A stretch of DNA of 64,000 bases. It comes from Desulfatitalea alkaliphila (lineage in GTDB: Bacteria > Desulfobacterota > Desulfobacteria > Desulfobacterales > Desulfosarcinaceae). The DNA lies in NCBI RefSeq assembly GCF_022968795.1, contig NZ_JALJRB010000008.1:124001-188000 (forward strand), read 5' to 3'. Positions 1 through 64,000 of the stretch are shown here, piece by piece; the first letter of the stretch is position 1, and every line of letters starts with the position of its first letter. Position numbers and translations under genes: made by a program. The notes under the pieces were generated by a model. That model had not been told where the DNA came from. It did not search any database and saw only the letters and a program-made list of their open reading frames with translations.

Positions 1-79
1 CCCGGGGAGGGCCGCATTCACCGGTCACCGCAATATGTCCGGCCTTAAACACTTTTTCCAATACGCTGTCAGTATTCAT
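1..79 (-). CDS. metF: Methylenetetrahydrofolate reductase, N-terminal fragment (runs off window edge)
   Basis: Only the first 26 codons are in the window. The start overlaps the stop of metV (ATGA), so the two are translationally coupled. The visible product begins MNTDSVLEKVFKAGHIAVTG and continues ECGPPRG, which matches the first beta strand of MetF-family flavoproteins (AVT-E-GPP). MetF reduces methylene-THF to methyl-THF in the methyl branch of the Wood-Ljungdahl pathway. Pairing with MetV is the usual arrangement in acetogens and CO-dehydrogenase-pathway sulfate reducers. The family call rests on a short stretch and the context; the rest lies outside the window. Confidence 0.7.
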   Translation of the reverse strand, partial: MNTDSVLEKVFKAGHIAVTGECGPPR

Positions 80-744
80 TGTGCCAAATCCTCTCTCACG
101 ATCTTACGAGGCCCACCGCCCCTTTCCGTACGCCAGTCTTTTGCCAGGATAATCTCTTCGTACCGGTCCTCGATACCCAGCTCCTTGAGCCGGTCCCAGA
201 TCAACTGCCACACGCAATCGATTTCCGGGCTGACCTCGCACTTGCCTTTGCTCGATCCGCCGCAGGGGCCGTTCATCAACCGTTTGGAGCAACGGGCGAT
301 GGGACAGATGCCGCCGGTCAATCCCAACAGGCAGTTGCCGCAGCCGTGACAGCGCTCGGCCCACACGCCCGGGCGCTCGGCGGCGCCCATGAACTGGGTG
401 TTCACGGCGGGATAGACCCGTTTGTCACGGAAGCGCCGAACTACTTCCTGCACGCCGCAGCCGCAGGCCATGGAGACCACCGCGTCCACCTGGTCGATGA
501 ACGGTGCCAGCTCTTCCACGTACTCCGGCTCGCACTGGCGCTCCAGGGTCATTTCGCGGATGTCCACGGTCTTGCCCCGCTTCATGAAATCCATTTGCAT
601 GGCCGAGGCCAGCATGGCCACCTCTTTGCGGCCGCCGGCCGCGCACACGGTCACACACTCATTGCACCCCACCAGAAGAATTCGTCGGCAGTTATCGATG
701 TAGTCGATGATCTCCGCCAGGGGTTTCCGTTCAGCTGTTATCAT
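76..744 (-). CDS. metV: MetV-like methylenetetrahydrofolate reductase C-terminal / zinc- and iron-sulfur-binding protein
   Basis: 222 aa, started at the ATG with AGGAG seven bases upstream rather than at an upstream in-frame ATG. It is very Cys-rich: C27-x2-C30-x3-C34, C94/C96, C132-x2-C135-x2-C138, then C147, C152, C161 and C169. This is the pattern of the MetV / 'methylene-THF reductase C-terminal' family. MetV is the partner of MetF in acetogens, where it binds metal centres and links MetF to its electron donor. It lies 16 bases after mvhD and overlaps the following metF by 4 bases. A role in wiring MvhD/HdrA electrons to MetF is inferred from this order. Confidence 0.85.
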   Translation of the reverse strand: MITAERKPLAEIIDYIDNCRRILLVGCNECVTVCAAGGRKEVAMLASAMQMDFMKRGKTVDIREMTLERQCEPEYVEELAPFIDQVDAVVSMACGCGVQEVVRRFRDKRVYPAVNTQFMGAAERPGVWAERCHGCGNCLLGLTGGICPIARCSKRLMNGPCGGSSKGKCEVSPEIDCVWQLIWDRLKELGIEDRYEEIILAKDWRTERGGGPRKIVREDLAQ

Positions 745-760
745 GATTGTCTCTTCTCCT

Positions 761-1216
761 TTAATTGACCTGGGCGACCGGTTCCGCGGCGGCTTGCCCC
801 TTGCGGACGGCGGCGACGGGATTGGGACCCAGCTTGCGGATCTGTTCCGTGAATTCATTGGCAATGGAAGCGAATCGGGTACCCATGCCGGCGGACATGG
901 TCACCATGGCCAACCGCTCCGGCTCGATACCGATCTCTTCCAGTTGTTGCTGCACGTAGGCGACACGTCGGGCGGCGCGCACATTGCCGGTTTTGAAGTG
1001 GCAATCGCCTTCCAGGCATCCGGCCACCAGCACGCCGTCGGCACCCAGCTCCAACGCCTTCATCATATGTATGGGATCGACCTTGCCGCTGCACGGCACC
1101 CGCACGATCTTCACATTGGCCGGATAGTCCAGGCGCATCGTGCCGGCCATGTCGGCCGCGGTGTAGGCGCAATAGTGGCAGCAGAAGGCGACAATCACGG
1201 GTTCGAATCTTTCCAT
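761..1216 (-). CDS. mvhD: MvhD-type hydrogenase iron-sulfur (electron-transfer) subunit
   Basis: 151 aa. Its start overlaps the hdrA stop by one base (TGATG). Cysteines at 12, 13, 16, 42, 67 and 72 form the MvhD [2Fe-2S] pattern: FCCHYCAYTAAD, then VPCSGKV, then GC-x4-DCHF. MvhD proteins carry electrons between a donor flavoprotein or hydrogenase and HdrA. No hydrogenase gene is adjacent, so here the partner is more likely HdrA plus MetV/MetF. Soluble, no signal peptide. The family assignment is firm; the partner is inferred. Confidence 0.9.
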   Translation of the reverse strand: MERFEPVIVAFCCHYCAYTAADMAGTMRLDYPANVKIVRVPCSGKVDPIHMMKALELGADGVLVAGCLEGDCHFKTGNVRAARRVAYVQQQLEEIGIEPERLAMVTMSAGMGTRFASIANEFTEQIRKLGPNPVAAVRKGQAAAEPVAQVN

Positions 1217-4200
1217 CAGGCGATCCTTTCCAGCAATCCTTCCAACTTGGCCATGATGGGCGCATCCTCGAAGCAAGATAGCTGGATGGCCTTGGCCGGG
1301 CACTCGGCGGCGCATGTACCGCAGCCGTGGCACTTGGCAGGATCGATTTCCGAATAACGGTCTTCGTTGATAAAGGGCACATTGTAGGGACAGGCGCGCA
1401 CGCACACCAGGCAGGTGGCGCATTTGTCACGGTCAACCCGGGCCACTACGGCCCCCAGATTGATCACGTCCTGGGACAGCAAGCCTTGAATCCGGCCCGC
1501 CACCCCCTGGGCCTGGGCGATGCTTTCGGCAATGGAACGGGGCGAATGGGCGGTGCCGGCGACAAAGAAGCCCGGTACGGACATGTCCAGCGGCTTGAGT
1601 TTGACGTGGTCTTCGAGAAAATGGCCGTCTTCCGTCCGGTTGAGGTGGAAAATGGCCGCCAGGTCCTCCGTGGTTTCGTCATCGGCGATCAGGCCGGTGC
1701 TCAGCCCCAGGCAATCGGCACTGACTTCCATGGGCCGTCCCAGAATGGGATCGTCGAATTGAACCGTCACCCGATCACCGTCCGCCGTCACTTGCGGGGT
1801 TTTCTCCGCTTCGTAGCGCACGAAAATCACGCCCCGGCGCCGGGCTTCGATATATGCGTCTTCACTGAACCCGTAGGTCCGCATGTCGCGATAAAGCACG
1901 AACACCCGCATCTCGGGGTTGAGATCGGTCAAACGCAGGGCGTTCTTGATGGCGGTCTGGCAGCAGATGCGGGAACAATTGGGGTTCTCCGCGGTCCGCG
2001 ACCCGACGCATTGAATCATCACCATGCACTCCCAATCCTTGATCCGATCCGGTTGCGCCTCGATCAGGTCGTCCAGGTCGAGTTGGGTCATCACCGCCTT
2101 GTGGCGGCCGAGCAGGTATTGGTTCGGGCGATGCGCCAGGGCGCCGGTGGCCAGCACGGTGGCGCCGTGTTCGATTTGGCGGTAATACATCCGCGGACCG
2201 ATTTGGAAGCCGGTCTGGAACTTGCCCGGCATGCCGGAATGATCCACCACGATGGCGTTGGTGATCACCTCGATGTTGTCGTGGGCTTGCACCCGCTCCA
2301 CTAGCTGGGCCACATAGACCCGCACATCGTCGCCTTCCAGGTTGCGCCGGATGACGGCCGCCAGGCCGCCCAAACGACCCGTGCGCTCGGCCAGAAACAC
2401 CTTGTACCCCTGGTCGCCCAGGGACAGGGCGCTGTTCATGCCCGCAACGCCGCCACCGAGCACCAACACATCCTTGTTCATCGGCAGTGTGTGCTCCCGC
2501 AGCGGTCCGGCCTGGGCGACGGCGCCGACGGCCATGCGGATCAACTTTTTACCCTTGGCGGTGGCCAGCTCCCTAGCACCGCCGTGCACCCAGGCATTCT
2601 GATCCCGGATATTGGCGATTTCCAACAAATATTTGTTCAAGCCGGCCTTGCGCAGGTTCTCCTGAAACAGCCCTTCGTGGGTCCGCGGCGAGCACGCCCC
2701 GACCACCACGCGGTTGAGTTTCTTCTCTTCGATCATTCGCCGCATGCGCGCCAGGGCCTCCTGGCCGCAACCATGTCCGGCCATCTCGGCATGCACCACA
2801 TGGGGATACTTGGCGGATTCCTGGACCAGGGCCTCCACGTCCATGGCCCCGCCGATGTTCTGCCCGCAGTCGCAGACAAACACACCGATGCGCGGCGCCT
2901 CGCCGAACACATCCCGTTCGGGGGGATATTCGTCATTTTCTTCCACATCATGCAACGCCTTGTCCGTATGGCGGGCGGCCATGCAGGCGGCGGCGCTGGC
3001 TTGCACCATGGTTTCGGGAATGTCCTTGGGTCCTTCGCTCACACCGCAAACGTAGATTCCCGGACGGCTGGTCACCACCGGCTCGAAGTGGTTGCTCTGC
3101 ACGAACTGATGGGTATTGAGCGCGATACCGAGGGTCTCGGCCAGTTGCACGGTGTGCGCGGCGGGCCGGAAGCCGGTGGAGAGCACCACCATGTCGAAGT
3201 TCTCGGTGGTCATGCCCGACACTTCGTCCGTGGCATAGGAGATGCGCATCTCCTGACCGCCCGGATCGGGCACGATGCTGTGGGGCCGGCAACGCACCAT
3301 GCGGATGTTGTACTGCTCCTTGGCCCTTTGGTAGTAGGCCTCGTAATCCTTGCCGAAGGTGCGCATGTCCATGAAGAAGATGGTGGTTTCGATATCGTCC
3401 TGGAACCGCTCCTTGGTAACGATGGCCTCTTTGAGGGCGTACATGCAGCAGACGCTCGAGCAGTAGGAGACATCCTCACGGTTGATGCCGCGGGAGCCGG
3501 CGCACTGGATCCAGGCCACCCGCTTCGGTGCCTGACCGTCCGAGGGGCGCACCAGGTTGCCCAGCGTGGGGCCCGAGGCCGACATGATCCGCTCGTATTC
3601 CAGGCCGGTGACCACATTGGGATAACGGCCGTGGCCGAAGTGGTCCAGCTTGCCCGGATCGAACAGCTCGGCGCCTACTGCCAGTATGATGCTGGACACC
3701 CGGCGGGTAACCTCCTTTTCCTGGTCGTCGACCACGATGGCGCCGGCGGGACAGACTTTGACCAGGGCATCCACGTCCTTGCAGGCCGCCATGTCGATGG
3801 AGAAGGCCTGGGGCGTGGCTTGTGGATAGCGCATACATGTGGGGGCGCGGTGGTCCAACCCCGGATAGAAGCGGACACACTCGGGATATTGCTTATGGCA
3901 CTCACCGCAGGCGGTGCACTTGTCCAGGTCGATGTAGCGCGGCGCGCTGGTGAGGGTCACCGTAAAATCACCGGCATCGCCGGCCAGCGCGGTCACCTCG
4001 GTCAGCGGCATCAGTTCGATGTGTTGTTCGCGGGCACCGGCCGACAGGTGGGGCGAGATGGTGCACAGGTCACAGTTGTTGGTGGGAAAGGTGCGGTCCA
4101 GTTGGGTCATCAAACCGCCGATGGCCGCGGCCTTGTCGACCAGCAACACATCCTTGCGGGCCTCCGACAAGTCCATGGCGGCCTTGATGCCGCCGACACC

Positions 4201-4251
4201 GCCACCGATGACAAGAACAGTCGATTGGGCGTCATTTGTATGATCAGTCAT
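1216..4251 (-). CDS. hdrA: HdrA-like FAD/iron-sulfur oxidoreductase, long form with two FAD domains
   Basis: 1011 aa from the chosen ATG (AAGG five bases upstream); in-frame ATGs at 4266 and 4287 are alternatives. The first FAD fold begins VLVIGGGVGG at about residue 12. A Cys pair, FPTNNCDLC, sits where other HdrAs bind a cluster. A ferredoxin-like CTACGEC follows, then a second flavoprotein module (GVFVCDCGQNIGG, later VLVLGGGVAG), and two C-terminal [4Fe-4S] motifs (CATCLVC, CHGCGTC). HdrA is the bifurcating flavin subunit of heterodisulfide-reductase complexes. No hdrB or hdrC gene lies beside it; instead it sits between metF and mvhD/metV, suggesting it serves methylene-THF reduction. 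Confidence 0.9.
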   Translation of the reverse strand: MTDHTNDAQSTVLVIGGGVGGIKAAMDLSEARKDVLLVDKAAAIGGLMTQLDRTFPTNNCDLCTISPHLSAGAREQHIELMPLTEVTALAGDAGDFTVTLTSAPRYIDLDKCTACGECHKQYPECVRFYPGLDHRAPTCMRYPQATPQAFSIDMAACKDVDALVKVCPAGAIVVDDQEKEVTRRVSSIILAVGAELFDPGKLDHFGHGRYPNVVTGLEYERIMSASGPTLGNLVRPSDGQAPKRVAWIQCAGSRGINREDVSYCSSVCCMYALKEAIVTKERFQDDIETTIFFMDMRTFGKDYEAYYQRAKEQYNIRMVRCRPHSIVPDPGGQEMRISYATDEVSGMTTENFDMVVLSTGFRPAAHTVQLAETLGIALNTHQFVQSNHFEPVVTSRPGIYVCGVSEGPKDIPETMVQASAAACMAARHTDKALHDVEENDEYPPERDVFGEAPRIGVFVCDCGQNIGGAMDVEALVQESAKYPHVVHAEMAGHGCGQEALARMRRMIEEKKLNRVVVGACSPRTHEGLFQENLRKAGLNKYLLEIANIRDQNAWVHGGARELATAKGKKLIRMAVGAVAQAGPLREHTLPMNKDVLVLGGGVAGMNSALSLGDQGYKVFLAERTGRLGGLAAVIRRNLEGDDVRVYVAQLVERVQAHDNIEVITNAIVVDHSGMPGKFQTGFQIGPRMYYRQIEHGATVLATGALAHRPNQYLLGRHKAVMTQLDLDDLIEAQPDRIKDWECMVMIQCVGSRTAENPNCSRICCQTAIKNALRLTDLNPEMRVFVLYRDMRTYGFSEDAYIEARRRGVIFVRYEAEKTPQVTADGDRVTVQFDDPILGRPMEVSADCLGLSTGLIADDETTEDLAAIFHLNRTEDGHFLEDHVKLKPLDMSVPGFFVAGTAHSPRSIAESIAQAQGVAGRIQGLLSQDVINLGAVVARVDRDKCATCLVCVRACPYNVPFINEDRYSEIDPAKCHGCGTCAAECPAKAIQLSCFEDAPIMAKLEGLLERIA

Positions 4252-4338
4252 GGATACCTTGCTCATGGTTGAATGTTGATCCTGCATAGGAACGTCGCCA
4301 CAACCGCAGCGGTCGGCGACGTGCCGCGCGAAGGTCTG

Positions 4339-5211
4339 TTACAGCCCCGCATAATCCAGAATGGATGCCAGGCGATGTTCCCAGCCGTGGGTCTCTATTT
4401 TCACGCCGGCCACCTTGTCCTTCAAGGCGCCGATGGTCTCGCCGGCGATCTTGAGGCACTCGGTCTCACGATCCGGCGCCTTGCGGATGCGGCGAATCAT
4501 CTCTTCGCTGATGTGGGCGCCCGGCTCGTTCAGTGCCATGTAGCGGGCGATGCCCACCGATTTGATCAGAAAGATGGTGGCGATGATCGGCACGCCCAAA
4601 TCGGCGGCGGCATTCAAAAAGGGCATGCAGCGGTCCACGTCAAAGACGGGGGGGGTGACAATGTACTGGGCGCCCGCGGCCACCTTGCGCCGGGTCAATT
4701 CCAACTCCGCCGCCATCTGTTGGTCATCGGCGAAGGCGCCGACGGTGCAACCGGTGGTGAAGGTGGGGGTTCCCTCCAGCTCGAATCCGGCCAGGTCCTT
4801 ACCCTGCTGCAGCGAGCGGATTGCCTCGAGCAGCGAAACTTCATCCAGATCGTCCACCGCCTTGGCTTCCCGATGGTCGCTGTTGGCCATGCTTTCGCTG
4901 TTGACCACCACCAGGTTCTGAATGCCCAGCACGTGGGCGGCCAGGATATCGCCCTGCAGCGCCATGCGGTTGCGATCGCGGCAGTAGAGGTGAATGATCG
5001 CCTCGAGACCCTGCTGCTGCATCAGAACGCCGCCGGCCATGGCGCTCATGCGCATGACGCCATTGTCCATATCGGGCACAACGGCGGCATCCACCCGCCC
5101 CTTGATCCTGCGGGCATTGGTCATCAGCTGAGAAATGTCCACGCCCTTGGGGGTGTTCATCTCCGCCAAAACCACAAATTCGCCAGATGTCAGTCGTTTT
5201 TGAAAACTCAT
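4339..5211 (-). CDS. metF: Methylenetetrahydrofolate reductase
   Basis: 290 aa, started at MSFQKRL with AGGGGAG just upstream. It is a MetF-type TIM barrel: VVLAEMNTPKG at the N terminus, IHLYCRDRN near residue 80, TFTTGCTVGAF, then AGAQYIVTPPVFD and GVPIIATIFLIKS. It reduces 5,10-methylene-THF to 5-methyl-THF using a flavin. It is second in the operon behind the TusA-like gene and is separate from the MetF at the window edge, so this operon carries two MetF homologues around one HdrA/MvhD/MetV set. Which is the catalytic Wood-Ljungdahl enzyme cannot be told from sequence alone. Confidence 0.9.
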   Translation of the reverse strand: MSFQKRLTSGEFVVLAEMNTPKGVDISQLMTNARRIKGRVDAAVVPDMDNGVMRMSAMAGGVLMQQQGLEAIIHLYCRDRNRMALQGDILAAHVLGIQNLVVVNSESMANSDHREAKAVDDLDEVSLLEAIRSLQQGKDLAGFELEGTPTFTTGCTVGAFADDQQMAAELELTRRKVAAGAQYIVTPPVFDVDRCMPFLNAAADLGVPIIATIFLIKSVGIARYMALNEPGAHISEEMIRRIRKAPDRETECLKIAGETIGALKDKVAGVKIETHGWEHRLASILDYAGL

Positions 5212-5231
5212 GGCTCCCCTTTTTCCTCTTG

Positions 5232-5468
5232 TCATGTTTTACGTAAATAAACCCGAATGGATGCCTGGTCGTGCTCATCGATGGCGATCAGTTCATAGGC
5301 CACGGCAGGCAACAACCGGAACAGGTCGGACCGGGTGTCCGCATCCAGTCCAAGCACCTCCAAGGTCTGGTTCGTTTTCATCTCCCTGAAGACCCGCGTC
5401 AGTTTGAGCAGGGCCAGGGAGGTAATGGCGCCTCTGAAATCGAGGCAATAGTCCGGGCGATCACTCAA
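5232..5468 (-). CDS. TusA/SirA-like small protein lacking the catalytic cysteine
   Basis: 78 aa from a TTG start with AAGGAG ten bases upstream. This start gives a protein of normal TusA size; the longer reading back to an ATG at 5618 would run through the sigma-54 promoter. The fold pattern fits TusA (YCLDFRGAITSLALLK, then REM-x-NQTLEV). However, the G-x-x-C-P-x-P active site reads G13-A-I-T16-S17-L-A19, so the sulfur-carrying Cys is Thr and both prolines are gone. It is the first gene of the metF-hdrA operon, 20 bases before metF. A sulfur-transfer role is unlikely; a regulatory or assembly role is possible. Function unknown. Confidence 0.7.
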   Translation of the reverse strand: MSDRPDYCLDFRGAITSLALLKLTRVFREMKTNQTLEVLGLDADTRSDLFRLLPAVAYELIAIDEHDQASIRVYLRKT

Positions 5469-5507
5469 GAGTGCATTGCTCCTTCCAAAGTAGTGGGGCG
5501 CAATTAA

Positions 5508-5523
5508 TGCAATCCCGATGCCA
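5508..5523 (-). promoter_or_regulatory. Sigma-54 (-24/-12) promoter of the tusA-like/metF/hdrA operon
   Basis: On the minus strand the sequence reads TGGCAT-N5-TTGCA, matching the RpoN consensus TGGCAY-N5-TTGCW with the invariant GG and GC at the right spacing. Transcription would start near 5497, about 30 bases ahead of the TTG start and its AAGGAG. The divergent neighbour is a sigma-54 activator, which strongly supports the call. Confidence 0.85.
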
Positions 5524-5679
5524 CGAAACCCATTGCCGCGCCGCGCCGCGGACACACCCCCTCTTTCATATATTTCGGGAAATGTCCAACCTTTCCTCGC
5601 ATCCCCCATTGCCTCCAAGGTGTTAAAGTGTTAAGGTTTTTGCCCTTGACGCGTGTTAAAGTTGAACAGGTGTATAAAC

Positions 5680-7131
5680 ATGAACGCCCATGAAGTGGAC
5701 CGCTACTGGAAAACCGTCGTCAACACCATTCGCGACGGTCTGATGATCGTTGACGAACGCGGGGTGATCGTCGCCATCAACGACGCCCTGGAACGCATCA
5801 CCGGATACAGTCGCGCCGAGTTGATCGGTAACGACTGCTCGGTGCTCCATTGCGATATCTGCGAAAACATCCGCTGTAACGATGGTCCCCAATGGTGCAC
5901 CCTTTTTAAGGGGAAGCCGGTCAAGGCACGCCAGTGTATCTTCGTACGCAAAGACGGTTCACTGGTCCACGCCTTGAAGAATGCCTGCTTGCTGCGGGAC
6001 GATCAAGGGGAGGTGATGGGCGCCGTGGAAACCATCACCGATATCACGGAGCTGATCGAAAAGGAGAACCAGTTGGCGGCCTACGCGCAGCAGCTGCGCT
6101 CCGATGATGGTTTCCACGGCATCATCGGGTCCACGCCGGCCATGCGCCGGGTGTTCGAACTGATCGCCAACGCGGCCCGATCGGACGCCCCGGTGATCAT
6201 CCTCGGCGAAAGCGGCACCGGCAAAGAGCTGGCCGCCCGGGCCATCCATCAAAGCGGCGACCGCAGCGACAAACCGTTCGTGAAAGTCAATTGTGCCGCA
6301 TTCACCGAATCATTGCTGGAAAGTGAGCTGTTCGGGCACGTGAAAGGGGCTTACACCGGCGCCTACCGGGATCGGATGGGCCGTTTCGAGAGTGCCGACG
6401 GCGGCGACATCTTCCTGGACGAAATCGGCGACTTGCCGTTGGCCACACAAATCAAGCTGTTGCGGGTGCTGGAGGAAAAGATCATCGAACGGGTGGGCGA
6501 CGCCACCCCCATTCCGGTGAACGTGCGCGTCATTACGGCCACCAATCGCAACTTGACCGAGTTGATTGCCAGAGGGACCTTCCGCGAGGACCTCTTCTTC
6601 CGCATCAACGTCATTCCCATCCACCTGCCGCCCCTGCGGGCACACAAAGAGGACATCCCGCTGCTGGCGGATGCTTTTTTCCACCGGATCGGCCTCAAAA
6701 ACCGCAAACCGATCCACGGCATCAGCAACGATGCCATGGCGGCCTTGATGGCCTATCATTGGCCCGGCAACGTGCGCGAGCTGAAAAGCGCCTTTGAATA
6801 TGCCTTCGTGACCTGCCAGGAGGCCATGATCCAACCCCATCACCTGCCGCCGGACATCCATGCGAACGCCGGCGCGCCGACGACGCCGCAACCGAAACCG
6901 GAACCCGTGCGCAAGCCTTTCGACCGCCAGGAAATCCAACGCCTCGAATTGCTTGAAGCCCTGGAGGCGTCCGACGGTAATCAGTCCAAGGCGGCAGAGC
7001 GCCTCGGTGTCACCCGTGTCACCGTGTGGAACCGCATGCGCCGTTTCGGCGTGCAGTACAAGCGAACGATAGCGCAGGTCGACGGAGGGGAAGAACGGGT
7101 ATCGGCGTTCGATCGTCGCGGGACCCGGTAG
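5680..7131 (+). CDS. PAS-domain sigma-54-dependent transcriptional activator (NtrC/Fis family)
   Basis: 483 aa from the ATG with AGGTG upstream; GTG at 5653 is an alternative. An N-terminal PAS domain (about 8-125) contains Cys53, 58, 61, 66, 73 and 86, an unusual cluster that could hold a metal or iron-sulfur group or act as a redox switch. The AAA+ domain (about 148-385) has Walker A GESGTGKE (176-183), the sigma-54 contact loop as GAYTGA (223-228) and Walker B DIFLDEIGD (243-251). A Fis-type helix-turn-helix closes the protein. It is transcribed away from the metF/hdrA operon, whose sigma-54 promoter lies about 160 bases from its start, so it is the likely activator of that operon. The signal sensed is unknown. 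Confidence 0.92.
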   Translation: MNAHEVDRYWKTVVNTIRDGLMIVDERGVIVAINDALERITGYSRAELIGNDCSVLHCDICENIRCNDGPQWCTLFKGKPVKARQCIFVRKDGSLVHALKNACLLRDDQGEVMGAVETITDITELIEKENQLAAYAQQLRSDDGFHGIIGSTPAMRRVFELIANAARSDAPVIILGESGTGKELAARAIHQSGDRSDKPFVKVNCAAFTESLLESELFGHVKGAYTGAYRDRMGRFESADGGDIFLDEIGDLPLATQIKLLRVLEEKIIERVGDATPIPVNVRVITATNRNLTELIARGTFREDLFFRINVIPIHLPPLRAHKEDIPLLADAFFHRIGLKNRKPIHGISNDAMAALMAYHWPGNVRELKSAFEYAFVTCQEAMIQPHHLPPDIHANAGAPTTPQPKPEPVRKPFDRQEIQRLELLEALEASDGNQSKAAERLGVTRVTVWNRMRRFGVQYKRTIAQVDGGEERVSAFDRRGTR

Positions 7132-7164
7132 GGCATCACCGCCGACGTATATGCTGGATCGGCT

Positions 7165-7788
7165 TTAGGGCGCCATCTTCAGAAGGTTTTCCCACAGCCA
7201 CTTTCCCAGGACAACGCTGACCTGTTCAAGGTTGGCAAGCAAAGTTTTGCGCTCCATCGGACCCGCTGCGTCGCTGACGCCTTTGATGAGGGTGCAGGGT
7301 ACCTGGTTGAGCGCGGCCACGCGGGCGATGGCGGCGCCTTCCATGTCCACCACCTCTCCCAGGCGGCTGCATGCGTTGCGGCGTTGCAGGTCGAACACCG
7401 GACGATCACAAGTGACCAGTCGCGCCGTGGGAAGCGCCTGGCCCGGGTGGGTATCGCAAGCCGCAGGTGGGGGCCGCTTGCCCAGCACGTCGTGATCCCC
7501 CTCCCGGGCGGTGGTGATGCGGACCAGTTGGCCGACCGCCCAGCCGCTGTCGTCCACCAGCAGACCGCAAGTGCCGGCGTTGACGATCCGCTTTGCCTTG
7601 TGGGTTGCGATCATCTCCTGGCAGGCGGCGGCGGCCGCCACTTTGCCGATGCGACTGATCACGATTTGCAACCTTGGCATCAAGGGGGAACGATAGTGCT
7701 CGAAGGGTGTTTCCGCGCACCGATCAGCCCGGCTCAAGGCCAAAAACGGTCGGGCCTCCTTCCGGGTGGCGAAAATCAGGGCGATCAT
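7165..7788 (-). CDS. Nucleosidase / phosphorylase superfamily protein (MTA/SAH nucleosidase-like)
   Basis: 207 aa. Family features are MIALIFATRKEARPFL at the N terminus, the INAGTCG-like VNAGTCG segment, the ribose-binding VVDMEGAAIARVA near residue 147, and KGVSDAAG with the catalytic Asp. The family includes methylthioadenosine/S-adenosylhomocysteine nucleosidases, futalosine hydrolase and hopanoid-pathway nucleosidases; the exact substrate is not clear. The start overlaps the stop of the upstream aminotransferase gene by 4 bases (ATGA), so they form an operon. The 3' end faces the sigma-54 activator. Confidence 0.8.
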   Translation of the reverse strand: MIALIFATRKEARPFLALSRADRCAETPFEHYRSPLMPRLQIVISRIGKVAAAAACQEMIATHKAKRIVNAGTCGLLVDDSGWAVGQLVRITTAREGDHDVLGKRPPPAACDTHPGQALPTARLVTCDRPVFDLQRRNACSRLGEVVDMEGAAIARVAALNQVPCTLIKGVSDAAGPMERKTLLANLEQVSVVLGKWLWENLLKMAP

Positions 7789-8921
7789 GCCTTATAAAAT
7801 GCGCCGATACGCTCCACCACCGCAGCCAACTGCGCCTCGCTCAATTCGGGATAGATGGGCAGCGCCAAGCTCTGGGTGGCGGCTTGCTCGGAGAGGGGAA
7901 AATCGCCGTCCCCGTGCCCCAAGTAGTTGAAACATTCCTGTTGATGCAGCGGCACGGGATAGTACACCTCCGTGCCGATGCCCTGTTCCCCCAGCCAGGC
8001 ACGCAGGGCATCCCGATCGTGCGTCACCCGGATGACGAACTGGTTGTAGATGTGCCGATTCTGCACCTCCACGGGCAGTTGCACCTGTTGCACCAGACCG
8101 GCTTCCTGAAACAGACGGCGGTAGGCGGCGGCATTGGCCTGGCGGCCGCTGGTCCAACCGTCCAGATAATCCAACTTGAGGGCCACAACGGCGGCCTGCA
8201 AAGCGTCAAGACGGAAATTGCCGCCGATCATTCGGTGGTAGTATTTGGGTTCCATGCCGTGCATGCGCAGCATGCGCAGTCGCTGGTCCATCTCGGCGGA
8301 GGTGGTGGTCACGACACCGCCGTCGCCGAAGGCGCCCAGGTTCTTGGATGGAAAAAAGGAGAAGCAGCCGAAATCGCCCATGCTGCCCGCGCGGCGGCCT
8401 TTGTACTCGGCGCCGATGGCCTGGGCCGCATCTTCGATCACCACCCAGTTGTGCCGTCGGGCCATATCGAGGATGGGATCCATGTCGGCGCACTGGCCGT
8501 ACAGATGCACCGGTAGGATGGCCTTGACGGCGGCACGGGTTCCATTGTCCATTGCCGCCACGGTGTTTTCAAGCGCACCCGGATCGAGGTTGTAGCTGAC
8601 CGGGTCGATGTCCACGAACAGAGGGCGGGCCCCCACCCGCGCCACGGCGCCGGCGGTGGCGAAAAAGGTGTAGGGCGTGGTGATCACCGCATCGCCGGCG
8701 CCGATGCCGGCCGCCATGAGGGCGATGATCAGGGCATCGGAACCCGAAGAGACGCCCACGGCGTGGGGGGTTTGGCAATAGGCGGCGATCTTGGCCTCCA
8801 TGGCTTCCACATGGGGGCCGAGAATGAAGTATTGGCTGTCGCAAATCTCGTCGACAACCTTCCGGATCTCTTCCCGGATGGTCTGATACTGGGCCTTCAG
8901 ATCGAGCAGGGGTACATTCAT
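7785..8921 (-). CDS. DegT/DnrJ/EryC1/StrS-family PLP aminotransferase
   Basis: 378 aa, normal family length. Features include GVSSGSDALIIALMAAGI (cofactor phosphate binding), TPYTFFATAGAV, VIEDAAQAIGAEYKG, and the Schiff-base lysine in FFPSKNLGAFGDGG. These enzymes usually aminate keto-sugars on nucleotide diphosphates for surface polysaccharides. No sugar-nucleotide genes are adjacent, so the substrate is open. It overlaps the nucleosidase gene and starts 21 bases after the end of dnaE, all in one direction. Confidence 0.85.
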   Translation of the reverse strand: MNVPLLDLKAQYQTIREEIRKVVDEICDSQYFILGPHVEAMEAKIAAYCQTPHAVGVSSGSDALIIALMAAGIGAGDAVITTPYTFFATAGAVARVGARPLFVDIDPVSYNLDPGALENTVAAMDNGTRAAVKAILPVHLYGQCADMDPILDMARRHNWVVIEDAAQAIGAEYKGRRAGSMGDFGCFSFFPSKNLGAFGDGGVVTTTSAEMDQRLRMLRMHGMEPKYYHRMIGGNFRLDALQAAVVALKLDYLDGWTSGRQANAAAYRRLFQEAGLVQQVQLPVEVQNRHIYNQFVIRVTHDRDALRAWLGEQGIGTEVYYPVPLHQQECFNYLGHGDGDFPLSEQAATQSLALPIYPELSEAQLAAVVERIGAFYKA

Positions 8922-8942
8922 GACGTGTTCCGTTCTTGAAAG

Positions 8943-11900
8943 TTAATGGGCCGCCCGGCCGTTGGGACGCCGGCGACCATTGCCATTACCGTTACCGTTG
9001 ACCGTCGCCTGGATGGGAGCGCAGCGGGTCTCCATGGCCGGGTAGCCGAACAGGGCGGCCACTTCCCTCCGCAGGGCATCGCCGGGTTGAAATCGCCACC
9101 CTTCGTCCATGGCAATGACAGTTTCCACATTGTCATCCATGCGTAAATGAAGAAAACCGCGGCAATCGCCCGGGAAGCGGCGGACCACCTCCCGCAACCG
9201 GTGCAGCGCCTCTTTGTCGCTGAGGTTCACATCGACGGTGAAGTGCACCTCGGCTGTCCAGAGCGATTCGGCGTCCTCCATGGCGATGATGGTGTCGGCC
9301 AGAATTTTCGCGCCCTTTTCATCTTTCTGCGCCTTGCCCTGCACCAGCAGCGGACGGTCGTCGGTGAGCAGATGACGGCATTCGCCAAAGACCGAAGGGA
9401 AAACCACCACCTCCACGCTGCCTTCCAAATCTTCCAATTGGACAAAGGCCATGGGTTCGTCCTTCTTGGTCCGAATCAGCTTGCTGCCGGCGACCATCCC
9501 GCCCATGCGCACCATCTGCCCGTTTTCCACTTCGTCCAAAGTAGCCGTGGTGACCCCGGCAAACTTGGCCATGGTGTTTTGATGGGGGGCCAGGGGGTGC
9601 CCGGAAATGAAGAAACCGAGGGACTCCTTTTCCCGGGCCAGTCGCTCCCGATCAGGCCACTCGGGAATCTTGGGCAAGGTGGGCGGCGTAATGGAAAGGC
9701 CGCAGCTCGGCCCCTCGTCAAAGAGTCCCAGCTGGGGGTCGCAACGCTCTTTCTGCACCTTTTGGCCATACTCCAAGGCCTCTTCGAGCACGGCCATCAT
9801 CTGTGAACGGGCGGCGCCGGTGGCAGCAAAGGCCCCGCAGGCGATCAGGGCCTCCACCACCCGCTTGTTGACCTTGCGCAAATCGACCCGTTCGCAAAAA
9901 TCGAACAGCGACTTGTAGGGGCCATTGGCCTCCCGTTCCGCCACAATGGCCTCCACCGCCCCTTCTCCCACATTCTTCACGGCCACCAGACCGAACAGAA
10001 TCTTACCGTCGGCCACCGTGAAAACCGTATCGCCGCGGTTGACATCCGGCGGCAGCACTTCTATCTGGTGGGTGCGGCATTCGTTGATGTATTTGACCAC
10101 GCCGTCGATGGAGTGCATTTCGCTGGTCAGCAGCGCAGCGATAAACTCCAGGGGAAAGTGGGCTTTGAGAAAGGCCGTCTGGTAGGCGATCAGGGCGTAG
10201 GCCGCGCTGTGGGATTTGTTGAAACCGTAACCGCCGAATTTCTCCATCAAGTCGAAGAGTGCCAGGGCCTTCTTCTCGTCGTGCCCGTTGGCCACCGCGC
10301 CCTTGACGAACCGTTCGCGGTGTTCGGCCATCATGGCGACGTTTTTCTTGCCCATGGCTTTGCGCAGGCCGTCGGCTTCGGCCATGGTGTAACTGGCCAG
10401 GGCCGAGGCGATCTTCATCACCTGTTCCTGGTAGACGATGACGCCGTAAGTCTCCTCCAGTATCGGCGCCAGCTCCGGCAGCATATACTCCACAGTTTTG
10501 CGGCCGTGCTTGCGCTCGACAAAATCGTCCACCATGCCGCTGTCCAGGGGGCCGGGCCGATAGAGAGCCACCAGAGCGGTGACATCGGCGAAGCATTCGG
10601 GTTTCATGCGGACCAACAGGTCCTTCATGCCCGAGCTTTCCAGTTGGAACACACCGGTGGTATCACCGACCGACAGCAAGGCATAGGTGGCGGCATCGTC
10701 AAAATCCAACTTGGACAAATCGGGCGGTTCCTTGTCCTGTTGGCGAATCAATTTCAGTGCCTGATCGATCACCGTCAAATTGCGCAAGCCGAGGAAGTCG
10801 AATTTCACCAGGCCGATGTTCTCCACCAGCTTCATGTCGAACTGGGTGACGACTTCCCCTTTTTTACCTTTATACAAGGGCAGGTAATGCACCAGGGGCT
10901 TGTCGCCGATCACCACCCCGGCGGCATGGGTGGAAGCGTGGCGCGGCAATCCCTCCAGCACCCGGCAAATGTCGATCAGCTCGGCCACCTCGGGCCGGGT
11001 CGACTGCAGCTCGCGCAACTGGGGCTCCTGCTTGAGGGCGTCGTCCAGGGAGATGTTGAGCACATCGGGCACCAGTTTGGCGATGGCATCCACCTCGGAC
11101 AGGGGAATGGCCAGTGCCCGGCCCACATCGCGGATCACCGCCCGGGTTTTGAGCTTGCCGAAGGTGATGATCTGGGCCACATAGTCCCAGCCGCCGTAGC
11201 GCTCCACCACATATTTGAACACCGTGTCCCGGCCGTTGATACAGAAATCGACATCGATATCCGGCATGCTGATGCGGTCCGGATTGAGAAAACGTTCGAA
11301 GATCAGACCGTGTTCCAACGGATCAAGGTCGGTGATGCCGAGCGCGTAAGCCACCAGGCTGCCGGCGGCCGAGCCGCGGCCCGGGCCCACGGGGATATTG
11401 TTGCCCTTGGCGTAGTTGATGAAATCGGCCACGATCAGAAAATAGCCGGGAAACCCCATGCGATTGATGACGCCCATCTCGTAGGCCAGGCGTTCACGGT
11501 AGGTCGCCGGATCGGCATCGGGGTTTTTGGATTGGATGATCCGCCAGACACGCTCGAAACCCTCTTCGGTTTTTCGTACGAACAGCTTTTCGGCATCCAG
11601 TCCCGAATCGTCCGTGAACTGGGGAAAATGGTAGTTCTCCAGATCGAAGGCGATGTCGCATCGCCCGGCGATGGCCACGCTGTTTTCGATGGCGCCGGGA
11701 AAATCCCGGAAGTAATCGATCATCTCCTCTTTGGATTTGAAGTAAAGTTGATCGGTGCGGAAGCGAAAGCGCTCGGCGTCGTCGACCGTCTTGCCGGTCT
11801 GCACGCAAAGCAATACGTCGTGAGCGCGCACATCGTCCTTGTCCAGGTAGTGACAGTCATTGCTGGCGACCAGGGGAATGCCCAGCCGTGCGCTCATCTC

Positions 11901-12485
11901 CCGCAATGCCCCATTGACCGTGTCTTGCTTGTCGATGCCGTTGTTCTGAACCTCGAGAAAGAAGTTGCCCTCCCCGAACAGTGTCTGAAAGGCCAGTGCC
12001 GCCTGATCGGCTTCCGCCATGCGCCCCTGGAGGATGAGTTGGGGAATTTCGCCGTGCAGGCAGGCGGAAAGGGCGATCAGCCCGGCATGATGGGCCTGCA
12101 ACGCCGCCTTGTCGATACGCGGTTTATAGTAAAACCCTTCGGTCTGGGCCATGGTGGCCAATCGACAAAGATTGCGGTACCCTTCCTGGTTTTCGGCCAG
12201 CAGCACCAGGTGGGTCAGGGCCTTGGCGTCCATGGGGGTTTTATCGGCCATGGTGCGCGGTGCCACGTAGCACTCGCAACCAATGATGGGTTTGATGCCG
12301 GCCTTGACCGCTTTCTGATAAAACTCCAGCACATTGAACATGGTGCCGTGGTCGGTGATGGCCACGCTGTGCATGCCGAATTGCTTGGCGCGATCGAACA
12401 GCCTGTCCAGTCGAATGGCCCCATCCAGCAAGCTGTACATGGTGTGGACGTGCAGGTGGACAAAGTCGGTGGGGGGTGTCGCCAT
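8943..12485 (-). CDS. dnaE: DNA polymerase III alpha subunit
   Basis: 1180 aa, the usual size of DnaE. It starts at MATPPTDFVHLHVHT; an in-frame ATG 87 bases upstream is not needed. The PHP domain comes first (HLHVHTMYSLLDGA). The palm holds the catalytic aspartates in MPDIDVDF after GPGRGSAAGSLVAY. Helix-hairpin-helix and OB-fold regions follow (VRMGGMVAGSKL near residue 1010). The C-terminal tail is short and ends in an Asn/Gly/Arg-rich segment. It is the main replicative polymerase, acting in the holoenzyme with beta clamp and tau. guaB lies upstream on the same strand. Confidence 0.97.
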   Translation of the reverse strand: MATPPTDFVHLHVHTMYSLLDGAIRLDRLFDRAKQFGMHSVAITDHGTMFNVLEFYQKAVKAGIKPIIGCECYVAPRTMADKTPMDAKALTHLVLLAENQEGYRNLCRLATMAQTEGFYYKPRIDKAALQAHHAGLIALSACLHGEIPQLILQGRMAEADQAALAFQTLFGEGNFFLEVQNNGIDKQDTVNGALREMSARLGIPLVASNDCHYLDKDDVRAHDVLLCVQTGKTVDDAERFRFRTDQLYFKSKEEMIDYFRDFPGAIENSVAIAGRCDIAFDLENYHFPQFTDDSGLDAEKLFVRKTEEGFERVWRIIQSKNPDADPATYRERLAYEMGVINRMGFPGYFLIVADFINYAKGNNIPVGPGRGSAAGSLVAYALGITDLDPLEHGLIFERFLNPDRISMPDIDVDFCINGRDTVFKYVVERYGGWDYVAQIITFGKLKTRAVIRDVGRALAIPLSEVDAIAKLVPDVLNISLDDALKQEPQLRELQSTRPEVAELIDICRVLEGLPRHASTHAAGVVIGDKPLVHYLPLYKGKKGEVVTQFDMKLVENIGLVKFDFLGLRNLTVIDQALKLIRQQDKEPPDLSKLDFDDAATYALLSVGDTTGVFQLESSGMKDLLVRMKPECFADVTALVALYRPGPLDSGMVDDFVERKHGRKTVEYMLPELAPILEETYGVIVYQEQVMKIASALASYTMAEADGLRKAMGKKNVAMMAEHRERFVKGAVANGHDEKKALALFDLMEKFGGYGFNKSHSAAYALIAYQTAFLKAHFPLEFIAALLTSEMHSIDGVVKYINECRTHQIEVLPPDVNRGDTVFTVADGKILFGLVAVKNVGEGAVEAIVAEREANGPYKSLFDFCERVDLRKVNKRVVEALIACGAFAATGAARSQMMAVLEEALEYGQKVQKERCDPQLGLFDEGPSCGLSITPPTLPKIPEWPDRERLAREKESLGFFISGHPLAPHQNTMAKFAGVTTATLDEVENGQMVRMGGMVAGSKLIRTKKDEPMAFVQLEDLEGSVEVVVFPSVFGECRHLLTDDRPLLVQGKAQKDEKGAKILADTIIAMEDAESLWTAEVHFTVDVNLSDKEALHRLREVVRRFPGDCRGFLHLRMDDNVETVIAMDEGWRFQPGDALRREVAALFGYPAMETRCAPIQATVNGNGNGNGRRRPNGRAAH

Positions 12486-12590
12486 TGCCGGAAAAATCCC
12501 TTTGATGGTTCGGACGTGGAAAAAGGCCGCCGGCCCCGCGGCAGGCGGCCCTGGAAGTATTGCAACGCGCAAATCGGCGTCAGGCCATGC

Positions 12591-14108
<1,518 letters not shown>

Positions 14109-14222
14109 TCAACATCATACTATCTGTTGGGTAGTCGAATAGGAAACATTACCATATGTTGTATTGAACGATCAAGCCAACAAACTCAACAAACCCAAGG
14201 AACTCAGCCACCCATACCGCTA

Positions 14223-14250
14223 TTGTTTATACACGCACTTTTGTTATAAT
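14223..14250 (+). promoter_or_regulatory. Sigma-70-type promoter ahead of the YciO/YrdC-family gene
   Basis: TTGTTT (14223-14228) and a perfect TATAAT (14245-14250) are separated by 16 bases. Transcription would start near 14257, about 70 bases before the GTG start of the next gene. The 273-base spacer should also hold a divergent guaB promoter, but only a weak TATGAT-like -10 is visible there. Confidence 0.6.
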
Positions 14251-14327
14251 AGGGCCGTCTTTGTATCGAACAACGGAACCACCCGAAACTTTGATCCGCC
14301 GGCAGCGGCGAGCACTCAGGAACCATC

Positions 14328-14936
14328 GTGATACTCGAAATCAATCCCATCAATCCCCCCCATCGCAAAATTCGCCAGGTGGTGGAGGTGTTGCAACGGG
14401 GCGGGGTCATCGCCTACCCCACCGACACCATCTACGGCATCGGTTGCGATATCATGAACAAGAAGGCCATCGAGCGGATCTACCAGATCAAGCAGCGGCC
14501 CAAACAACAGCCCTTCAGCTTCATCTGTGCCGATTTGAAAAGCATCAGCCATTACGCCAAGGTGACCAACTACGCCTACAAAAACCTGCGGCGGTTGCTG
14601 CCGGGGCCCTACACCTTCATCCTGGAGGGCTCCAACCAGGTGCCCAAGATGATGCTCACCAAACGCAAAACCGCCGGTATCCGCCTGCCGGATCATCCCA
14701 TTTGCATGGCCTTGATCACCGCTCTGGGCAACCCGATTCTCTCAACCAGTGCCGCCGGACCCGATGACGAATTGCTGTCGGAAGCCTGGCGCATCGAAGC
14801 ATTTTTCGGTAAACAGCTCGATCTCATCATCGATGGCGGACCGGTGCCGGGCTCCCCGTCCAGCGTCATCTCCCTGATCGGCGATGAACCGGAAGTACTG
14901 CGCCGTGGCTTGGGCGATGTGTCGCTGTTCGAATAA
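14328..14936 (+). CDS. Sua5/YciO/YrdC-family threonylcarbamoyl-AMP synthase-like protein
   Basis: 202 aa from a GTG start with AGGA six bases upstream. Motifs are GGVIAYPTDTIYGIGCD, KQRPKQQPFSFIC and LLPGPYTFILEG, then GIRLPDHPICMAL and the STSAAG signature. This family makes threonylcarbamoyl-adenylate from threonine, bicarbonate and ATP for the t6A37 modification of tRNA. The KQRPKQQPFSFICADL variant resembles the YciO branch, whose function is less certain than TsaC/Sua5, so no symbol is given. It is convergent with sppA. Confidence 0.85.
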   Translation: MILEINPINPPHRKIRQVVEVLQRGGVIAYPTDTIYGIGCDIMNKKAIERIYQIKQRPKQQPFSFICADLKSISHYAKVTNYAYKNLRRLLPGPYTFILEGSNQVPKMMLTKRKTAGIRLPDHPICMALITALGNPILSTSAAGPDDELLSEAWRIEAFFGKQLDLIIDGGPVPGSPSSVISLIGDEPEVLRRGLGDVSLFE

Positions 14937-14944
14937 TCCATCGC

Positions 14945-15853
14945 TCAATGCATCGCCCTCTCCAGCGCGGGTTGCAACCGTGCCTCCGGCATCAGGCGGG
15001 CGTGCAGTCCGCCCTGATCCCATAGTCGCACCGCGATGTCCATCAGGTACCGCAACAGCGGCATGCGCTCCTTTTCCGGGTAGACCGTTTCCACGGCCCC
15101 TTCGATGCCGCCCAGCTCTCCGGCCCACGCCAGGGCGTCCTCGAAGTTGCCCATCCGGTCCACCAATCCCAGTTCGAGAGCCGTTTCGCCGGTAAAAAGG
15201 CGGCCGTCCGCCAGGTCGGCCACTGCCGCCATATCCATTTTGCGACCTTCGGCAATGGCCGTTACGAACTGCCCATGGATATTGCCGATCAGGTCTTGCA
15301 GCAGCGCCTCCTCCGCTTCGGTCATGGGCCGCATGGGCGACCCCACATCCTTGTAAGCACCGCTTTTGATCACCACCGGCGTCAGGCCGATCTTGCGCAG
15401 CAGTTCTTCGAAATTGGTGTAGCCCATGATCACCCCGATACTGCCGGTGATGGTGCCGGGATTGGCAACGATGCCGTCACAGGCGGCGGCCACATAATAT
15501 CCCCCCGAGGCCGCCACCGCCCCCATGGAGGCGACCACGTGCTTTTCGGCCACGGTGCGCTGAATTTCGCGATAGATCTCCTGTGAAGCGCCCACGCCGC
15601 CGCCGGGTGAATCGATGCGCAGCACGATCGCCTTGACCGCCTCCGTCTCGCGAAACCGCTTGAGCTGATCGAGAACGGTCTTGCTGTCGGCAATCGCGCC
15701 GACGATCTCGATGACGCCGACTTTCTCGCCCCGCAAGCCGTCATCCTTACGAGCAATGGTTGTCACCATGATGGATAATAAAAACATACCGACAGTAAAC
15801 AACGCCGCCAGGATCAAAAGGAAAAAAAGATAGGGGTGTCTGCGGGAAAACAT
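14945..15853 (-). CDS. sppA: Signal peptide peptidase SppA, short form
   Basis: 302 aa with one N-terminal membrane helix (about 8-32, FFLLILAALFTVGMFLLS) anchoring it in the inner membrane. The S49 protease domain has IDSPGGGVGASQEI, the catalytic Ser in AVAASGGYYVA, and the catalytic Lys in IKSGAYKDVG. The length fits the single-domain form that works as an octamer. It degrades leftover signal peptides. AGGAG lies eight bases before the ATG. It is downstream of rpsA on the same strand but separated from it by a strong hairpin. Confidence 0.93.
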   Translation of the reverse strand: MFSRRHPYLFFLLILAALFTVGMFLLSIMVTTIARKDDGLRGEKVGVIEIVGAIADSKTVLDQLKRFRETEAVKAIVLRIDSPGGGVGASQEIYREIQRTVAEKHVVASMGAVAASGGYYVAAACDGIVANPGTITGSIGVIMGYTNFEELLRKIGLTPVVIKSGAYKDVGSPMRPMTEAEEALLQDLIGNIHGQFVTAIAEGRKMDMAAVADLADGRLFTGETALELGLVDRMGNFEDALAWAGELGGIEGAVETVYPEKERMPLLRYLMDIAVRLWDQGGLHARLMPEARLQPALERAMH

Positions 15854-15884
15854 GCCGTCTTCTCCTGTAATAACGATAAAGAAA

Positions 15885-15916
15885 CGGCCGGCGAAGGATT
15901 ACTTCTTCGCCGGCCG
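15885..15916 (-). terminator. Rho-independent terminator after rpsA
   Basis: A perfect 12-bp GC-rich stem (CGGCCGGCGAAG and its complement) encloses an 8-base loop. On the minus strand it is followed by TTTCTTTAT. It lies 34 bases past the rpsA stop and just ahead of sppA. Confidence 0.8.
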
Positions 15917-15949
15917 ATGGATTGCATGCAGTATGTCGGAATGCGCGGG

Positions 15950-17779
15950 TTAATCCTCGTTGAGCTTCTCCTGCAGGTTTTCGCGCAGCAGTTCACCGAA
16001 GCTGGAGGTGGCCGGCCCCATATTGCTGACGTAGTCGCTGAGGTACTCCTGATCGCTCTCCATCTCCAGGCGTTTGATGGAAAGCCCGATGCGCCGTTCG
16101 TCGCTGTTGATGTTCATCACACGGGCGCGCAATTCGTCACCCACGTTGAACATGCCCACCGGCGTCTTGATCTTCTCCCGGCTGATCTCGGAGACGTGCA
16201 CCAAGCCTTCGATGCCCTCTTCCAACTCCACGAAGACACCGAAATCGGTCACGTTGGTCACGTTGCCGGCGATTTCTTTACCGACCTCGTAGCGCTCGGC
16301 CACCGTATCCCAAGGATCGGCCTGCAGCTGCTTGACGCCCAGGGAGAAACGCTCGTTGTCCTTGTCGATCTCCAACACGATGGCCTGAACCGTGTCCCCT
16401 TTTTTGTAAAGCTCGGAAGGGTGCTTGATGCGCTTGGTCCAGGAGAGGTCGGAAATGTGCACCAGGCCGTCGATGCCTTCGTCGATACCGATGAACAGCC
16501 CGAAATCCGTGATGTTCTTGATCTTACCCTCGATGGTGGTGCCCACGGGGTATTTGTCGCTGATCACATCCCACGGATTGGGCACGGCCTGCTTCATGCC
16601 CAGCGAGATCCGGCGATTGTCCGGTTTGATGTCCAGCACGACGGCATCCACTTCTTCGCCCACCGATACGATTTTGTTGGGATGACGCACCTTGCGGGTC
16701 CATGACATTTCCGACACGTGAATCAAGCCTTCGATTCCCTCTTCCAGCTCGACAAAGGCGCCGTAGTCGGTCAAACTCACCACGCGGCCGGTCACCTTGG
16801 AGCCCACAGGATATCGCTCGGCGGCGGAAGTCCAGGGATCGGGGGCCAACTGCTTCATGCCCAGCGAAACCCGTTCGCGATCCAGATCCAGATTGAGGAT
16901 CTTGACGGTGATTTCGTCGCCCACGGAGAAGAGTTCGGAGGGGTGTTTGACACGTCCCCAGGAAATATCGGTGATGTGCAGCAGGCCGTCCACGCCGCCC
17001 AGATCGACGAACACCCCGTATTCGGTAATGTTCTTGACGACACCGTCGACCACCTTGCCTTCGCTGATGGAGGCGAGGGTCGCGGCGCGTTTGGATTCAC
17101 GCTCGGCTTCCAGGATGACCCTGCGGGACAGCACGATGTTGCTGCGCTTGCGGTTGAACTTGAGGACTTTGAAATGATAGGTCTTGCCCACCATCTCATC
17201 CAGATTGCGCACCGGGCGCAAGTCGGCTTGGGAGCCTGGCAGAAAGGCGTTGACCCCGATATCGACGGAAAAACCGCCCTTGACGCGGCTGGCGATGACA
17301 CCCTCGATGGCTTCATCCGCTTCGTATGCCCGCTTGATCTCCTCCCACACCTTGACCTTTTCGGCCTTCTCCTTGGACAGGACAACCACTTCGTTTTCAT
17401 CGTCCCACCACTCCACCATCACTTCGACTTTGTCTCCGGTCTGGGCGCTGATTTCGCCATGCTCGTCCACAAATTCGTGAATGCGGATCTGGCCTTCGGA
17501 TTTGTAGCCGATGTCGACGATCACGTAATCCTTGTCGACGGAGATGATGCGGCCCGTGACCACTTCGCCTTCGGCAAAGCGCTTGAAGCTCTCCTCGTAA
17601 AGATCCATCAACTCTTCCATGGATCCTTCTTCCGGCATGGCGTCATCTTGGGTCTCTTCCAAGATCTCTTCCGATGCGGCCGTCGCGGCGTTCATGTCGA
17701 GGTCCGAAGTATCGTCCGTAACTTCGTTGGTGGGTTGGGTTGTGGTTTCTTTGATTTCGTTGTCTGCATTGGTATTCAT
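15950..17779 (-). CDS. rpsA: 30S ribosomal protein S1
   Basis: 609 aa with six S1 (OB-fold) RNA-binding repeats from about residue 70 to 570. The first two are more diverged, and repeats 3-6 carry the typical G-V-FVDLGGVDGLLHITDISW pattern. The first ~65 residues are acidic and Asp/Glu/Thr-rich (MPEEGSMEELMDLYEESFKR). S1 recruits mRNA to the 30S subunit. A cmk gene lies upstream on the same strand, the common cmk-rpsA order, but rpsA also has its own promoter. Confidence 0.96.
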   Translation of the reverse strand: MNTNADNEIKETTTQPTNEVTDDTSDLDMNAATAASEEILEETQDDAMPEEGSMEELMDLYEESFKRFAEGEVVTGRIISVDKDYVIVDIGYKSEGQIRIHEFVDEHGEISAQTGDKVEVMVEWWDDENEVVVLSKEKAEKVKVWEEIKRAYEADEAIEGVIASRVKGGFSVDIGVNAFLPGSQADLRPVRNLDEMVGKTYHFKVLKFNRKRSNIVLSRRVILEAERESKRAATLASISEGKVVDGVVKNITEYGVFVDLGGVDGLLHITDISWGRVKHPSELFSVGDEITVKILNLDLDRERVSLGMKQLAPDPWTSAAERYPVGSKVTGRVVSLTDYGAFVELEEGIEGLIHVSEMSWTRKVRHPNKIVSVGEEVDAVVLDIKPDNRRISLGMKQAVPNPWDVISDKYPVGTTIEGKIKNITDFGLFIGIDEGIDGLVHISDLSWTKRIKHPSELYKKGDTVQAIVLEIDKDNERFSLGVKQLQADPWDTVAERYEVGKEIAGNVTNVTDFGVFVELEEGIEGLVHVSEISREKIKTPVGMFNVGDELRARVMNINSDERRIGLSIKRLEMESDQEYLSDYVSNMGPATSSFGELLRENLQEKLNED

Positions 17780-17841
17780 GTTTCTGAGAATTCCCCCTAA
17801 GCCGAATTTCGCGCCACCGATAACGGCAACGTAATTCGGGT

Positions 17842-17870
17842 ACTATACCCAACGCCGCCAGGGAATGCAA
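17842..17870 (-). promoter_or_regulatory. Sigma-70-type promoter of rpsA
   Basis: On the minus strand TTGCAT (17870-17865) is followed after exactly 17 bases by TATAGT (17847-17842). Predicted transcription start is near 17835, giving a leader of about 55 bases to the rpsA ATG. Confidence 0.7.
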
Positions 17871-17909
17871 TGAAAAATTGCCATTCGGGCGCCACCACCG
17901 ATGTTTTTC

Positions 17910-17937
17910 CCCGATCCACGGGCATCCATGGATCGGG
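17910..17937. repeat. Perfect 9-bp inverted repeat between cmk and rpsA
   Basis: CCCGATCCA and TGGATCGGG flank a 10-base loop. There is no T-run after it on the minus strand, so a classical terminator for cmk is not supported. It could be an RNA processing hairpin or a Rho-associated 3' end. Confidence 0.4.
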
Positions 17938-18049
17938 CGACGGCAAACTGCGACCGTGGGGACGCCCGATGCGGTTTGGAAGTCCGGCGTCGCAACAGCC
18001 GGCCGAGCGTCGGTTCGGTGAACCGGGCAAGGGTCGCAACCGGCGTCGC

Positions 18050-18751
18050 CTATCGTTTGCTCTCGATGTGGGTCATCATGCGGGCGATCACCTGCTCGGG
18101 GGTCAGGTGGGTGGCATCGATGCGCAAGGAATCGACGGCAGGCTTCAAGGGGGCCACACTGCGGGTGGTGTCATTGCGATCGCGTTGCACCATCTGTTCT
18201 TCCACGCTATCCAGGGAGGGGCCGTCTCCCCCGGCTTGCAACTCTTCGTACCGGCGACAGGCCCGCACATGGGGGTCGGCATCCAAAAAGAATTTGGCTT
18301 CGGCTTCGGGAAAGACAACGGTTCCCATGTCGCGCCCTTCAGCCACCAAACCCTTTTGCGCACCGATGCTTCTTTGGGTGGTCAGCAGAAACCGGCGCAC
18401 CACCGGCCGCGCCGATATGGTGGATGCCAGCAATGAAATCGCGGGTGCCCGCAACCGGCCGGTAATATCCTCACCGTTGAGCAACACCCGCAGACCGTCG
18501 CCGCCCTCCTGCAAGTCGAGGTCGATTCCTTGGCAAAGCTGCGCCAAGGCGGCACCATCCGCCGGATCCACCCCGCCTTGTTGCGCCGCAACGGCCACGG
18601 CGCGGTAAAGGGCGCCGGTGTCCAGATAGCGATATCCCAAGCGGTGGGCCAGCATTTTGCTGACCGTGGTTTTTCCCGATCCGGCGGGGCCGTCGATGGT
18701 CACCACCAGGCGGGAAGGGCGCTGATTGGTCGAATCCATGCTTGCACTCAT
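18050..18751 (-). CDS. cmk: Cytidylate kinase
   Basis: 233 aa. The start at MSASMDST overlaps the hisC stop (ATGA) and has AAGGA upstream, which decides against longer readings. The P-loop is IDGPAGSGKTT, followed by YLDTGALYRA, the CMP-binding EGRDMGTVVFPEAEAKFFLDA and the DRNDTTRSVAPLKPA lid segment. It phosphorylates CMP and dCMP with ATP. It is the last gene of the operon that begins with the P-loop NTPase at 23362 and is followed by rpsA after 270 bases. Confidence 0.95.
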   Translation of the reverse strand: MSASMDSTNQRPSRLVVTIDGPAGSGKTTVSKMLAHRLGYRYLDTGALYRAVAVAAQQGGVDPADGAALAQLCQGIDLDLQEGGDGLRVLLNGEDITGRLRAPAISLLASTISARPVVRRFLLTTQRSIGAQKGLVAEGRDMGTVVFPEAEAKFFLDADPHVRACRRYEELQAGGDGPSLDSVEEQMVQRDRNDTTRSVAPLKPAVDSLRIDATHLTPEQVIARMMTHIESKR

Positions 18752-19878
18752 TTTCCTTCGGCCAGCACCTTGTCCAGGGCATTCAAAAAACGTTGATTCT
18801 CCTCGGGCAGCCCCACGCTGACGCGAATGTACGTGGGAAAGCCGTAGGCGCGCATGGAGCGGACGATCACGCCCTGGTGCAGCAGCGCCTCGAACACCGT
18901 GTCGGCCGGTCGGCCGACGTCGATCAAAAAGAAATTGGCCTGGCTGGGGAAATAGGGAATCCCACGCCGGGTCAGCTCCCGGTAAAAGAAATCGAGCCCG
19001 CCGTGGACCACATCCAGGGTGCGTGCCAGAAATGCCGTATCCGACAACGCCGCAACGGCCCCCGACTGGGCCAGGCTGTTGACGTTGAAAGGCATGCGCA
19101 CCCGCTGCAGCCATTGGACCAGTTGCGCCGGCATGACGCCGTAGCCGACCCGCAATCCGGCCAGGCCGTAAGCTTTGCTGAAGGTGCGCAGCGTCACCAC
19201 CGACGGTGTGGCATCCAGATAATGCAGGCCGCAGGCGCAATCGGTGTCACGCACGAACTCGAAATAGGCTTCGTCCACCACCACCACCACCTGCTCGGGC
19301 AGGGCGGACAAAAAATTTTCGAAAGCCGCCCGTCCCACGACGGTAGCGGTGGGGTTGTTGGGCTGACAGATGAAGACCATGCGGGTCCGCGGTCCCACGC
19401 AGGACAACATGGCCGGCAGATCCATGGCCAGATCCTTCAACGGCACATTGACCGTCACCGCACCGGCGCTCTGGGCCACGATGGTGTACATCAAAAAGGA
19501 GGGATCGGGGATCACCACCTCGTCGCCGGGTTGCAGCAGCACCCGGGCCAGCATGCCCAACAGGTCGTCGGAACCGTTGCCGGGCAGGATCTGTTCAGGA
19601 AGCACATTCAAGTGCTCGGCCAGGGCGTGCACCAAGGTGTGTCCGGCGCCGTCCGGATAGCGGTGCAGTTTATCGACGTCCCGGGCGATGGCCGCCAATG
19701 CCTTCGGGGAGGGCCCCAAGGGATTCTCGTTGGAAGCCAGCTTGATGGAATCGGTGATGCCGTATTCGCGCTCCAGCGTCTCGATAGGCTTGCCGGGCAC
19801 GTACGGGGCGATCTTTTGGATGTAGGCCGGAACCGGCGGCCTGCCAGCGGTCATGGGTTCACCTATGGTCTTGGTCAC
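18748..19878 (-). CDS. hisC: Histidinol-phosphate aminotransferase
   Basis: 376 aa, class I/II PLP aminotransferase. Signatures are IKLASNENPLGPSPKALAAI, LPGNGSDDLLGMLARV, FICQPNNPTATVV, VVVVDEAYFEF and the cofactor lysine in TFSKAYGLAGLRVGYG. It transaminates imidazole acetol phosphate to histidinol phosphate; related enzymes accept aromatic substrates. It overlaps the gene upstream (a 2-oxoacid oxidoreductase gamma subunit) by 4 bases and cmk by 4 bases. Having an amino-acid aminotransferase next to a 2-oxoacid oxidoreductase could also mean a role in aromatic or branched amino-acid conversion. Confidence 0.9.
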   Translation of the reverse strand: MTKTIGEPMTAGRPPVPAYIQKIAPYVPGKPIETLEREYGITDSIKLASNENPLGPSPKALAAIARDVDKLHRYPDGAGHTLVHALAEHLNVLPEQILPGNGSDDLLGMLARVLLQPGDEVVIPDPSFLMYTIVAQSAGAVTVNVPLKDLAMDLPAMLSCVGPRTRMVFICQPNNPTATVVGRAAFENFLSALPEQVVVVVDEAYFEFVRDTDCACGLHYLDATPSVVTLRTFSKAYGLAGLRVGYGVMPAQLVQWLQRVRMPFNVNSLAQSGAVAALSDTAFLARTLDVVHGGLDFFYRELTRRGIPYFPSQANFFLIDVGRPADTVFEALLHQGVIVRSMRAYGFPTYIRVSVGLPEENQRFLNALDKVLAEGK

Positions 19879-20408
19879 AAGGCCGCTTTCACACCCTCTT
19901 CCATGGCCTTGATGTTCAACGGGATAAGCTTCGGTTTCGCGGCGAACTCCACCTCGATACAGTGTTTGAGGCTGTCGATGGAAACCAGTTTGGAGCGGGC
20001 CACGAAGGCCGCCAGGGCGACGATATTGGCCGCCTTGCCGTTGCCCACACTGGCGGCGATGTCCTGGGTGGGCACTTTGAGTTCATCCAGGTCGCTGCGG
20101 CCGGAATCCACCGGAATCAGGGAAAGATTGATCAACACCACGCCGCCCGGCTTGATCACCGGCGCGAACTTTTCCAGCGAGGGGCGATTCATGGCCACCA
20201 AGTGGGAGGGGTTCTTGATGATGGGCGAACCGATGGGCTGGTCGCCGATCACCACGGTGCAGTACGCCGTGCCGCCGCGCATTTCCGGGCCGTAGGAGGG
20301 AATCCAGGCCACCTCGTACCCCTCTTCCATGGCCGCATGGGCCAACAGCTTCCCGATGAGCAATATGCCTTGACCGCCGAATCCGGCGAACATCACTTCG
20401 TTTTGCAT
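19875..20408 (-). CDS. 2-oxoacid:ferredoxin oxidoreductase gamma subunit
   Basis: 177 aa. The family N terminus is EVMFAGFGGQGILLIGKLLA, followed by WIPSYGPEMRGGTAYCTVVI. The gamma subunit completes the heteromeric oxidoreductase that turns a 2-oxoacid, CoA and oxidised ferredoxin into acyl-CoA, CO2 and reduced ferredoxin. It overlaps the beta-subunit gene by 16 bases and hisC by 4 bases. The order ferredoxin-alpha-beta-gamma fits a VOR/KOR enzyme. Confidence 0.92.
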   Translation of the reverse strand: MQNEVMFAGFGGQGILLIGKLLAHAAMEEGYEVAWIPSYGPEMRGGTAYCTVVIGDQPIGSPIIKNPSHLVAMNRPSLEKFAPVIKPGGVVLINLSLIPVDSGRSDLDELKVPTQDIAASVGNGKAANIVALAAFVARSKLVSIDSLKHCIEVEFAAKPKLIPLNIKAMEEGVKAAL

Positions 20409-21163
20409 GGCGCCTCCTTCACATCGGCGTCAGGGGTTTTGACATCCCCCAGGGGATAGTAGGGCAGCAGCACATCCTCGGCCCATTGAATCGCTTCCGG
20501 CGGTGTCATGCCCCAGTTGGTGGGACAGGTACTGACCAACTCCACCAGGGAAAAACAACGCTTCTCCATCTGGTAGGTGAATGCCTTGAGGATCGCCTTT
20601 TTGGCCTTCTGTATGTATTTGGGTCGAATCACCGTCTGGCGGGTGACGTACGCCGGCGTCACCAGCGCCGACAGCAGCTCGGCCACCCGGATGGGCATGC
20701 CGGCCTCCTCGGTTTTGCGGCCGAAGGGGCTGGTGCTGGTGCGCTGGTTGGGCATTGTGGTGGGCGCCATCTGGCCGCCGGTCATGCCGTATATGGCGTT
20801 GTTGACGAAAATGGTGGTGAACTTTTCGCCCCGGTTGGCGGCGTGAATGATCTCCCCCATGCCGATGCTGGCCAGGTCGCCATCGCCCTGGTAGGTGAAC
20901 ACCATCAGGTCGGGGCGCACCCGCTTGATGCCGGTGGCCATGGCCGGCGCCCGGCCGTGGGCGGCTTCCTGGAAATCGCAATCGATGTAGTTGTAGGCCA
21001 GCACGGCACAACCCACCGGGGCGATGCCCACGGTTCTTCCCCGAATGCCCAGCTCATCGATGGTTTCGGCCACCAGGCGGTGGATCACGCCGTGGGTGCA
21101 GCCCGGGCAGTAATGGGTCGGCTGGTCGAACAACGCTTGGGGTCTTTGGAATGTTTTTGCCAT
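20393..21163 (-). CDS. 2-oxoacid:ferredoxin oxidoreductase beta (TPP-binding) subunit
   Basis: 256 aa. It has HYCPGCTHGVIHRL at the N terminus, the TPP-binding YQGDGDLASIGMGE plus NNAIYGMTGGQMAPTT, and a C-terminal segment (VSTCPTNWGMTP) typical of VOR/KOR beta subunits. It binds thiamine diphosphate and the substrate-side iron-sulfur cluster. It sits 31 bases after the alpha gene. Confidence 0.93.
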   Translation of the reverse strand: MAKTFQRPQALFDQPTHYCPGCTHGVIHRLVAETIDELGIRGRTVGIAPVGCAVLAYNYIDCDFQEAAHGRAPAMATGIKRVRPDLMVFTYQGDGDLASIGMGEIIHAANRGEKFTTIFVNNAIYGMTGGQMAPTTMPNQRTSTSPFGRKTEEAGMPIRVAELLSALVTPAYVTRQTVIRPKYIQKAKKAILKAFTYQMEKRCFSLVELVSTCPTNWGMTPPEAIQWAEDVLLPYYPLGDVKTPDADVKEAPCKTK

Positions 21164-21194
21164 TGCTTGTACTCCTTATCAGGCGCGCTGGGGA

Positions 21195-22283
21195 TCAGCG
21201 ACGGGAAAGATCCGATGCCAGGGTGGTCTTGACCACCTCGATGATCTCTTCGGGCGTGGGCACTTCGCCGCCGCACTTGCCGTACCATTGCACCGGCCGG
21301 GCACCCCGCACGCTGCGCTCCACATCCTCCACCATCTGCCCCATGCTCATTTCGACGCTCAGCACGGCACGGCAGCTCACCTTGGCGGCCGCCTCGCCGA
21401 TGGCCGCTTCGGGGAAGGGGAAAAGGGTCCGGGGACGGATCAAACCCACTTCGATGCCCTGCTCCTTGAGCATGTTGACGGCGGTTTTGCACACCCGGCT
21501 CATGGTGCCGTAGGAGACGATCAAAGCCTGGTAATCCCCTTCGGTGTTGAAGTTTTCGTACTGCACTTCCTCGGCCTTCATCCGCTCGTACTTGGCGCGC
21601 AGGTCCATGTTGTGGCGGTTGAGCTGCTCCGGATCCAGAAAAAGGGAACGCACCAGGTTGCGCGTTTTGCTCTTGCGGTGGTCCATGCCGCTGGAGGCCC
21701 AACCGTCCTTGTTGCTCGGCTCGCTGCGCAGGTGGTCCGGAAATTCGACCGGCTCCATCATCTGGCCGATGAGCCCGTCGCCCAGGATCATCACCGGGTT
21801 GCGGTACTTTTCGGCCAGGGGGAAGGCCTGCATCACCATCTCGGCTGCTTCCTGAACACTGGCGGGCGCCATCACCAGCAGGCGACAATCGCCATGGCCG
21901 ATCCCTTTGGTGGCCTGCAGATAGTCGGCCTGGGAGGGCAGAATGCCGCCCAGCCCCGGCCCGCCGCGCATGATGTTGACAAACACCGCCGGCAGTTCGG
22001 CACCGCACAAATAACTGATGCCTTCGCTCATCAAGCTGATCCCGGGGCTCGAGGAGGTGGTAAAGACGCGCACGCCGGCACCCGCCGCACCGAAAATCAT
22101 ATAGGCCACGGCCACTTCGCTTTCCCCCTGTAAAAAAACGCCGTTGACCTCCGGCAAACGCCAGCAGAGATACTCGGCCACTTCGGACTGGGGGGTGATG
22201 GGATAGGCGAAGTAGTTGAGGCAGCCCGCCCGAATAGCCGCCTCGGCAATGGCTTCGTTGCCTTTCATCAATACCTTGGGCAT
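21195..22283 (-). CDS. vorB: 3-methyl-2-oxobutanoate (2-oxoisovalerate):ferredoxin oxidoreductase alpha subunit, VorB-like
   Basis: 362 aa. Features are LMKGNEAIAEAAIRAGC, YFAYPITPQSEVAEYL, VFTTSSSPGISLMSEG and IMRGGPGLGGILPSQADYLQATKGIGHGD in the pyrimidine-binding domain, then domain II with ALIVSYGTMSRVCKTAV. The gene set (ferredoxin, alpha, beta, gamma) and this alpha resemble VorB enzymes oxidising branched-chain 2-oxoacids, though 2-oxoglutarate or aryl-pyruvates cannot be excluded. Cytoplasmic. Confidence 0.88.
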   Translation of the reverse strand: MPKVLMKGNEAIAEAAIRAGCLNYFAYPITPQSEVAEYLCWRLPEVNGVFLQGESEVAVAYMIFGAAGAGVRVFTTSSSPGISLMSEGISYLCGAELPAVFVNIMRGGPGLGGILPSQADYLQATKGIGHGDCRLLVMAPASVQEAAEMVMQAFPLAEKYRNPVMILGDGLIGQMMEPVEFPDHLRSEPSNKDGWASSGMDHRKSKTRNLVRSLFLDPEQLNRHNMDLRAKYERMKAEEVQYENFNTEGDYQALIVSYGTMSRVCKTAVNMLKEQGIEVGLIRPRTLFPFPEAAIGEAAAKVSCRAVLSVEMSMGQMVEDVERSVRGARPVQWYGKCGGEVPTPEEIIEVVKTTLASDLSRR

Positions 22284-22387
22284 GTTTTCACTCCCTGGAT
22301 GTCTTTGGACACGCCGGCAGCCGTTTCTCGTCGGCGGTTGTCCCGCTCTTGATTATGAATAATGGATGCAAGTGCCTCCGGTCCCCT

Positions 22388-22624
22388 TCAGCGGGGCGGA
22401 CATGGGGCATCGTCCGTCGTTTCAGTGATGCGGATCGCCACGTCCGGACACATGGTGCAGCATATGGCGCACAGGATGCAGTCCTCCGGTCGCGCCTGGT
22501 AGGCCGGAAAATAGCCCATGGTGTTGACCTGATCCGAGAGTTCCAAAACCTTCTTGGGGCAGACCATCACGCACAACCCGCACCCCTTACAACGGTTCGC
22601 TTCAATATGGTAGCAATATGCCAT
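22388..22624 (-). CDS. 2x[4Fe-4S] ferredoxin, delta subunit of the VOR-type oxidoreductase
   Basis: 78 aa. Two cluster motifs are visible: CKGCGLCVMVCP and CILCAICCTMCP. They are separated by a loop, as in VorD/KorD delta subunits. It passes electrons from the TPP enzyme to free ferredoxin. It lies between the P-loop NTPase gene (12 bases) and vorB (104 bases). Confidence 0.92.
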   Translation of the reverse strand: MAYCYHIEANRCKGCGLCVMVCPKKVLELSDQVNTMGYFPAYQARPEDCILCAICCTMCPDVAIRITETTDDAPCPPR

Positions 22625-22636
22625 GCACGTTCTCCT

Positions 22637-23362
22637 TTACCCGTTCGATTTCTCCGGTTGCAAAGGCACCGGTTTCTGCCAAGGCGGCACCAACTGCCGG
22701 CGGACGGCCAACATCGGGCAGTCCACGTCCAGGGCACCGATTGCGGGCATCAGCGCCGCCGCCGCCGTCATGCATACCAAGGGCAGTCCACTGTCGGCCA
22801 CTAGGGCTTGCATCAGTGCATACCCCCGGGCGATGTGTTCCACCGTGGTCTCGTCGAGCATATGGGCGTTGCCGATCCAACCGGTCACTTGCCTGTGCGA
22901 GGCGCTTTCGATGGCCTTGCGCATGGCCTGGCACCCCTCCACGCTATCGGTGTTGGGCCGAAAGGGATTGACCACCTGGAGCATCCGCACGGGCGCCTCG
23001 GATTTGGCGAAGGCCTCGGCGAGGGCCGCCAGCACGGTGGCCCCCACATCATCGCCGCCGGCATCCAGAATGGCCAGGTCGCCTGGATCGCGGATCAACC
23101 CCGCGACTTGCGGCACCAGAATGGGCAGATCGGCCTGCAACAACCCCTCGGGCGGCAGCACCATTTCGATCCCCAAGGCCTCCAGGGGGCGGCGCGCCTC
23201 CCGCGTTCGAAAATAGGGATTGACCAGATCCAGGTCGGCCACACGTACCCGCTGCCCGGCGGCTTGGCGATCAACGGCCAGGTTGATCGCCACTTCCGTT
23301 TTGCCGCTGCCGTAATTACCGACAATAATGACAATGCCGTTGATTGCGATTTGCGCGGGCAT
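22637..23362 (-). CDS. P-loop nucleotide-binding protein (CobQ/MinD-like) of the VOR operon
   Basis: 241 aa from the ATG; a GTG nine bases upstream, close to AAGGAG, is an equally possible start. The P-loop is VIIVGNYGSGKTEVAINLA, followed by VRVADLDLVNPYFRTREAR and the Walker B-like LAILDAGGDDVGATVLA. It resembles MinD/CobQ/HypB-type GTPases and ATPases and contains no transmembrane segment. It is first in the VOR operon, so a role in maturation or cofactor loading of that enzyme is a reasonable guess; its actual function is not known. Confidence 0.75.
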   Translation of the reverse strand: MPAQIAINGIVIIVGNYGSGKTEVAINLAVDRQAAGQRVRVADLDLVNPYFRTREARRPLEALGIEMVLPPEGLLQADLPILVPQVAGLIRDPGDLAILDAGGDDVGATVLAALAEAFAKSEAPVRMLQVVNPFRPNTDSVEGCQAMRKAIESASHRQVTGWIGNAHMLDETTVEHIARGYALMQALVADSGLPLVCMTAAAALMPAIGALDVDCPMLAVRRQLVPPWQKPVPLQPEKSNG

Positions 23363-23482
23363 GCCGGGCACAAGCTCCTTTGACGATGGGTCGCATGGGG
23401 TTTATCAGCGGGTGATGCGGCACCACCCGAAAGGTGGTGAAGGGACGGCCGACCAACTGAACACCATTCATGACAATCGGCC

Positions 23483-23511
23483 AATTTATTGGGTTAATTC
23501 GCTCGTGTCAA
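23483..23511 (-). promoter_or_regulatory. Sigma-70-type promoter of the P-loop/VOR/hisC/cmk operon
   Basis: Minus-strand TTGACA (23511-23506), perfect -35, then a 17-base spacer and TAAATT (23488-23483). Transcription should start near 23476, giving a leader of about 110 bases that includes the 23421-23439 hairpin. Confidence 0.75.
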
Positions 23512-23580
23512 GGATTTTAAGGAGACGGCAACAATTCCGACGGAGCAGGGCGCAGCGATGATGTATTGTATCCGCCAAAC

Positions 23581-23616
23581 CCAAATCCAAATCGAAATCG
23601 GGATCGAAATTGAAAT
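23581..23616. repeat. In-phase hexamer tract (6 units)
   Basis: Six consecutive hexamers: CCAAAT, CCAAAT, CGAAAT, CGGGAT, CGAAAT, TGAAAT. A similar tract occurs at 63387-63410. Both are intergenic. Confidence 0.7.
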
Positions 23617-23691
23617 GGCGGCGGTTGCAATACGCTGCGCGGTTGGATATGGGTGCAAACGAAACATGCGAGAATCGGAGGAGATGAGCTC

Positions 23692-24864
23692 ATGGCAACG
23701 GTAATCCCGGGGTTGGAAAAGCTGGTGGCGGCGCCCCCCGCCGATTTGCAAAAGGCGCGGTTGGGATTGCTTTGCAACAGCGCTTCAGTGGACCACCGAC
23801 TGGTGCACGCGGCCCGTTTGGTGCAGGCCTGTTTCGGTACTCGGCTCGTACAGCTCTTTTCCCCGCAGCACGGCCTTTTCGCCGAACGGCAGGACAACAT
23901 GATCGAATCCGATCACCGTCGGGACCCCTGGTTGCACCTGCCGGTCCACAGCCTTTACAGCGAGACCCGCCGGCCCACCGCGGCCATGATGACCCCCATC
24001 GATGTGCTGCTGGTGGATTTGCAGGATGTGGGCACCCGGGTCTACACCTTCATCTACACCCTTTCCTACTGCATGGAGGCGGCCAAACGATTCGGCAAGA
24101 AGGTGGTGGTGCTGGACCGGCCCAACCCCATCGGCGGGCAACTGGTGGAGGGCAACTGCCTGGTGTCGGAGTGGGCCTCTTTCGTGGGCCGCTACCCCAT
24201 CCCCATGCGTCACGGCATGACCATCGGCGAGTTGGCCCTGATGTTCAACGACGCCTTCGGCATCGGCTGCGACCTGGAGGTCATACCCCTGGAGGGGTGG
24301 CAAAGGCGGATGCTGTTCGAGCAAACCGGTCTGCCCTGGGTGGCCCCGTCGCCCAACCTGCCGACCCCCGCTTCGGCCCTGGTCTATCCGGGGCAGGTGA
24401 TCTGGGAGGGCACCAACGTCTCCGAAGGGCGCGGCACCACTCAGCCCTTCGAAATATTCGGGGCGCCCTACCTGTCGCCGGAAAAAATCATGGCCCACCT
24501 GAAGGATACGTCCTTGCCGGGGGTGGTACTGCGGCCCATGGAGTTTTTACCCACCGCCAACAAATGGCAGGGAGAGGTGTGCCGCGGTTTTCAGCTGCAT
24601 GTGACCGATCCGGCCCGCTTTCATCCCTTTCGCACCGGCCTGGCCCTGCTCCAGGCGATCCTGTACCACCACGCCGACGCGTTTCGCTGGAAACAACCGC
24701 CCTACGAATATGAGTACGAACGGCTGCCCATGGACCTGATTCTCGGCGATCAAACGATTCGCACCCGGCTGGCGGGCATGACGCCCGTCATGGCGCTTGA
24801 AGCGACGTGGCAAGCGCCGCTGGCCCAATTTCGGGCGTTGCGCGAGCGCTATTTGTTGTATTGA
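23692..24864 (+). CDS. DUF1343 / NamZ-like exo-beta-N-acetylmuramidase family protein
   Basis: 390 aa from the ATG preceded by AGGAG at 8 bases. Family signatures: GLLCNSASVDHR, QLFSPQHGLFAERQDNM, LVDLQDVGTRVYTFIYTL, VLDRPNPIGG, and PSPNLPTPASALVYPG with WEGTNVSEGRGTTQPFEIFG. Characterised members (NamZ) release terminal MurNAc from peptidoglycan fragments. No signal peptide is visible, unlike secreted relatives, so it may act on cytoplasmic muropeptide fragments. A MurNAc-1-P recycling fusion lies 4 kb downstream on the same strand, which supports a cell-wall recycling role. Confidence 0.85.
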   Translation: MATVIPGLEKLVAAPPADLQKARLGLLCNSASVDHRLVHAARLVQACFGTRLVQLFSPQHGLFAERQDNMIESDHRRDPWLHLPVHSLYSETRRPTAAMMTPIDVLLVDLQDVGTRVYTFIYTLSYCMEAAKRFGKKVVVLDRPNPIGGQLVEGNCLVSEWASFVGRYPIPMRHGMTIGELALMFNDAFGIGCDLEVIPLEGWQRRMLFEQTGLPWVAPSPNLPTPASALVYPGQVIWEGTNVSEGRGTTQPFEIFGAPYLSPEKIMAHLKDTSLPGVVLRPMEFLPTANKWQGEVCRGFQLHVTDPARFHPFRTGLALLQAILYHHADAFRWKQPPYEYEYERLPMDLILGDQTIRTRLAGMTPVMALEATWQAPLAQFRALRERYLLY

Positions 24865-24892
24865 TGCATAGAAGGATATCAGAGGAGTCGTA

Positions 24893-25582
24893 TTGGCGAT
24901 AACAAAGGACCACCCCCATTGGCAACGGATGCAATTCAAGAACAACAAGGTGTGGATGGCCACCGATGCACATCACCGGCCTTTGCTGGAAAAGGGCAAG
25001 GTGCTGATCAAATACCAATTGGACCAACCCCATGAATATCGGGTCCCGCAGGCCAGGGTGACCGCCTTGGCCCCCGACGGCGGGATCGTCCCCTCGGTGG
25101 ACGCCCCTGCGCGCCCAAAGCGCGCCCCCAAGGCGAAACCCAACCCAGCGGCCCAACCGGCGGTCAGTGCGGAAACATGCGCCCGGTCCATCTGCATCTA
25201 CACCGACGGTGCCTGCTCGGGCAATCCCGGCCCGGCCGGCATCGGTGCTGTGTTGCGTTATAAGGGCAAGGAGAAGGAGATCTCACGCTACATCGGCACG
25301 GCCACCAACAACATCGCGGAACTCGAGGCGATCCGCACGGCGCTGGAAGCGGTCAAGAACAGGGATCTTCCGGTGATCGTGTTTTCCGACAGCAGCTACG
25401 CCTTGGGGTTGTTGACCCGGGGCTGGAAAGCCAAGGAAAACCAGGCTCTGGTACAAAAACTGCGGGACTTGGCGGCCACCTTTCGCGACCTTCGTTTTGT
25501 CAAAGTCAAGGGGCACTCCGGGCATCCGGACAATGAGCGGGCGGATCGACTGGCGGTGCAATCCTTGAATGGAAAACAGTAA
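24893..25582 (+). CDS. rnhA: Ribonuclease HI with N-terminal extension
   Basis: 229 aa from a TTG start (AGGAG five bases upstream). The C-terminal RNase H domain (about 97-228) has all four acidic catalytic positions: YTDGACSGNPGPAG, NNIAELEAI, FSDSSYALG, and HPDNERAD. It cleaves RNA in RNA-DNA hybrids. The first ~60 residues (HWQRMQFKNNKVWM...QARVTAL) form a small extra module followed by a Pro/Lys/Ala-rich linker. This module is not the usual eukaryotic-type hybrid-binding domain and I do not recognise it. Confidence 0.92.
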   Translation: MAITKDHPHWQRMQFKNNKVWMATDAHHRPLLEKGKVLIKYQLDQPHEYRVPQARVTALAPDGGIVPSVDAPARPKRAPKAKPNPAAQPAVSAETCARSICIYTDGACSGNPGPAGIGAVLRYKGKEKEISRYIGTATNNIAELEAIRTALEAVKNRDLPVIVFSDSSYALGLLTRGWKAKENQALVQKLRDLAATFRDLRFVKVKGHSGHPDNERADRLAVQSLNGKQ

Positions 25583-25707
25583 AAACAGAAAACCCCGTTC
25601 ACCCGTAAACGCACCGGCGCGACGCCATTGGCGGCATCGGCGCTGGCGGCGGTCTACGAACGAAGGGGTTCTGCAGGATCTCGAATCAGCGCGACAATCC
25701 TGAATGG

Positions 25708-25983
25708 TTATTTATCGGTTTTAAGGGTCTCGATCTCCTTTTTCAGGTCATCGATCTCTTTTTTGTATTTTGCGGCATCATCTTCGGCTTCGGGCGCTTC
25801 GGCCTCGTCCTTCTTCCAGGTGTCTTTAAGTTCGTCAAAGCCCAGGTAAATGGCCAATCCGCCGCCCAGCAAGAGCATGATGGGAATCGCACCCGCCAGG
25901 AGTTGCAGGAAAGCCGGAAACCAGATCGTCAGACCGATGAGACCGATCACTGCCGCAATTGCGCCGCCGATTAACGTTTTCAT
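25708..25983 (-). CDS. Small membrane protein with C-terminal coiled coil
   Basis: 91 aa with a strong AAGGAGGTG ribosome-binding site. Two hydrophobic helices (about 4-22 and 25-47) are joined by a short turn. They are followed by a charged Lys/Glu/Asp-rich stretch that should form a coiled coil (KYKKEIDDLKKEIETLKTD). No family recognised. Such proteins can be membrane-stress or scaffold components, but this is not shown. Alone on its strand, convergent with rnhA. Confidence 0.7.
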   Translation of the reverse strand: MKTLIGGAIAAVIGLIGLTIWFPAFLQLLAGAIPIMLLLGGGLAIYLGFDELKDTWKKDEAEAPEAEDDAAKYKKEIDDLKKEIETLKTDK

Positions 25984-26307
25984 AAAATACCCACCTCCTT
26001 GTAATTAAAAAATGTCTTTATCGACACCCTCGATGAAACTGATTTGCCTTGGAAAAGCAGCTTTTCACTGAAGAAGGGCCTGATCCCTCGACACCCGTTG
26101 GAATGCATGCCCCCCTGACCGATGCTCACTGTTTTGTGTAGGTACAGACGCTTACCATATGCCCAAGGTCTGCGCAAGCCAATTTTTCGCGATCCTGATC
26201 AACCTCTTCCTTATATATCCACAATTGCAAATGGCGGTCAACTCTGATAGTTTTCGGTGTCTGAATCGAAAGGTCAAGCAGCCAACCGCAAAGAGATAGG
26301 TCCCCCC
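25984..26307. other. Divergent intergenic region, 324 bases
   Basis: AT-richer than its flanks and without a credible gene. A TATATAT at 26212-26218 could be a -10 for plsB, but no -35 of quality stands at the right distance. The minus-strand side carries the AAGGAGGTG of the 91-aa membrane protein. No hairpin terminator or repeat was seen. Confidence 0.5.
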
Positions 26308-28944
26308 ATGCCTGAAACCAATATACAACCTGCTGCCCCGTGGCGGCAAAAATTGCACCGCTTTTTCATGGGTCTGCTCAAAGGCACCCATCAGTACTAT
26401 CTATTCCACCTGCCCCCGCGCAACGGCTTGCTGCCATTGATGTTCAAATGGTTTTTCCGCGGCATTACCATCGACCAGCAACATTTGAACATTCTCAAAT
26501 CATTGCCGCCGGACGCCGTAGTGGTCTACACCATCAAATACCGCAGCTATTTCGAATATCTCTTCTACCATACCCGCTACCGGGAAGAAAAAGTGCCGGT
26601 TCCCGAGCTGGGATTCGGGCTGCGCCCCTGGCTGGTGCAACCGGTATCCCGGGTCCTGCGCTGTTTCCTGGCGCATCTGCACTGGCTCGCCACCCGGCGT
26701 CAGTGGTTGGATCCGTACACCAGCGGCTATTGGCGTCAAATGCTGCTGGACGGCCGGGCCGCCATTCTACCCCTGGTGGAAAAACACGGCTTTTATCGCC
26801 GCTTTGTCAAGGCCCAAGCCGATCCTTTGCGTTTTCTGATCGAATTGCAGCGCACCATCGATCGCCCGATCCATATCGTGCCCCACCTGATGTTTTTCAG
26901 CAAGCTCCCCGAATCGGCCACACCCCGCCTGCGGGATGTGATTTTCGGCACCGAGCAGCGTCCGGGCATGCTGCGGCGCACATTGACCCTCTTCCGCCAG
27001 CCGGGCAAGGTGTTCGCGGAAATCAGTCAACCCCTTGATCTGCGCCTTTTCCTGAACTCCTCGGCCGGCAGCGAAGAGAGCCCCGAATATCAGGCATTGC
27101 TGCTGCGCCGCCGGCTGTTGCAACAGCACAACCGTCATCGCCAGAGCATCACCGGGCCGGTCGTCAAATCCCATGAGGAGTTCAAAGAGAGCATCCTGTC
27201 GGGGCAGCGGCTCAGGGAGTTCATGACCCAATACAGCGATGGCCGCAACCAACCCCTGCGGGAGGTGCGCAAGCAGGCCGACAGCTACCTGGACGAAATC
27301 GCCGCCAAGTACAACCCCACCTTCATCAATTTCGCCTGCATACCGGTCAATTGGCTGCTGAACACCATGTATGACGGTATTGTTTTGGACAAGGAGGGAC
27401 TGCAGCGGGCCAAGACCATGTCGCGCAAGGGGCCGCTGATCCTCATCCCGTGCCACAAGAGTCACATGGACTACATCATCCTCTCCTATATGCTCTATCG
27501 CAACAACATGCCGGCGCCGCACATCGCCGCCGGCAAGAACCTCTCCTTTTGGCCCATGGGTCCCATTTTCCGTGCCGGCGGCGCCTTTTTCATCCGTCGC
27601 ACATTCAGCGGCGCAGCGGTCTATTCCCGGATTTTCGCCGAATACATCCACAAATTGCTCGAAGACGGCTTCAATATCGAATTGTTCATCGAAGGCGGCC
27701 GCAGCCGCACCGGCAAGCTTTTGATGCCCAAACTGGGTTTTCTGACCTTGTTGCTCAACGCCTTCAAGGCCGGCGCCTCTGAGGACATGATCTTCGTGCC
27801 GATTTTCATCGGCTACGACCAGGTCGTGGAGGAGTCGGCTTACCTGCAGGAGCTCACCGGCGGCAGCAAGGAGCCCGAAAGCCTATCCAAGGTGCTGCAG
27901 GCGCGCCGCTTTCTCAAGCGGCGTTACGGCAAGATCTACATCAATTTCCACGAGCCCATCTCATTGCGGGAGCTGCTGGAGACCAACGACCTGGAACTGC
28001 CGACGATGAACAGCAAGGATCAAAACGCCCTCTGCCGCAATCTGGGTTGGCGGGTGATCAATGCCATCGACAAGGTCAGCGTGGTCACGCCCCACGCCTT
28101 GGTGGCGTCGGCGGCCTTGAACTGCGCCACCCCCCGCTTCAGCGCCGATGAACTGATGCAAATCGTGGCGCTTTACACGGACATCCTGTTCGCCCAGAAG
28201 GTCAAGCTGACCGATACTCTGATGCTGGATCCGCCCCGCGCTTGCGCCCAGGCATTGGAAAACTATGTACAGCGCAAAATCATCGAGGCGGCACCCGTCG
28301 ACAAGGCCGCACCGCCCGAAACCACCCAATACATCCTTCCGCCGCACAAACGGTTGCAGCTAGAATACTACAAGAACAACTGCATCGCCCATTTCGTGCC
28401 GGCGGCTTTCACGGCCGCTGCCATTCTGGAAAAAGACGCCTTTCAGTTTTCCGCCGCCGACCTGCAGGAGCGCTACCGGTTCCTGCAAAATTTTTTCAAG
28501 TACGAATTCGCCTTCGACCTGGATGTGAGTGAAGATCGGTTCATGCGTAAAACCATCAAGGCGTTCATCGACGAAGCCATGCTGATCCCCCATCAGACCC
28601 TGCCGGACACCTACCAGATCACCGCCGCCGGCTTTCGCAAGCTCAAAAGCTTCGCCCGCTTCCTGCTCACCTATTTCGAATCCTACTGGGTGGTGCTCAC
28701 CTTTTTCAAACAGACACCGCGCGGTGACAGCAACGGCAAGGATCGGATGAAAAAAATCCAGGCCTTGGGCAAATCGATGCTGCGCAACCATGAGTTGGTG
28801 CTGAGCGAATCGTTGTCCGCCATCAACTACGACAACGCCATCAGCTTCTTCACCACCAACGGCGTGCGCGGCGCGGAAAACAGCGACAAAATCGAATCCT
28901 TTGAGCAGACCATTCGCAGATTCCTGTATTTGATCAAACAATGA
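26308..28944 (+). CDS. plsB: Glycerol-3-phosphate 1-O-acyltransferase, PlsB type
   Basis: 878 aa from MPETNIQPA (AGG upstream); a GTG 51 bases earlier is less likely. It has the acyltransferase boxes: HKSHMDYIILSYML (H383-x4-D388), GAFFIRRTFSG, FIEGGRSRTGKLLMPKLGFL (about 462) and FVPIFIGYDQVVEE. Length and layout match PlsB, which puts the first acyl chain on glycerol-3-phosphate at the inner membrane. The N-terminal ~300 residues and the C-terminal domain are also PlsB-like. It overlaps the next gene by 4 bases. Confidence 0.93.
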   Translation: MPETNIQPAAPWRQKLHRFFMGLLKGTHQYYLFHLPPRNGLLPLMFKWFFRGITIDQQHLNILKSLPPDAVVVYTIKYRSYFEYLFYHTRYREEKVPVPELGFGLRPWLVQPVSRVLRCFLAHLHWLATRRQWLDPYTSGYWRQMLLDGRAAILPLVEKHGFYRRFVKAQADPLRFLIELQRTIDRPIHIVPHLMFFSKLPESATPRLRDVIFGTEQRPGMLRRTLTLFRQPGKVFAEISQPLDLRLFLNSSAGSEESPEYQALLLRRRLLQQHNRHRQSITGPVVKSHEEFKESILSGQRLREFMTQYSDGRNQPLREVRKQADSYLDEIAAKYNPTFINFACIPVNWLLNTMYDGIVLDKEGLQRAKTMSRKGPLILIPCHKSHMDYIILSYMLYRNNMPAPHIAAGKNLSFWPMGPIFRAGGAFFIRRTFSGAAVYSRIFAEYIHKLLEDGFNIELFIEGGRSRTGKLLMPKLGFLTLLLNAFKAGASEDMIFVPIFIGYDQVVEESAYLQELTGGSKEPESLSKVLQARRFLKRRYGKIYINFHEPISLRELLETNDLELPTMNSKDQNALCRNLGWRVINAIDKVSVVTPHALVASAALNCATPRFSADELMQIVALYTDILFAQKVKLTDTLMLDPPRACAQALENYVQRKIIEAAPVDKAAPPETTQYILPPHKRLQLEYYKNNCIAHFVPAAFTAAAILEKDAFQFSAADLQERYRFLQNFFKYEFAFDLDVSEDRFMRKTIKAFIDEAMLIPHQTLPDTYQITAAGFRKLKSFARFLLTYFESYWVVLTFFKQTPRGDSNGKDRMKKIQALGKSMLRNHELVLSESLSAINYDNAISFFTTNGVRGAENSDKIESFEQTIRRFLYLIKQ

Positions 28945-30662
28945 AGGCCATGGTTCTCGCCGCCGGCCGGGGCACGCGCCTGCTGCCGTACACCCGGCAC
29001 ACCCCCAAGCCGCTGTTCACCCTGGGCGGCCGGCCCCTGCTCGCCCTGATTCTCGAGCGCCTGCAGCAGGCCGGTTGCCGAGAGGTGATGATCAACACCC
29101 ATCACCTGCACGAACAGATCGAAGCCCTGGTCAATGAAGGCGACTACCGTATGGCATTGCACACGGTCCACGAACCGCAAATCCTGGGCACCGGCGGCGC
29201 CTTGCGCAATGTGGCCGACTACTGGTCCCAAGGTCCTTTGTTGGTGGTCAACGCCGACATCGTCAGCGACATCGACCTGACGGCCCTCTGGGCGTGCCAT
29301 TGCACGGAGGGCCATGCGGTCACCATGGCCATGCACCATCACCCCGACTTCAACAACGTGGCCGTGGATGACGACGAATTCGTGACGGGCTTCGATGCCG
29401 CGACCGCCACCGCTCCCACGACGCATCCCATGGCGTTCACCGGCATTCATGTGCTCTCGCCCCGGGTGCTCGACTTTCTGCCCCCATCGGGTCCGGCCCA
29501 CATCATCGACGCCTATGCCCGCATGCTGCAAGCCGGCCTGCGCATCAAAGCCCACGTGGTCCGGGACCATTACTGGCGGGATATCGGCGCCCCCGAGGCC
29601 TACCGGGAGGCCGCATGCGATGCCATGGTCCCCGCCGCCTTCGCCGACGCCTTTGCGCGACCCCCCGAAGGGCCGGTCCGCTGCCGGCCCCTGCAGGGAG
29701 ATGGATCGGACCGCCGCTGGTTCCGTCTCCAATCCGGCCGGCACAGCCTGGTCATGGTGGATCATGGCATTCGCACCCAACGGGACGCGTGTCTCGAAGT
29801 CGATGCCTTCGTGGCCATCGGCCGGCACCTGCACGCCCGGGGCGTGGCCGTTCCCCGAATCCACGGTTACGACACCTTCGCCGGCTTGGTGTTCCTGGAA
29901 GACCTGGGTGACCGCCATCTGCAGACAGTCGTCCAAAACGCGGCGGTCGGCGAGATCGGCGACCGCTATCGGGAAGTGATCGACCGGTGGCGGACCATGG
30001 CCCTGGCGGGTGCCGAAGGCTTCGATACCGCATGGACTTATCAAAGCGCCTTTTATGACCGCCGGTTGATCCTCCAGCGGGAGTGCCGCTATTTCCTGGA
30101 AGCTTTTGTCCAAGGATACCTCGGCCTGCAGGTGCCCTATGACCATCTGGCGGCGGAGTTCGATGCCCTGGCCGATTACACCCTGGCCGCCGCCTGGAAC
30201 GGCTTCATGCACCGGGATCTGCAATCGCGCAACATTATGCTGGGGCCGAGGGGGGTGTGCTTCATCGATTTTCAGGGAGGCCGCGTCGGTCCGCTGCAAT
30301 ACGACCTGGCTTCGCTGCTCATCGATCCCTACGTGAACCTGCCGCACCGCTTGCAGGCGGATCTGCTGGATTACGCCCTCCGGCGATTGCAGCGACGTTG
30401 CGACGTGCCGCCGGACCTTTTCCGCAAGGGGTACGCCGCTTGCACCGTCACCCGCGGCCTGCAAATGCTGGGCGCCTTCGCCTTCCTGAGCCGGGTCAAG
30501 GGCAAAATGCACTTCGCGGCCCACATCCCCACAGCCCTGGCTACGTTGCGCCACCGCCTGGAACGCCTGGCGCCTGTCTTGCCGCTGCCCGATCTGACGG
30601 CCCTGGTGGCGCGCATCAGCGCTTCACAACGTATCACAAACAAACAAGGAGGCTTGCCATGA
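28941..30662 (+). CDS. Nucleotidyltransferase-sugar kinase fusion (MurU-AmgK-like), MurNAc recycling
   Basis: 573 aa. Residues 1-235 form a sugar-1-phosphate nucleotidyltransferase: MVLAAGRGTRLLPYT, TPKPL, EPQILGTGGALRN and VVNADIVSDID. Residues ~245-560 form an aminoglycoside-phosphotransferase-like kinase with FMHRDLQSRNIML (about 423) and CFIDFQGGRVGPLQYDL. Separate proteins of these families are MurU (UDP-MurNAc from MurNAc-1-P) and AmgK (anomeric MurNAc/GlcNAc kinase) in the Pseudomonas recycling shortcut. Here both steps are in one chain, with the transferase first. It overlaps plsB and dapB by 4 bases each. Substrate is inferred from family and from the NamZ-like gene upstream. Confidence 0.85.
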   Translation: MKAMVLAAGRGTRLLPYTRHTPKPLFTLGGRPLLALILERLQQAGCREVMINTHHLHEQIEALVNEGDYRMALHTVHEPQILGTGGALRNVADYWSQGPLLVVNADIVSDIDLTALWACHCTEGHAVTMAMHHHPDFNNVAVDDDEFVTGFDAATATAPTTHPMAFTGIHVLSPRVLDFLPPSGPAHIIDAYARMLQAGLRIKAHVVRDHYWRDIGAPEAYREAACDAMVPAAFADAFARPPEGPVRCRPLQGDGSDRRWFRLQSGRHSLVMVDHGIRTQRDACLEVDAFVAIGRHLHARGVAVPRIHGYDTFAGLVFLEDLGDRHLQTVVQNAAVGEIGDRYREVIDRWRTMALAGAEGFDTAWTYQSAFYDRRLILQRECRYFLEAFVQGYLGLQVPYDHLAAEFDALADYTLAAAWNGFMHRDLQSRNIMLGPRGVCFIDFQGGRVGPLQYDLASLLIDPYVNLPHRLQADLLDYALRRLQRRCDVPPDLFRKGYAACTVTRGLQMLGAFAFLSRVKGKMHFAAHIPTALATLRHRLERLAPVLPLPDLTALVARISASQRITNKQGGLP

Positions 30663-31498
30663 ACCCCATCCCCGTCATGATCAACGGCCTGCCCGGCAAC
30701 GTGGCCCGTGTGATCGCCACCCACATCATGGCCGATGCGGCAATGCAATTGTTGCCCTTCAGCCTGACCGGACCGGAAATCGATATCGCTCATTGTCATC
30801 TGGCGGAAACGCCCATCGCGCTGATCCGACCGGAAGCACGGGAAGAACGCATCGCCGCGATCAAGACCGCGCATCCGGGCCTCATCAGCGTCGATTTCAC
30901 CCATCCCACGGCGGTCAACGCCAATGCCGAATTCTACTGCCGTTTCGGGCTGCCCTTCGTGATGGGCACCACCGGCGGTGATCGCGATGCGCTGCTGCGC
31001 ACCGTTGTCGACAACGGCGGCCTGGCCGTCATCGCCCCCAACATGGCCAAACAGATTGTCGGGTTCCAGGCCATGATGGCCCACGCGGCCGACACCTTTC
31101 CCAATCTGTTCCAGAACTATCAACTGACCATCCGGGAGAGTCACCAGGCCGGCAAGGCCGACACCAGCGGCACGGCCAAGGCCATGGTTACATACTTCAA
31201 CCGCATGGGGGTCGCCTTCAACACGGACCAGATCCAGAAGGAGCGCGATCCCGAACGCCAAGCCAACCAGTGGGGCGTGCCCCCCGAACACCTGGGCGGC
31301 CACGCCTGGCACACCTACACCCTCACCTCTCCCGACGGCACGGCCCGTTTCGAGTTCAGCCACAACGTCAACGGGCGCGACATCTACGGAGAAGGCACAC
31401 GGGATGCGATACGGTTTCTGGCGCGCAAAGTCGCCGACGGGGAAAAGGGCCGGGTCTATTCCATGGTCGATGTATTGAAGGCGGGTGGCATCGGCTGA
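30659..31498 (+). CDS. dapB: 4-hydroxy-tetrahydrodipicolinate reductase (DapB), plant/long-type variant
   Basis: 279 aa from an ATG with AAGGAGG upstream, overlapping the previous stop (ATGA). The nucleotide-binding loop reads VMINGLPGNVARVIATHI rather than the usual GxxGxMG. FVMGTTGGDRDAL, APNMAKQIVGFQAMM and RESHQAGKADTSGTAKAM (substrate-binding H/K/D/SGTA) are present. It reduces HTPA in lysine/diaminopimelate synthesis, which fits the neighbouring cell-wall gene. The divergent Rossmann loop matches the DapB branch also found in plants. Confidence 0.88.
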   Translation: MNPIPVMINGLPGNVARVIATHIMADAAMQLLPFSLTGPEIDIAHCHLAETPIALIRPEAREERIAAIKTAHPGLISVDFTHPTAVNANAEFYCRFGLPFVMGTTGGDRDALLRTVVDNGGLAVIAPNMAKQIVGFQAMMAHAADTFPNLFQNYQLTIRESHQAGKADTSGTAKAMVTYFNRMGVAFNTDQIQKERDPERQANQWGVPPEHLGGHAWHTYTLTSPDGTARFEFSHNVNGRDIYGEGTRDAIRFLARKVADGEKGRVYSMVDVLKAGGIG

Positions 31499-31556
31499 AC
31501 GGCGGAAGAGGTGACAGTCAAAGCACGGAAATGCGGCGAAGATCCTTGAAGGCCGT

Positions 31557-33503
31557 TCATGCGCCGTCGCTGACAAGCGGTGGCAAGGGCACATGCAGCA
31601 AGCCGCAGACGGTTCGCAGCAGTTCGCCCTCGGCCACGGTGATTCGGCCGTCGTGCATCATGGTGGCCACCAACGCCTTGATCAACTCCTCTTTAGCGGA
31701 CAGGGACAGACCATCCAAGCGCTGCAGGGCGCCGTCCAAGGCCGCGATCCAGTTCCGGGGCGGATTGTAATCCGGTGCATTGCGCGCGCCGTAGAGAACG
31801 GCCAGTCCGGTATGAAACGCCTGCCGGGCCGCGGTTTCATCCCCGTGGCCGAGGGCGGCGATGACGGAGAACAGATCGGCCACCGCGGGGCCGCACTGTT
31901 TCAACAGGGTGCGGCCGGCGGTCCGCGCACGACCGGGCGCCAGAACATCGTTCACATGGCGGGCCAACAATCGGCCCAGGGCATACTCGAACACCGTGAC
32001 CCGGCCGTCCGCCTGTACCAATTCATCTACCAGCGGCAACAGCGCCTTGAGCGATTCCGGCGTGCGGCGGCGCAGGGTCGGCATCGAAAGCGCCAGCAGA
32101 GGCAACCGATGGCGCGGATCCAGATCCCGGGTCAGCGGCGCCAAAGCCGACACCCGGGTCATGCCGGCCACACTGATCCGTCCTTGCAAAAGGGATAGCT
32201 GACGACCGCGGAGATCCGATTGATCCCCCAGCAACAGGGACAACAACAGGGGCACCACCGCCTCGCTGTCATGAGCGGCCGCATACAACGCAGGGGGCAG
32301 TTTGCGGCGCAACCTCGCCGCCAGGGCCTGGCGCCCCGGGTCGGGTTGGTCCACGTCGGCCAGCAGGGTGCCCATCACCACCGCTTGGGGAATCGCCCCC
32401 CCGCCCATGCCGGGTATTTTCGCAGCCTGCAACGGATCTTTGCGCCGCTCCGGAACAGGCTGCTCCGGACCGGCTGCCACGCTGCCCCGGCCAAGCTGTT
32501 TGCGCAGCGTCTCGATCTCCTCCGCCTGGAAGCCGGGCTCGATAGCCCGAATACGCTTTTCCAGCGGGGGATGGGTGGCCCAAAGCCCGATCAGCGAACG
32601 CACGCCGTCGGCAAAAAGCATGTGGCTCACCTCTTCGGTGTCGGGCGCCTGCAGGCGCGACCCGCCCTCCAGGGCGGCAATCTTCTTCAAAGCTCCGGCA
32701 ATTGCGGTCGGCTGGCGGGTGAATTGCACCGCCGCGGCATCGGCCAGAAACTCCCTTTGCCGGGACACCGACGCTTTGATCAAACGGCCGAAAAAGACCC
32801 CGATACCCCCCAGCAGATAGAGGGCCAAACCCAACAACACAATGCCGCCGGCATTGCGGTTGTTGCCCCGAATGCGACCGAAGCGGCCGCCCCTTAAAAG
32901 AATACGGCCGATGATACCGATCACCAGGATCCCGAACAGCACCCCCATCAAACGGATATTGAGCCGCATATCGCCGTTGACGATGTGGCTGAATTCGTGG
33001 GCCACCACCCCTTGCAACTCTTCCCGATTCAAGTGGTTCAGGGTGCCGCGGGTCACCGCCACCACGGCATCCGCCGGGCCATAGCCGGCGGCAAAGGCGT
33101 TGATGCCCGCCTCCTTTTCCATCACATAAATGGCGGGAACCGATACGCCGGCGGCCAACGCGGTCTCCTCCACCACATTGCGCAACCGGCGCGTTTGCAG
33201 GTCGCTGGTTTCGGGGGGCACCGGTGTCGCTCCGAGTGCATCGGCCACGGCACTGCCGCCGCTGCCCAGACGGGCCACGCGGTAGGCCGTGGCGCCGCCG
33301 ACCAGGGCCAGGGTACCCAAGGTGATGAGGGTCAACACCCCCTTGTGGCCGGCCAGCCCTTGCCAGCCGTTGTCCATCAACCCCATGGCCAGGGCCATGG
33401 CGAAATTGACACCCGCCACAATGGCCAGCACCGCCAGGACGAACAGCAAAATCAACAACCCGGTCCGGCGGCGGGCGCGCGCTTGATGTTCGAAGAAGTT
33501 CAT
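31557..33503 (-). CDS. M48-family (HtpX-like) membrane zinc metalloprotease with C-terminal extension
   Basis: 648 aa. Two N-terminal membrane helices (about 15-42 and 56-74), then the protease domain with VPAIYVMEKEAGINAFAAGY and the zinc site HEFSH (169-173). Two more helices lie at about 190-210 and 225-245, and GLWATHPPLEKRIRAIEP is the third-ligand region. About 310 extra residues follow, Ala/Leu-rich and probably helical, with no family I recognise. It shares an operon with a LemA protein (overlap 4 bases), a widespread pairing in membrane quality control. Confidence 0.9.
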   Translation of the reverse strand: MNFFEHQARARRRTGLLILLFVLAVLAIVAGVNFAMALAMGLMDNGWQGLAGHKGVLTLITLGTLALVGGATAYRVARLGSGGSAVADALGATPVPPETSDLQTRRLRNVVEETALAAGVSVPAIYVMEKEAGINAFAAGYGPADAVVAVTRGTLNHLNREELQGVVAHEFSHIVNGDMRLNIRLMGVLFGILVIGIIGRILLRGGRFGRIRGNNRNAGGIVLLGLALYLLGGIGVFFGRLIKASVSRQREFLADAAAVQFTRQPTAIAGALKKIAALEGGSRLQAPDTEEVSHMLFADGVRSLIGLWATHPPLEKRIRAIEPGFQAEEIETLRKQLGRGSVAAGPEQPVPERRKDPLQAAKIPGMGGGAIPQAVVMGTLLADVDQPDPGRQALAARLRRKLPPALYAAAHDSEAVVPLLLSLLLGDQSDLRGRQLSLLQGRISVAGMTRVSALAPLTRDLDPRHRLPLLALSMPTLRRRTPESLKALLPLVDELVQADGRVTVFEYALGRLLARHVNDVLAPGRARTAGRTLLKQCGPAVADLFSVIAALGHGDETAARQAFHTGLAVLYGARNAPDYNPPRNWIAALDGALQRLDGLSLSAKEELIKALVATMMHDGRITVAEGELLRTVCGLLHVPLPPLVSDGA

Positions 33504-34081
33504 TTAAAGGAGACGCGGGGCACCTCGCGCTTGGCCGGATCGTCGATCTCCAGCAGCGCGGCCGCTTTGAAGTTGAACAGGCCGGCAATCAGGTTGCCGG
33601 GAAACTGTTCACGCACAATGTTGTAGGCCATCACCGCATCGTTGAAGCCCTGCCGGGAAAAAGCCACCCGGTTTTCGGTGCTGGTCAACTCCTCGGAGAG
33701 CTGCATCATGTTCTGGTTGGCTTTCAGATCCGGGTAGGCCTCGGACAGGGCGAACAGCCGCCCCAAGGCGCCGGACAGCCCCTGCTCGGCCCGGGAAAGG
33801 CGAGCGATGGCATCCGGATCGTCGGGATGGGCAGCAGCCTGTTGCAGGTTGTTCACCGCCGCATTGCGCGCCTGGATCACCGCCTCCAGGGTTTCCCGCT
33901 CGTGCTGCATGTATCCCTTGGCCACCTCCACCAAGTTGGGGATCAGATCATGGCGCCGGGTCAACTGCACATCGATCTGGGCGAAGGCGTTCTTATATCG
34001 GTTGCGCAGCGCCACCAATCGGTTGTAGAGCACCACCACCAGACCGACGATGGCCACCAAAAGACCAAAAATCCATAGCAT
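33500..34081 (-). CDS. lemA: LemA family protein
   Basis: 193 aa. One N-terminal membrane helix (about 2-18), then the typical YNRLVALRNRYKNAFAQIDVQLTRRHDLIPNLVEVAKGYM, long helices, and the C-terminal FNDAVMAYNIVREQFPGNLIAGLF. The bulk of LemA proteins lies outside the inner membrane. The biochemical role is not established. It is first in an operon with the M48 protease, with GGAGAG upstream. Confidence 0.93.
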   Translation of the reverse strand: MLWIFGLLVAIVGLVVVLYNRLVALRNRYKNAFAQIDVQLTRRHDLIPNLVEVAKGYMQHERETLEAVIQARNAAVNNLQQAAAHPDDPDAIARLSRAEQGLSGALGRLFALSEAYPDLKANQNMMQLSEELTSTENRVAFSRQGFNDAVMAYNIVREQFPGNLIAGLFNFKAAALLEIDDPAKREVPRVSFK

Positions 34082-34206
34082 GGCGTTTCTCTCCGTTTCT
34101 TTCGGTGAATAATGTTATGAAAATAAGCTAAAGGGTTGTGCAGGGCGCAGCGCCGCTGGTATGAGGAATTGAGTTGTGCACCCATGAACGGTCGTGGATA
34201 TCGCAT

Positions 34207-35454
34207 ATGATGCCGGATGCTGTCAAACGTTGGGTCATTTTTCTGATGGCCACCCTGCTGTTCGTTCTGTCCCAGTTCTACCGCTCCAGCATCGCCGTCA
34301 TCACCCCGGACTTAATGCGGGACCTGGCCGTCACTCCCCGCGGATTGAGCCTCATTTCCGCCGCCTTTTTCTATGCTTTCGCCCTGACCCAAATCCCCAT
34401 CACTATCTACCTGGATAAAATCGGCCCGCGGATCGCCATGACCGCCCTCTCCTTGGTGGCCGCCGGCGGCGCGCTGGTCTTCGCCGCCGGCCACACGGTA
34501 AATGTCTTGACCGCCGGCCGGATCCTGATGGGCATCGGCATGGCGTGCAATCTGATGGGAACGCTCAAACTGATCACCCTCTGGTTCACGCCCCTGCGTT
34601 TCGCCACCCTGTCCGCCATCGTCTTTTCCCTGGGCACCTTGGGCAATCTGGTGGCGGCCACCCCCCTGGTGCTGCTGACACAGGCACTGGGCTGGCGCCG
34701 GGCGTTCCTGGTCATCGCAGGATTCAATCTTTTGCTGACGCTGCTCTTTTATCTCATCGCCCGCGACGGACCGGCAACGTCACCCACCACGGCCCGAACG
34801 AAGGCGGCCGCCGGTCCGTCCCGCGCCATCTTCCACGACATGGGCCGTCTGTTCGGCCGCAAGGACTATTGGATCATCTCCCTGGGTACCTTTTGCCGTT
34901 ACGGCATCTTCGCCGCCGTACAGGCACTGTGGGCCGGTCCTTTCCTGATCCAGGCAATGGGAATCGCACCGGTACAGGCCGGCAATCTACTGGTTTTATT
35001 GAGTATTGGTTTGTTGGCGGGAAGTCCCTTGTGGGGTTGGCTCTCCGATGCGGTCCTGAAAAAACGCAAAGCCATCGTCATCGCGGGCCTTTTCAGCATG
35101 GGCCTGCTGCTTCTATTGCTCACCCGGCTCACACCCGAAACCGCCCTACCCGTTTTCGGCGTGCTCTTCTTCGCCTTCGGTTTTTGCAGCAGCGCGGGCA
35201 ATATCATGTACGCCCACATCAAGGAACGCATGCCCCCGGAAAATGCCGGCGCGGCCATGACCGGCATCAACTTCTTCACCATGACCGGGGTGGCCTTCTT
35301 CATGCAGGGGTTGGGCTACCTGCTGGCCTTGCGCCATCCTCAAACCGCATTGAGCGCCACGGCCTTCAACGAAATGTTTCTCCTGTGCGCCGTTTGCCTT
35401 TGGGTCACTGCCTCCGTCTATCTGGCAACGCGCGAAACATCGCCCGGGCGTTAA
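34207..35454 (+). CDS. Major facilitator superfamily transporter
   Basis: 415 aa from MMPDAVKR; an earlier in-frame start would add residues that do not look natural. About 12 membrane helices. MFS loop motif YLDKIGPRIAM between helices 2 and 3, and GRILMGIGMACNLMGTLKLIT. Closest in pattern to nitrate/oxalate-like or sugar-phosphate-like MFS carriers (RSSIAVITPDLMRDL at the start), but the substrate cannot be read. Divergent from lemA, convergent with pxpA. Confidence 0.85.
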   Translation: MMPDAVKRWVIFLMATLLFVLSQFYRSSIAVITPDLMRDLAVTPRGLSLISAAFFYAFALTQIPITIYLDKIGPRIAMTALSLVAAGGALVFAAGHTVNVLTAGRILMGIGMACNLMGTLKLITLWFTPLRFATLSAIVFSLGTLGNLVAATPLVLLTQALGWRRAFLVIAGFNLLLTLLFYLIARDGPATSPTTARTKAAAGPSRAIFHDMGRLFGRKDYWIISLGTFCRYGIFAAVQALWAGPFLIQAMGIAPVQAGNLLVLLSIGLLAGSPLWGWLSDAVLKKRKAIVIAGLFSMGLLLLLLTRLTPETALPVFGVLFFAFGFCSSAGNIMYAHIKERMPPENAGAAMTGINFFTMTGVAFFMQGLGYLLALRHPQTALSATAFNEMFLLCAVCLWVTASVYLATRETSPGR

Positions 35455-35475
35455 GGGCTCGCGAAAGAAATACCC

Positions 35476-36270
35476 TCAAGCATCACGCAGTCGCACGATC
35501 TCGGCCATGGGGGCCACGCCCACGCCGGCATCCAGCAATGTTTGTCGGATGGTGCCGGTCAGATTCACGGCGGCGGGATTGTCGCCATGCACGCAGAGGG
35601 TGTCCACCGTCAGTTCCAGCACCGAGCCGTCTTCTGCAACCACTTTGCCTTCGGCAGCCATCATCAGGGCCCTTTGGGCCACGGTTTGGGGATCCTCGAT
35701 CACCGCCCCCGGCTTGCGACGAGACACCAGCGTGCCGCGGGCGGTGTAGGCCCGGTCGGGAAAGGCTTCGAAGCAGACCTGCAGGCCGACTTCCGCCGCC
35801 ATGGCGCGCACCCGCGCGGCGTTTGCACCGGCCAGGGCCACCAGCAAAAGCCCCCTGTCCACGGCGGCCACCGCTTCGGCGATGGTGCGCGCCAGAGCCT
35901 CATCCTCCACCGCCATGTTGTACAGCCCGCCGTGGGGCTTGACGTGCTGCAGGGCAACGCCGTGAACACGGCAAAAGGCCTGCACGGCGCCGACCTGGTA
36001 AATCAAGTAGTTGCGCACCTCGGCGTTGCTGCAATGCATGTTGCGCCGGCCGAACCCCATCAAATCCGGGTATCCGGGATGGGCGCCGACACCGACCCCT
36101 TTGGCGGCAGCCATGGCCACGGTCCGATCCAGGACCATGGGATCACCGGCATGGAAACCGCAGGCGATATTGGCCGAACTGATGTGGCCCAGCACTGCCT
36201 CGTCCATGCCGATGGTATAAGCACCGAAGCTCTCCCCCATATCACAGTTGATATCCACAAGTTTTTGCAT
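35476..36270 (-). CDS. pxpA: 5-oxoprolinase subunit A (LamB/YcsF family)
   Basis: 264 aa. LVDINCDMGESFGAY and SSANIACGFHAGDPMVLDRTV, later GVGVGAHPGYPDLMGFGRR, are the family signatures; VKPHGGLYNMAV and TLCVHGDNPAAV are also present. PxpA works with PxpB and PxpC to open 5-oxoproline, but neither partner is nearby. It begins one base after the stop of dctM. Co-transcription with a TRAP transporter suggests use of an imported pyroglutamate-like or amide compound. Confidence 0.92.
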   Translation of the reverse strand: MQKLVDINCDMGESFGAYTIGMDEAVLGHISSANIACGFHAGDPMVLDRTVAMAAAKGVGVGAHPGYPDLMGFGRRNMHCSNAEVRNYLIYQVGAVQAFCRVHGVALQHVKPHGGLYNMAVEDEALARTIAEAVAAVDRGLLLVALAGANAARVRAMAAEVGLQVCFEAFPDRAYTARGTLVSRRKPGAVIEDPQTVAQRALMMAAEGKVVAEDGSVLELTVDTLCVHGDNPAAVNLTGTIRQTLLDAGVGVAPMAEIVRLRDA

Positions 36271-36271
36271 G

Positions 36272-37570
36272 TCACCTCATCAGATCGGGCAGATAGAGCA
36301 CCACCTGCGGGAAAAGGGTAACGATGACCGTGGCGGCGCAGAGCAGCAGAAAGAACGGCAGGGCCGCCCTGGCGATGGTCATGATGTCCTCGTTGGTCAG
36401 TCCGCTGATCACGAACAGGTTGAAGCCCACCGGCGGCGTGATCTGGGCCAACTCGATCATCAACACGAGATAGATGCCGAACCAAATCGGATCGAAGCCC
36501 ACCACCTGCACCATGGGCAGCACGATGGGGGTGGTCATGACGATCATGGAGAAGCCGTCCAACAAACAACCCAGGATCAGATAAAGAACCGTCAGTATGA
36601 GAATCAACATATAAGGCGACAACCCCATCTCACTCACCAGCAGGGTCAACTCGCGGGTGATGCCCAAATAGCCGACCGCAACGGAAAGGTACCCGGCACC
36701 CATCACGATCAGCATGATCATGCAGCTGGTTTTGATCGCCCCCTGGAGACTGTCCAGGAACACCTGCCAATTGAGGCTGCGGGTCAACAAAGCAAAGAAG
36801 AAAGCACCCACCACGCCCACGACCCCCGCTTCAGTGGGGGTGGCCCAGCCGCGGTAAAGGCTGCCGAGCACCACCAGGATCAGAACGGCCACCGGGGCGA
36901 TTTCCTTGAGCCCGATCAACCGTCTTTTCCAGGTGTAGCGATCGGCCCCGGCCGGGGCCAGACTGGGATTGATGAGGCTGCGTACCAGAATGTAGCCGCT
37001 GAACAGAAGGGCGATCAGGGCACCGGGCACGATCCCGGCGATGAAAAGCTTGCCGATGCTCACATCGCCGATGATGCCGTACACCAGCATCATCATGCTG
37101 GGCGGTATGAGAAACCCAAGGGTGCCGGCCCCGGCCAGGGAGCCGAAGGAGAGCCGGGGGTGGTATCCCCGCCCTTGCAGCTCGGGCACCGTTATCTTGC
37201 CCACCGTGGCCGTCGTGGCCGCCGAAGAGCCACTGACCGCGGCGAAGAAAGTGCAGGCGATGATGTTGACATGCAGCAACCGTCCGGGAATGGCGTCCAT
37301 CCAGGGGGCCAACCCGTTGAACAGGTTTTGCGAGATGCGGCTGCGGAAAAGAATCTCGCCCATCCAGATGAACATGGGCAGGGCCAGCATTGCCGATCCG
37401 TTGGTGTTGTTCCAGACGACGTTGCTCAGCACGAGGCCGAAGGGCACTTCGGTAAAGAAGATCAAACCGCCGAAGCCGATCAAGAAGAGGGAGATGCCGA
37501 TCCAAACGCTGCCGCCGAGAAAAATGACCAACAAAATGAAAAGGGTAATGGAAACGGTCGTCAAATCCAC
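36272..37570 (-). CDS. dctM: TRAP transporter large permease (DctM)
   Basis: 432 aa with about 12 hydrophobic helices. Typical segments are ISLFLIGFGGLIFF, VSGSSAATTATVGKITVPEL and PPSMMMLVYGIIGDVSIGKLF, and GCLLDGFSMIVMTTPIVLP near the C terminus. It is the sodium-driven transport subunit, working with DctQ and a periplasmic DctP. It follows dctQ by 33 bases and precedes pxpA. Confidence 0.95.
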   Translation of the reverse strand: MDLTTVSITLFILLVIFLGGSVWIGISLFLIGFGGLIFFTEVPFGLVLSNVVWNNTNGSAMLALPMFIWMGEILFRSRISQNLFNGLAPWMDAIPGRLLHVNIIACTFFAAVSGSSAATTATVGKITVPELQGRGYHPRLSFGSLAGAGTLGFLIPPSMMMLVYGIIGDVSIGKLFIAGIVPGALIALLFSGYILVRSLINPSLAPAGADRYTWKRRLIGLKEIAPVAVLILVVLGSLYRGWATPTEAGVVGVVGAFFFALLTRSLNWQVFLDSLQGAIKTSCMIMLIVMGAGYLSVAVGYLGITRELTLLVSEMGLSPYMLILILTVLYLILGCLLDGFSMIVMTTPIVLPMVQVVGFDPIWFGIYLVLMIELAQITPPVGFNLFVISGLTNEDIMTIARAALPFFLLLCAATVIVTLFPQVVLYLPDLMR

Positions 37571-37603
37571 AAGAAAACTCCTATCGTTGCATTGGCGGCG
37601 GCA

Positions 37604-38152
37604 TCACCGCCCTTGATCGGTGGCTTCGGCCACGATCCGGATACCCTCCGTATCACCCTTGATCACCAGAAAACTCTTCAGCATCTCACTGAAAAACTGC
37701 AGTGCAAAAAGCAGTGCGCCAAATGGCAGAAAGGCTTGCGGGATGGCCAGATAGGTCTTTGATATCTGCATGGAACGGGACCCGGTGACCACCGAATCCC
37801 AAAAGAAAATAAACGTGAAGTAAATCAGGACCAAACAGAAGCAGAAACCGATCGTCAGACAGGCCAGATCCAGATAGGCCCGTCCGCGCCCCACCACCAC
37901 CTTGTGCAGAAAGGTCATCCGGATGTGCCCCCGTTCCCGCAGGGTGTAGGCCAGGGCACAGAAGGTGAGCATGGCCATCAGGTAGCCGGCGTACTCTTCG
38001 GCCACATAGAGGGTTTGGTTGAAAAATGTCCTGAAAACAATTTCGCCCATGATCAACCCGACCCCCAGGCACATCATCACGCCGGTCAAGAAGCCGCCGA
38101 CGCCCGATATCCAATCGATGGCATTGATGATCCATTTTAACAAACGACGCAT
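37604..38152 (-). CDS. dctQ: TRAP transporter small permease (DctQ)
   Basis: 182 aa with four hydrophobic helices. The family segment VFRTFFNQTLYVAEEYAGYLMAMLTFCALAYTLRERGHIRM is intact. It pairs with DctM in the membrane. It is separated from dctP by a 207-base gap that contains a strong hairpin. Confidence 0.93.
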   Translation of the reverse strand: MRRLLKWIINAIDWISGVGGFLTGVMMCLGVGLIMGEIVFRTFFNQTLYVAEEYAGYLMAMLTFCALAYTLRERGHIRMTFLHKVVVGRGRAYLDLACLTIGFCFCLVLIYFTFIFFWDSVVTGSRSMQISKTYLAIPQAFLPFGALLFALQFFSEMLKSFLVIKGDTEGIRIVAEATDQGR

Positions 38153-38282
38153 GATTCGCTCCGCGCACGACCCGTCCGGGACCGTGGTTCAGTTGCATTG
38201 ACAACCGTTGCTGCAGAGGCGCCGTCATCCGGCGGCCGCAGTGCAGCGGATTGTGGCAACGCGGGTGGCACTTTGAATGCAA

Positions 38283-38318
38283 GGCCCGCCCCTCTCCTGT
38301 GGGGGGAGGCGGCGGGCC
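38283..38318 (-). terminator. GC-rich hairpin between dctP and dctQ (probable attenuator/processing stem)
   Basis: An 8-bp outer stem (GGCCCGCC with GGCGGGCC) and a 7-bp inner stem (CCTCTCC with GGGGAGG, one G-T pair) enclose a 5-base loop with one bulge. No strong T-run follows on the minus strand. The position after the binding-protein gene suggests partial termination or mRNA protection, which would give more DctP than membrane subunits. Confidence 0.5.
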
Positions 38319-38359
38319 GCTCCAGCGTTTCCAATAAGGCCGGCAAACCGATCCAGGTG

Positions 38360-39352
38360 TTAGCGTCCGACCTTCTCCAGGAATTCGGCGACGATGGCCT
38401 TGGCCTCTTGCGGGGCACCCTCCAGGTAGTCGTTACGAATGCCCATGGTCACCTCGGTGAGGGCATCCATCAACTCACCGGAAACCTTGACGGTTTCGAT
38501 CCCGTTCTTATTGGAAATGCTTTCCTTCTCCTTGTCCAGCACGGCGATGTTGTCCCAAAGCTCCTGCTCCAGTTCAGCGGCGGCCTTGAGGACCTTTTCC
38601 TGTGTCGCGGCATCCAGACGATTGAAAGCGCGCAGGTTCACATTGACCATGTTGGTCGCAATGGTGATGTTCAGCGGCTGATAGTATTTGAGCACTTCCC
38701 AGAACTTTGCGTCCACGGCGGTGGGGGTGGAGGTGATGACCGAATCGATCAAACCCGTGGCCAGGGAGGAGTATACTTCGCTGAACGGCAGCGCGTAGGG
38801 AGTGCCGCCGGTGGCTTCCACCACCAGGGCGCCGTTCTTGTCGTAGGTGCGTGTTTTGAGCCCCTGCATATCCTCCACGCTGGTCACCTTCTTGGTGGTC
38901 CACAAACCGGCACCCGGCCAGGGAGAAATATAGAGGATCTTCTGATTCCATTTAGCGGCTTGCTCATCGAAGTAGGGCCGCGCGATGTCGATCAGCATCT
39001 TCAATTCCTCGAAATCGCGGCAAAGGAAGGGTACCGTCACCACCTGGAAGATGGGCGCATCACCGGCCACGCCGCTGATCAACATATCGGATACGGGCAC
39101 CAGGCCGTCCCGCACCACCTTCAACAACTCGGGCCCCTTGTATCCCAGGGCGCCGCCGCTGCTGACGTTGATCTCCAATTCACCGCCGGTCGCCTCCTTG
39201 ACCTTGGCCGCGAACTTCTCCAGGGCGATGGTCTGCAAATTGTTGGGCGGCCAGACCGAATTGGCGATCCAACTGGTTTTGGCGTGCACCGGCAATACGG
39301 AAAAGCTCAACAGCAGCGCAATGACCAAATAGAAAACAAGATTCCTTTTCAT
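38360..39352 (-). CDS. dctP: TRAP transporter substrate-binding protein (DctP)
   Basis: 330 aa with a cleavable signal peptide (MKRNLVFYLVIALLLSFSVL, cut likely after VHA). The body has LQTIALEKFAAKVKEATGGE, the conserved binding-site segment GLKTRTYDKNGALVVEATGG, and YSSLATGLIDSVITS. It is periplasmic and captures the substrate, usually an organic acid, for DctQM. It is first in the dctP-dctQ-dctM-pxpA operon. No clear promoter was recognised in the 215-base spacer upstream. Confidence 0.94.
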   Translation of the reverse strand: MKRNLVFYLVIALLLSFSVLPVHAKTSWIANSVWPPNNLQTIALEKFAAKVKEATGGELEINVSSGGALGYKGPELLKVVRDGLVPVSDMLISGVAGDAPIFQVVTVPFLCRDFEELKMLIDIARPYFDEQAAKWNQKILYISPWPGAGLWTTKKVTSVEDMQGLKTRTYDKNGALVVEATGGTPYALPFSEVYSSLATGLIDSVITSTPTAVDAKFWEVLKYYQPLNITIATNMVNVNLRAFNRLDAATQEKVLKAAAELEQELWDNIAVLDKEKESISNKNGIETVKVSGELMDALTEVTMGIRNDYLEGAPQEAKAIVAEFLEKVGR

Positions 39353-39567
39353 GACAGTGCTCCTTTGATTGAATTGAAATGATGAATAGGCGATGCTTTC
39401 ACAAAAATTGAGCAGCAGGCCACCCTCGTGCCGACTCCTTCATCGCCGCCGCACCGCCGGCACGCGGCCAACGGTGCAAGGAGATAGGCGGGGTGTCCCG
39501 ACGAACCGACTGGGGCAAAATACCCTTTTATGGACCCGAGGTAAAGGATTTTACTGAACTGAATTCA

Positions 39568-40698
39568 TCAACGCGTCGGTTTGGATGGCAGGATCCGATC
39601 GACCACGGCCTCCGGCAGGCGCAGGGCGGCCCGCTGTCCTTCGGCGCTGTTCAGCAGCTGCCGCTGCAGCAGCATGCGCATGGAACGCGCCTTCTTGGCG
39701 GCCGATGCACGCGACAGATGGTCCACATCCTCGGCCGGCATCGCCGCAGTTTCCAGATAGCCGGCGCCTACCGCATCGGCCACCAAGGCGTCGCCCGCTT
39801 CGGTGCGCACGATCAGTGTGTTCCAACGGGAGCGGGCTTCATACATGCCCACCGACACATCGGCCAGCTCGGCCGTCATATCCAGACAGATGAAGCAGGT
39901 ATGGGGAATCAAGGGTTTGATTTCGGAAAGGGAGATGGTTTCCGTGCCCTGGTCCGTTTCCAGGACCATCACGTTGGCCGGCGGCGGCGGAATGTCCATG
40001 GCGCGGATGGTGTTCACATTCAAGCGGGCGGCCAGCAGATCGATCAGTTGACGGGTGTCCAGGGCCCAATTGCAAAACAGACCGATGGCCAGACCCACCG
40101 GCACGTTGTGCTCCGGCTTGCCCAATGGATTGCGGCGCATCTGGGCCAGCGCCATCATCTGGCAGGGGGTGCCCACCACGCCGATGCGCCGGTACCCTTG
40201 GCGCACCGCCTGGTTGACACCGGCCAGGGTGGGTGCGGCCATGAATTTGGCGCCACCATGGCGCGCCACTTCACGGGCATCGGTGACCAGACAGGCGTGC
40301 GGCACAAGTCCTTCGCGATCGGTCAGGGCCGCCACATCCACAAGGCCGCTCTCCAGCGCGAATGCCATCAGGGCCGAAACGGTGCCGCCCCCCTGGAAAG
40401 GGCCTTCGGTCATGCGTCGGCCGGCCCGGGCCGCCACCACCGAACGATGCACGCCCATGGGCAACGCCTCGTAATCACATTGGAAGCGATCTTGAAACAG
40501 ATCGTTCAAATCCACCTCCGCCTTGGGGCAGTAGGCGTAACAACGGCCTTGGGTCAAGGTGCAAGCAAACAGCCGGGAAGTCTTGCCCCGGTAGTTTTTA
40601 AAGTAGGGGCACAAATCCACACATGCCCCGCATCCGATGCACAACTCCCTTTGGTGCACATCCTCGAAAAGTTCGTTGGAACCATAAACCTGTGCCAT
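39568..40698 (-). CDS. FrhB-like (coenzyme F420 hydrogenase/dehydrogenase beta) iron-sulfur flavoprotein
   Basis: 376 aa from the ATG preceded by GGAGG. N-terminal ferredoxin-like cluster motif CIGCGACVDLCPYFKNYRGK, then CYAYCPKAEVDLNDLF. The FrhB catalytic core follows, with GPFQGGGTVSALMAFALESG and GVVGTPCQMMALAQMRRN. Members oxidise or reduce F420, formate-linked or other donors via FAD; in sulfate reducers they are common partners of Hdr-like or oxidoreductase complexes. No obvious partner gene is adjacent. Divergent from the alpha/beta hydrolase. Confidence 0.85.
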   Translation of the reverse strand: MAQVYGSNELFEDVHQRELCIGCGACVDLCPYFKNYRGKTSRLFACTLTQGRCYAYCPKAEVDLNDLFQDRFQCDYEALPMGVHRSVVAARAGRRMTEGPFQGGGTVSALMAFALESGLVDVAALTDREGLVPHACLVTDAREVARHGGAKFMAAPTLAGVNQAVRQGYRRIGVVGTPCQMMALAQMRRNPLGKPEHNVPVGLAIGLFCNWALDTRQLIDLLAARLNVNTIRAMDIPPPPANVMVLETDQGTETISLSEIKPLIPHTCFICLDMTAELADVSVGMYEARSRWNTLIVRTEAGDALVADAVGAGYLETAAMPAEDVDHLSRASAAKKARSMRMLLQRQLLNSAEGQRAALRLPEAVVDRILPSKPTR

Positions 40699-40939
40699 GG
40701 ACACCTCCATCCCCCTTGGCCCTGTAGATCGCCCGCCCGGCGGATCGCCTCGGCGCAGCGCAACAGCCGATCCGGTTGTTGCCTTCAAAAATAGACCGAC
40801 ACAGCGACAAATGCAATCCCTTAAAACCGGGTTCGGGAATGCTGAACGCGGCGTAACGCCCTGTTGTCTCCGGTTTTCAAAGGTGTTAAAGGGAGCTATC
40901 CAGACCCATTGCATGACAACCTTGCGCACAGGAGACCAT

Positions 40940-41752
40940 ATGCCACTGCACACCATCGACGACCATGCCGTGTATTACGCGTCGACCGGATCCGGGCATC
41001 CGTTGCTGCTCATCGCCGGTCTCGGCTCGAACCGCTCTTTCTGGTGGAAGCAAATCCCCGCCTTATCCGCCCGCCACCAGGTCATCACCCTGGACAACCG
41101 CGGCATCGGCGACAGCCCACCGGTGGCCGAACCATTCACCGTCGCGGACATGGCCGACGATGCCGCCGCTTTGATCCGCGCCCTCGGCCTGGGCCCGACG
41201 CACATCGTGGGCGTTTCCATGGGGGGCTTCATTTCCGTCACCCTCGCCCTGCGTCACCCGGAACTGGTGGACAAGTTGGTCCTTTGCGCCACCTCGGCCG
41301 GTGGCGCCGCCCACGTGCCGCCACCGCCCGAAATGCTCGACCTGTTGGTCCAACCCGATTTTCCCGACATTGCCGCCCGCACCCGGGCGGTCTACGGTGC
41401 CATCGCCGCACCGGGATACATGGCGGCCCACCCCGAGGACATGGACTTTCTGATTCGCGATGCCGAAGAAAAGCCCCCCACCATGGAAACCTATTTCCAT
41501 CAATTGGGAGCCGTTCACAATTACACCAGTCAAGCAGGGGCGGACAAAGACCTGGATCGCATCACGGCCCCGACCCTGGTGATCCACGGCGACATCGATC
41601 CGCTGGTCGACTATGAAAACGGCCGCTTTCTGGCTACTCATATCAAGGACGCCCGCTTCGAGACGTACACCGGGGTCGGTCACCTGGTCCCCATCGAGGC
41701 GAGCGACCGTTTCAATGCCGATGTTCTGGACTTTCTGCAACCGGAAGGATAA
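40940..41752 (+). CDS. Alpha/beta-fold hydrolase
   Basis: 270 aa from the ATG with AGGAG five bases upstream. HPLLLIAGLGSNRSFW (oxyanion region), TLDNRGIGDSP, the nucleophile elbow GVSMGGFISVTLAL, the acidic residue in VIHGDIDPLVDY and a C-terminal His in GVGHLVPIE give a complete Ser-Asp-His triad. It resembles enol-lactonase/esterase-type hydrolases. Substrate unknown. zupT follows by 25 bases. Confidence 0.88.
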   Translation: MPLHTIDDHAVYYASTGSGHPLLLIAGLGSNRSFWWKQIPALSARHQVITLDNRGIGDSPPVAEPFTVADMADDAAALIRALGLGPTHIVGVSMGGFISVTLALRHPELVDKLVLCATSAGGAAHVPPPPEMLDLLVQPDFPDIAARTRAVYGAIAAPGYMAAHPEDMDFLIRDAEEKPPTMETYFHQLGAVHNYTSQAGADKDLDRITAPTLVIHGDIDPLVDYENGRFLATHIKDARFETYTGVGHLVPIEASDRFNADVLDFLQPEG

Positions 41753-41777
41753 AATCGCACACTGAAGACGGGAGCCC

Positions 41778-42587
41778 ATGATGCAGATGGACAACATGCT
41801 GTTCGCATTCGGCTTGACCCTTTTCGCGGGCCTTGCCACAGGCATCGGCGGCGCCATCGCCTTTTTCGCCAAAACCACCAACACCCGATTCCTGTCCGCC
41901 TCCCTGGGGTTTTCCGCCGGCGTCATGCTTTATGTCTCCTTCGTCGAAATCTTCGACAAAGCCCGGATCTCCCTGGCCAAACAGCATGGCGAACAGACCG
42001 GGGATCTGATTGCCGTGCTGGCCTTTTTCGGCGGCCTCTTCTTCATCGCCCTGATCGACAAGTTGGTGCCCGAATATCAAAACCCCCACGAAATGCGACG
42101 GGTCGAGGACATGGACGCCAAGCACCCGCCCAAAGGTGCCTTGATGCGCATGGGGCTCTTTTCCGCGGGGGCCATCGCCATTCACAATTTCCCGGAAGGT
42201 CTGGCCACCTTTGTGGCGGCCATGGCCGACCCCCAACTGGGCATCGCCATCGCCATCGCCATCGCCATCCACAACATCCCGGAAGGGATCGCCATTTCGG
42301 TGCCCATCTACTATGCCACCAACAGTCGCGCCAAGGCCTTCACCCACTCGTTTCTGTCGGGCCTGGCCGAACCCCTGGGCGCGCTGGCCGGGATTCTGCT
42401 GCTGCAATATTTCTTCAGCGACGACATCTTCGGTATTCTCTTCGCGGCCGTGGCCGGCATCATGGTGTTCATTTCCCTGGACGAACTGCTGCCGGCGGCC
42501 CAGCGCTACGGGGAACACCACACCTCCATTTACGGCCTCATCGCCGGCATGGTGATCATGGCCGCCAGTCTGCTGCTGCTGGGTTAG
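41778..42587 (+). CDS. zupT: ZIP-family metal transporter ZupT
   Basis: 269 aa with about eight membrane helices. The two metal-binding helices carry HNFPEG (from about residue 136) and HNIPEG, with the conserved E in SFVEIF. Length matches ZupT, an inner-membrane importer of Zn, Fe and other divalent metals. GGGAG precedes the ATG. A perfect hairpin follows the gene. Confidence 0.93.
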
Positions 42588-42640
42588 TTGGATTAGAACG
42601 AAGAGACGGACCGCAACTTGCCGTTTCCACATGGACACAA

Positions 42641-42681
42641 GTTGGGGAAACCCCCCTCGAAAACACGGGGGTTTCCCCAAC
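42641..42681. terminator. Long perfect hairpin after zupT
   Basis: A perfect 15-bp stem, GTTGGGGAAACCCCC with its complement, encloses an 11-base loop. Only a short T-poor tail (TGCTATTAT) follows on the plus strand. It stands between zupT and the kor/hdr cluster and probably insulates them. Confidence 0.7.
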
Positions 42682-42814
42682 TGCTATTATAAGCTTCCAA
42701 TTTTGCCTTGATTCATAAGCCGCAATCAGGTACAAGTGCGCCCATTGTGCCGGCCGACCGAGGCTTCCCCTTCACCGCCGGCATCCAACCCATCCGACTT
42801 GCAGGGAGTGACAG

Positions 42815-43090
42815 ATGGAGTTCTGGCGCGTGCCGTTGGACACCAATACCATCGAGATTGCCCACGGCGAAGTCCACATCATCGAAGATCGTTGCAAAGG
42901 GTGCGGCTACTGTATCGAGTTCTGCCCCCGGAGCATCCTGGCCTTTGCCGAACGTTTCAACGCCAAAGGCTACCATCCACCTGAAGTGCTGCGACCCGAA
43001 GGTTGTGTCAACTGCCACTATTGCGAAATCATATGCCCGGAGTTCGCCATTTTTTCGGTGGCGGCGCCCCCGCCGGCACCGACGGCATGA
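42815..43090 (+). CDS. korD: KorD-type ferredoxin delta subunit
   Basis: 91 aa. Two [4Fe-4S] motifs, CKGCGYCIEFCP and CVNCHYCEIICP, with the KOR-delta spacing and the segment GYHPPEV between them. It leads the korDABC set that feeds the Hdr-like genes downstream and probably relays electrons from the TPP enzyme. GCAGGGAG precedes the start. Confidence 0.92.
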   Translation: MEFWRVPLDTNTIEIAHGEVHIIEDRCKGCGYCIEFCPRSILAFAERFNAKGYHPPEVLRPEGCVNCHYCEIICPEFAIFSVAAPPPAPTA

Positions 43091-43204
43091 GCGGCCGTCG
43101 AGGCACGGCCGGCCATGTTCGCGGCGTATGAAAACGCTTGGAACGCCGCTCGTTATTTGGCACGAGGGTTCAATACCAACACCTTTCAGCATCGTGAGAC
43201 AGCA

Positions 43205-44350
43205 ATGAAACCAGCCGTTCTGACCGGAGAACACTACATGACAGGCGATGAAGCCTGTGCCGAAGGTGCATTGGCGGCGGGGTGCCGATTTTTCGGGGGG
43301 TATCCCATCACGCCGGCCACCGAAATCGCGGAACACATGTCCAAGCGCTTGCCCGAGGTGGGTGGCACCTTCATCCAGATGGAGGACGAGATCGCCGCCA
43401 TCGCCTCGGTGCTTGGTGGGGCCTGGTCGGGCCAAAAGAGCATGACCGCCACGTCGGGCCCCGGGTTCAGCCTGATGATGGAAAACGTCGGGCTGGGGGT
43501 GTGCACCGAAACCCCCTGCGTGGTGGTCAATGTGCAGCGGGTGGGCCCCTCCACCGGTCTGCCCACCATGGGCGCCCAGGCCGACATGATGCAGGCCCGC
43601 TGGGGTTCCCACGGCGATTACCGCATCATCGCCCTGGCACCCATGTCGGCCCAGGAGATTTTCTACCAGACGATCACCGCCTTCAACCTCAGCGAACGCT
43701 ACCGGACCCCTGTTTTTGTCATGACCGACGAGATCGTCGGCCACATGAGTGAAAAGGTGGTCATCCCGCCCGCCGACCAGATTGTCTGCGAATGGCGTCC
43801 CAAACCCAAAGGCCGCAAAGACCGCTTTCTGCTCTACAAACCCGGCAAAAACGGCGTGGCCCCCATGCCGGCGGCCGGTGAAGGCTACAACGTGCATGTG
43901 ACCGGCCTGACCCATGACGAGAAGGGCTATCCGGTCATGAGCGTGGAGGCTCAGCAGCAGATGATGGACCGGTTGTGTCATAAGATCGACGACAACCTGG
44001 ACGATATCGTGATGACCGAAGCCCACGGCCTGGAGGACGCCGAGGTGGTGCTGGTCTCCTACGGAATTTCGGCCCGCACCAGCCTGGCGGCCATGCATCA
44101 AGCCCGGGCCGCGGGCATGAAGGTCGGTTTTCTGCGCCTGATCACCGTATGGCCCTTTCCCCAAGAGCGGATCGCGGCCCTGGCCGAGCGGGTCAAGGCC
44201 CTGGTGACGGTGGAAATCAACCTAGGCCAGATCCATCTGGAGGTGATGCGCGCCGCGGCCGGTCGAACCGCCTGCCACCTGGTGGGCCACGCCGGCGGCA
44301 CCATCATTTCGCCCGACCAAGTGATCGCCACCCTCAAGGAGGTGTTGTAA
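43205..44350 (+). CDS. korA: 2-oxoacid (2-oxoglutarate):ferredoxin oxidoreductase alpha subunit
   Basis: 381 aa, started at MKPAVLTGEHY. Signatures are DEACAEGALAAGCRFFGGYP, YPITPATEIAEHMSKRLPE, TATSGPGFSLMMENVGLG and VQRVGPSTGLPTMGAQADMMQARWGSHGD. Domain II includes VVLVSYGISARTSLAAM. This resembles KorA rather than the VorB encoded at 21-22 kb, so the window carries two distinct oxidoreductases. It shares one base with korB. Confidence 0.92.
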   Translation: MKPAVLTGEHYMTGDEACAEGALAAGCRFFGGYPITPATEIAEHMSKRLPEVGGTFIQMEDEIAAIASVLGGAWSGQKSMTATSGPGFSLMMENVGLGVCTETPCVVVNVQRVGPSTGLPTMGAQADMMQARWGSHGDYRIIALAPMSAQEIFYQTITAFNLSERYRTPVFVMTDEIVGHMSEKVVIPPADQIVCEWRPKPKGRKDRFLLYKPGKNGVAPMPAAGEGYNVHVTGLTHDEKGYPVMSVEAQQQMMDRLCHKIDDNLDDIVMTEAHGLEDAEVVLVSYGISARTSLAAMHQARAAGMKVGFLRLITVWPFPQERIAALAERVKALVTVEINLGQIHLEVMRAAAGRTACHLVGHAGGTIISPDQVIATLKEVL

Positions 44351-45195
44351 TGCCTGCCACGGCCCGTAAAACGATGCCCAAAACCCCGGACCATCCCCTC
44401 GAGGCGCTGATCCGCTCCGATCGCATCCCTCACATCTGGTGCCCGGGATGCGGTATCGGCACCGCCTTCGCGGCCGCCTTGACCGCCATGGCGACCAGCG
44501 GCCTGGACCTGCAAAAGACCTGCATGGTTTCGGGCATCGGCTGTTCCGGCCGTGCCGCCGGCTACGTGAACCTGGACTCTTTTCACACGACCCACGGCCG
44601 GGCGATCCCCTTCGCCACCGGTTTGAAGCTGGGCAATCCGGCCCTCAACGTGGTGGTGTTCAGCGGCGACGGCGATCTGTTCGCCATCGGCGGCAATCAC
44701 TTCATTCACGCCGCACGGCGCAACATGGACCTGACCGTCATCTGTCTCAACAACCTGAACTACGGCATGACCGGCGGCCAAGTGGCGGCCACCACACCCT
44801 TCCATGCCCGCACCACCACCACCCCCATGGGCAACCCCGAAGCGCCCTTCAATCTGCCCTTGCTGGCCTGGGCGTCGGGCGCCACCTACGTGGCCCGCTG
44901 GACCATCTTGCACACCCGTGAACTGACGGAATGCATTCAGAAGGCCATTCGCAAAAGCGGCTTTTCCTTCATCGAGGTGTTGGGCCCCTGCCCGGTCAAT
45001 TACGGTCGGCGCAACAAGGAGAAATCCTTGCAAACGCTGAAGATGTACCAGGAACGGACCATCATTCGCAACGACCCCCGGATGGACGATCTGGAGGTGG
45101 ATTTCACCCGGCAGGTGGTCCTGGGCGAATTCGTGGACAAAGACCGGCCGACCTGCATCGAAAATTACGATAAAACGTGCAGGATACTCGAATAG
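44350..45195 (+). CDS. korB: 2-oxoacid:ferredoxin oxidoreductase beta (TPP) subunit
   Basis: 281 aa; ATG overlaps the korA stop (TAATG). IPHIWCPGCGIGTAFAAAL gives the proximal cluster Cys pair. GIGCSGRAAGYVNLDSFHTTHGRA, VFSGDGDLFAIGGNHFIHAARR and NNLNYGMTGGQVAATTP bind TPP-Mg. The late Cys in VLGPCPVNYG is also typical. It is the catalytic subunit producing acyl-CoA, CO2 and low-potential electrons. Confidence 0.93.
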   Translation: MPATARKTMPKTPDHPLEALIRSDRIPHIWCPGCGIGTAFAAALTAMATSGLDLQKTCMVSGIGCSGRAAGYVNLDSFHTTHGRAIPFATGLKLGNPALNVVVFSGDGDLFAIGGNHFIHAARRNMDLTVICLNNLNYGMTGGQVAATTPFHARTTTTPMGNPEAPFNLPLLAWASGATYVARWTILHTRELTECIQKAIRKSGFSFIEVLGPCPVNYGRRNKEKSLQTLKMYQERTIIRNDPRMDDLEVDFTRQVVLGEFVDKDRPTCIENYDKTCRILE

Positions 45196-45295
45196 TTTAT
45201 GACGCTGAACCCTTGGGGCGGTGTCATTGAATTCAATACTTGCGTTTCTTACGGCCATGCCGGCCGGCCGGAAGCGGTTTTCAGGGGGGAACGTT

Positions 45296-45871
45296 ATGGT
45301 CAAACAGTTGATGATCACCGGATTCGGCGGGCAGGGCGTCGTGCTGGCCGGGCGCATCGTGGGCCAGGCGGCGGCCATCGGCGATGCGCTGGAGAGCACC
45401 TTCGTTCAGTCCTACGGCCCCGAATCCCGCGGCGGGGCGTGCAGTGCCCAGGTCACCATCGCCGACGGCCCGATTTACTTTCCATACATCAAGCACCCCG
45501 ACATTCTGGTCTGCATGTCCCAATCGGGCTACGACAAATATCGTGCCCTGCTCAAACCGGACGGCACCTTGATTCTGGAACAGGACCTGGTCAAACCGGT
45601 CGGCGGTCAAGACCATTTCGCCATTCCCTGCACGCGCTTCGCCGAGGAGTTGGGCAATAAAATGATGGCCAACATCATCATGATCGGTTTTCTGGCCGCC
45701 ATCACCGAAGCCGTTTCCCTGGATGCGGTGCGCGCAACCGTATTGTCCTCGGTGCCCAAGGGCACCGAGGAGAAGAACCTCAAGGCGTTCGAGCGGGGCT
45801 GGGACTATGCCCTGGCCACCCTCAAAGGACGCCGCAACAAGGCGGCCGGCCGGATAGGAGTCGTGGCATGA
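45296..45871 (+). CDS. korC: 2-oxoacid:ferredoxin oxidoreductase gamma subunit
   Basis: 191 aa from an ATG with AGGGGGGA upstream. Family pattern MITGFGGQGVVLAGRIVGQA and SYGPESRGGACSAQVTIAD. It completes KorABCD. It overlaps the start of the giant HdrA/GltD-like gene by 4 bases (ATGA), tying the Kor enzyme to the Hdr-like proteins in one transcript. Confidence 0.92.
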   Translation: MVKQLMITGFGGQGVVLAGRIVGQAAAIGDALESTFVQSYGPESRGGACSAQVTIADGPIYFPYIKHPDILVCMSQSGYDKYRALLKPDGTLILEQDLVKPVGGQDHFAIPCTRFAEELGNKMMANIIMIGFLAAITEAVSLDAVRATVLSSVPKGTEEKNLKAFERGWDYALATLKGRRNKAAGRIGVVA

Positions 45872-48800
45872 CGCAAACCAAAAACAGGCTGCACAGTGTT
45901 TTGATCATCGGCGCCGGGCCGGCGGGCGTGGCGGCCGCCAACAAACTGGGGGAGCTGGGCGTGCCCGTCACCCTGGTGGACGGCGAGGCGGATCTGGATC
46001 GCAAGCTGGGCGCCGAAGCCTACCGCCTGCCATCGGGCACCCCATTCAATTTCGCCCACCGTCCCGGTCTGATCCGCATACTGCGCAACCGCAACCTCAA
46101 CTGCGCCCTTCCGGCCACCATCGGCGCAATCAAACACAGCCAACAAGGCTTCCGTGTGCAGCTGACCTTGCCCGCCACCTATGTCGACAGCGAGCGCTGC
46201 ACCCTCTGCGGTCAATGCGTGGCCGCCTGCCCGCTGGAAGGGACCGACCACCCCCCCATCCAGTTCACCGGCCGCATGGCCCTCCCGGGCCGCGCCGCCA
46301 TCGACAAGCGCAACCAACCGTTGTGCCAGGCCGACTGCCCGCTGGGCGTCAATGTACAAGGCTACATGGCCCTGGTGCGTGCCGGTCGTTTCGATGAGGC
46401 CCTGGCATTGATTCGCAATGAGAACGTGTTGCCCGCCATTTGCGGCCGGATCTGCACCCACCCCTGCGAGGCGGCCTGCCGCCGGGCCGGACAGGACGGC
46501 CCCCTGGCGATTCGGGATATCAAACGCTTCATCACCGACCAATGCGCCGATTTGCAGGCCTGTGAATCGACACCAACACGCACAGCCACACCGGCGGCGC
46601 CCTTGCCCGACAGTATTGCGGTGGTGGGCTGCGGCCCGTCCGGCCTGGCGGCCGCCGCCGACCTGGTGCGCCGCGGATTCGCCGTCACCATTTACGAGAA
46701 GGAGCAACACCCCGGCGGCCTGCTGCGCTACGGTGTCGGCCCCCACCGCCTGCCGCGCGACATTCTGGCAACGGAAGTCGCCGAGGTGCTCGACCACGAC
46801 CGAGTGGCCCTGATCAGCGGCCGTGCCGTATCCCTCCCCGAAGAACTCATCACCCTGCGCCAAAGCCATCGGGCGGTGATTCTGGCCACCGGTTCCTGGG
46901 CCGATCGCTCCCTGGGGGTGCCGGGTGAAACGCTGGACGGGGTCCAGGGGTGCCTGGCCTTTCTCAATGGCTATTACCGCGGCGATGCAACACCGCCCCG
47001 AGGGCGCGTGGCGGTCATCGGCGACGGCAACGCGGCCTTCGACCTCGCCCGGGTGCTGCATCGGGCCGGTGCCGACGTCACCCTGCTCTCCTGGTTCGGC
47101 AGGGATGAAATTCCGGCCGATGTGGACGAAGTGGAAGCCGCCCTGCAAGAGGGCATCACCATCCGGGACCGGTGCCAAGTGGTGGGTTTCGACGGCGCCG
47201 GGGGACGATTGCAATCGGTGCGCACCCGTGCCACGCGATCGGGGCCCCTGGATGCCCAAGGCATCGCCTGGCCGGTGATCGTCGCAGAGCGCGTGGAAGT
47301 CCCGCTGGCCTTCGACCACGCCTTCGTGGCCATCGGCCAGGCCGGAGCTTACGGCCGACTGCGAAACCGGGACGACTTGGCCGTCGACGGACGTGGATTG
47401 GTTACGGTGGACAGCCGCGGACGCACTTCCCTGGAAGGCATCTACGCCGCCGGCGATGCCGCCACCGGCGCCACCTCCGTTGTGCATGCCATGGCCGACG
47501 GCCGCAAAATTGCGGCGACCGTGACCGCCGACCTGAACGGATCGTCGCCCCATGCCGGTGCCCCTGCCCGGGATGCGGTGCGCCCCGCCGATCGGGATTT
47601 CGATCCCGTTCCCGCCGACCTGCCTGTCCGGCAGCGCGCGGCCATGCCGACGCTGCCTCCGGAAAAGCGGCGGCAAAATTTCGCGGAAGTGGCCCTGGGC
47701 CTCAGCCCGGACCAGGCCATGGCCGAAGCCGGCCGTTGCCTGCAGTGCGGCGTGTGCGCCGAATGTCTGGCCTGCCTGCCGGCCTGCGAGGCCAACAACG
47801 CCATCCGCCATGATCAACAGCCCAGCTCCTTCACCGAAAACGCCGGGGTGTTGATCATCGCCGATCCCGCCATGGCGCCGGGCATCAAAGGCGAAGACGT
47901 CCTGCGCGCCTATGGACCACCCAGTGCCAAGAACGATGTGCACGCCATGATGCTGCGCGGTTTTGCCGCCGCGGCCCATGCCATGATGCTGTTGCAGCGC
48001 AACGGCATGCGCATGAAGGGACAAGGGTTGGCCTTCGTGCCGCCCGACCCGGGCCTGCAAAGGGAAGTCCGCATGGGGGTGTTCGCCTGCCGCTGCAACG
48101 ATGCCATGGGCTGGCTGCCCGAGATGGATGCCTTCATGGCGGACCTCAACAGCCAACCCGACATCGTTCACGCCGAAGTGTTGACTTCGGCCTGTATTCC
48201 CGAAGGCATTCAACGGATCACCGATGCGGTGCGAGACAAGGGGCTGACCCGGCTGGTGGTGGCCGCCTGCGTCTGCTGCCCGCTCAACTTCGTCTGCAGC
48301 GCCTGCACCGATCAGCGCAGCCGCCTCAAGCGCGGCCTGTTCGACGGCACCGGCATCAGCCGCTCCATGGTGCAAACCTGCAACCTGAGGGGCGAGGCGC
48401 TGCGTATGACCGCCAAGGATGCGCCGGCCGCCATGGCCGCCTTCGAGGGGTTGATCAAGCGCAGTATCGGCCGGGCCCGCAAGTTGCTGCCCTTTCCGGC
48501 ACCGGCCCGGGCCTACAATTTCACCACGGCCGTCATCGGGCACACCGAAGCGGCCCTGACCACCGCCCGCACCTTGGCCGAGGCGGGTTTCGATGTGCTC
48601 CAGTTCGGCGGTACCGGACGCCCCTTGACCCAAGCGGCCCAACACCCCAATGTGCACGCCTTCGAAGGCTCCACCGTGCAGGCCGTCAGCGGCACCCTGG
48701 GCAATTTCCAGGTGCACACCCAATGCGAAGGCGAACAGCGCATCTTCTCGGTGGGCGGCGTGGTGCTGGGCGAAAAATCACGGCGCATCGCCATCTACCG

Positions 48801-49266
48801 CCAGCACGCACTGCTGCCGGAAATGAAGGTGCTGGCCGGCGCGCAAAAGGCCGACCTGCCGGGCATGCCGTTCATGTACCCGGGCACCACCTCCATCTCC
48901 GGACTCTTCCTGGCCGACCCGCCCAACATCCAAATTTCCAAGCGCACCAAGGGTGAGGCCGTGGCCGTGCTGGCGGCGGCGGCCATGCCCAGGGGACCGC
49001 GTCAGAACCGCGGCTTCTCCGTGGTGGTGAACGAATCTCTGTGTCGCGGCTGCGGCCGTTGCCTCGCCGCCTGTGTCTATCAAGCCGTCAGCCTCAAACC
49101 ACGCCCCAACGGCAGCTGGACCGCCACGGTGGACGATGCCCTTTGCAAGGGATGCGGCAACTGCATCTCGGTCTGCCCGTCCAACGCAGCGGACAGCCCC
49201 TACCGTGACCAGGCCTGCCTCGAACAGATGGTCGAGGAGCTGTTGCTGGCCGACAGCAGGAGTTGA
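45868..49266 (+). CDS. Giant fused flavoprotein: HdrA-like and GltD/NfnB-like modules with multiple [4Fe-4S] sites
   Basis: 1132 aa. Order of parts: an FAD fold (VLIIGAGPAGVAAANKL, about 12-28); [4Fe-4S] CTLCGQCVAACPLEG (about 111); a GltD/DPYD-type N-terminal cluster domain (CQADCPLGVN, CGRICTHPCEAACRR, about 153-205); a GltD FAD domain (VVGCGPSGLAAAADL, about 252) and NAD(P) fold (VAVIGDGNAAFDLARVL, about 382); CLQCGVCAECLACLPACE (about 625); an HdrA-like region with GVFACRCND and CVCCPLNFVCSACTDQR (about 733-815); and two C-terminal ferredoxin motifs (CRGCGRC, CKGCGNC, about 1058-1100). It looks like an NfnB-like NAD(P)H module fused to HdrA-like wiring. Its place after korC suggests that it exchanges electrons between Kor ferredoxin, NAD(P)H and Hdr. 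Confidence 0.85.
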   Translation: MTQTKNRLHSVLIIGAGPAGVAAANKLGELGVPVTLVDGEADLDRKLGAEAYRLPSGTPFNFAHRPGLIRILRNRNLNCALPATIGAIKHSQQGFRVQLTLPATYVDSERCTLCGQCVAACPLEGTDHPPIQFTGRMALPGRAAIDKRNQPLCQADCPLGVNVQGYMALVRAGRFDEALALIRNENVLPAICGRICTHPCEAACRRAGQDGPLAIRDIKRFITDQCADLQACESTPTRTATPAAPLPDSIAVVGCGPSGLAAAADLVRRGFAVTIYEKEQHPGGLLRYGVGPHRLPRDILATEVAEVLDHDRVALISGRAVSLPEELITLRQSHRAVILATGSWADRSLGVPGETLDGVQGCLAFLNGYYRGDATPPRGRVAVIGDGNAAFDLARVLHRAGADVTLLSWFGRDEIPADVDEVEAALQEGITIRDRCQVVGFDGAGGRLQSVRTRATRSGPLDAQGIAWPVIVAERVEVPLAFDHAFVAIGQAGAYGRLRNRDDLAVDGRGLVTVDSRGRTSLEGIYAAGDAATGATSVVHAMADGRKIAATVTADLNGSSPHAGAPARDAVRPADRDFDPVPADLPVRQRAAMPTLPPEKRRQNFAEVALGLSPDQAMAEAGRCLQCGVCAECLACLPACEANNAIRHDQQPSSFTENAGVLIIADPAMAPGIKGEDVLRAYGPPSAKNDVHAMMLRGFAAAAHAMMLLQRNGMRMKGQGLAFVPPDPGLQREVRMGVFACRCNDAMGWLPEMDAFMADLNSQPDIVHAEVLTSACIPEGIQRITDAVRDKGLTRLVVAACVCCPLNFVCSACTDQRSRLKRGLFDGTGISRSMVQTCNLRGEALRMTAKDAPAAMAAFEGLIKRSIGRARKLLPFPAPARAYNFTTAVIGHTEAALTTARTLAEAGFDVLQFGGTGRPLTQAAQHPNVHAFEGSTVQAVSGTLGNFQVHTQCEGEQRIFSVGGVVLGEKSRRIAIYRQHALLPEMKVLAGAQKADLPGMPFMYPGTTSISGLFLADPPNIQISKRTKGEAVAVLAAAAMPRGPRQNRGFSVVVNESLCRGCGRCLAACVYQAVSLKPRPNGSWTATVDDALCKGCGNCISVCPSNAADSPYRDQACLEQMVEELLLADSRS

Positions 49267-49269
49267 ATC

Positions 49270-50868
49270 ATGCCCGAACCGTTGAAGATCGTCCTTTTTT
49301 TGTGCAACTGGGGCCCCCATGCGGCCTATCAGGCCCTGCAGGACCGCAGCGCCGACATTCCGTCCGAAATCAAGATGATCCGCATTCCGTGCAGCGGCCG
49401 CATCAGCAAAGCCTTGCTCTTCAAGCCATTTGAAATGGGCGCCGACGGCGTCTTGCTGCTCGGTTGCCGCTCGGGCACCTGCCGCTACGGCACCGGCACA
49501 TCGGCCGCGGAAGAGAACACCGCCGACACCCGCCGCATCATGGCCTTGATCGGTCTGGGCGGCGAACGGCTGGAACTGGCCACTTTTCTGCCCGATGAAC
49601 CCGAGGCCCTGCTGACCTTCCTGCAATCCTTCGCCGATCGTATCCGGCAAATGGGCCAAAGCCCAATCACGCGCCGGACACGGCCGATCGCCGAGGATAC
49701 GGCGGCAGGCGACCTGCCGACGACACCCGAAGCCATCGTGGCCGCCCACGATGTATTCGCCTGTCAGGATTGCGGCAAATGCACCTCGGCCTGCTCCCTT
49801 GCCCTGGCCGGCAAATCCTACTCGCCGCGCTTCATGGCCGCCGAGATCATCGCCGGCCGTGCCGACGCAGCCGCGGTGCGCAACGCCGTCAACAGCTGCC
49901 TGACCTGCGGCATTTGCTACGAGCGGTGTCCCTCGGCGGTCAACTTCCCCGAGTTCATCAAGTCCATGCGCATCTACTACCACGACCGGGAAGTGGCCGC
50001 CGCCCCGGCCCACGGCGGTTTCTTTCAGAGCATGATGCGCGCCATGACTTCGCCGACCCTGGCACCCCAGCGCTGGCGGCAGTTGCCCGACACCATCCGC
50101 ACCCGCTCCCGCGGCCCGGTGCTTTTCTTCGGCGGGTGCGCACCGTACTTCGACATCTTCTTCAACAAATTCCTCGGCGTGCGCACCCACCACATCCTAG
50201 AGGACAGCCTGCGCCTGCTCAATTTCTTCGATGTGGAACCGGCCCTTCTGGAAAACGAACGCTGTTGCGGCCACGACCTGCTCTGGTCCGGCGACCGCGA
50301 CAACTTTCTGCGCCTGGCCCGCCTTAACGCGGAAGCCATTGCCGCCAGCGGCGCCGAAGAGCTGATCACCGCCTGCCCCGAATGCTGCCACACCCTGGAA
50401 GTCGAATACGCCCGTCACGGTGTGACGCTGCCGCTGAAGATCACCCACATGCACGCCTTTCTGGAACGGGAGATCGACAAGGGCGCGGTGGCCTTCAAAC
50501 CGTTGGAAGGCTGCGCCACCTTCCAGGACGCCTGCCGTCAGAGCCGTTTCAGCGGCCAAGCGGCGCTGCCCCGCAAACTGCTCGCGCCGCTTTACGGCAA
50601 CACGCCCGGCGGCCTGGTGGACGCCGAAGCACCCAGCATCTGTTGCGGAAACAGCGCCTGGATCGGGTGCGACGCCGACAGCAAGGCCATGCAGGTGCAG
50701 CGGCTGGAAAAAGCACGCCGCAGCGGCAGCACCACCATGATCACCGCCTGTCCCAAGTGCCAAATCCACCTGCGCTGCGCCATGGAAGATGTGGTGCGCG
50801 CGAAGCAGTTGAAAATGGAACTGGTGGATCTGACCAGCTTGATTGCGAAGACCATCCATTGGGAATAA
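49270..50868 (+). CDS. MvhD-HdrC-HdrB fusion protein
   Basis: 532 aa. Residues 8-125 are MvhD-like (FLCNWGPHAAYQAL, RIPCSGRISK, LLLGCRSGTCRYGTG), although the first Cys pair is reduced to CNWG. Residues ~165-235 are an HdrC-type double cluster domain (CQDCGKCTSACSLALAGKSY, CLTCGICYERCPSAV). Residues ~278-515 hold two full CCG domains of HdrB: GCAPYF...CCGHDL...CPECC and GCATFQ...CCGNSA...CPKC. HdrB carries the non-cubane 4Fe-4S clusters that reduce disulfides, and both sets of ligands are intact. The gene starts 3 bases after the previous stop. HdrB's usual substrate, CoM-S-S-CoB, is a methanogen compound, so the substrate here must differ and is unknown. Confidence 0.88.
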   Translation: MPEPLKIVLFLCNWGPHAAYQALQDRSADIPSEIKMIRIPCSGRISKALLFKPFEMGADGVLLLGCRSGTCRYGTGTSAAEENTADTRRIMALIGLGGERLELATFLPDEPEALLTFLQSFADRIRQMGQSPITRRTRPIAEDTAAGDLPTTPEAIVAAHDVFACQDCGKCTSACSLALAGKSYSPRFMAAEIIAGRADAAAVRNAVNSCLTCGICYERCPSAVNFPEFIKSMRIYYHDREVAAAPAHGGFFQSMMRAMTSPTLAPQRWRQLPDTIRTRSRGPVLFFGGCAPYFDIFFNKFLGVRTHHILEDSLRLLNFFDVEPALLENERCCGHDLLWSGDRDNFLRLARLNAEAIAASGAEELITACPECCHTLEVEYARHGVTLPLKITHMHAFLEREIDKGAVAFKPLEGCATFQDACRQSRFSGQAALPRKLLAPLYGNTPGGLVDAEAPSICCGNSAWIGCDADSKAMQVQRLEKARRSGSTTMITACPKCQIHLRCAMEDVVRAKQLKMELVDLTSLIAKTIHWE

Positions 50869-50947
50869 GAAAGTCGGTTCAAGGCTTGAAGGGCGACAAT
50901 TTGAAGCCCGGACTGCAATCCTTAAACTTCAACGCACAGGACGTTTC

Positions 50948-53377
50948 ATGACCAAATCTGCTTCAACCATGGCAATCCAATCCGAAAGCACTCCGAAAAT
51001 CGGCGTTTACGTCTGCCATTGCGGTTTGAACATCGCCCAAACCGTGGACTGCGACGGTGTGGCCGCCGCCATGGCCGAGTTGCCCGATGTGGTGGTGGCC
51101 AAAGGCATCGGCTACGCCTGCAGCGAGCCGGGCCAACGGGAGATCCGCGATGACATCGCCAACCTCGGACTCAACCGCGTGGTGGTGGGTTCTTGTTCAC
51201 CCCGCCTGCACGAGCCCACTTTTCGCCAGATGCTGACGGCGGCCGGTCTCAATCCTTTCCTTTTGGAAATGGCCAATCTGCGCGAGCAGTGCAGTTGGGT
51301 GCACATGCAGACGCCGGCGGCGGCCACCGCCAAGGCCCACGACCTGATGTGCATGGCCGTGGCCCGGGCACGGCGACTGGCGCCCCTGGAAGCCCCCAGC
51401 ATGCCCATGACCCAGCGGGCCATGGTGCTCGGCGGCGGCGTGGCCGGCATTCAGGCGGCCCTGGACATGGCCGACAACGGCTATGAGGTGGTGATGGTGG
51501 AAAAGGCGCCCTCCATCGGTGGCGTCATGGCCCAGTTGGACAAAACCTTCCCCACCATGGACTGTTCCATCTGAATCCTCGGTCCGAAGATGACGGATGC
51601 CGGTCGGCATCCCCGGATCACGATTCACACCTTGAGCGAAGTGACGGACATCAAGGGCCATGTGGGCAACTTCGAGGTCAAGGTCGTCAAGAAGGCCCGC
51701 TACGTGGACGAAGCGGCCTGCACGGCCTGCGGCGAGTGCGCCAAAGTTTGCCCCGTGGTGCGCCCCGACGAATTCAACATCGGCCTTTCCTCGCGCCGCG
51801 CGATTTACTCCCCCTTTCCCCAGGCCGTGCCCTCGGCCTATGTGCTCAATCCCCAGGAGTGTCTGGGCAACAACCCCGTGGTGTGCAGCAAGTGCTTGGA
51901 AGCGTGCGAGAAGAAGTGCATCGACTTTCACATGTCCGACCAGACCCTGGACCTGCGGGTGGGCACCATCGTGGTGGCCACGGGCCTCACGCCCCACGAC
52001 CCGCGCCCCCTGGATGAATACGGCTACACCCGTTACCAGAACGTGCTCACCAGCCTGGAGTTCGAGCGGTTGGTCAATGCCGGCGGCCCCACCCAGGGCC
52101 GGCTGATGCGCCCCACCGATCGCCGCACCCCGCGCTCGGTGGGTTTCATCCAGTGTGTCGGCTCCCGTTCCGCCAAACGCGGCAAGTCCTACTGCTCCAA
52201 CATCTGCTGCATGAACACCGTGAAAAGCACCTTGGTGCTCAAGGAGCACTACCCGGACATGGCCGTCAAGGTGTTCTACATCGACATCCGCGCCTTCGGC
52301 AAAGGGTTCGAAGCGCTCTACACCCGCAGCCGCCGTCTGGGGGTGCATTATGTGCGCGGCCTGCCGGGCAACGTGGAAGAGCTGCCCGACGGCCGCTTGC
52401 GGGTTGCCGTGGAGAACACCGCCGGCGGCACCCTGGAACAGTACGAGCTGGACATGCTGGTGCTGGCCACGGGCATCGAACCGCCCGCCGGCACCCAAAA
52501 GTTGCAGGAAATGCTGGGGCTGCAGCTGTCCAGCGACGGCTTCTTCCTGGAAGCCCATCCCAAACTGCAACCGGTGGATGCGGCCACCCGCGGTATCTTC
52601 TACGCCGGTTGCGCCGAAGGGCCCAAGGACATCCGCGAAAGCGTCACTCAGGCCTCGGCCGCCGCGGTGCGCGCCATCCGCCTGATGCAGGCCGACCGGA
52701 TCAGCGGCGAGGCCATCACCTCGGAAATCGATCCCGACCTGTGCAAGTCCTGCGGCAAGTGCGCCGAAGTGTGTCCGTACAACGCCATCACCGTGGACAC
52801 CAAGCAGAAGACTCCGGCCCAGGTCGCCACGGCGGCCTGCAGCGGCTGCGGCACCTGTGCCGCGGAGTGCCCCTTCGGCGCCATCACCATGCACCACTTC
52901 ACCGACCCGCAGATCGGCGGCCAGATCGATGCCCTGCTGGAGCGCGAACCGGCCACCAAAATTCTTGCCTTCGCCTGTAACTGGTGCTCCTATGCGGGTG
53001 CCGATTACGCCGGCGTATCCCGGCTGCAATACCCGCCCAACGTGCGCCTGATCCGCACCATGTGCTCGGGCCGGGTGGACGAAGACTTCATCTGGCAAGG
53101 TTTCCGCAACGGCGCGCCGGTGATCCTGGTCAGCGGTTGCCACATCGGCGACTGCCACTACATCGATGCCAACCACTGGACCGTCAAGCGCATCGAAAAG
53201 GTGCGCAAGAAGATGGAAAAGCGGAGCATCCGCCCCGAACGGTTGCAACTGGAATGGATCAGCGCCGCCGAGGGCATACGTTTCGCCGAAGTCATGGCCC
53301 GCATGGAAGCGCTGCGGCAATCGGTGACCGCGCAGGAGATCGCCGACACCGTGGCCGTGCTCAGCAAAAAAGGGTAG
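50948..53377 (+). CDS. hdrA: Selenocysteine-containing HdrA-MvhD fusion
   Basis: 809 aa counting one recoded TGA (51572-51574) as residue 209. Start at MTKSAST with AGGA six bases upstream. Order: HdrA N-terminal region (GVYVCHCGLNIAQTV, about 19-32), FAD fold (MVLGGGVAGIQAAL), FPTMDCSI-U209-ILGPKM, ferredoxin-type CTACGECAKVCPV, a further Cys-rich insert CSKCLEACEKKC, two more ferredoxin motifs (CKSCGKC, CSGCGTC), and MvhD from about 670 (CNWCSYAGADYAG, MCSGRVDEDF, SGCHIGDCHY). The reading frame is unbroken on both sides of the TGA, and the Cys-x2-Cys of other HdrAs aligns with C206-x2-U209. HdrA selenoproteins are known in methanogens and sulfate reducers. It is the last Hdr gene of the kor-hdr cluster. 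Confidence 0.88.
51572..51618 (+). promoter_or_regulatory. Selenocysteine TGA codon and bacterial SECIS-like hairpin
   Basis: The TGA is followed after 20 bases by a perfect 7-bp stem, GGATGCC (51595-51601) and GGCATCC (51606-51612), with loop GGTC. GGUC is also the core of the apical loop of the E. coli fdhF SECIS, and the TGA-to-loop distance of 27 bases lies in the usual bacterial range. ATCC right after the TGA can pair with GGAT at 51615-51618 as a lower stem. Confidence 0.8.
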
Positions 53378-53385
53378 ACGACCCG

Positions 53386-54726
53386 TTGGCCGATTCACCA
53401 CCCCTGCGGCCCCTGGGCCCCATGGAACAGCTGTTTGTGATGCTGGACCAGGCCGCAACCATCCATTTCAGCATGTGGGCCCGGCTCCAGGGGCGACTGA
53501 CAACGGATCTGGTGTCCGCCGCCCTGGCCGCCCTTCAAAGCCGCCACCCCCTGCTGCGGGCGGCCATCGAGGCCAAAGGCACCGGCGCGCTCTGGTTCGT
53601 TGCCACCGCGCGGCCAATCCCCCTGACGGTCGTTGCCGCATCTTCTCCGGCCAAGGGGCTCGTCCCGCACCTCGAAGCCGAACAACGCCATCCTTTCAAT
53701 ACGGCCGCCGGACCCCTGATACGCGCCCGGCTGGTGCAAGCCGGCCCCGAAGACCAAACCCTGCTGCTCACCTTCCATCACGCCATCGCCGACGGCATCA
53801 GCGCCGCCACTCTTTTCGGCCATCTATTTGAAACCCTGGACCGCCTGCAAACCGGTCAGAATCCCGACACAACGCCGATGGCCGACGACGGGCCCCTGGA
53901 GCACCATATCCCCTCGACCCATCGCGGCCTGCATGCCATGGCCCGCGCCGCCGCCCATGCAGGCATGCAAAACCTGCAACGTCTGATCCGACCACCAACC
54001 CACCTCCCCATCACTACCCGGCAACCGCCCGAAGCAGGACGCAACCGGTTCATCCTCAACACCCTGACGACGGATCAGACCCGGCGCTTGATCCACCAGG
54101 CGCAGCGGCACGGCTGCACCGTCCAGGCGGCCCTGTGCGCCGCCCAGTCGCACGCCCTGCTGTCCCTATGGCCCGACCGTGCAAAACTGCACACCTGGCT
54201 GCTTTCCCTGGTGGACCTGCGCCGGCGCACGTCCCCCCCCCTGGCCGCAAAAATCGCCGGTCTGAACATCTCCATGGTGGAGGCCTGTCACCGGGTCCGC
54301 CGCGACACGCCCTTCTGGGAACTGGCCCGTCAAATCCAAACCGCCCTGCAAAACAACATCAACACGGGCTTTCATTGGTGGTACCTGCCCACCCAGGCAC
54401 GCTGGGGCGGATGGACCCGACCCTTGCGCCCCACCGGGCCCAACGCCGCCCGCGCCCTGGTCGGCCACGCCCGCCGCATCCGACCGTCGGCCCTGACGGT
54501 CACCAACATCGGTCAACCGGCCATCCACCCCATACGCCCCAACTACCGCATCCGGGCCATGTCCTTCGTTGCCCCCCTCTCCTTCGTCGGCCGCATGGGC
54601 GCGGCCATCAACACCTTCGACGGCCGATTGCACTGGAACTTCATCTACAATGCGCCAGCTGTTAGTCCGGAAGCCGCGGCTGAATTTGTTGATCGAAGCA
54701 AGGCAATGCTTATCGTAAGTATTTGA
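53386..54726 (+). CDS. Condensation-domain / wax-ester-synthase-like acyltransferase
   Basis: 446 aa from a TTG 8 bases after the hdrA stop; ATG at 53422 is possible but would cut off the family start (RPLGPMEQLFVMLDQAATIHF). The catalytic motif is FHHAIADGISAATLF (HHxxxDG). ALQSRHPLLRAAI and, near the C terminus, GRMGAAINTFDGRLHWNFIY fit the chloramphenicol-acetyltransferase-like fold shared by peptide-synthetase condensation domains and alcohol/wax-ester acyltransferases. Acyl-CoA made by Kor could be a substrate, but this is only inferred from position. Confidence 0.75.
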   Translation: MADSPPLRPLGPMEQLFVMLDQAATIHFSMWARLQGRLTTDLVSAALAALQSRHPLLRAAIEAKGTGALWFVATARPIPLTVVAASSPAKGLVPHLEAEQRHPFNTAAGPLIRARLVQAGPEDQTLLLTFHHAIADGISAATLFGHLFETLDRLQTGQNPDTTPMADDGPLEHHIPSTHRGLHAMARAAAHAGMQNLQRLIRPPTHLPITTRQPPEAGRNRFILNTLTTDQTRRLIHQAQRHGCTVQAALCAAQSHALLSLWPDRAKLHTWLLSLVDLRRRTSPPLAAKIAGLNISMVEACHRVRRDTPFWELARQIQTALQNNINTGFHWWYLPTQARWGGWTRPLRPTGPNAARALVGHARRIRPSALTVTNIGQPAIHPIRPNYRIRAMSFVAPLSFVGRMGAAINTFDGRLHWNFIYNAPAVSPEAAAEFVDRSKAMLIVSI

Positions 54727-54733
54727 AAAAACA

Positions 54734-54768
54734 GTTTTAAGTTTTAAGTGTTAAGTTTTAAGTTAAGG
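54734..54768. repeat. AT-rich heptamer tract
   Basis: GTTTTAA, GTTTTAA, GTGTTAA, GTTTTAA, then GTTAAGG, in tandem, just after the acyltransferase stop. Related GTGTTAA words stand at 5620, 5628 and 5653 and at 40883. Confidence 0.75.
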
Positions 54769-54876
54769 AATGCTGTCGATTATAGGGGGGTTGGGATGGA
54801 CGAGCAGGTGTGCCGGAGACAAAACGGTCGGGCATCCCACCCGTACCAGGCATCCACCCGTATCGGGTACCCCGTC

Positions 54877-54896
54877 GGGCACGGCATGCCGTGCCC
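54877..54896. repeat. 20-base perfect palindrome, copy 1
   Basis: GGGCACGGCATGCCGTGCCC, self-complementary over all 20 bases, followed by CTAC. An identical core lies at 55084-55103. The same kind of element (with flanking GTAG/CTAC) is dispersed in many bacterial genomes. Confidence 0.8.
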
Positions 54897-55083
54897 CTAC
54901 ACCACGAAATGCAGCGTTATCTTTCGGATCGGCTGCAGGGGTCACAATCATTCCCGGATGGATGCATGTTTGGCATCCGCTGATACAATCCATCGGACAA
55001 CGCGGTTGGATGCTCCGAACACAAATCAGTCGGGCATCCCCTCCTTATCGGGCACCTCGACCGCACCGGGCACCCCCCCGTAG

Positions 55084-55103
55084 GGGCACGGCATGCCGTG
55101 CCC
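55084..55103. repeat. 20-base perfect palindrome, copy 2
   Basis: Identical core to copy 1, preceded by GTAG, the mirror of the CTAC that follows copy 1. The two copies therefore look like two halves or decayed copies of a 28-base full palindrome. Confidence 0.8.
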
Positions 55104-55250
55104 TTGCCCGAGGTTCACCGCCCCGTTCGATTCAAATGACACCGCACTGGACATTTGCCGCCGGCATCGGTATCGTAGTCATGTCGATTGAACGCCATTC
55201 AGGAAACATCGCCAACCGCCGCAGCGCCATGCAAATGAAGGCAGGCCGTC

Positions 55251-56432
55251 ATGCCCCACATCGCCCGTATCGCCCGGCTCCAGAAAACCATTCAGGAACG
55301 CGGTTTGGCCGGCGCCCTGATTTTCTACTCACGGGACATTCTCTACTACACCGGCACCGCCCAGCCCGCCTATTTGGTGGTGCGGCCGACGGATTACATG
55401 CTCTTCGTGCGCCGCGGGTATGCTTTTGCCCAGGCCGATTGCAAGCTGCCGCAGGATCGCATGGTCGCTGAAAGCCGCCTGGCCACCGTGGCCCAGCGCA
55501 TGTTTGCCGATCAGGAGCGCCGGCAACCGGTCGGCACCGAACTGGATCTGCTGACCGTGAACCACTACCGCCATTTTCAGCAGGCCCTGGACCACCGCCC
55601 CCTGGTGGACATCTCGGATGCCATCCTCGATCAGCGCTCCGTCAAAGCGCCCCAGGAGATCGAAAGTGTACGCAAGGCCTGCGCCGCCGTGAATGCCGGC
55701 CACCTGCGCATCCTGGAACGCCTGCGGCCGGGCATCAGCGAACTGGAGCTGGCCGCCGAGATCGAACACGCCCAGCGCATCGCCGGTCACGAAGGGGTCT
55801 TTTTCATGCGCATGCCCGACTTCGTCATGAGCCGCGGCCCCTTGGCTTCCGGCCCCAATTTGCGGCGCACCAGCGGCAACATTTACACCATCACCGGCAC
55901 CGGCTTGAGCAGCGCGGTGCCCGCCGGACCGTCGCGCCGCATCATCGCCCACGGCGATCTGCTCATGGTGGACATCCCCACCTGCATCGAAGGCTACCAC
56001 GCCGACCAGAGCCGCACCTACGCCGTGGGCCGGGCTCCGGAAGGCGCCCTCGACCGTTTCGCCCTCTTGCGCGAGGTGGCCGATCACCTGATCGATCGTC
56101 TGAAGCCCGGCATGACCGCCGGAGAGGCCTATGCCATCGCCAAAAACCGCGCCGACCACCTTGGCCTGTCCGACGCTTTTCTGGCCTTCGACACCCAACC
56201 GCCGGCCCATTTCATCGGCCACGGCGTCGGCCTGGAGGTCAACGAGCCGCCCCTGCTGGCCGCCAACGGCAAGGCCCTGCTGGCCGACCACATGGTGCTG
56301 GCCATCGAAATGCACCTCATGGCGCCCGACGGTCCGACCCTCAAACTGGAAGACACCGTGTATCTCACTCCCGACGGGGTGGAGATCCTAACCCTCTCGC
56401 CACGGGAGTTGACGGTGGTCCCATGCGATTGA
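55251..56432 (+). CDS. M24-family (Xaa-Pro) aminopeptidase-like protein
   Basis: 393 aa with the two-domain creatinase/prolidase layout. The C-terminal pita-bread domain has metal ligands in LMVDIPTCIEGYHADQSRTYAVG (two Asp), HFIGHGVGLEVNEPPLL (His), AIEMHL (Glu) and KLEDTVYL (Glu). It cleaves N-terminal Xaa-Pro bonds or acts on related amides. Cytoplasmic, no signal peptide. It overlaps the next gene by 10 bases. Confidence 0.9.
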   Translation: MPHIARIARLQKTIQERGLAGALIFYSRDILYYTGTAQPAYLVVRPTDYMLFVRRGYAFAQADCKLPQDRMVAESRLATVAQRMFADQERRQPVGTELDLLTVNHYRHFQQALDHRPLVDISDAILDQRSVKAPQEIESVRKACAAVNAGHLRILERLRPGISELELAAEIEHAQRIAGHEGVFFMRMPDFVMSRGPLASGPNLRRTSGNIYTITGTGLSSAVPAGPSRRIIAHGDLLMVDIPTCIEGYHADQSRTYAVGRAPEGALDRFALLREVADHLIDRLKPGMTAGEAYAIAKNRADHLGLSDAFLAFDTQPPAHFIGHGVGLEVNEPPLLAANGKALLADHMVLAIEMHLMAPDGPTLKLEDTVYLTPDGVEILTLSPRELTVVPCD

Positions 56433-57247
56433 CAGGCCGCCGGCAGCGATCGGTCCGCCCCGGCCGGTCCCTTATCCTGTTGGGCACCCTTTGCGGGCTG
56501 TTTATCCTACTGCCTGCCTGCCGGACACTGCACCCCGCAGAAGCCGACTCCGTTCCGTTCCTGACACCCGAAATCATCGCCGTTCTGCCCCACGATCCGA
56601 CCGCCTACACCCAGGGCCTGCTCTACCATGCCGGCCACCTATACGAGAGCACCGGCCGCTACGGCCGCTCCGAACTGCGCCGTGTGGACCCGGCCACCGG
56701 CAAGGTGCTGCAGCGCGTGCGCCTCGAAGACCGTTTCTTCGGTGAAGGGCTGGCCCGGGTGGACGACCGGCTCATCCAGTTGACCTGGGGGGAAAAGACA
56801 GCCCTGGTGTACGATTCGACCACCTTCGCGCCTTTGGGCCGGTTCAGCTACGAAGGCGAAGGATGGGGCCTCTGCTATGACGGCCGCCATCTCTATCGCA
56901 GTGACGGGGGGAGCCGCCTGATGCTGCACGCCCCCGACACCTTCGCCGTGGTCGGCGCCCTGCCGGTCACCCGGGGGGGGCGCCCCGTGACCCACCTCAA
57001 CGAACTGGCTTGCGTCGGCAGCCATATCTACGCCAATGTGTTTCTCAGCGACCACATCGTACAGATCGACAAACAGAGCGGACAGGTCAGCGCCGTGATC
57101 GACGGCAGCCGGTTGCTTGCGCCGCGGGAACGGGACGCCCTGCCCGCCGACGCGGTGCTCAACGGCATCGCCTGGGATCCCCGGGAAGCGGTCTTTTACC
57201 TGACCGGCAAATTGTGGCCCAAGATGTTCAAGGTGCGGCTGGAATAA
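56423..57247 (+). CDS. Glutaminyl-peptide cyclotransferase (plant-type), lipoprotein
   Basis: 274 aa. The N terminus is a lipoprotein signal: basic, then a hydrophobic stretch (LILLGTLCGLFILLPAC) with lipobox Cys33. The mature part is a beta-propeller glutaminyl cyclase with HDPTAYTQGLLYH, LYESTGRYGRSELRRVD, VTHLNELACVGSHIYANVF and LNGIAWDP. It forms pyroglutamate from N-terminal glutamine. It starts inside the end of the M24 peptidase gene, so the pair may act on peptide N termini. Interestingly, PxpA for pyroglutamate lies in the same window but 20 kb away. Confidence 0.9.
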   Translation: MRLTGRRQRSVRPGRSLILLGTLCGLFILLPACRTLHPAEADSVPFLTPEIIAVLPHDPTAYTQGLLYHAGHLYESTGRYGRSELRRVDPATGKVLQRVRLEDRFFGEGLARVDDRLIQLTWGEKTALVYDSTTFAPLGRFSYEGEGWGLCYDGRHLYRSDGGSRLMLHAPDTFAVVGALPVTRGGRPVTHLNELACVGSHIYANVFLSDHIVQIDKQSGQVSAVIDGSRLLAPRERDALPADAVLNGIAWDPREAVFYLTGKLWPKMFKVRLE

Positions 57248-57377
57248 CTGGTTGTCGCCGATGGGCACCGGCCGTGCCGCCATTCCCGGTGGACTTTACA
57301 ACCCGCCCGATCATTGATAACCATAATGCCCAGGCCATCACCCCGATCCTCCCCAACCAACAGATTCGAACCTTTTT

Positions 57378-59648
57378 ATGACGGAAATGCGCAACAAGGC
57401 CCGAGCCGCGCTGCAAACAACCTTCGGCTTTCCCGATTTCATCTCCATTCAGGCGGAGGTCATCGATCACGTGCTGGCCGGACGGGACGCCTTGTGCGTC
57501 ATGCCCACCGGCGGTGGCAAATCGATCTGCTACCAGGTGCCGGCCCTGCTGTTGGAGGGCCTCACGGTGGTGGTGTCGCCCCTGATTTCGCTGATGAACG
57601 ACCAGATGCAGCAGCTGCGCCAGAACGGCGTGGCCGCGGTGGTGCTCAACAGCACCCTGGACAGCGACACCTACCGCCGCCACATGGCGCGCATCCGCGC
57701 CGGCGAGGTCAAATTGCTCTATGTGGCGCCGGAAACTTTGCTCAAACCGGGCCTGCTCGAATTCCTGGACCAAGCCACGGTGCGCTGCCTGGCCGTCGAC
57801 GAGGCCCACTGCATCTCCGAGTGGGGCCACGATTTCCGGCCCGAATACCGCCGCCTGGCCGAAGTGCGCGCCCGCTGGCCCCGGGCGGTATGCATGGCCT
57901 TGACCGCCACCGCCACGGAGCAGGTGCGCCGGGACATCCGCGCCTGCCTGGGCTTTGGCGAAGAGTGCCAATTCATCGCCGGTTTCGACCGTCCCAATCT
58001 CTTCCTGCAGGTCAGCCCCAAGGCGCACCCTTATCGCCAAACCCTAACCATGATCCGACGCCACGAGGGGCGGCCCGGGATCGTCTACTGCGCCACCCGC
58101 CGCCAGGTGGACCTGCTCAGCGAACGGCTGGCCGCCGACGGCATCGCCGCCCTGCCCTACCACGCCGGGCTGCCCGATGACGTCCGCCACAAACACCAGG
58201 AGCGCTTCTCGCGGGACGATGTGCAAGTGATGGTGGCCACCGTGGCCTTCGGCATGGGCATCGACAAAAGCAATATTCGCTTCGTGGTGCACCACGACCT
58301 GCCCAAGAACATCGAGAGCTACTACCAGGAGATCGGCCGCGCCGGACGCGACGGCGCCCCCGCCGATTGCCTGCTGCTTTACTCCTACGGCGATATTTAC
58401 AAAATCCGCTACATGATCGATCAAATGGCCGACCACCGGCGGCGCACGGCCAACCTGCTGCTGACCACGCTGCTGCGGTATGTGGAGACCGAGGCCTGCC
58501 GCCGGATCGTGCTGCTGGAGTACTTCGGTGAAACCTACGCGCAAGCATCCTGCGGCATGTGCGACAACTGCACCACGGAGAAACGGCCCGCCGTCGATTT
58601 GACCGTGCCCGCCCAGAAACTGCTCTCCTGCGTGAAACGCACCGGCGAAAGCTTCGGCGTGGCCCATGTGATCGATGTGCTGCGGGGCTCCAAGGCCAAA
58701 AAGGTGTTGCAGCGGGGCCACGACCGGCTCTCCACCTACGGTATCGGCGCGGAATACAGCGCCATCCAGTGGCGCCACCTGGCACGCCAGCTGCTGCACC
58801 AGGGTTTCATCGTCCAGGACATGGACCACGGCGCCCTGCGGCTGACGCCCAAGTCATGGGCCCTGTTTCGGGGTGAATGCACTTTTCAAGGCAGTGTCCC
58901 CGAGGCCGCGATCGCCGCCGCTCCGGCCGCTGCCGCAACGGCACCAAAGGCGGCGGCAACGACCAAAGCCGGCCCTGCACCGCCGCCCCATGACACCGAC
59001 CTGTTCGACCGCTTGCGCGCCGTGCGCAAGGAACTGGCCGACGCCGCGGGCGTACCTCCCTTCGTCATCTTTTCCGACAAAACATTGATGGAGATGGCCG
59101 CCTGGTATCCCCAATCCGCCGCGGCACTGCTGCAAATCAACGGTGTGGGGCAAGTCAAGGCGCAACAGTACGGCGAGCGCTTTCTGGCCGCAATTCGCGA
59201 TTACTGCAGTGAAAGGGGCATTGCCGAGGTGCCCCGCCCGCAGACCGCCGCGGTGGCAGCCGCCGACCCCACCCGCACCGCAACGGGCGAAAAACGGCGC
59301 TTCGTGACCATGGGCGAGGCGTTCAACGCCGGCGCCACCATCGCCGAACTTTCGGCGGTCCACAATATCAAGCACACCACCATCGTTGCCCACCTGGAAC
59401 GTTACGGGCAGGCAGGCCACGCTTTGAATGCCGAAGGGTTGCGGAAGGAAATCGAATTGGACCCATCCGCCCGCGCCGAGGCCCTGGCGGCCTTCGAGCG
59501 GCTGGGCGGCCAGGCCCTGCGGCCGGTGCACGAAGCCCTCAATGGATCGATCGACTACGACACCCTTCGCCTGCTGCGCCTGTATCTGCACAGTCGCGAT
59601 CAGGCATCATTGAATGGGAAAGCGGAAAACGTTTCGGGAAATGAATAA
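57378..59648 (+). CDS. recQ: RecQ-type ATP-dependent DNA helicase with C-terminal HTH extension
   Basis: 756 aa, longer than E. coli RecQ. Helicase core: FPDFISIQAEVIDHVLAG, Walker A MPTGGGKSICYQ, AVDEAHCISEWGHDFRPEY, and MGIDKSNIRFVVHHDLPKN with YQEIGRAGRDG. The zinc domain has ETEACRR...CGMCDNC. Then a winged helix, an HRDC domain (LFDRLRAVRKELADAAGVPP, about 540-610) and a C-terminal helix-turn-helix module (GATIAELSAVHNIKHTTIVAHL). It unwinds DNA 3' to 5' in recombination and fork repair. Confidence 0.96.
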   Translation: MTEMRNKARAALQTTFGFPDFISIQAEVIDHVLAGRDALCVMPTGGGKSICYQVPALLLEGLTVVVSPLISLMNDQMQQLRQNGVAAVVLNSTLDSDTYRRHMARIRAGEVKLLYVAPETLLKPGLLEFLDQATVRCLAVDEAHCISEWGHDFRPEYRRLAEVRARWPRAVCMALTATATEQVRRDIRACLGFGEECQFIAGFDRPNLFLQVSPKAHPYRQTLTMIRRHEGRPGIVYCATRRQVDLLSERLAADGIAALPYHAGLPDDVRHKHQERFSRDDVQVMVATVAFGMGIDKSNIRFVVHHDLPKNIESYYQEIGRAGRDGAPADCLLLYSYGDIYKIRYMIDQMADHRRRTANLLLTTLLRYVETEACRRIVLLEYFGETYAQASCGMCDNCTTEKRPAVDLTVPAQKLLSCVKRTGESFGVAHVIDVLRGSKAKKVLQRGHDRLSTYGIGAEYSAIQWRHLARQLLHQGFIVQDMDHGALRLTPKSWALFRGECTFQGSVPEAAIAAAPAAAATAPKAAATTKAGPAPPPHDTDLFDRLRAVRKELADAAGVPPFVIFSDKTLMEMAAWYPQSAAALLQINGVGQVKAQQYGERFLAAIRDYCSERGIAEVPRPQTAAVAAADPTRTATGEKRRFVTMGEAFNAGATIAELSAVHNIKHTTIVAHLERYGQAGHALNAEGLRKEIELDPSARAEALAAFERLGGQALRPVHEALNGSIDYDTLRLLRLYLHSRDQASLNGKAENVSGNE

Positions 59649-59651
59649 CCG

Positions 59652-60536
59652 TCACGCCCCGGTCGTCAGCCGGTCGGCGAATTTGAAGCCGATCATTTTG
59701 TAGATCAGCTTGGCCACGGCAAAAGGGGAATTGGGATCGGTGGGTCGGTGGGACAGCTCCACCACGTCGCATCCCACCACATCCTTGGCGGCAAAGACGG
59801 CCTGCAGCAACTCCAGGGTCTCGTCCCACAGCAGGCCGCCCGGTTCAGGGGTGCCGGTACTGGCGATGACGCTCCAATCGAAGGCATCCACATCCACCGT
59901 AATGAACAGCTTTTCGGGCAGGGCATCGAGGGCGGCCTGAAGATCGAAGGCGCCCCGGCGCCATTGGCGCATGGTGCACATGGCCAGGTTCTCTTGCTTG
60001 ACCTGTTGCGCCTCCTCCACCGCCATGCTGCGGATGCCGATCTGCAGCGTGTGGGGCGTCAGCTCCCGAATGCGGGCCATCACGCTGGCATGGCTCAAGG
60101 GGTTGTCTTCGTAGCGGTCGCGCAGATCGGCGTGGGCGTCGAGCTGGATGACCCCGAAGCGGGGATGGTGTTTGGCCACGCTGCGCGCGAAGCCGCTGCT
60201 GATGGAGTGGTCGCCGCCCACCACCACCGGAAAGCGCCCTTGGGCCAAAAGTTGGTCGGTGATATCGGCCAGCAGATCGATCATGGCCGGGGCATCACCG
60301 GGGATGGGCGGCGTGGCGAGGGTGGCGATGCCGATGCGGTAGGGTTCGGCGTCGATCCAGTCGTCGTAGAACTCCACCTGCTGGGAAGCCTCCAGCACCG
60401 CCTGCGGGCCGTCGGCCGTGCCCAGACCGTAGGAGACGTTGCCCTCGTAACCGAAGGGCACCACCACCACCCGTGCAACGGCCGGATCGTCGTACCCGTC
60501 CGGCGGCGCCAGAAATGGGGTGCCGTGGGCTTTCAC
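59652..60536 (-). CDS. speB: Agmatinase (arginase/ureohydrolase family)
   Basis: 294 aa from a GTG that overlaps the stop of the upstream gene (GTGA), with GGAG eight bases before. Binuclear manganese ligands are in VVVGGDHSISSG, IQLDAHADLRD and TVDVDAFDWSV, as in ureohydrolases. It splits agmatine to putrescine and urea. It is last in the operon that begins with a BioB-like gene and includes arginine decarboxylase, so the agmatine assignment is well supported by context. Confidence 0.92.
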   Translation of the reverse strand: MKAHGTPFLAPPDGYDDPAVARVVVVPFGYEGNVSYGLGTADGPQAVLEASQQVEFYDDWIDAEPYRIGIATLATPPIPGDAPAMIDLLADITDQLLAQGRFPVVVGGDHSISSGFARSVAKHHPRFGVIQLDAHADLRDRYEDNPLSHASVMARIRELTPHTLQIGIRSMAVEEAQQVKQENLAMCTMRQWRRGAFDLQAALDALPEKLFITVDVDAFDWSVIASTGTPEPGGLLWDETLELLQAVFAAKDVVGCDVVELSHRPTDPNSPFAVAKLIYKMIGFKFADRLTTGA

Positions 60537-61594
60537 GCCGCCGTCTCCAGTTGCTGAACCCGCTCGGCCATGCGGCTGCAGATATCCTTGGGCGCACGGG
60601 GCGCGCAGCGATCCATCACATAAGCCGCCAGCAGCGGAAAAATGATGCTGTACTCCCCCCACACCTGCACCAGGTTGGTCTCCCCGGCATGCTGATACTT
60701 GCCCCAGGTAACCGCCTCGCCGAAGGTGCAACTGGAAAGACTGCCCTCCCGCTCCACGGCGGTGCCGATCTGAATGCCGCGGTCGGCGCCTTCGAAATCG
60801 ACCCCCAGGATCTGGCTGATGGTGGGCCCGGTCTGCTGGATGAAGTTCTTCGGCCCACCGCCGCCCAACTCCACGAAACCGGTCTGTTCCGAAGTGAAGG
60901 CGATGGCCGACGAGTGCAGAATGTCCTTCTGGGCCGAAAGCCGCACCGGAAATCCCATCCGGTCGGTGCGCACCAGGTTCATGGCAATGGAGTGATTGGA
61001 CAAGGAGTCCCAGAACAGGGGCACGCCCAGACGGGCCGCCGCGATGGTGAAGCTGCGTTCCGGATGGGGCGCGTTGCGCGCGGCCCAAAGGCCCAGCAGG
61101 CGGTTGAACTCCCAACTGGCCAGTTCGTGTTTGCCCAGCGCCGCGTGCTCCTCCTCGACGAAACGCCGAATGATGGCGTCCTGGGCCTCCAGGGTCTCCT
61201 CCTCCCGAATGCCGATATCGTAAATCCGGGTGTCGCCGTGGCGCCGCAGCTCGTTGTCGTCATGATGGGGCTGGATCGCCTTGACCGGCAGGCCGAAGGC
61301 AAAGTGCAGATCGTGGTAAACTTGGGCGCCGGTGGAACAGATCACATCCACCACGCCGGCCTCCAGCAAGGAGATCACCATGCCCCCCATGCCGCCGGCG
61401 ATACCCGCCCCGGCGATGCCCAGCCAGATGGTATCGCCCTCATCGGTCATGCGGGCAAAGAGCCGGGCCGCGCGATGCACGTTGCGCGCCTCGAAACAGG
61501 TCCGGCCCATCAGTTCCAAAAGGTCGGAAACGCCCATCCCCTTGACCAGCCGCTCGGGCACGATGTCAGGGGCGTTGCTGAATAACGACTTCAT
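60533..61594 (-). CDS. Deoxyhypusine-synthase-like protein (bacterial, probably polyamine aminobutyltransferase)
   Basis: 353 aa with AAAGGA upstream. DHS fold: LGIAGAGIAGGMGGMVISLLEAGVVDVICSTGA (NAD binding) and GFVELGGGGPKNFIQQTGP with the lysine that carries the aminobutyl group in DHS. Bacteria have no eIF5A, so true deoxyhypusine synthesis is unlikely; relatives are thought to make homospermidine or a similar polyamine. Location between agmatinase and arginine decarboxylase supports a polyamine product from putrescine. No S-adenosylmethionine decarboxylase or spermidine synthase is seen nearby. Confidence 0.85.
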   Translation of the reverse strand: MKSLFSNAPDIVPERLVKGMGVSDLLELMGRTCFEARNVHRAARLFARMTDEGDTIWLGIAGAGIAGGMGGMVISLLEAGVVDVICSTGAQVYHDLHFAFGLPVKAIQPHHDDNELRRHGDTRIYDIGIREEETLEAQDAIIRRFVEEEHAALGKHELASWEFNRLLGLWAARNAPHPERSFTIAAARLGVPLFWDSLSNHSIAMNLVRTDRMGFPVRLSAQKDILHSSAIAFTSEQTGFVELGGGGPKNFIQQTGPTISQILGVDFEGADRGIQIGTAVEREGSLSSCTFGEAVTWGKYQHAGETNLVQVWGEYSIIFPLLAAYVMDRCAPRAPKDICSRMAERVQQLETAA

Positions 61595-61616
61595 AACATC
61601 CTTTTTGGTCGGCGGG

Positions 61617-62183
61617 CTAATCGACCACCATCACGGCGCATGCCAGCACCGTGGTCCAGAGCCCGTCTTTGTGTCCGTGGGCCGCCTTGGCCACGCTGCG
61701 GCTGACGAAGAGCCGATCCTTGCCGGCCACGTAATGCTGCTTGCGCTCGTCCCAGGCCTTGTCCGGGTCCAACTCGATGCCCAGGGTCGACGCCAGCATG
61801 GTGGCCGCCAAATCCTCGGCAAAATCCCCGGACTGGCGTGCATTCTGGCCGAATCCATGATGCTCCGAGATGTAACCGTATTGGTTCTTGTCCTTGGGCT
61901 GGGCCAATCCCACGGCGGCCGTCACCAGGCGACTCGGCTCGTTGGTGCTTTCCCGCGCCAGAACGACGAACAGAATCTGGCCCGGCGCCAGCAGCTTGAG
62001 CCCCTCGGCCTTTGAAATGATCTTGCAATCCGGCGGAAAGATACTCGAAATGGTAACCAGGTTGCACTTTTCGATGCCCGCATCCCGCAATGCCAACTCA
62101 AAGCTCTGCAGTTTGTTGCGGTGATGCCCCACCCCTTTGGTAAAAAACATCTGCTTGGGTACGATTTTAAACAATTCCTTCAT
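61617..62183 (-). CDS. Pyruvoyl-dependent arginine decarboxylase
   Basis: 188 aa. The self-cleavage site is [10 protein letters not shown] (Ser46-Ser47), which generates the pyruvoyl group on the alpha chain. Other typical parts are [20 protein letters not shown] at the N terminus and [11 protein letters not shown]. It decarboxylates arginine to agmatine, feeding agmatinase downstream. A precursor of this size matches archaeal-type PvlArgDC. It lies 22 bases before the DHS-like gene. Confidence 0.93.
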
Positions 62184-62251
62184 CCTTTCTGCATCGAAGT
62201 GTCGACCGATGAACGGTTCGGGGCGGACTATAGGCGATACGGTTCAAATAT

Positions 62252-63289
62252 TCAAGGTGCAAGATGGCGCCGGGGCAATGCGGATTCGTCCATGCGCGCT
62301 GCGGCCGTCCGGCCGTTGATCAGCCCGAGTTCAGCGATCAGCGCCGCATCCAAAACCATCTGCTCGGCACTGGTCATGCGCTCCGGCGCCACCCACCATC
62401 CGTTGGCGCCCGCGAAAAAGACCCAGGAACGAAAATCGCCCAGAATCCGCTCCCACCCGTCGGCAACAACGATATCCCCCTGCGGATAAACGAAACGGAA
62501 CAGGCCGATGCAGGCCAACGCCGCCATCGGCGATATTGCCGCCTGCTGCCCGAGTTGCGCACCATCGGACGGTGCACCAAATCGGATCGTTATCGCGGCG
62601 GGATCCAACGCGCGCAAGGCAAGGGCCAAGTCCACCCGCTGCGCCCAAGTGTCTCCCGCACCCAACAGACCGGCGCAACACAGTTCCAGTCCAGCGGCCC
62701 GCGCAACTTCTAAGTCCACCAGGCCATCGCCGTTACCCCGCACCGCACCGTTCGCGCTGTCACATTGGGTTGCCGCGTGGCGCTGTAAATGATACCGGTC
62801 GATCCCCGCCGCCTTCAATCGGCGGGCCGTATCCTCACCCAATCGCTCCGCTGAAACACAAAGCACCAATTTGGTTCGCCGACGCAACGCCCGCGCTGCA
62901 CGACAGATCGTTTCGACCCCGGCCGCGGACGAAAGGCCGCCGCTGACCACCATGGCGAAGTGGGTGCCCCCGCTCGCCGCCACCGCCGCACCCGCCTGAA
63001 TCAACTCATCCGCACACCGCAAGTCGGCACTACCACCGACCTTTCCTTGCAACGAAGTACAACCTGCGCCACAACCCTCCAAAGACATATCCCTTGCCAC
63101 AGCGACGCTCTCGCACTTGTTCACCCGCCGCAACCTATACCGCTGCCGGATCTTGTTGGCGAAACCCAACAGGTCCATCGCCTCCTCCACATCGTCGGGC
63201 ATCAGCGCCAAAGATTGCTCCCGCGAGATGCGCCAATCCTCGTAGGTGTTGATTTTCTGGGCAATACTGAGCATCGTTGCATTGAACAT
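62252..63289 (-). CDS. Biotin-synthase-like protein with a disrupted radical-SAM cluster motif
   Basis: 345 aa with a strong AAGGAGG start. The overall pattern is BioB-like: an N-terminal helix (SREQSLALMPDDVEEAMDLLGFANKIRQRY), ELCCAGLLGAGDTWAQRVDLALALRALDP (as in BioB CSGGIVGMGES), and a C-terminal AISPMAALACIGLFRFVYPQ. The CxxxCxxC site reads C73-GAG-C77-TS-L80, so the third cluster ligand is missing. It may no longer bind a [4Fe-4S]-SAM centre and would then have another role. First in the operon with arginine decarboxylase, 68 bases upstream of it. Confidence 0.75.
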   Translation of the reverse strand: MFNATMLSIAQKINTYEDWRISREQSLALMPDDVEEAMDLLGFANKIRQRYRLRRVNKCESVAVARDMSLEGCGAGCTSLQGKVGGSADLRCADELIQAGAAVAASGGTHFAMVVSGGLSSAAGVETICRAARALRRRTKLVLCVSAERLGEDTARRLKAAGIDRYHLQRHAATQCDSANGAVRGNGDGLVDLEVARAAGLELCCAGLLGAGDTWAQRVDLALALRALDPAAITIRFGAPSDGAQLGQQAAISPMAALACIGLFRFVYPQGDIVVADGWERILGDFRSWVFFAGANGWWVAPERMTSAEQMVLDAALIAELGLINGRTAAARMDESALPRRHLAP

Positions 63290-64000
63290 TCGCTCCTCCT
63301 TGTTGGTAATGGGTCTGCATCAGTGCATTGCTCGAGGTGGTCATGCACAAAGTCCAAGTAAGCTAAGAGGCGGGGAAAACCAGCAACGGAATCGAAATCT
63401 GGATCGAAATCGATTCAATTCCGATTCAACAAATCTTCGCTCACCTGATTGACAAGGCGACCTTCACAGGATCATACTCGTTGGTTCAAGATCAGGATCA
63501 ATAGCCACAAGATAGGCAGTTGGATAGAATAGAGTCGAGCGCTTTTACCAGCGGCGCTTCAAGGCAGGATCGACTTCAATAGTGTGCAGTGTGATTCAGT
63601 TATATAGAATACCACGACTTCCCGACTGGGCCAAGCTCAAACAGCAAATGGATTCCGATACAAGCTCAAAAAACAGGAGCAAATCGATGCGGCCTGCGCT
63701 GCCATCTTAAAGAAAAACAACACTGCATAATTTTTCACCTGCACAGTGGTCGACCAACCGGTGACCACCAATAAAAATAGCAAGAGCGGAAGAACCGGGT
63801 ATGCTTCTATGGTCTCAATAAAGGTTGCCCGATCAATAAGCAGACAACTTGCCGATCACCGCCCCCCCCCTGACACGACCCCCTTCGGAGTTGGCCTGCT
63901 CCGCCCATACCGCAATTTTACAGATAAATTACGATATCGGCACTATATTCTAACCTGAGCGAACTATCCGCGCTCGGTAGCGTTCGCCAAAATCGATTGG
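63290..64000. other. Gene-poor, AT-richer window end, 711 bases
   Basis: Base composition drops clearly below the ~62% GC of the rest of the window. A 70-codon frame at 63746-63958 has no ribosome-binding site or family pattern. At 63590-63730 two adjacent frames read like pieces of one protein (VIQLYRIPRLPDWAKLKQ, then YKLKKQEQIDAACAAILKKN ending at the TAA 63728-63730), which would fit a frameshifted gene remnant of unknown identity. No tRNA, insertion-sequence end or att site was recognised. Confidence 0.45.
63387..63410. repeat. Hexamer tract (second copy type)
   Basis: CGGAAT, CGAAAT, CTGGAT, CGAAAT in phase, followed by CGATTC, AATTCC, GATTCA that partly mirror it. Related to the tract at 23581-23616. 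Confidence 0.65.

Follow-up and report, generated by a model that had tools for sequence, protein, structure and literature searches.

A conserved seven-gene Kor-Hdr cluster in Desulfatitalea alkaliphila as a candidate NAD(H)-linked electron-bifurcating system

The closest described counterparts of the locus presented here come from the tubeworm symbionts and Thioflavicoccus mobilis, in whose rTCA clusters korABCD is reported, in the parts of the accounts used here, to be interspersed with flxABCD-hdrABC and tfrAB (PMC6315080, PMC11636981). In Endoriftia, according to a section of the latter source, korABCD has hdrA on one side and hdrBC on the other, and it is expressed together with Hdr-Flx (PMC11636981); direct electron flow to OGOR has been put forward for such korABCD/flxABCD-hdrABC systems (PMC6315080, PMC11636981). 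Concerning fusion proteins, excerpts of two further reports describe HdrL of Desulfobacterium autotrophicum HRM2 as an HdrA/glutamate synthase fusion (PMC2702500) and the type III HdrA as carrying a GltD insert (PMC12054007). The source of low-potential electrons for reductive carboxylation in rTCA bacteria is called still unresolved in a passage of PMC10052474. A first-pass annotation of the present DNA named hydrogenase and formate dehydrogenase as the partners of known Hdr complexes; this was too narrow, since it omits FlxABCD, MetFV and the proposals of OGOR-Hdr coupling found in portions of three papers (PMC6315080, PMC11636981, PMC8542988).

The locus is situated at positions 42815-53377 of the window, i.e. 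the whole 64,000-nucleotide stretch analysed, and comprises korDABC followed by three genes for fusion proteins of 1132, 532 and 809 amino acids, all seven on the + strand (Table 1). This layout, as given in the first-pass annotation, is borne out by the coordinates and by the Pfam and NCBIfam domains, and the 4-base overlap claimed between Kor and the first fusion is indeed present as ATGA, shared by the korC stop codon TGA and the ATG at 45868. The korB ATG and the korA stop codon have one base in common. The open reading frame of KorA offers a possible start at 43115, while its homologues begin near 43205. Neither a hydrogenase nor a formate dehydrogenase gene was found among the seven genes or the flanking genes scanned.

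Table 1 Features of the seven-gene cluster (positions within the window)
Feature	Position	Strand	Basis
KorD, 2x[4Fe-4S] ferredoxin-type delta subunit, 91 aa	42815..43090	+	Pfam Fer4 pair; first in conserved cluster
KorA, alpha subunit of 2-oxoacid:ferredoxin oxidoreductase, 381 aa	43205..44350	+	NF006412; YPITP motif
KorB, beta subunit (thiamine diphosphate), 281 aa	44350..45195	+	Pfam TPP_enzyme_C
KorC, gamma subunit, 191 aa	45296..45871	+	NF006323
NfnB(GltD)/HdrA-type fusion, 1132 aa	45868..49266	+	Fer4_20 + Pyr_redox_2 + C-terminal Fer4 pair
MvhD-HdrC-HdrB fusion, 532 aa	49270..50868	+	FlpD + Fer4 + CCG
HdrA-MvhD fusion, 809 aa	50948..53377	+	Fer4 + FlpD; NCBIfam HdrA2
In-frame TGA, probable selenocysteine of HdrA, MDCSI-U-ILGPK	51572..51574	+	TGA common at site; SelB in genome

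The set of alpha, beta, gamma and delta subunits is complete with its thiamine and cluster domains, the alpha subunit being the only one to score above an NCBIfam cut-off. KorA, with the Pfam domains POR_N/PFOR_II, reaches 571 bits (cut-off 411) with the general 2-oxoacid model NF006412, 393 bits with the 2-oxoglutarate alpha model and 317 bits with VorB; its nearest solved chains are 1yd7 and 8ys5 (2-oxoglutarate synthase alpha). The top NCBIfam models for KorB and KorD are the 2-oxoglutarate ferredoxin oxidoreductase beta and delta subunits, at 237 and 62 bits (cut-offs 364 and 125, respectively), the best solved match of KorB being 8ys5 chain C, and KorC is nearest to the 2-oxoacid oxidoreductase gamma families (NF006323, 192 bits, under the cut-off of 235). 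Two other KorB of the same genome score higher with the beta model (288 and 281 bits) and the gene of one of them adjoins a glutamate-dehydrogenase-like gene, so that these paralogues are further candidates for ordinary 2-oxoglutarate oxidation. Among the relatives, genes for sucCD, fumarase, malate dehydrogenase and TfrAB-like proteins form TCA operons at loci L242, L244, L260 and L261, with a part of this set at L251, and sucCD lies upstream of the seven-gene cluster in a locus from Chloroflexota (L140); it is absent from the fetched flanks of all close-type loci. The operons containing sucCD, fumarase and thiol:fumarate-reductase-like genes point to 2-oxoglutarate and succinyl-CoA as substrates, and 2-oxoglutarate is therefore probably the substrate of the window's own Kor as well, by extension from the TCA context of its relatives.

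Electrons from NAD(H) probably enter at the 1132 aa fusion, a flavin/Fe-S protein in which the GltD domain sits inside an HdrA framework whose halves are degenerate. The NAD(P)H module of GltD/NfnB type recognized in the first-pass annotation stands, as evidenced by Pyr_redox_2, the intact GltD flavin (FAD) motif and an NfnL-type fold: residues ~57-566 of the predicted model match NfnL/NfnABC chains with Z 30-32. The pLDDT over the whole model is 57.7, at which the electron path is not traceable in it. The claim that HdrA occurs twice holds only by domain ancestry, as most relatives have degenerate forms of both HdrA-type Rossmann motifs of this copy (chiefly GATPxG and G-x-S/T-E/Q-A/S); in the window, the first of these sites reads GAGPAG. 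The motif YRR at the 2'-phosphate site, present in the aligned NfnA/StnC chains, marks NADP specificity. The window and 94 of the 97 non-redundant close relatives have SWF instead, with YRR kept in three, and the partner of the fusion would accordingly be NAD rather than NADP.

In the model of the 532 aa fusion, residues 2-138 match MvhD (Z 22.9), residues 282-531 HdrB (Z 20) and residues 247-532 EtfD (Z 23.7). All 10 CCG cysteines of HdrB—two complete ligand sets—and all eight cysteines of HdrC—two [4Fe-4S] sets—are invariant in 15/15 aligned sequences, in agreement with the earlier statement that the HdrB ligands are intact. The two MvhD domains reported earlier are both present, but in all 15 aligned sequences the CxxC of the first is missing its second Cys, a residue that the second domain retains. 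This second domain belongs to the 809 aa fusion, a canonical HdrA with the FAD motif, the inserted and C-terminal ferredoxin clusters and the Cys/Sec motif intact in the alignment (HdrA2, 1183.5 bits, NCBIfam cut-off 1100; E 4e-224 against 5odc_A). This gene is a single open reading frame only if the in-frame TGA is decoded as an amino acid; selenocysteine was not mentioned in the first-pass annotation. The codon is TGA in 104 of the 112 non-redundant HdrA hits scored (Cys in six, Asp in one, a gap in one) and the genome encodes SelB (379.6 bits, cut-off 242), while a search for a SECIS-type hairpin downstream of the TGA gave nothing better than shuffled sequences (z -0.78). As far as sequence can tell, the TGA is a probable selenocysteine codon.

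A search for the same gene order in other genomes retrieved the full set of seven, in order, in 83 non-redundant loci of 164 scanned (64 close, 19 divergent). The carriers are many Desulfobacterota sulfate reducers—among cultured strains Desulfatibacillum alkenivorans, Desulfobulbus rhabdoformis, Desulfocicer vacuolatum and Desulfogranum mediterraneum—and, as divergent versions, some Chloroflexota. The spacing between korC and the fusion has a median of 2 bases in the tblastn hits, and no eighth conserved gene was seen, the commonest flanking family occurring in 9/83 loci. In 146 genomes of the order, the 1132 aa fusion and this KorA occur together in 33 and each without the other in a single genome, a pairing beyond chance (Fisher p ~2e-30, for hand-compiled sets uncorrected for shared ancestry). 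Every fetched orthologue of the 1132 aa fusion (>=47%) has kor adjoining or a contig end on the kor side, so the Hdr-like genes of this subfamily are not regularly found apart from kor. The longer HdrL fusions have no kor beside them at any of the eight control loci, and among the 80 named loci 11 distant relatives are likewise apart from it; since these represent other subfamilies, the linkage stands for the 1132 aa subfamily. It should be noted that the cluster is divided over contigs in two genomes (G018 and G032), that a draft 81% complete (G074) keeps only its last two genes, that no hdrA was seen within about 6 kb downstream at one locus (L117), and that a Kor-Hdr gene fusion was found in none of 62 clusters. 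Judged by these comparisons of sequences, the cluster behaves in evolution as a single unit.

The Hdr linkage extends to the wider relatives of this Kor. Among the assessable Desulfobacterota genomes with a KorA at least 54% identical, Hdr genes adjoin KorA in 65/71 and KorA is alone in six, the corresponding counts being 38/42 at 54-64% identity and 27/29 at ~67% or more. The solitary cases include G347 (74% identical) and G389 (73%), both genomes 98% complete, as well as four other loci; Kor without Hdr genes in these two genomes means that it does not strictly depend on the complex. In a tree of 79 KorA, the Hdr-linked ones form one clade (100/99), apart from seven solitary Kor that include two KorA paralogues of the window's genome, both at loci without an Hdr hit. 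At L255, Hdr genes are inserted between korA and korB. These results suggest that the clade has kept its Hdr link across at least five different gene architectures.

The seven-gene unit and the ligand motifs kept in HdrA, HdrB and HdrC make an Hdr-type bifurcating complex with Kor the best reading, and the earlier interpretation as an electron-bifurcating Kor-Hdr complex is thus partly supported at the level of sequence. With a probability of roughly 0.6, KorDABC would be a 2-oxoglutarate:ferredoxin oxidoreductase coupled to a dedicated HdrABC-MvhD bifurcating module, NAD(H) being the mid-potential two-electron partner. NADH would reduce the flavin in the GltD part of the 1132 aa fusion; the Fe-S clusters of this fusion and the MvhD domains would then carry the electrons to the FAD of Sec-HdrA, the canonical copy, where each pair would be split, one electron going through HdrC and the non-cubane clusters of HdrB to a disulfide-type high-potential acceptor and the other through the ferredoxin domains of HdrA to KorD and the thiamine enzyme. 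The favoured direction would be succinyl-CoA + CO2 to 2-oxoglutarate; in reverse (confurcation), 2-oxoglutarate and thiol electrons would yield NADH. Kor had earlier been cast as the low-potential donor; its coupling with Hdr remains the best reading, but the reductive direction is no less likely. A DsrC-family protein is encoded in 29/34 carrier and comparison genomes tested and missing in 5/34, so that no single disulfide partner fits all; DsrC is a possible high-potential partner in sulfate reducers, although not a universal one. A more far-reaching version, tentative and rather doubtful as a whole, would see a stable seven-subunit carboxylase with built-in bifurcation, splitting NADH inside the complex and forming 2-oxoglutarate from succinyl-CoA + CO2 without free ferredoxin. 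The other electron would pass to a disulfide, which would be DsrC in sulfate reducers and a thiol couple linked to fumarate in relatives, and the input module would be exchangeable (an NfnB/HdrA fusion, FlxAB or none at all) among the members of a single old clade of Hdr-linked Kor.

The same genes could also be coupled merely in function, an ordinary Kor and an ordinary NADH/disulfide/ferredoxin bifurcase being co-regulated and linked by the soluble ferredoxin pool. KorD is a delta subunit of the ordinary 2x[4Fe-4S] type, Kor is able to stand alone, HdrA retains its own ferredoxin domains and the 62 clusters hold no Kor-Hdr fusion, all of which fits this arrangement; the near-absolute kor linkage of the 1132 aa fusion, with no other gene in common, and the Hdr genes between korA and korB exceed its needs, and it is considered unlikely. 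Hdr complexes are reversible in principle, and an oxidative confurcation, with Kor oxidizing 2-oxoglutarate or another 2-oxoacid and HdrA joining the low-potential electrons with those from thiol (or another HdrB donor) to form NADH, needs the same parts and agrees with the frequency of DsrC-family proteins. Being the best explanation reversed, it overlaps with it in confidence; taken by itself it is on the unlikely side, as the operons of the relatives hold TfrAB-like fumarate-reductase genes and the published cases lie, in the portions of the sources used, in reductive TCA clusters, both favouring the reductive direction. In addition, the window's genome encodes a CdhC-family protein of CO dehydrogenase/acetyl-CoA synthase, so an oxidative TCA step may be dispensable.

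Less probable still is that the Kor of the close subtype has shifted to another 2-oxoacid (e.g. branched-chain or aromatic) and that the complex serves amino acid metabolism. The close-type loci without sucCD alongside and the greater distance of this KorB from the 2-oxoglutarate beta model would suit such a shift, whereas several branches of the KorA tree hold relatives, both solitary and Hdr-linked, that adjoin sucCD, the alpha-subunit scores rank the general 2-oxoacid and 2-oxoglutarate models before VorB, and no flanking family recurs in more than 9/83 loci.

Since OGOR-Hdr coupling has already been proposed for the tubeworm symbionts, the seven-gene cluster may be regarded, as far as the parts of those reports used here go, as a widespread new version of a predicted arrangement. 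The bifurcating Kor-Hdr reading makes it a compact candidate source of low-potential electrons for reductive carboxylation, also in cultured strains. What was suggested for the symbionts and Thioflavicoccus is thereby extended to a sizeable share of the Desulfobacterota and, through the divergent clusters, to some Chloroflexota; by joining a 2-oxoacid enzyme to an electron-splitting machine, the cluster may offer a direct means of driving a carbon-fixing step of very low potential or of harvesting its electrons. As in the symbiont korABCD-flxABCD-hdrABC system, in the portions of its description available here, four OGOR genes are combined with HdrABC and an NADH-input module. There, this module is FlxABCD and the genes, from Gammaproteobacteria, lie among aclAB, tfrAB, pntAB and rnf genes, whereas here it is the NfnB/HdrA fusion within a self-contained seven-gene unit with the fused MvhD-HdrC-HdrB and Sec-HdrA-MvhD, found in Desulfobacterota and, divergent, in Chloroflexota. 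FlxAB-like hits occur at only two of 193 loci (L149 and L255) and not at the window's own (L073).

With the methanogen MvhADG-HdrABC and its formate/F420 variants (5odc, 7bkb, 8rvu), the cluster shares the intact ligands of HdrA, HdrB, HdrC and MvhD; unlike them, it has no hydrogenase, formate dehydrogenase or F420 subunit but an NAD(H)-type GltD module, its low-potential partner would be Kor, and coenzymes M and B are not expected. A GltD-type NAD(P)H domain within an HdrA-like protein also characterizes HdrL and the type III HdrA, as described in excerpts of their reports; the HdrL-type controls (n=8), however, are open frames of 1473-1740 aa apart from kor, whereas the present fusion has ~1120-1150 aa and is kor-bound, with HdrA flavin motifs degenerate in most relatives and GAGPAG retained in the window. 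The GltD/NfnL fold is common to the NADH-dependent ferredoxin:NADP oxidoreductases NfnAB, NfnABC and StnABC (5jca, 9n5v, 8oh5), from which the fusion differs by the exchange of YRR for SWF, the lack of NfnS and its position inside an Hdr-Kor cluster. The gene order of the four-subunit 2-oxoglutarate:ferredoxin oxidoreductase is OorDABC. The present Kor resembles that enzyme (8ys5) in subunit set, order D-A-B-C and family scores, and departs from it in being Hdr-linked and in belonging to a separate, mostly Hdr-linked KorA clade.

The first-pass annotation had described four Kor subunit genes running, through a 4-base overlap, into three genes for fused flavin/iron-sulfur proteins. This arrangement is borne out, korC and the gene of the 1132 aa fusion overlapping by four bases and all seven genes lying on the + strand; korA and korB have one base in common, and the gap following the overlap is 3 bases. 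A promoter scan of 42500-53700 returned zero sites. The window is part of contig C78, in a draft genome of 5.07 Mb, and the nearest named relative found for the 1132 aa fusion comes from a Desulfatitalea MAG (77% identity). Concerning the surroundings, neither the FrhB/FdhB-type protein nor the acyltransferase has a match in the other order-level loci.

Features of the window and of the loci compared with it
Feature	Source	Position	Strand
korD, korA, korB, korC, NfnB/HdrA-type fusion, MvhD-HdrC-HdrB fusion (532 aa), HdrA-MvhD fusion (809 aa), in this order	window	42815-53377	+
In-frame TGA inside the last gene	window	51572-51574	+
Second Hdr-type locus: MvhD (FlpD, 177 bits) and adjoining protein of 1023 aa that has Fe-S domains and a pair of flavin-type regions	window	764-4287	-
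Locus apart from the cluster, with VorB-like 2-oxoacid oxidoreductase subunit at 21198-22283 (NF005507, 505 bits vs cut-off 399)	window	20396-22283	-
Protein of the FrhB/FdhB type (Pfam FrhB_FdhB_C), upstream of korD by a few kb	window	39571-40956	-
Condensation-domain/PapA-like acyltransferase, immediately downstream of hdrA	window	53419-54723	+
Other Kor, adjoining a glutamate-dehydrogenase-like protein of 1045 aa (ELFV_dehydrog, Bac_GDH_CD)	L185 (G000:C6)	766-6917	-
Fusion of the divergent type, MvhD being separate	L250		
kor followed by hdrA and then by hdrC/hdrB	L247		
hdrC-hdrB-hdrA ahead of kor	L241, L242		
korA and korB separated by hdrA, an MvhD fusion and FlxAB-like genes; hdrC/hdrB after korC	L255	1542-11191	
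TCA-cycle operon with HdrCBA, KorDABC, TfrAB-like, SucCD; possible electron-bifurcating reductive half-cycle	L242	1-15254	
Fumarase, TfrAB-like, SucCD, HdrA and HdrL-type fusion in one stretch, no Kor match	L141 (Firmicutes UBA3570)	2580-20400	

Among 146 genomes of the window's order, the fusion was found in 34, a close KorA in 34, the MvhD-HdrC-HdrB fusion in 35 and all three in 32, the pattern being broken by four genomes (G091, G133, G068 and G074), all of them fragmentary drafts. Named genome records provided 80 loci. All seven genes occur in order in 100 of the 164 loci scanned, or in 83 once duplicates were removed, these being defined by the identity of the fusion's match; the same DNA had often been fetched both by genome handle and by name. 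The non-redundant set comprises 64 close loci (fusion at least 47% identical to that of the window) and 19 divergent ones, the latter being spread over the Chloroflexota (three: L136, L137 and L140), the order of the window (six genomes) and the rest of the window's phylum (ten). A search for the same order in other Desulfobacterota, as the first-pass annotation had proposed, thus succeeds, the 83 loci even including Chloroflexota. Incomplete loci are mostly cut at contig ends. The conservation of the order rules out chance or artefact as its origin; the flanking genes offer no common neighbour, the commonest flanking family being present in 9 of the 83 loci. At the phylum level (395 genomes), close fusions are found in at least 29 and divergent ones in at least 12 genomes as judged by bit score, both being lower bounds with two candidates scored per genome; all seven genes are present in 10 of the 12 divergent phylum loci, the other two being cut.

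Regular separation of the Hdr-like homologues from kor had been named beforehand as one of two observations that would speak against the coupling. It is not seen in the close phylum loci, 18 of 20 having all seven genes and two being cut (some are also among the named loci), but it is seen in more distant proteins: no Kor match was present in the fetched flanks of any of the eight control loci with longer HdrL fusions, nor in those of 11 of the 80 named loci, all distant relatives (L138, L141, L143-L145, L147-L149 and L151-L153). One combined HdrL family is therefore ruled out. Split or partial clusters also exist (L163-L169, in G068, G018, G032 and G074). In G032, kor and the fusion share one contig, and the last two genes lie on a different one where the flanks differ; the cluster of G018 is scattered, and G074 retains the last two genes only. 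Neither kor nor the fusion is present on the contig stretch that carries the MvhD-HdrC-HdrB and HdrA pair in G032, and the same applies to G074. Locus L117 has no HdrA within about 6 kb. No Kor-Hdr gene fusion of the Rosetta-stone type was found in 62 clusters, the sole fusions there being KorB-KorC ones, in four.

Viewed from the Kor side, KorA is matched at E 1e-118 or better in at least 114 of the 395 genomes, a lower bound with four candidates scored per genome. Among the 31 genomes having a KorA of about 67% identity or more, it is Hdr-linked on the same contig in 27, lies at contig ends in two, and belongs to a kor alone in two (G347 and G389, of one genus, 98% complete), in which no fusion was found at 1e-150. 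Of the 43 at 54-64% identity, 38 adjoin Hdr genes, four are alone (L236, L237, L254 and L256) and one is cut; no Hdr match was found for five sampled at 50-53%, nor at the loci of two KorA paralogs of the window genome. The combined tally gives Hdr linkage in 65 of 71 assessable genomes, genomes with the contig ending beside kor (G147 and G465 in the higher range, G262 in the lower) being left out and G289 being scored as linked from 248 aa of HdrA match left at its contig end. Kor is able to stand alone, without the Hdr module. The Kor proteins of L232 and L233, the loci of G347 and G389, are 73-74% identical to that of the window and have no Hdr match nearby; both genomes are also without CdhC. 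The midpoint-rooted KorA tree, with 17 close-type sequences (16 random and that of the window) and hand-chosen groups and outgroup, gathers 72 rows in a single clade (100/99) and sets 7 solitary ones apart from it. Solitary pairs are nested at three places inside this clade and are best read as three putative losses; it should be noted that L234 is labelled as alone despite its cut contig.

With regard to the Hdr-like proteins, the claim that the HdrB ligands are intact holds: across 15 aligned MvhD-HdrC-HdrB fusions both CCG sets (290, 332, 333, 369, 372 and 422, 458, 459, 494, 497) are invariant, as are the HdrC cysteines 165, 168, 171, 175, 210, 213, 216 and 220. The predicted model of this fusion (pLDDT 75.3) has EtfD as its top structural match (Z 23.7 over 262 residues, rmsd 2.9), followed by MvhD (Z 22.9 over 137 residues, rmsd 1.9) and HdrB (Z 20.0 over 235 residues, rmsd 2.8). 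HdrA had been counted twice; one copy, in the HdrA-MvhD fusion, is canonical, its flavin, inserted ferredoxin and C-terminal cluster motifs all being retained, but the second, HdrA-type portion of the 1132 aa fusion has both Rossmann motifs degenerate in most relatives. The GltD part of the latter is a good relative of NfnL (Z about 31-32) with an intact FAD motif, and its 2'-phosphate site has SWF in place of YRR in 94 of 97 relatives, which suggests NAD(H) as the nucleotide. Taken together, these motifs point to a predicted complex with one clear HdrA bifurcation site and one NfnL-type flavin site, rather than two equal HdrA sites. The model of the 1132 aa fusion (pLDDT 57.7) is too poor for structural tracing, and the HdrA chains among its matches (8rvu, Z 21.9; 6tjr, Z 22.2) are uninformative on its HdrA halves because both aligned to the GltD part.

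The in-frame TGA of the last gene, a candidate selenocysteine codon, has the context MDCSI-U-ILGPK. The equivalent codon is TGA in 104 of 112 non-redundant HdrA matches scored, the others having Cys (6), Asp (1) or a gap (1), and only L137 among these eight is kor-linked. SelB is encoded in the window genome; the hairpin 3' of the TGA is no more stable than shuffled sequences (z -0.78), so that a significant SECIS fold was not detected.

As far as the substrate is concerned, L242 has the order isocitrate dehydrogenase, malate dehydrogenase, fumarase, hdrC, hdrB, hdrA, korD, korA, korBC, Fe-S protein, FAD flavoprotein, sucC, sucD and GltD-type protein, the Fe-S protein and flavoprotein being TfrAB-like in our reading. 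L244, L260 and L261 resemble it, and L251 does so partly. The genes sucCD precede the cluster in the Chloroflexota locus L140 and occur at the solitary Kor relatives L254, L256, L257 and L259; none were found in the fetched flanks of close-type loci. This sucCD/TCA context of both Hdr-linked and solitary relatives brackets the Kor of the window as a probable 2-oxoglutarate enzyme by descent. The OFOR substrate residues in the accessible text of PMC5020499 did not settle its substrate. Two further KorA/KorB pairs of the window genome score higher than that of the cluster on the 2-oxoglutarate beta model, and one of the two, the Kor at L185 next to the glutamate-dehydrogenase-like gene, is a candidate for ordinary glutamate/2-oxoglutarate oxidation. 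Concerning possible partners, every one of the 22 close-type carriers tested has DsrC; its role as a universal partner finds no support, DsrC being missing in five of 34 genomes tested (G247, G275, G426, G524 and G526). Dependence on the Wood-Ljungdahl pathway is likewise unsupported, CdhC being present in 27 of 34 and missing in G012, G196, G231, G416 and G426 as well as in G347 and G389. Bifurcation-driven carboxylation is the favoured direction because of the reductive TCA-like neighbourhood and the published cases. The potentials behind this argument are near -0.5 V for the 2-oxoglutarate couple, -0.32 V for NADH and about -0.15 to -0.3 V for disulfides.

The observation of a Kor, Hdr and Mvh cluster is thus confirmed by gene order, motifs and conservation, and its interpretation as a Kor-coupled Hdr complex is supported in part; the mechanism proposed is testable. 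A literature search, with supplementary material outside its scope, yielded no paper recognised as describing the seven-gene arrangement, and the unit is absent from the accessible text of PMC5020499 and of all the papers cited below. As seen in these texts, HdrL and GltD-inserted HdrA have been described (PMC2702500, PMC12054007), as have other Hdr clusters of sulfate reducers (PMC10553843, PMC5109826), and for Aquifex it has been discussed that Hdr may be a source of ferredoxin (PMC10052474). Closer to the present case, Hdr-Flx of tubeworm symbionts has been proposed to feed both thiol:fumarate reductase and OGOR (PMC6315080, PMC11636981), and a single Cloacimonadota cluster gathers OGOR, TFR, fumarase, succinyl-CoA synthetase, Mvh and Hdr (PMC8542988). 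The seven-gene unit would represent a new, widespread variant of this already predicted OGOR-Hdr coupling.
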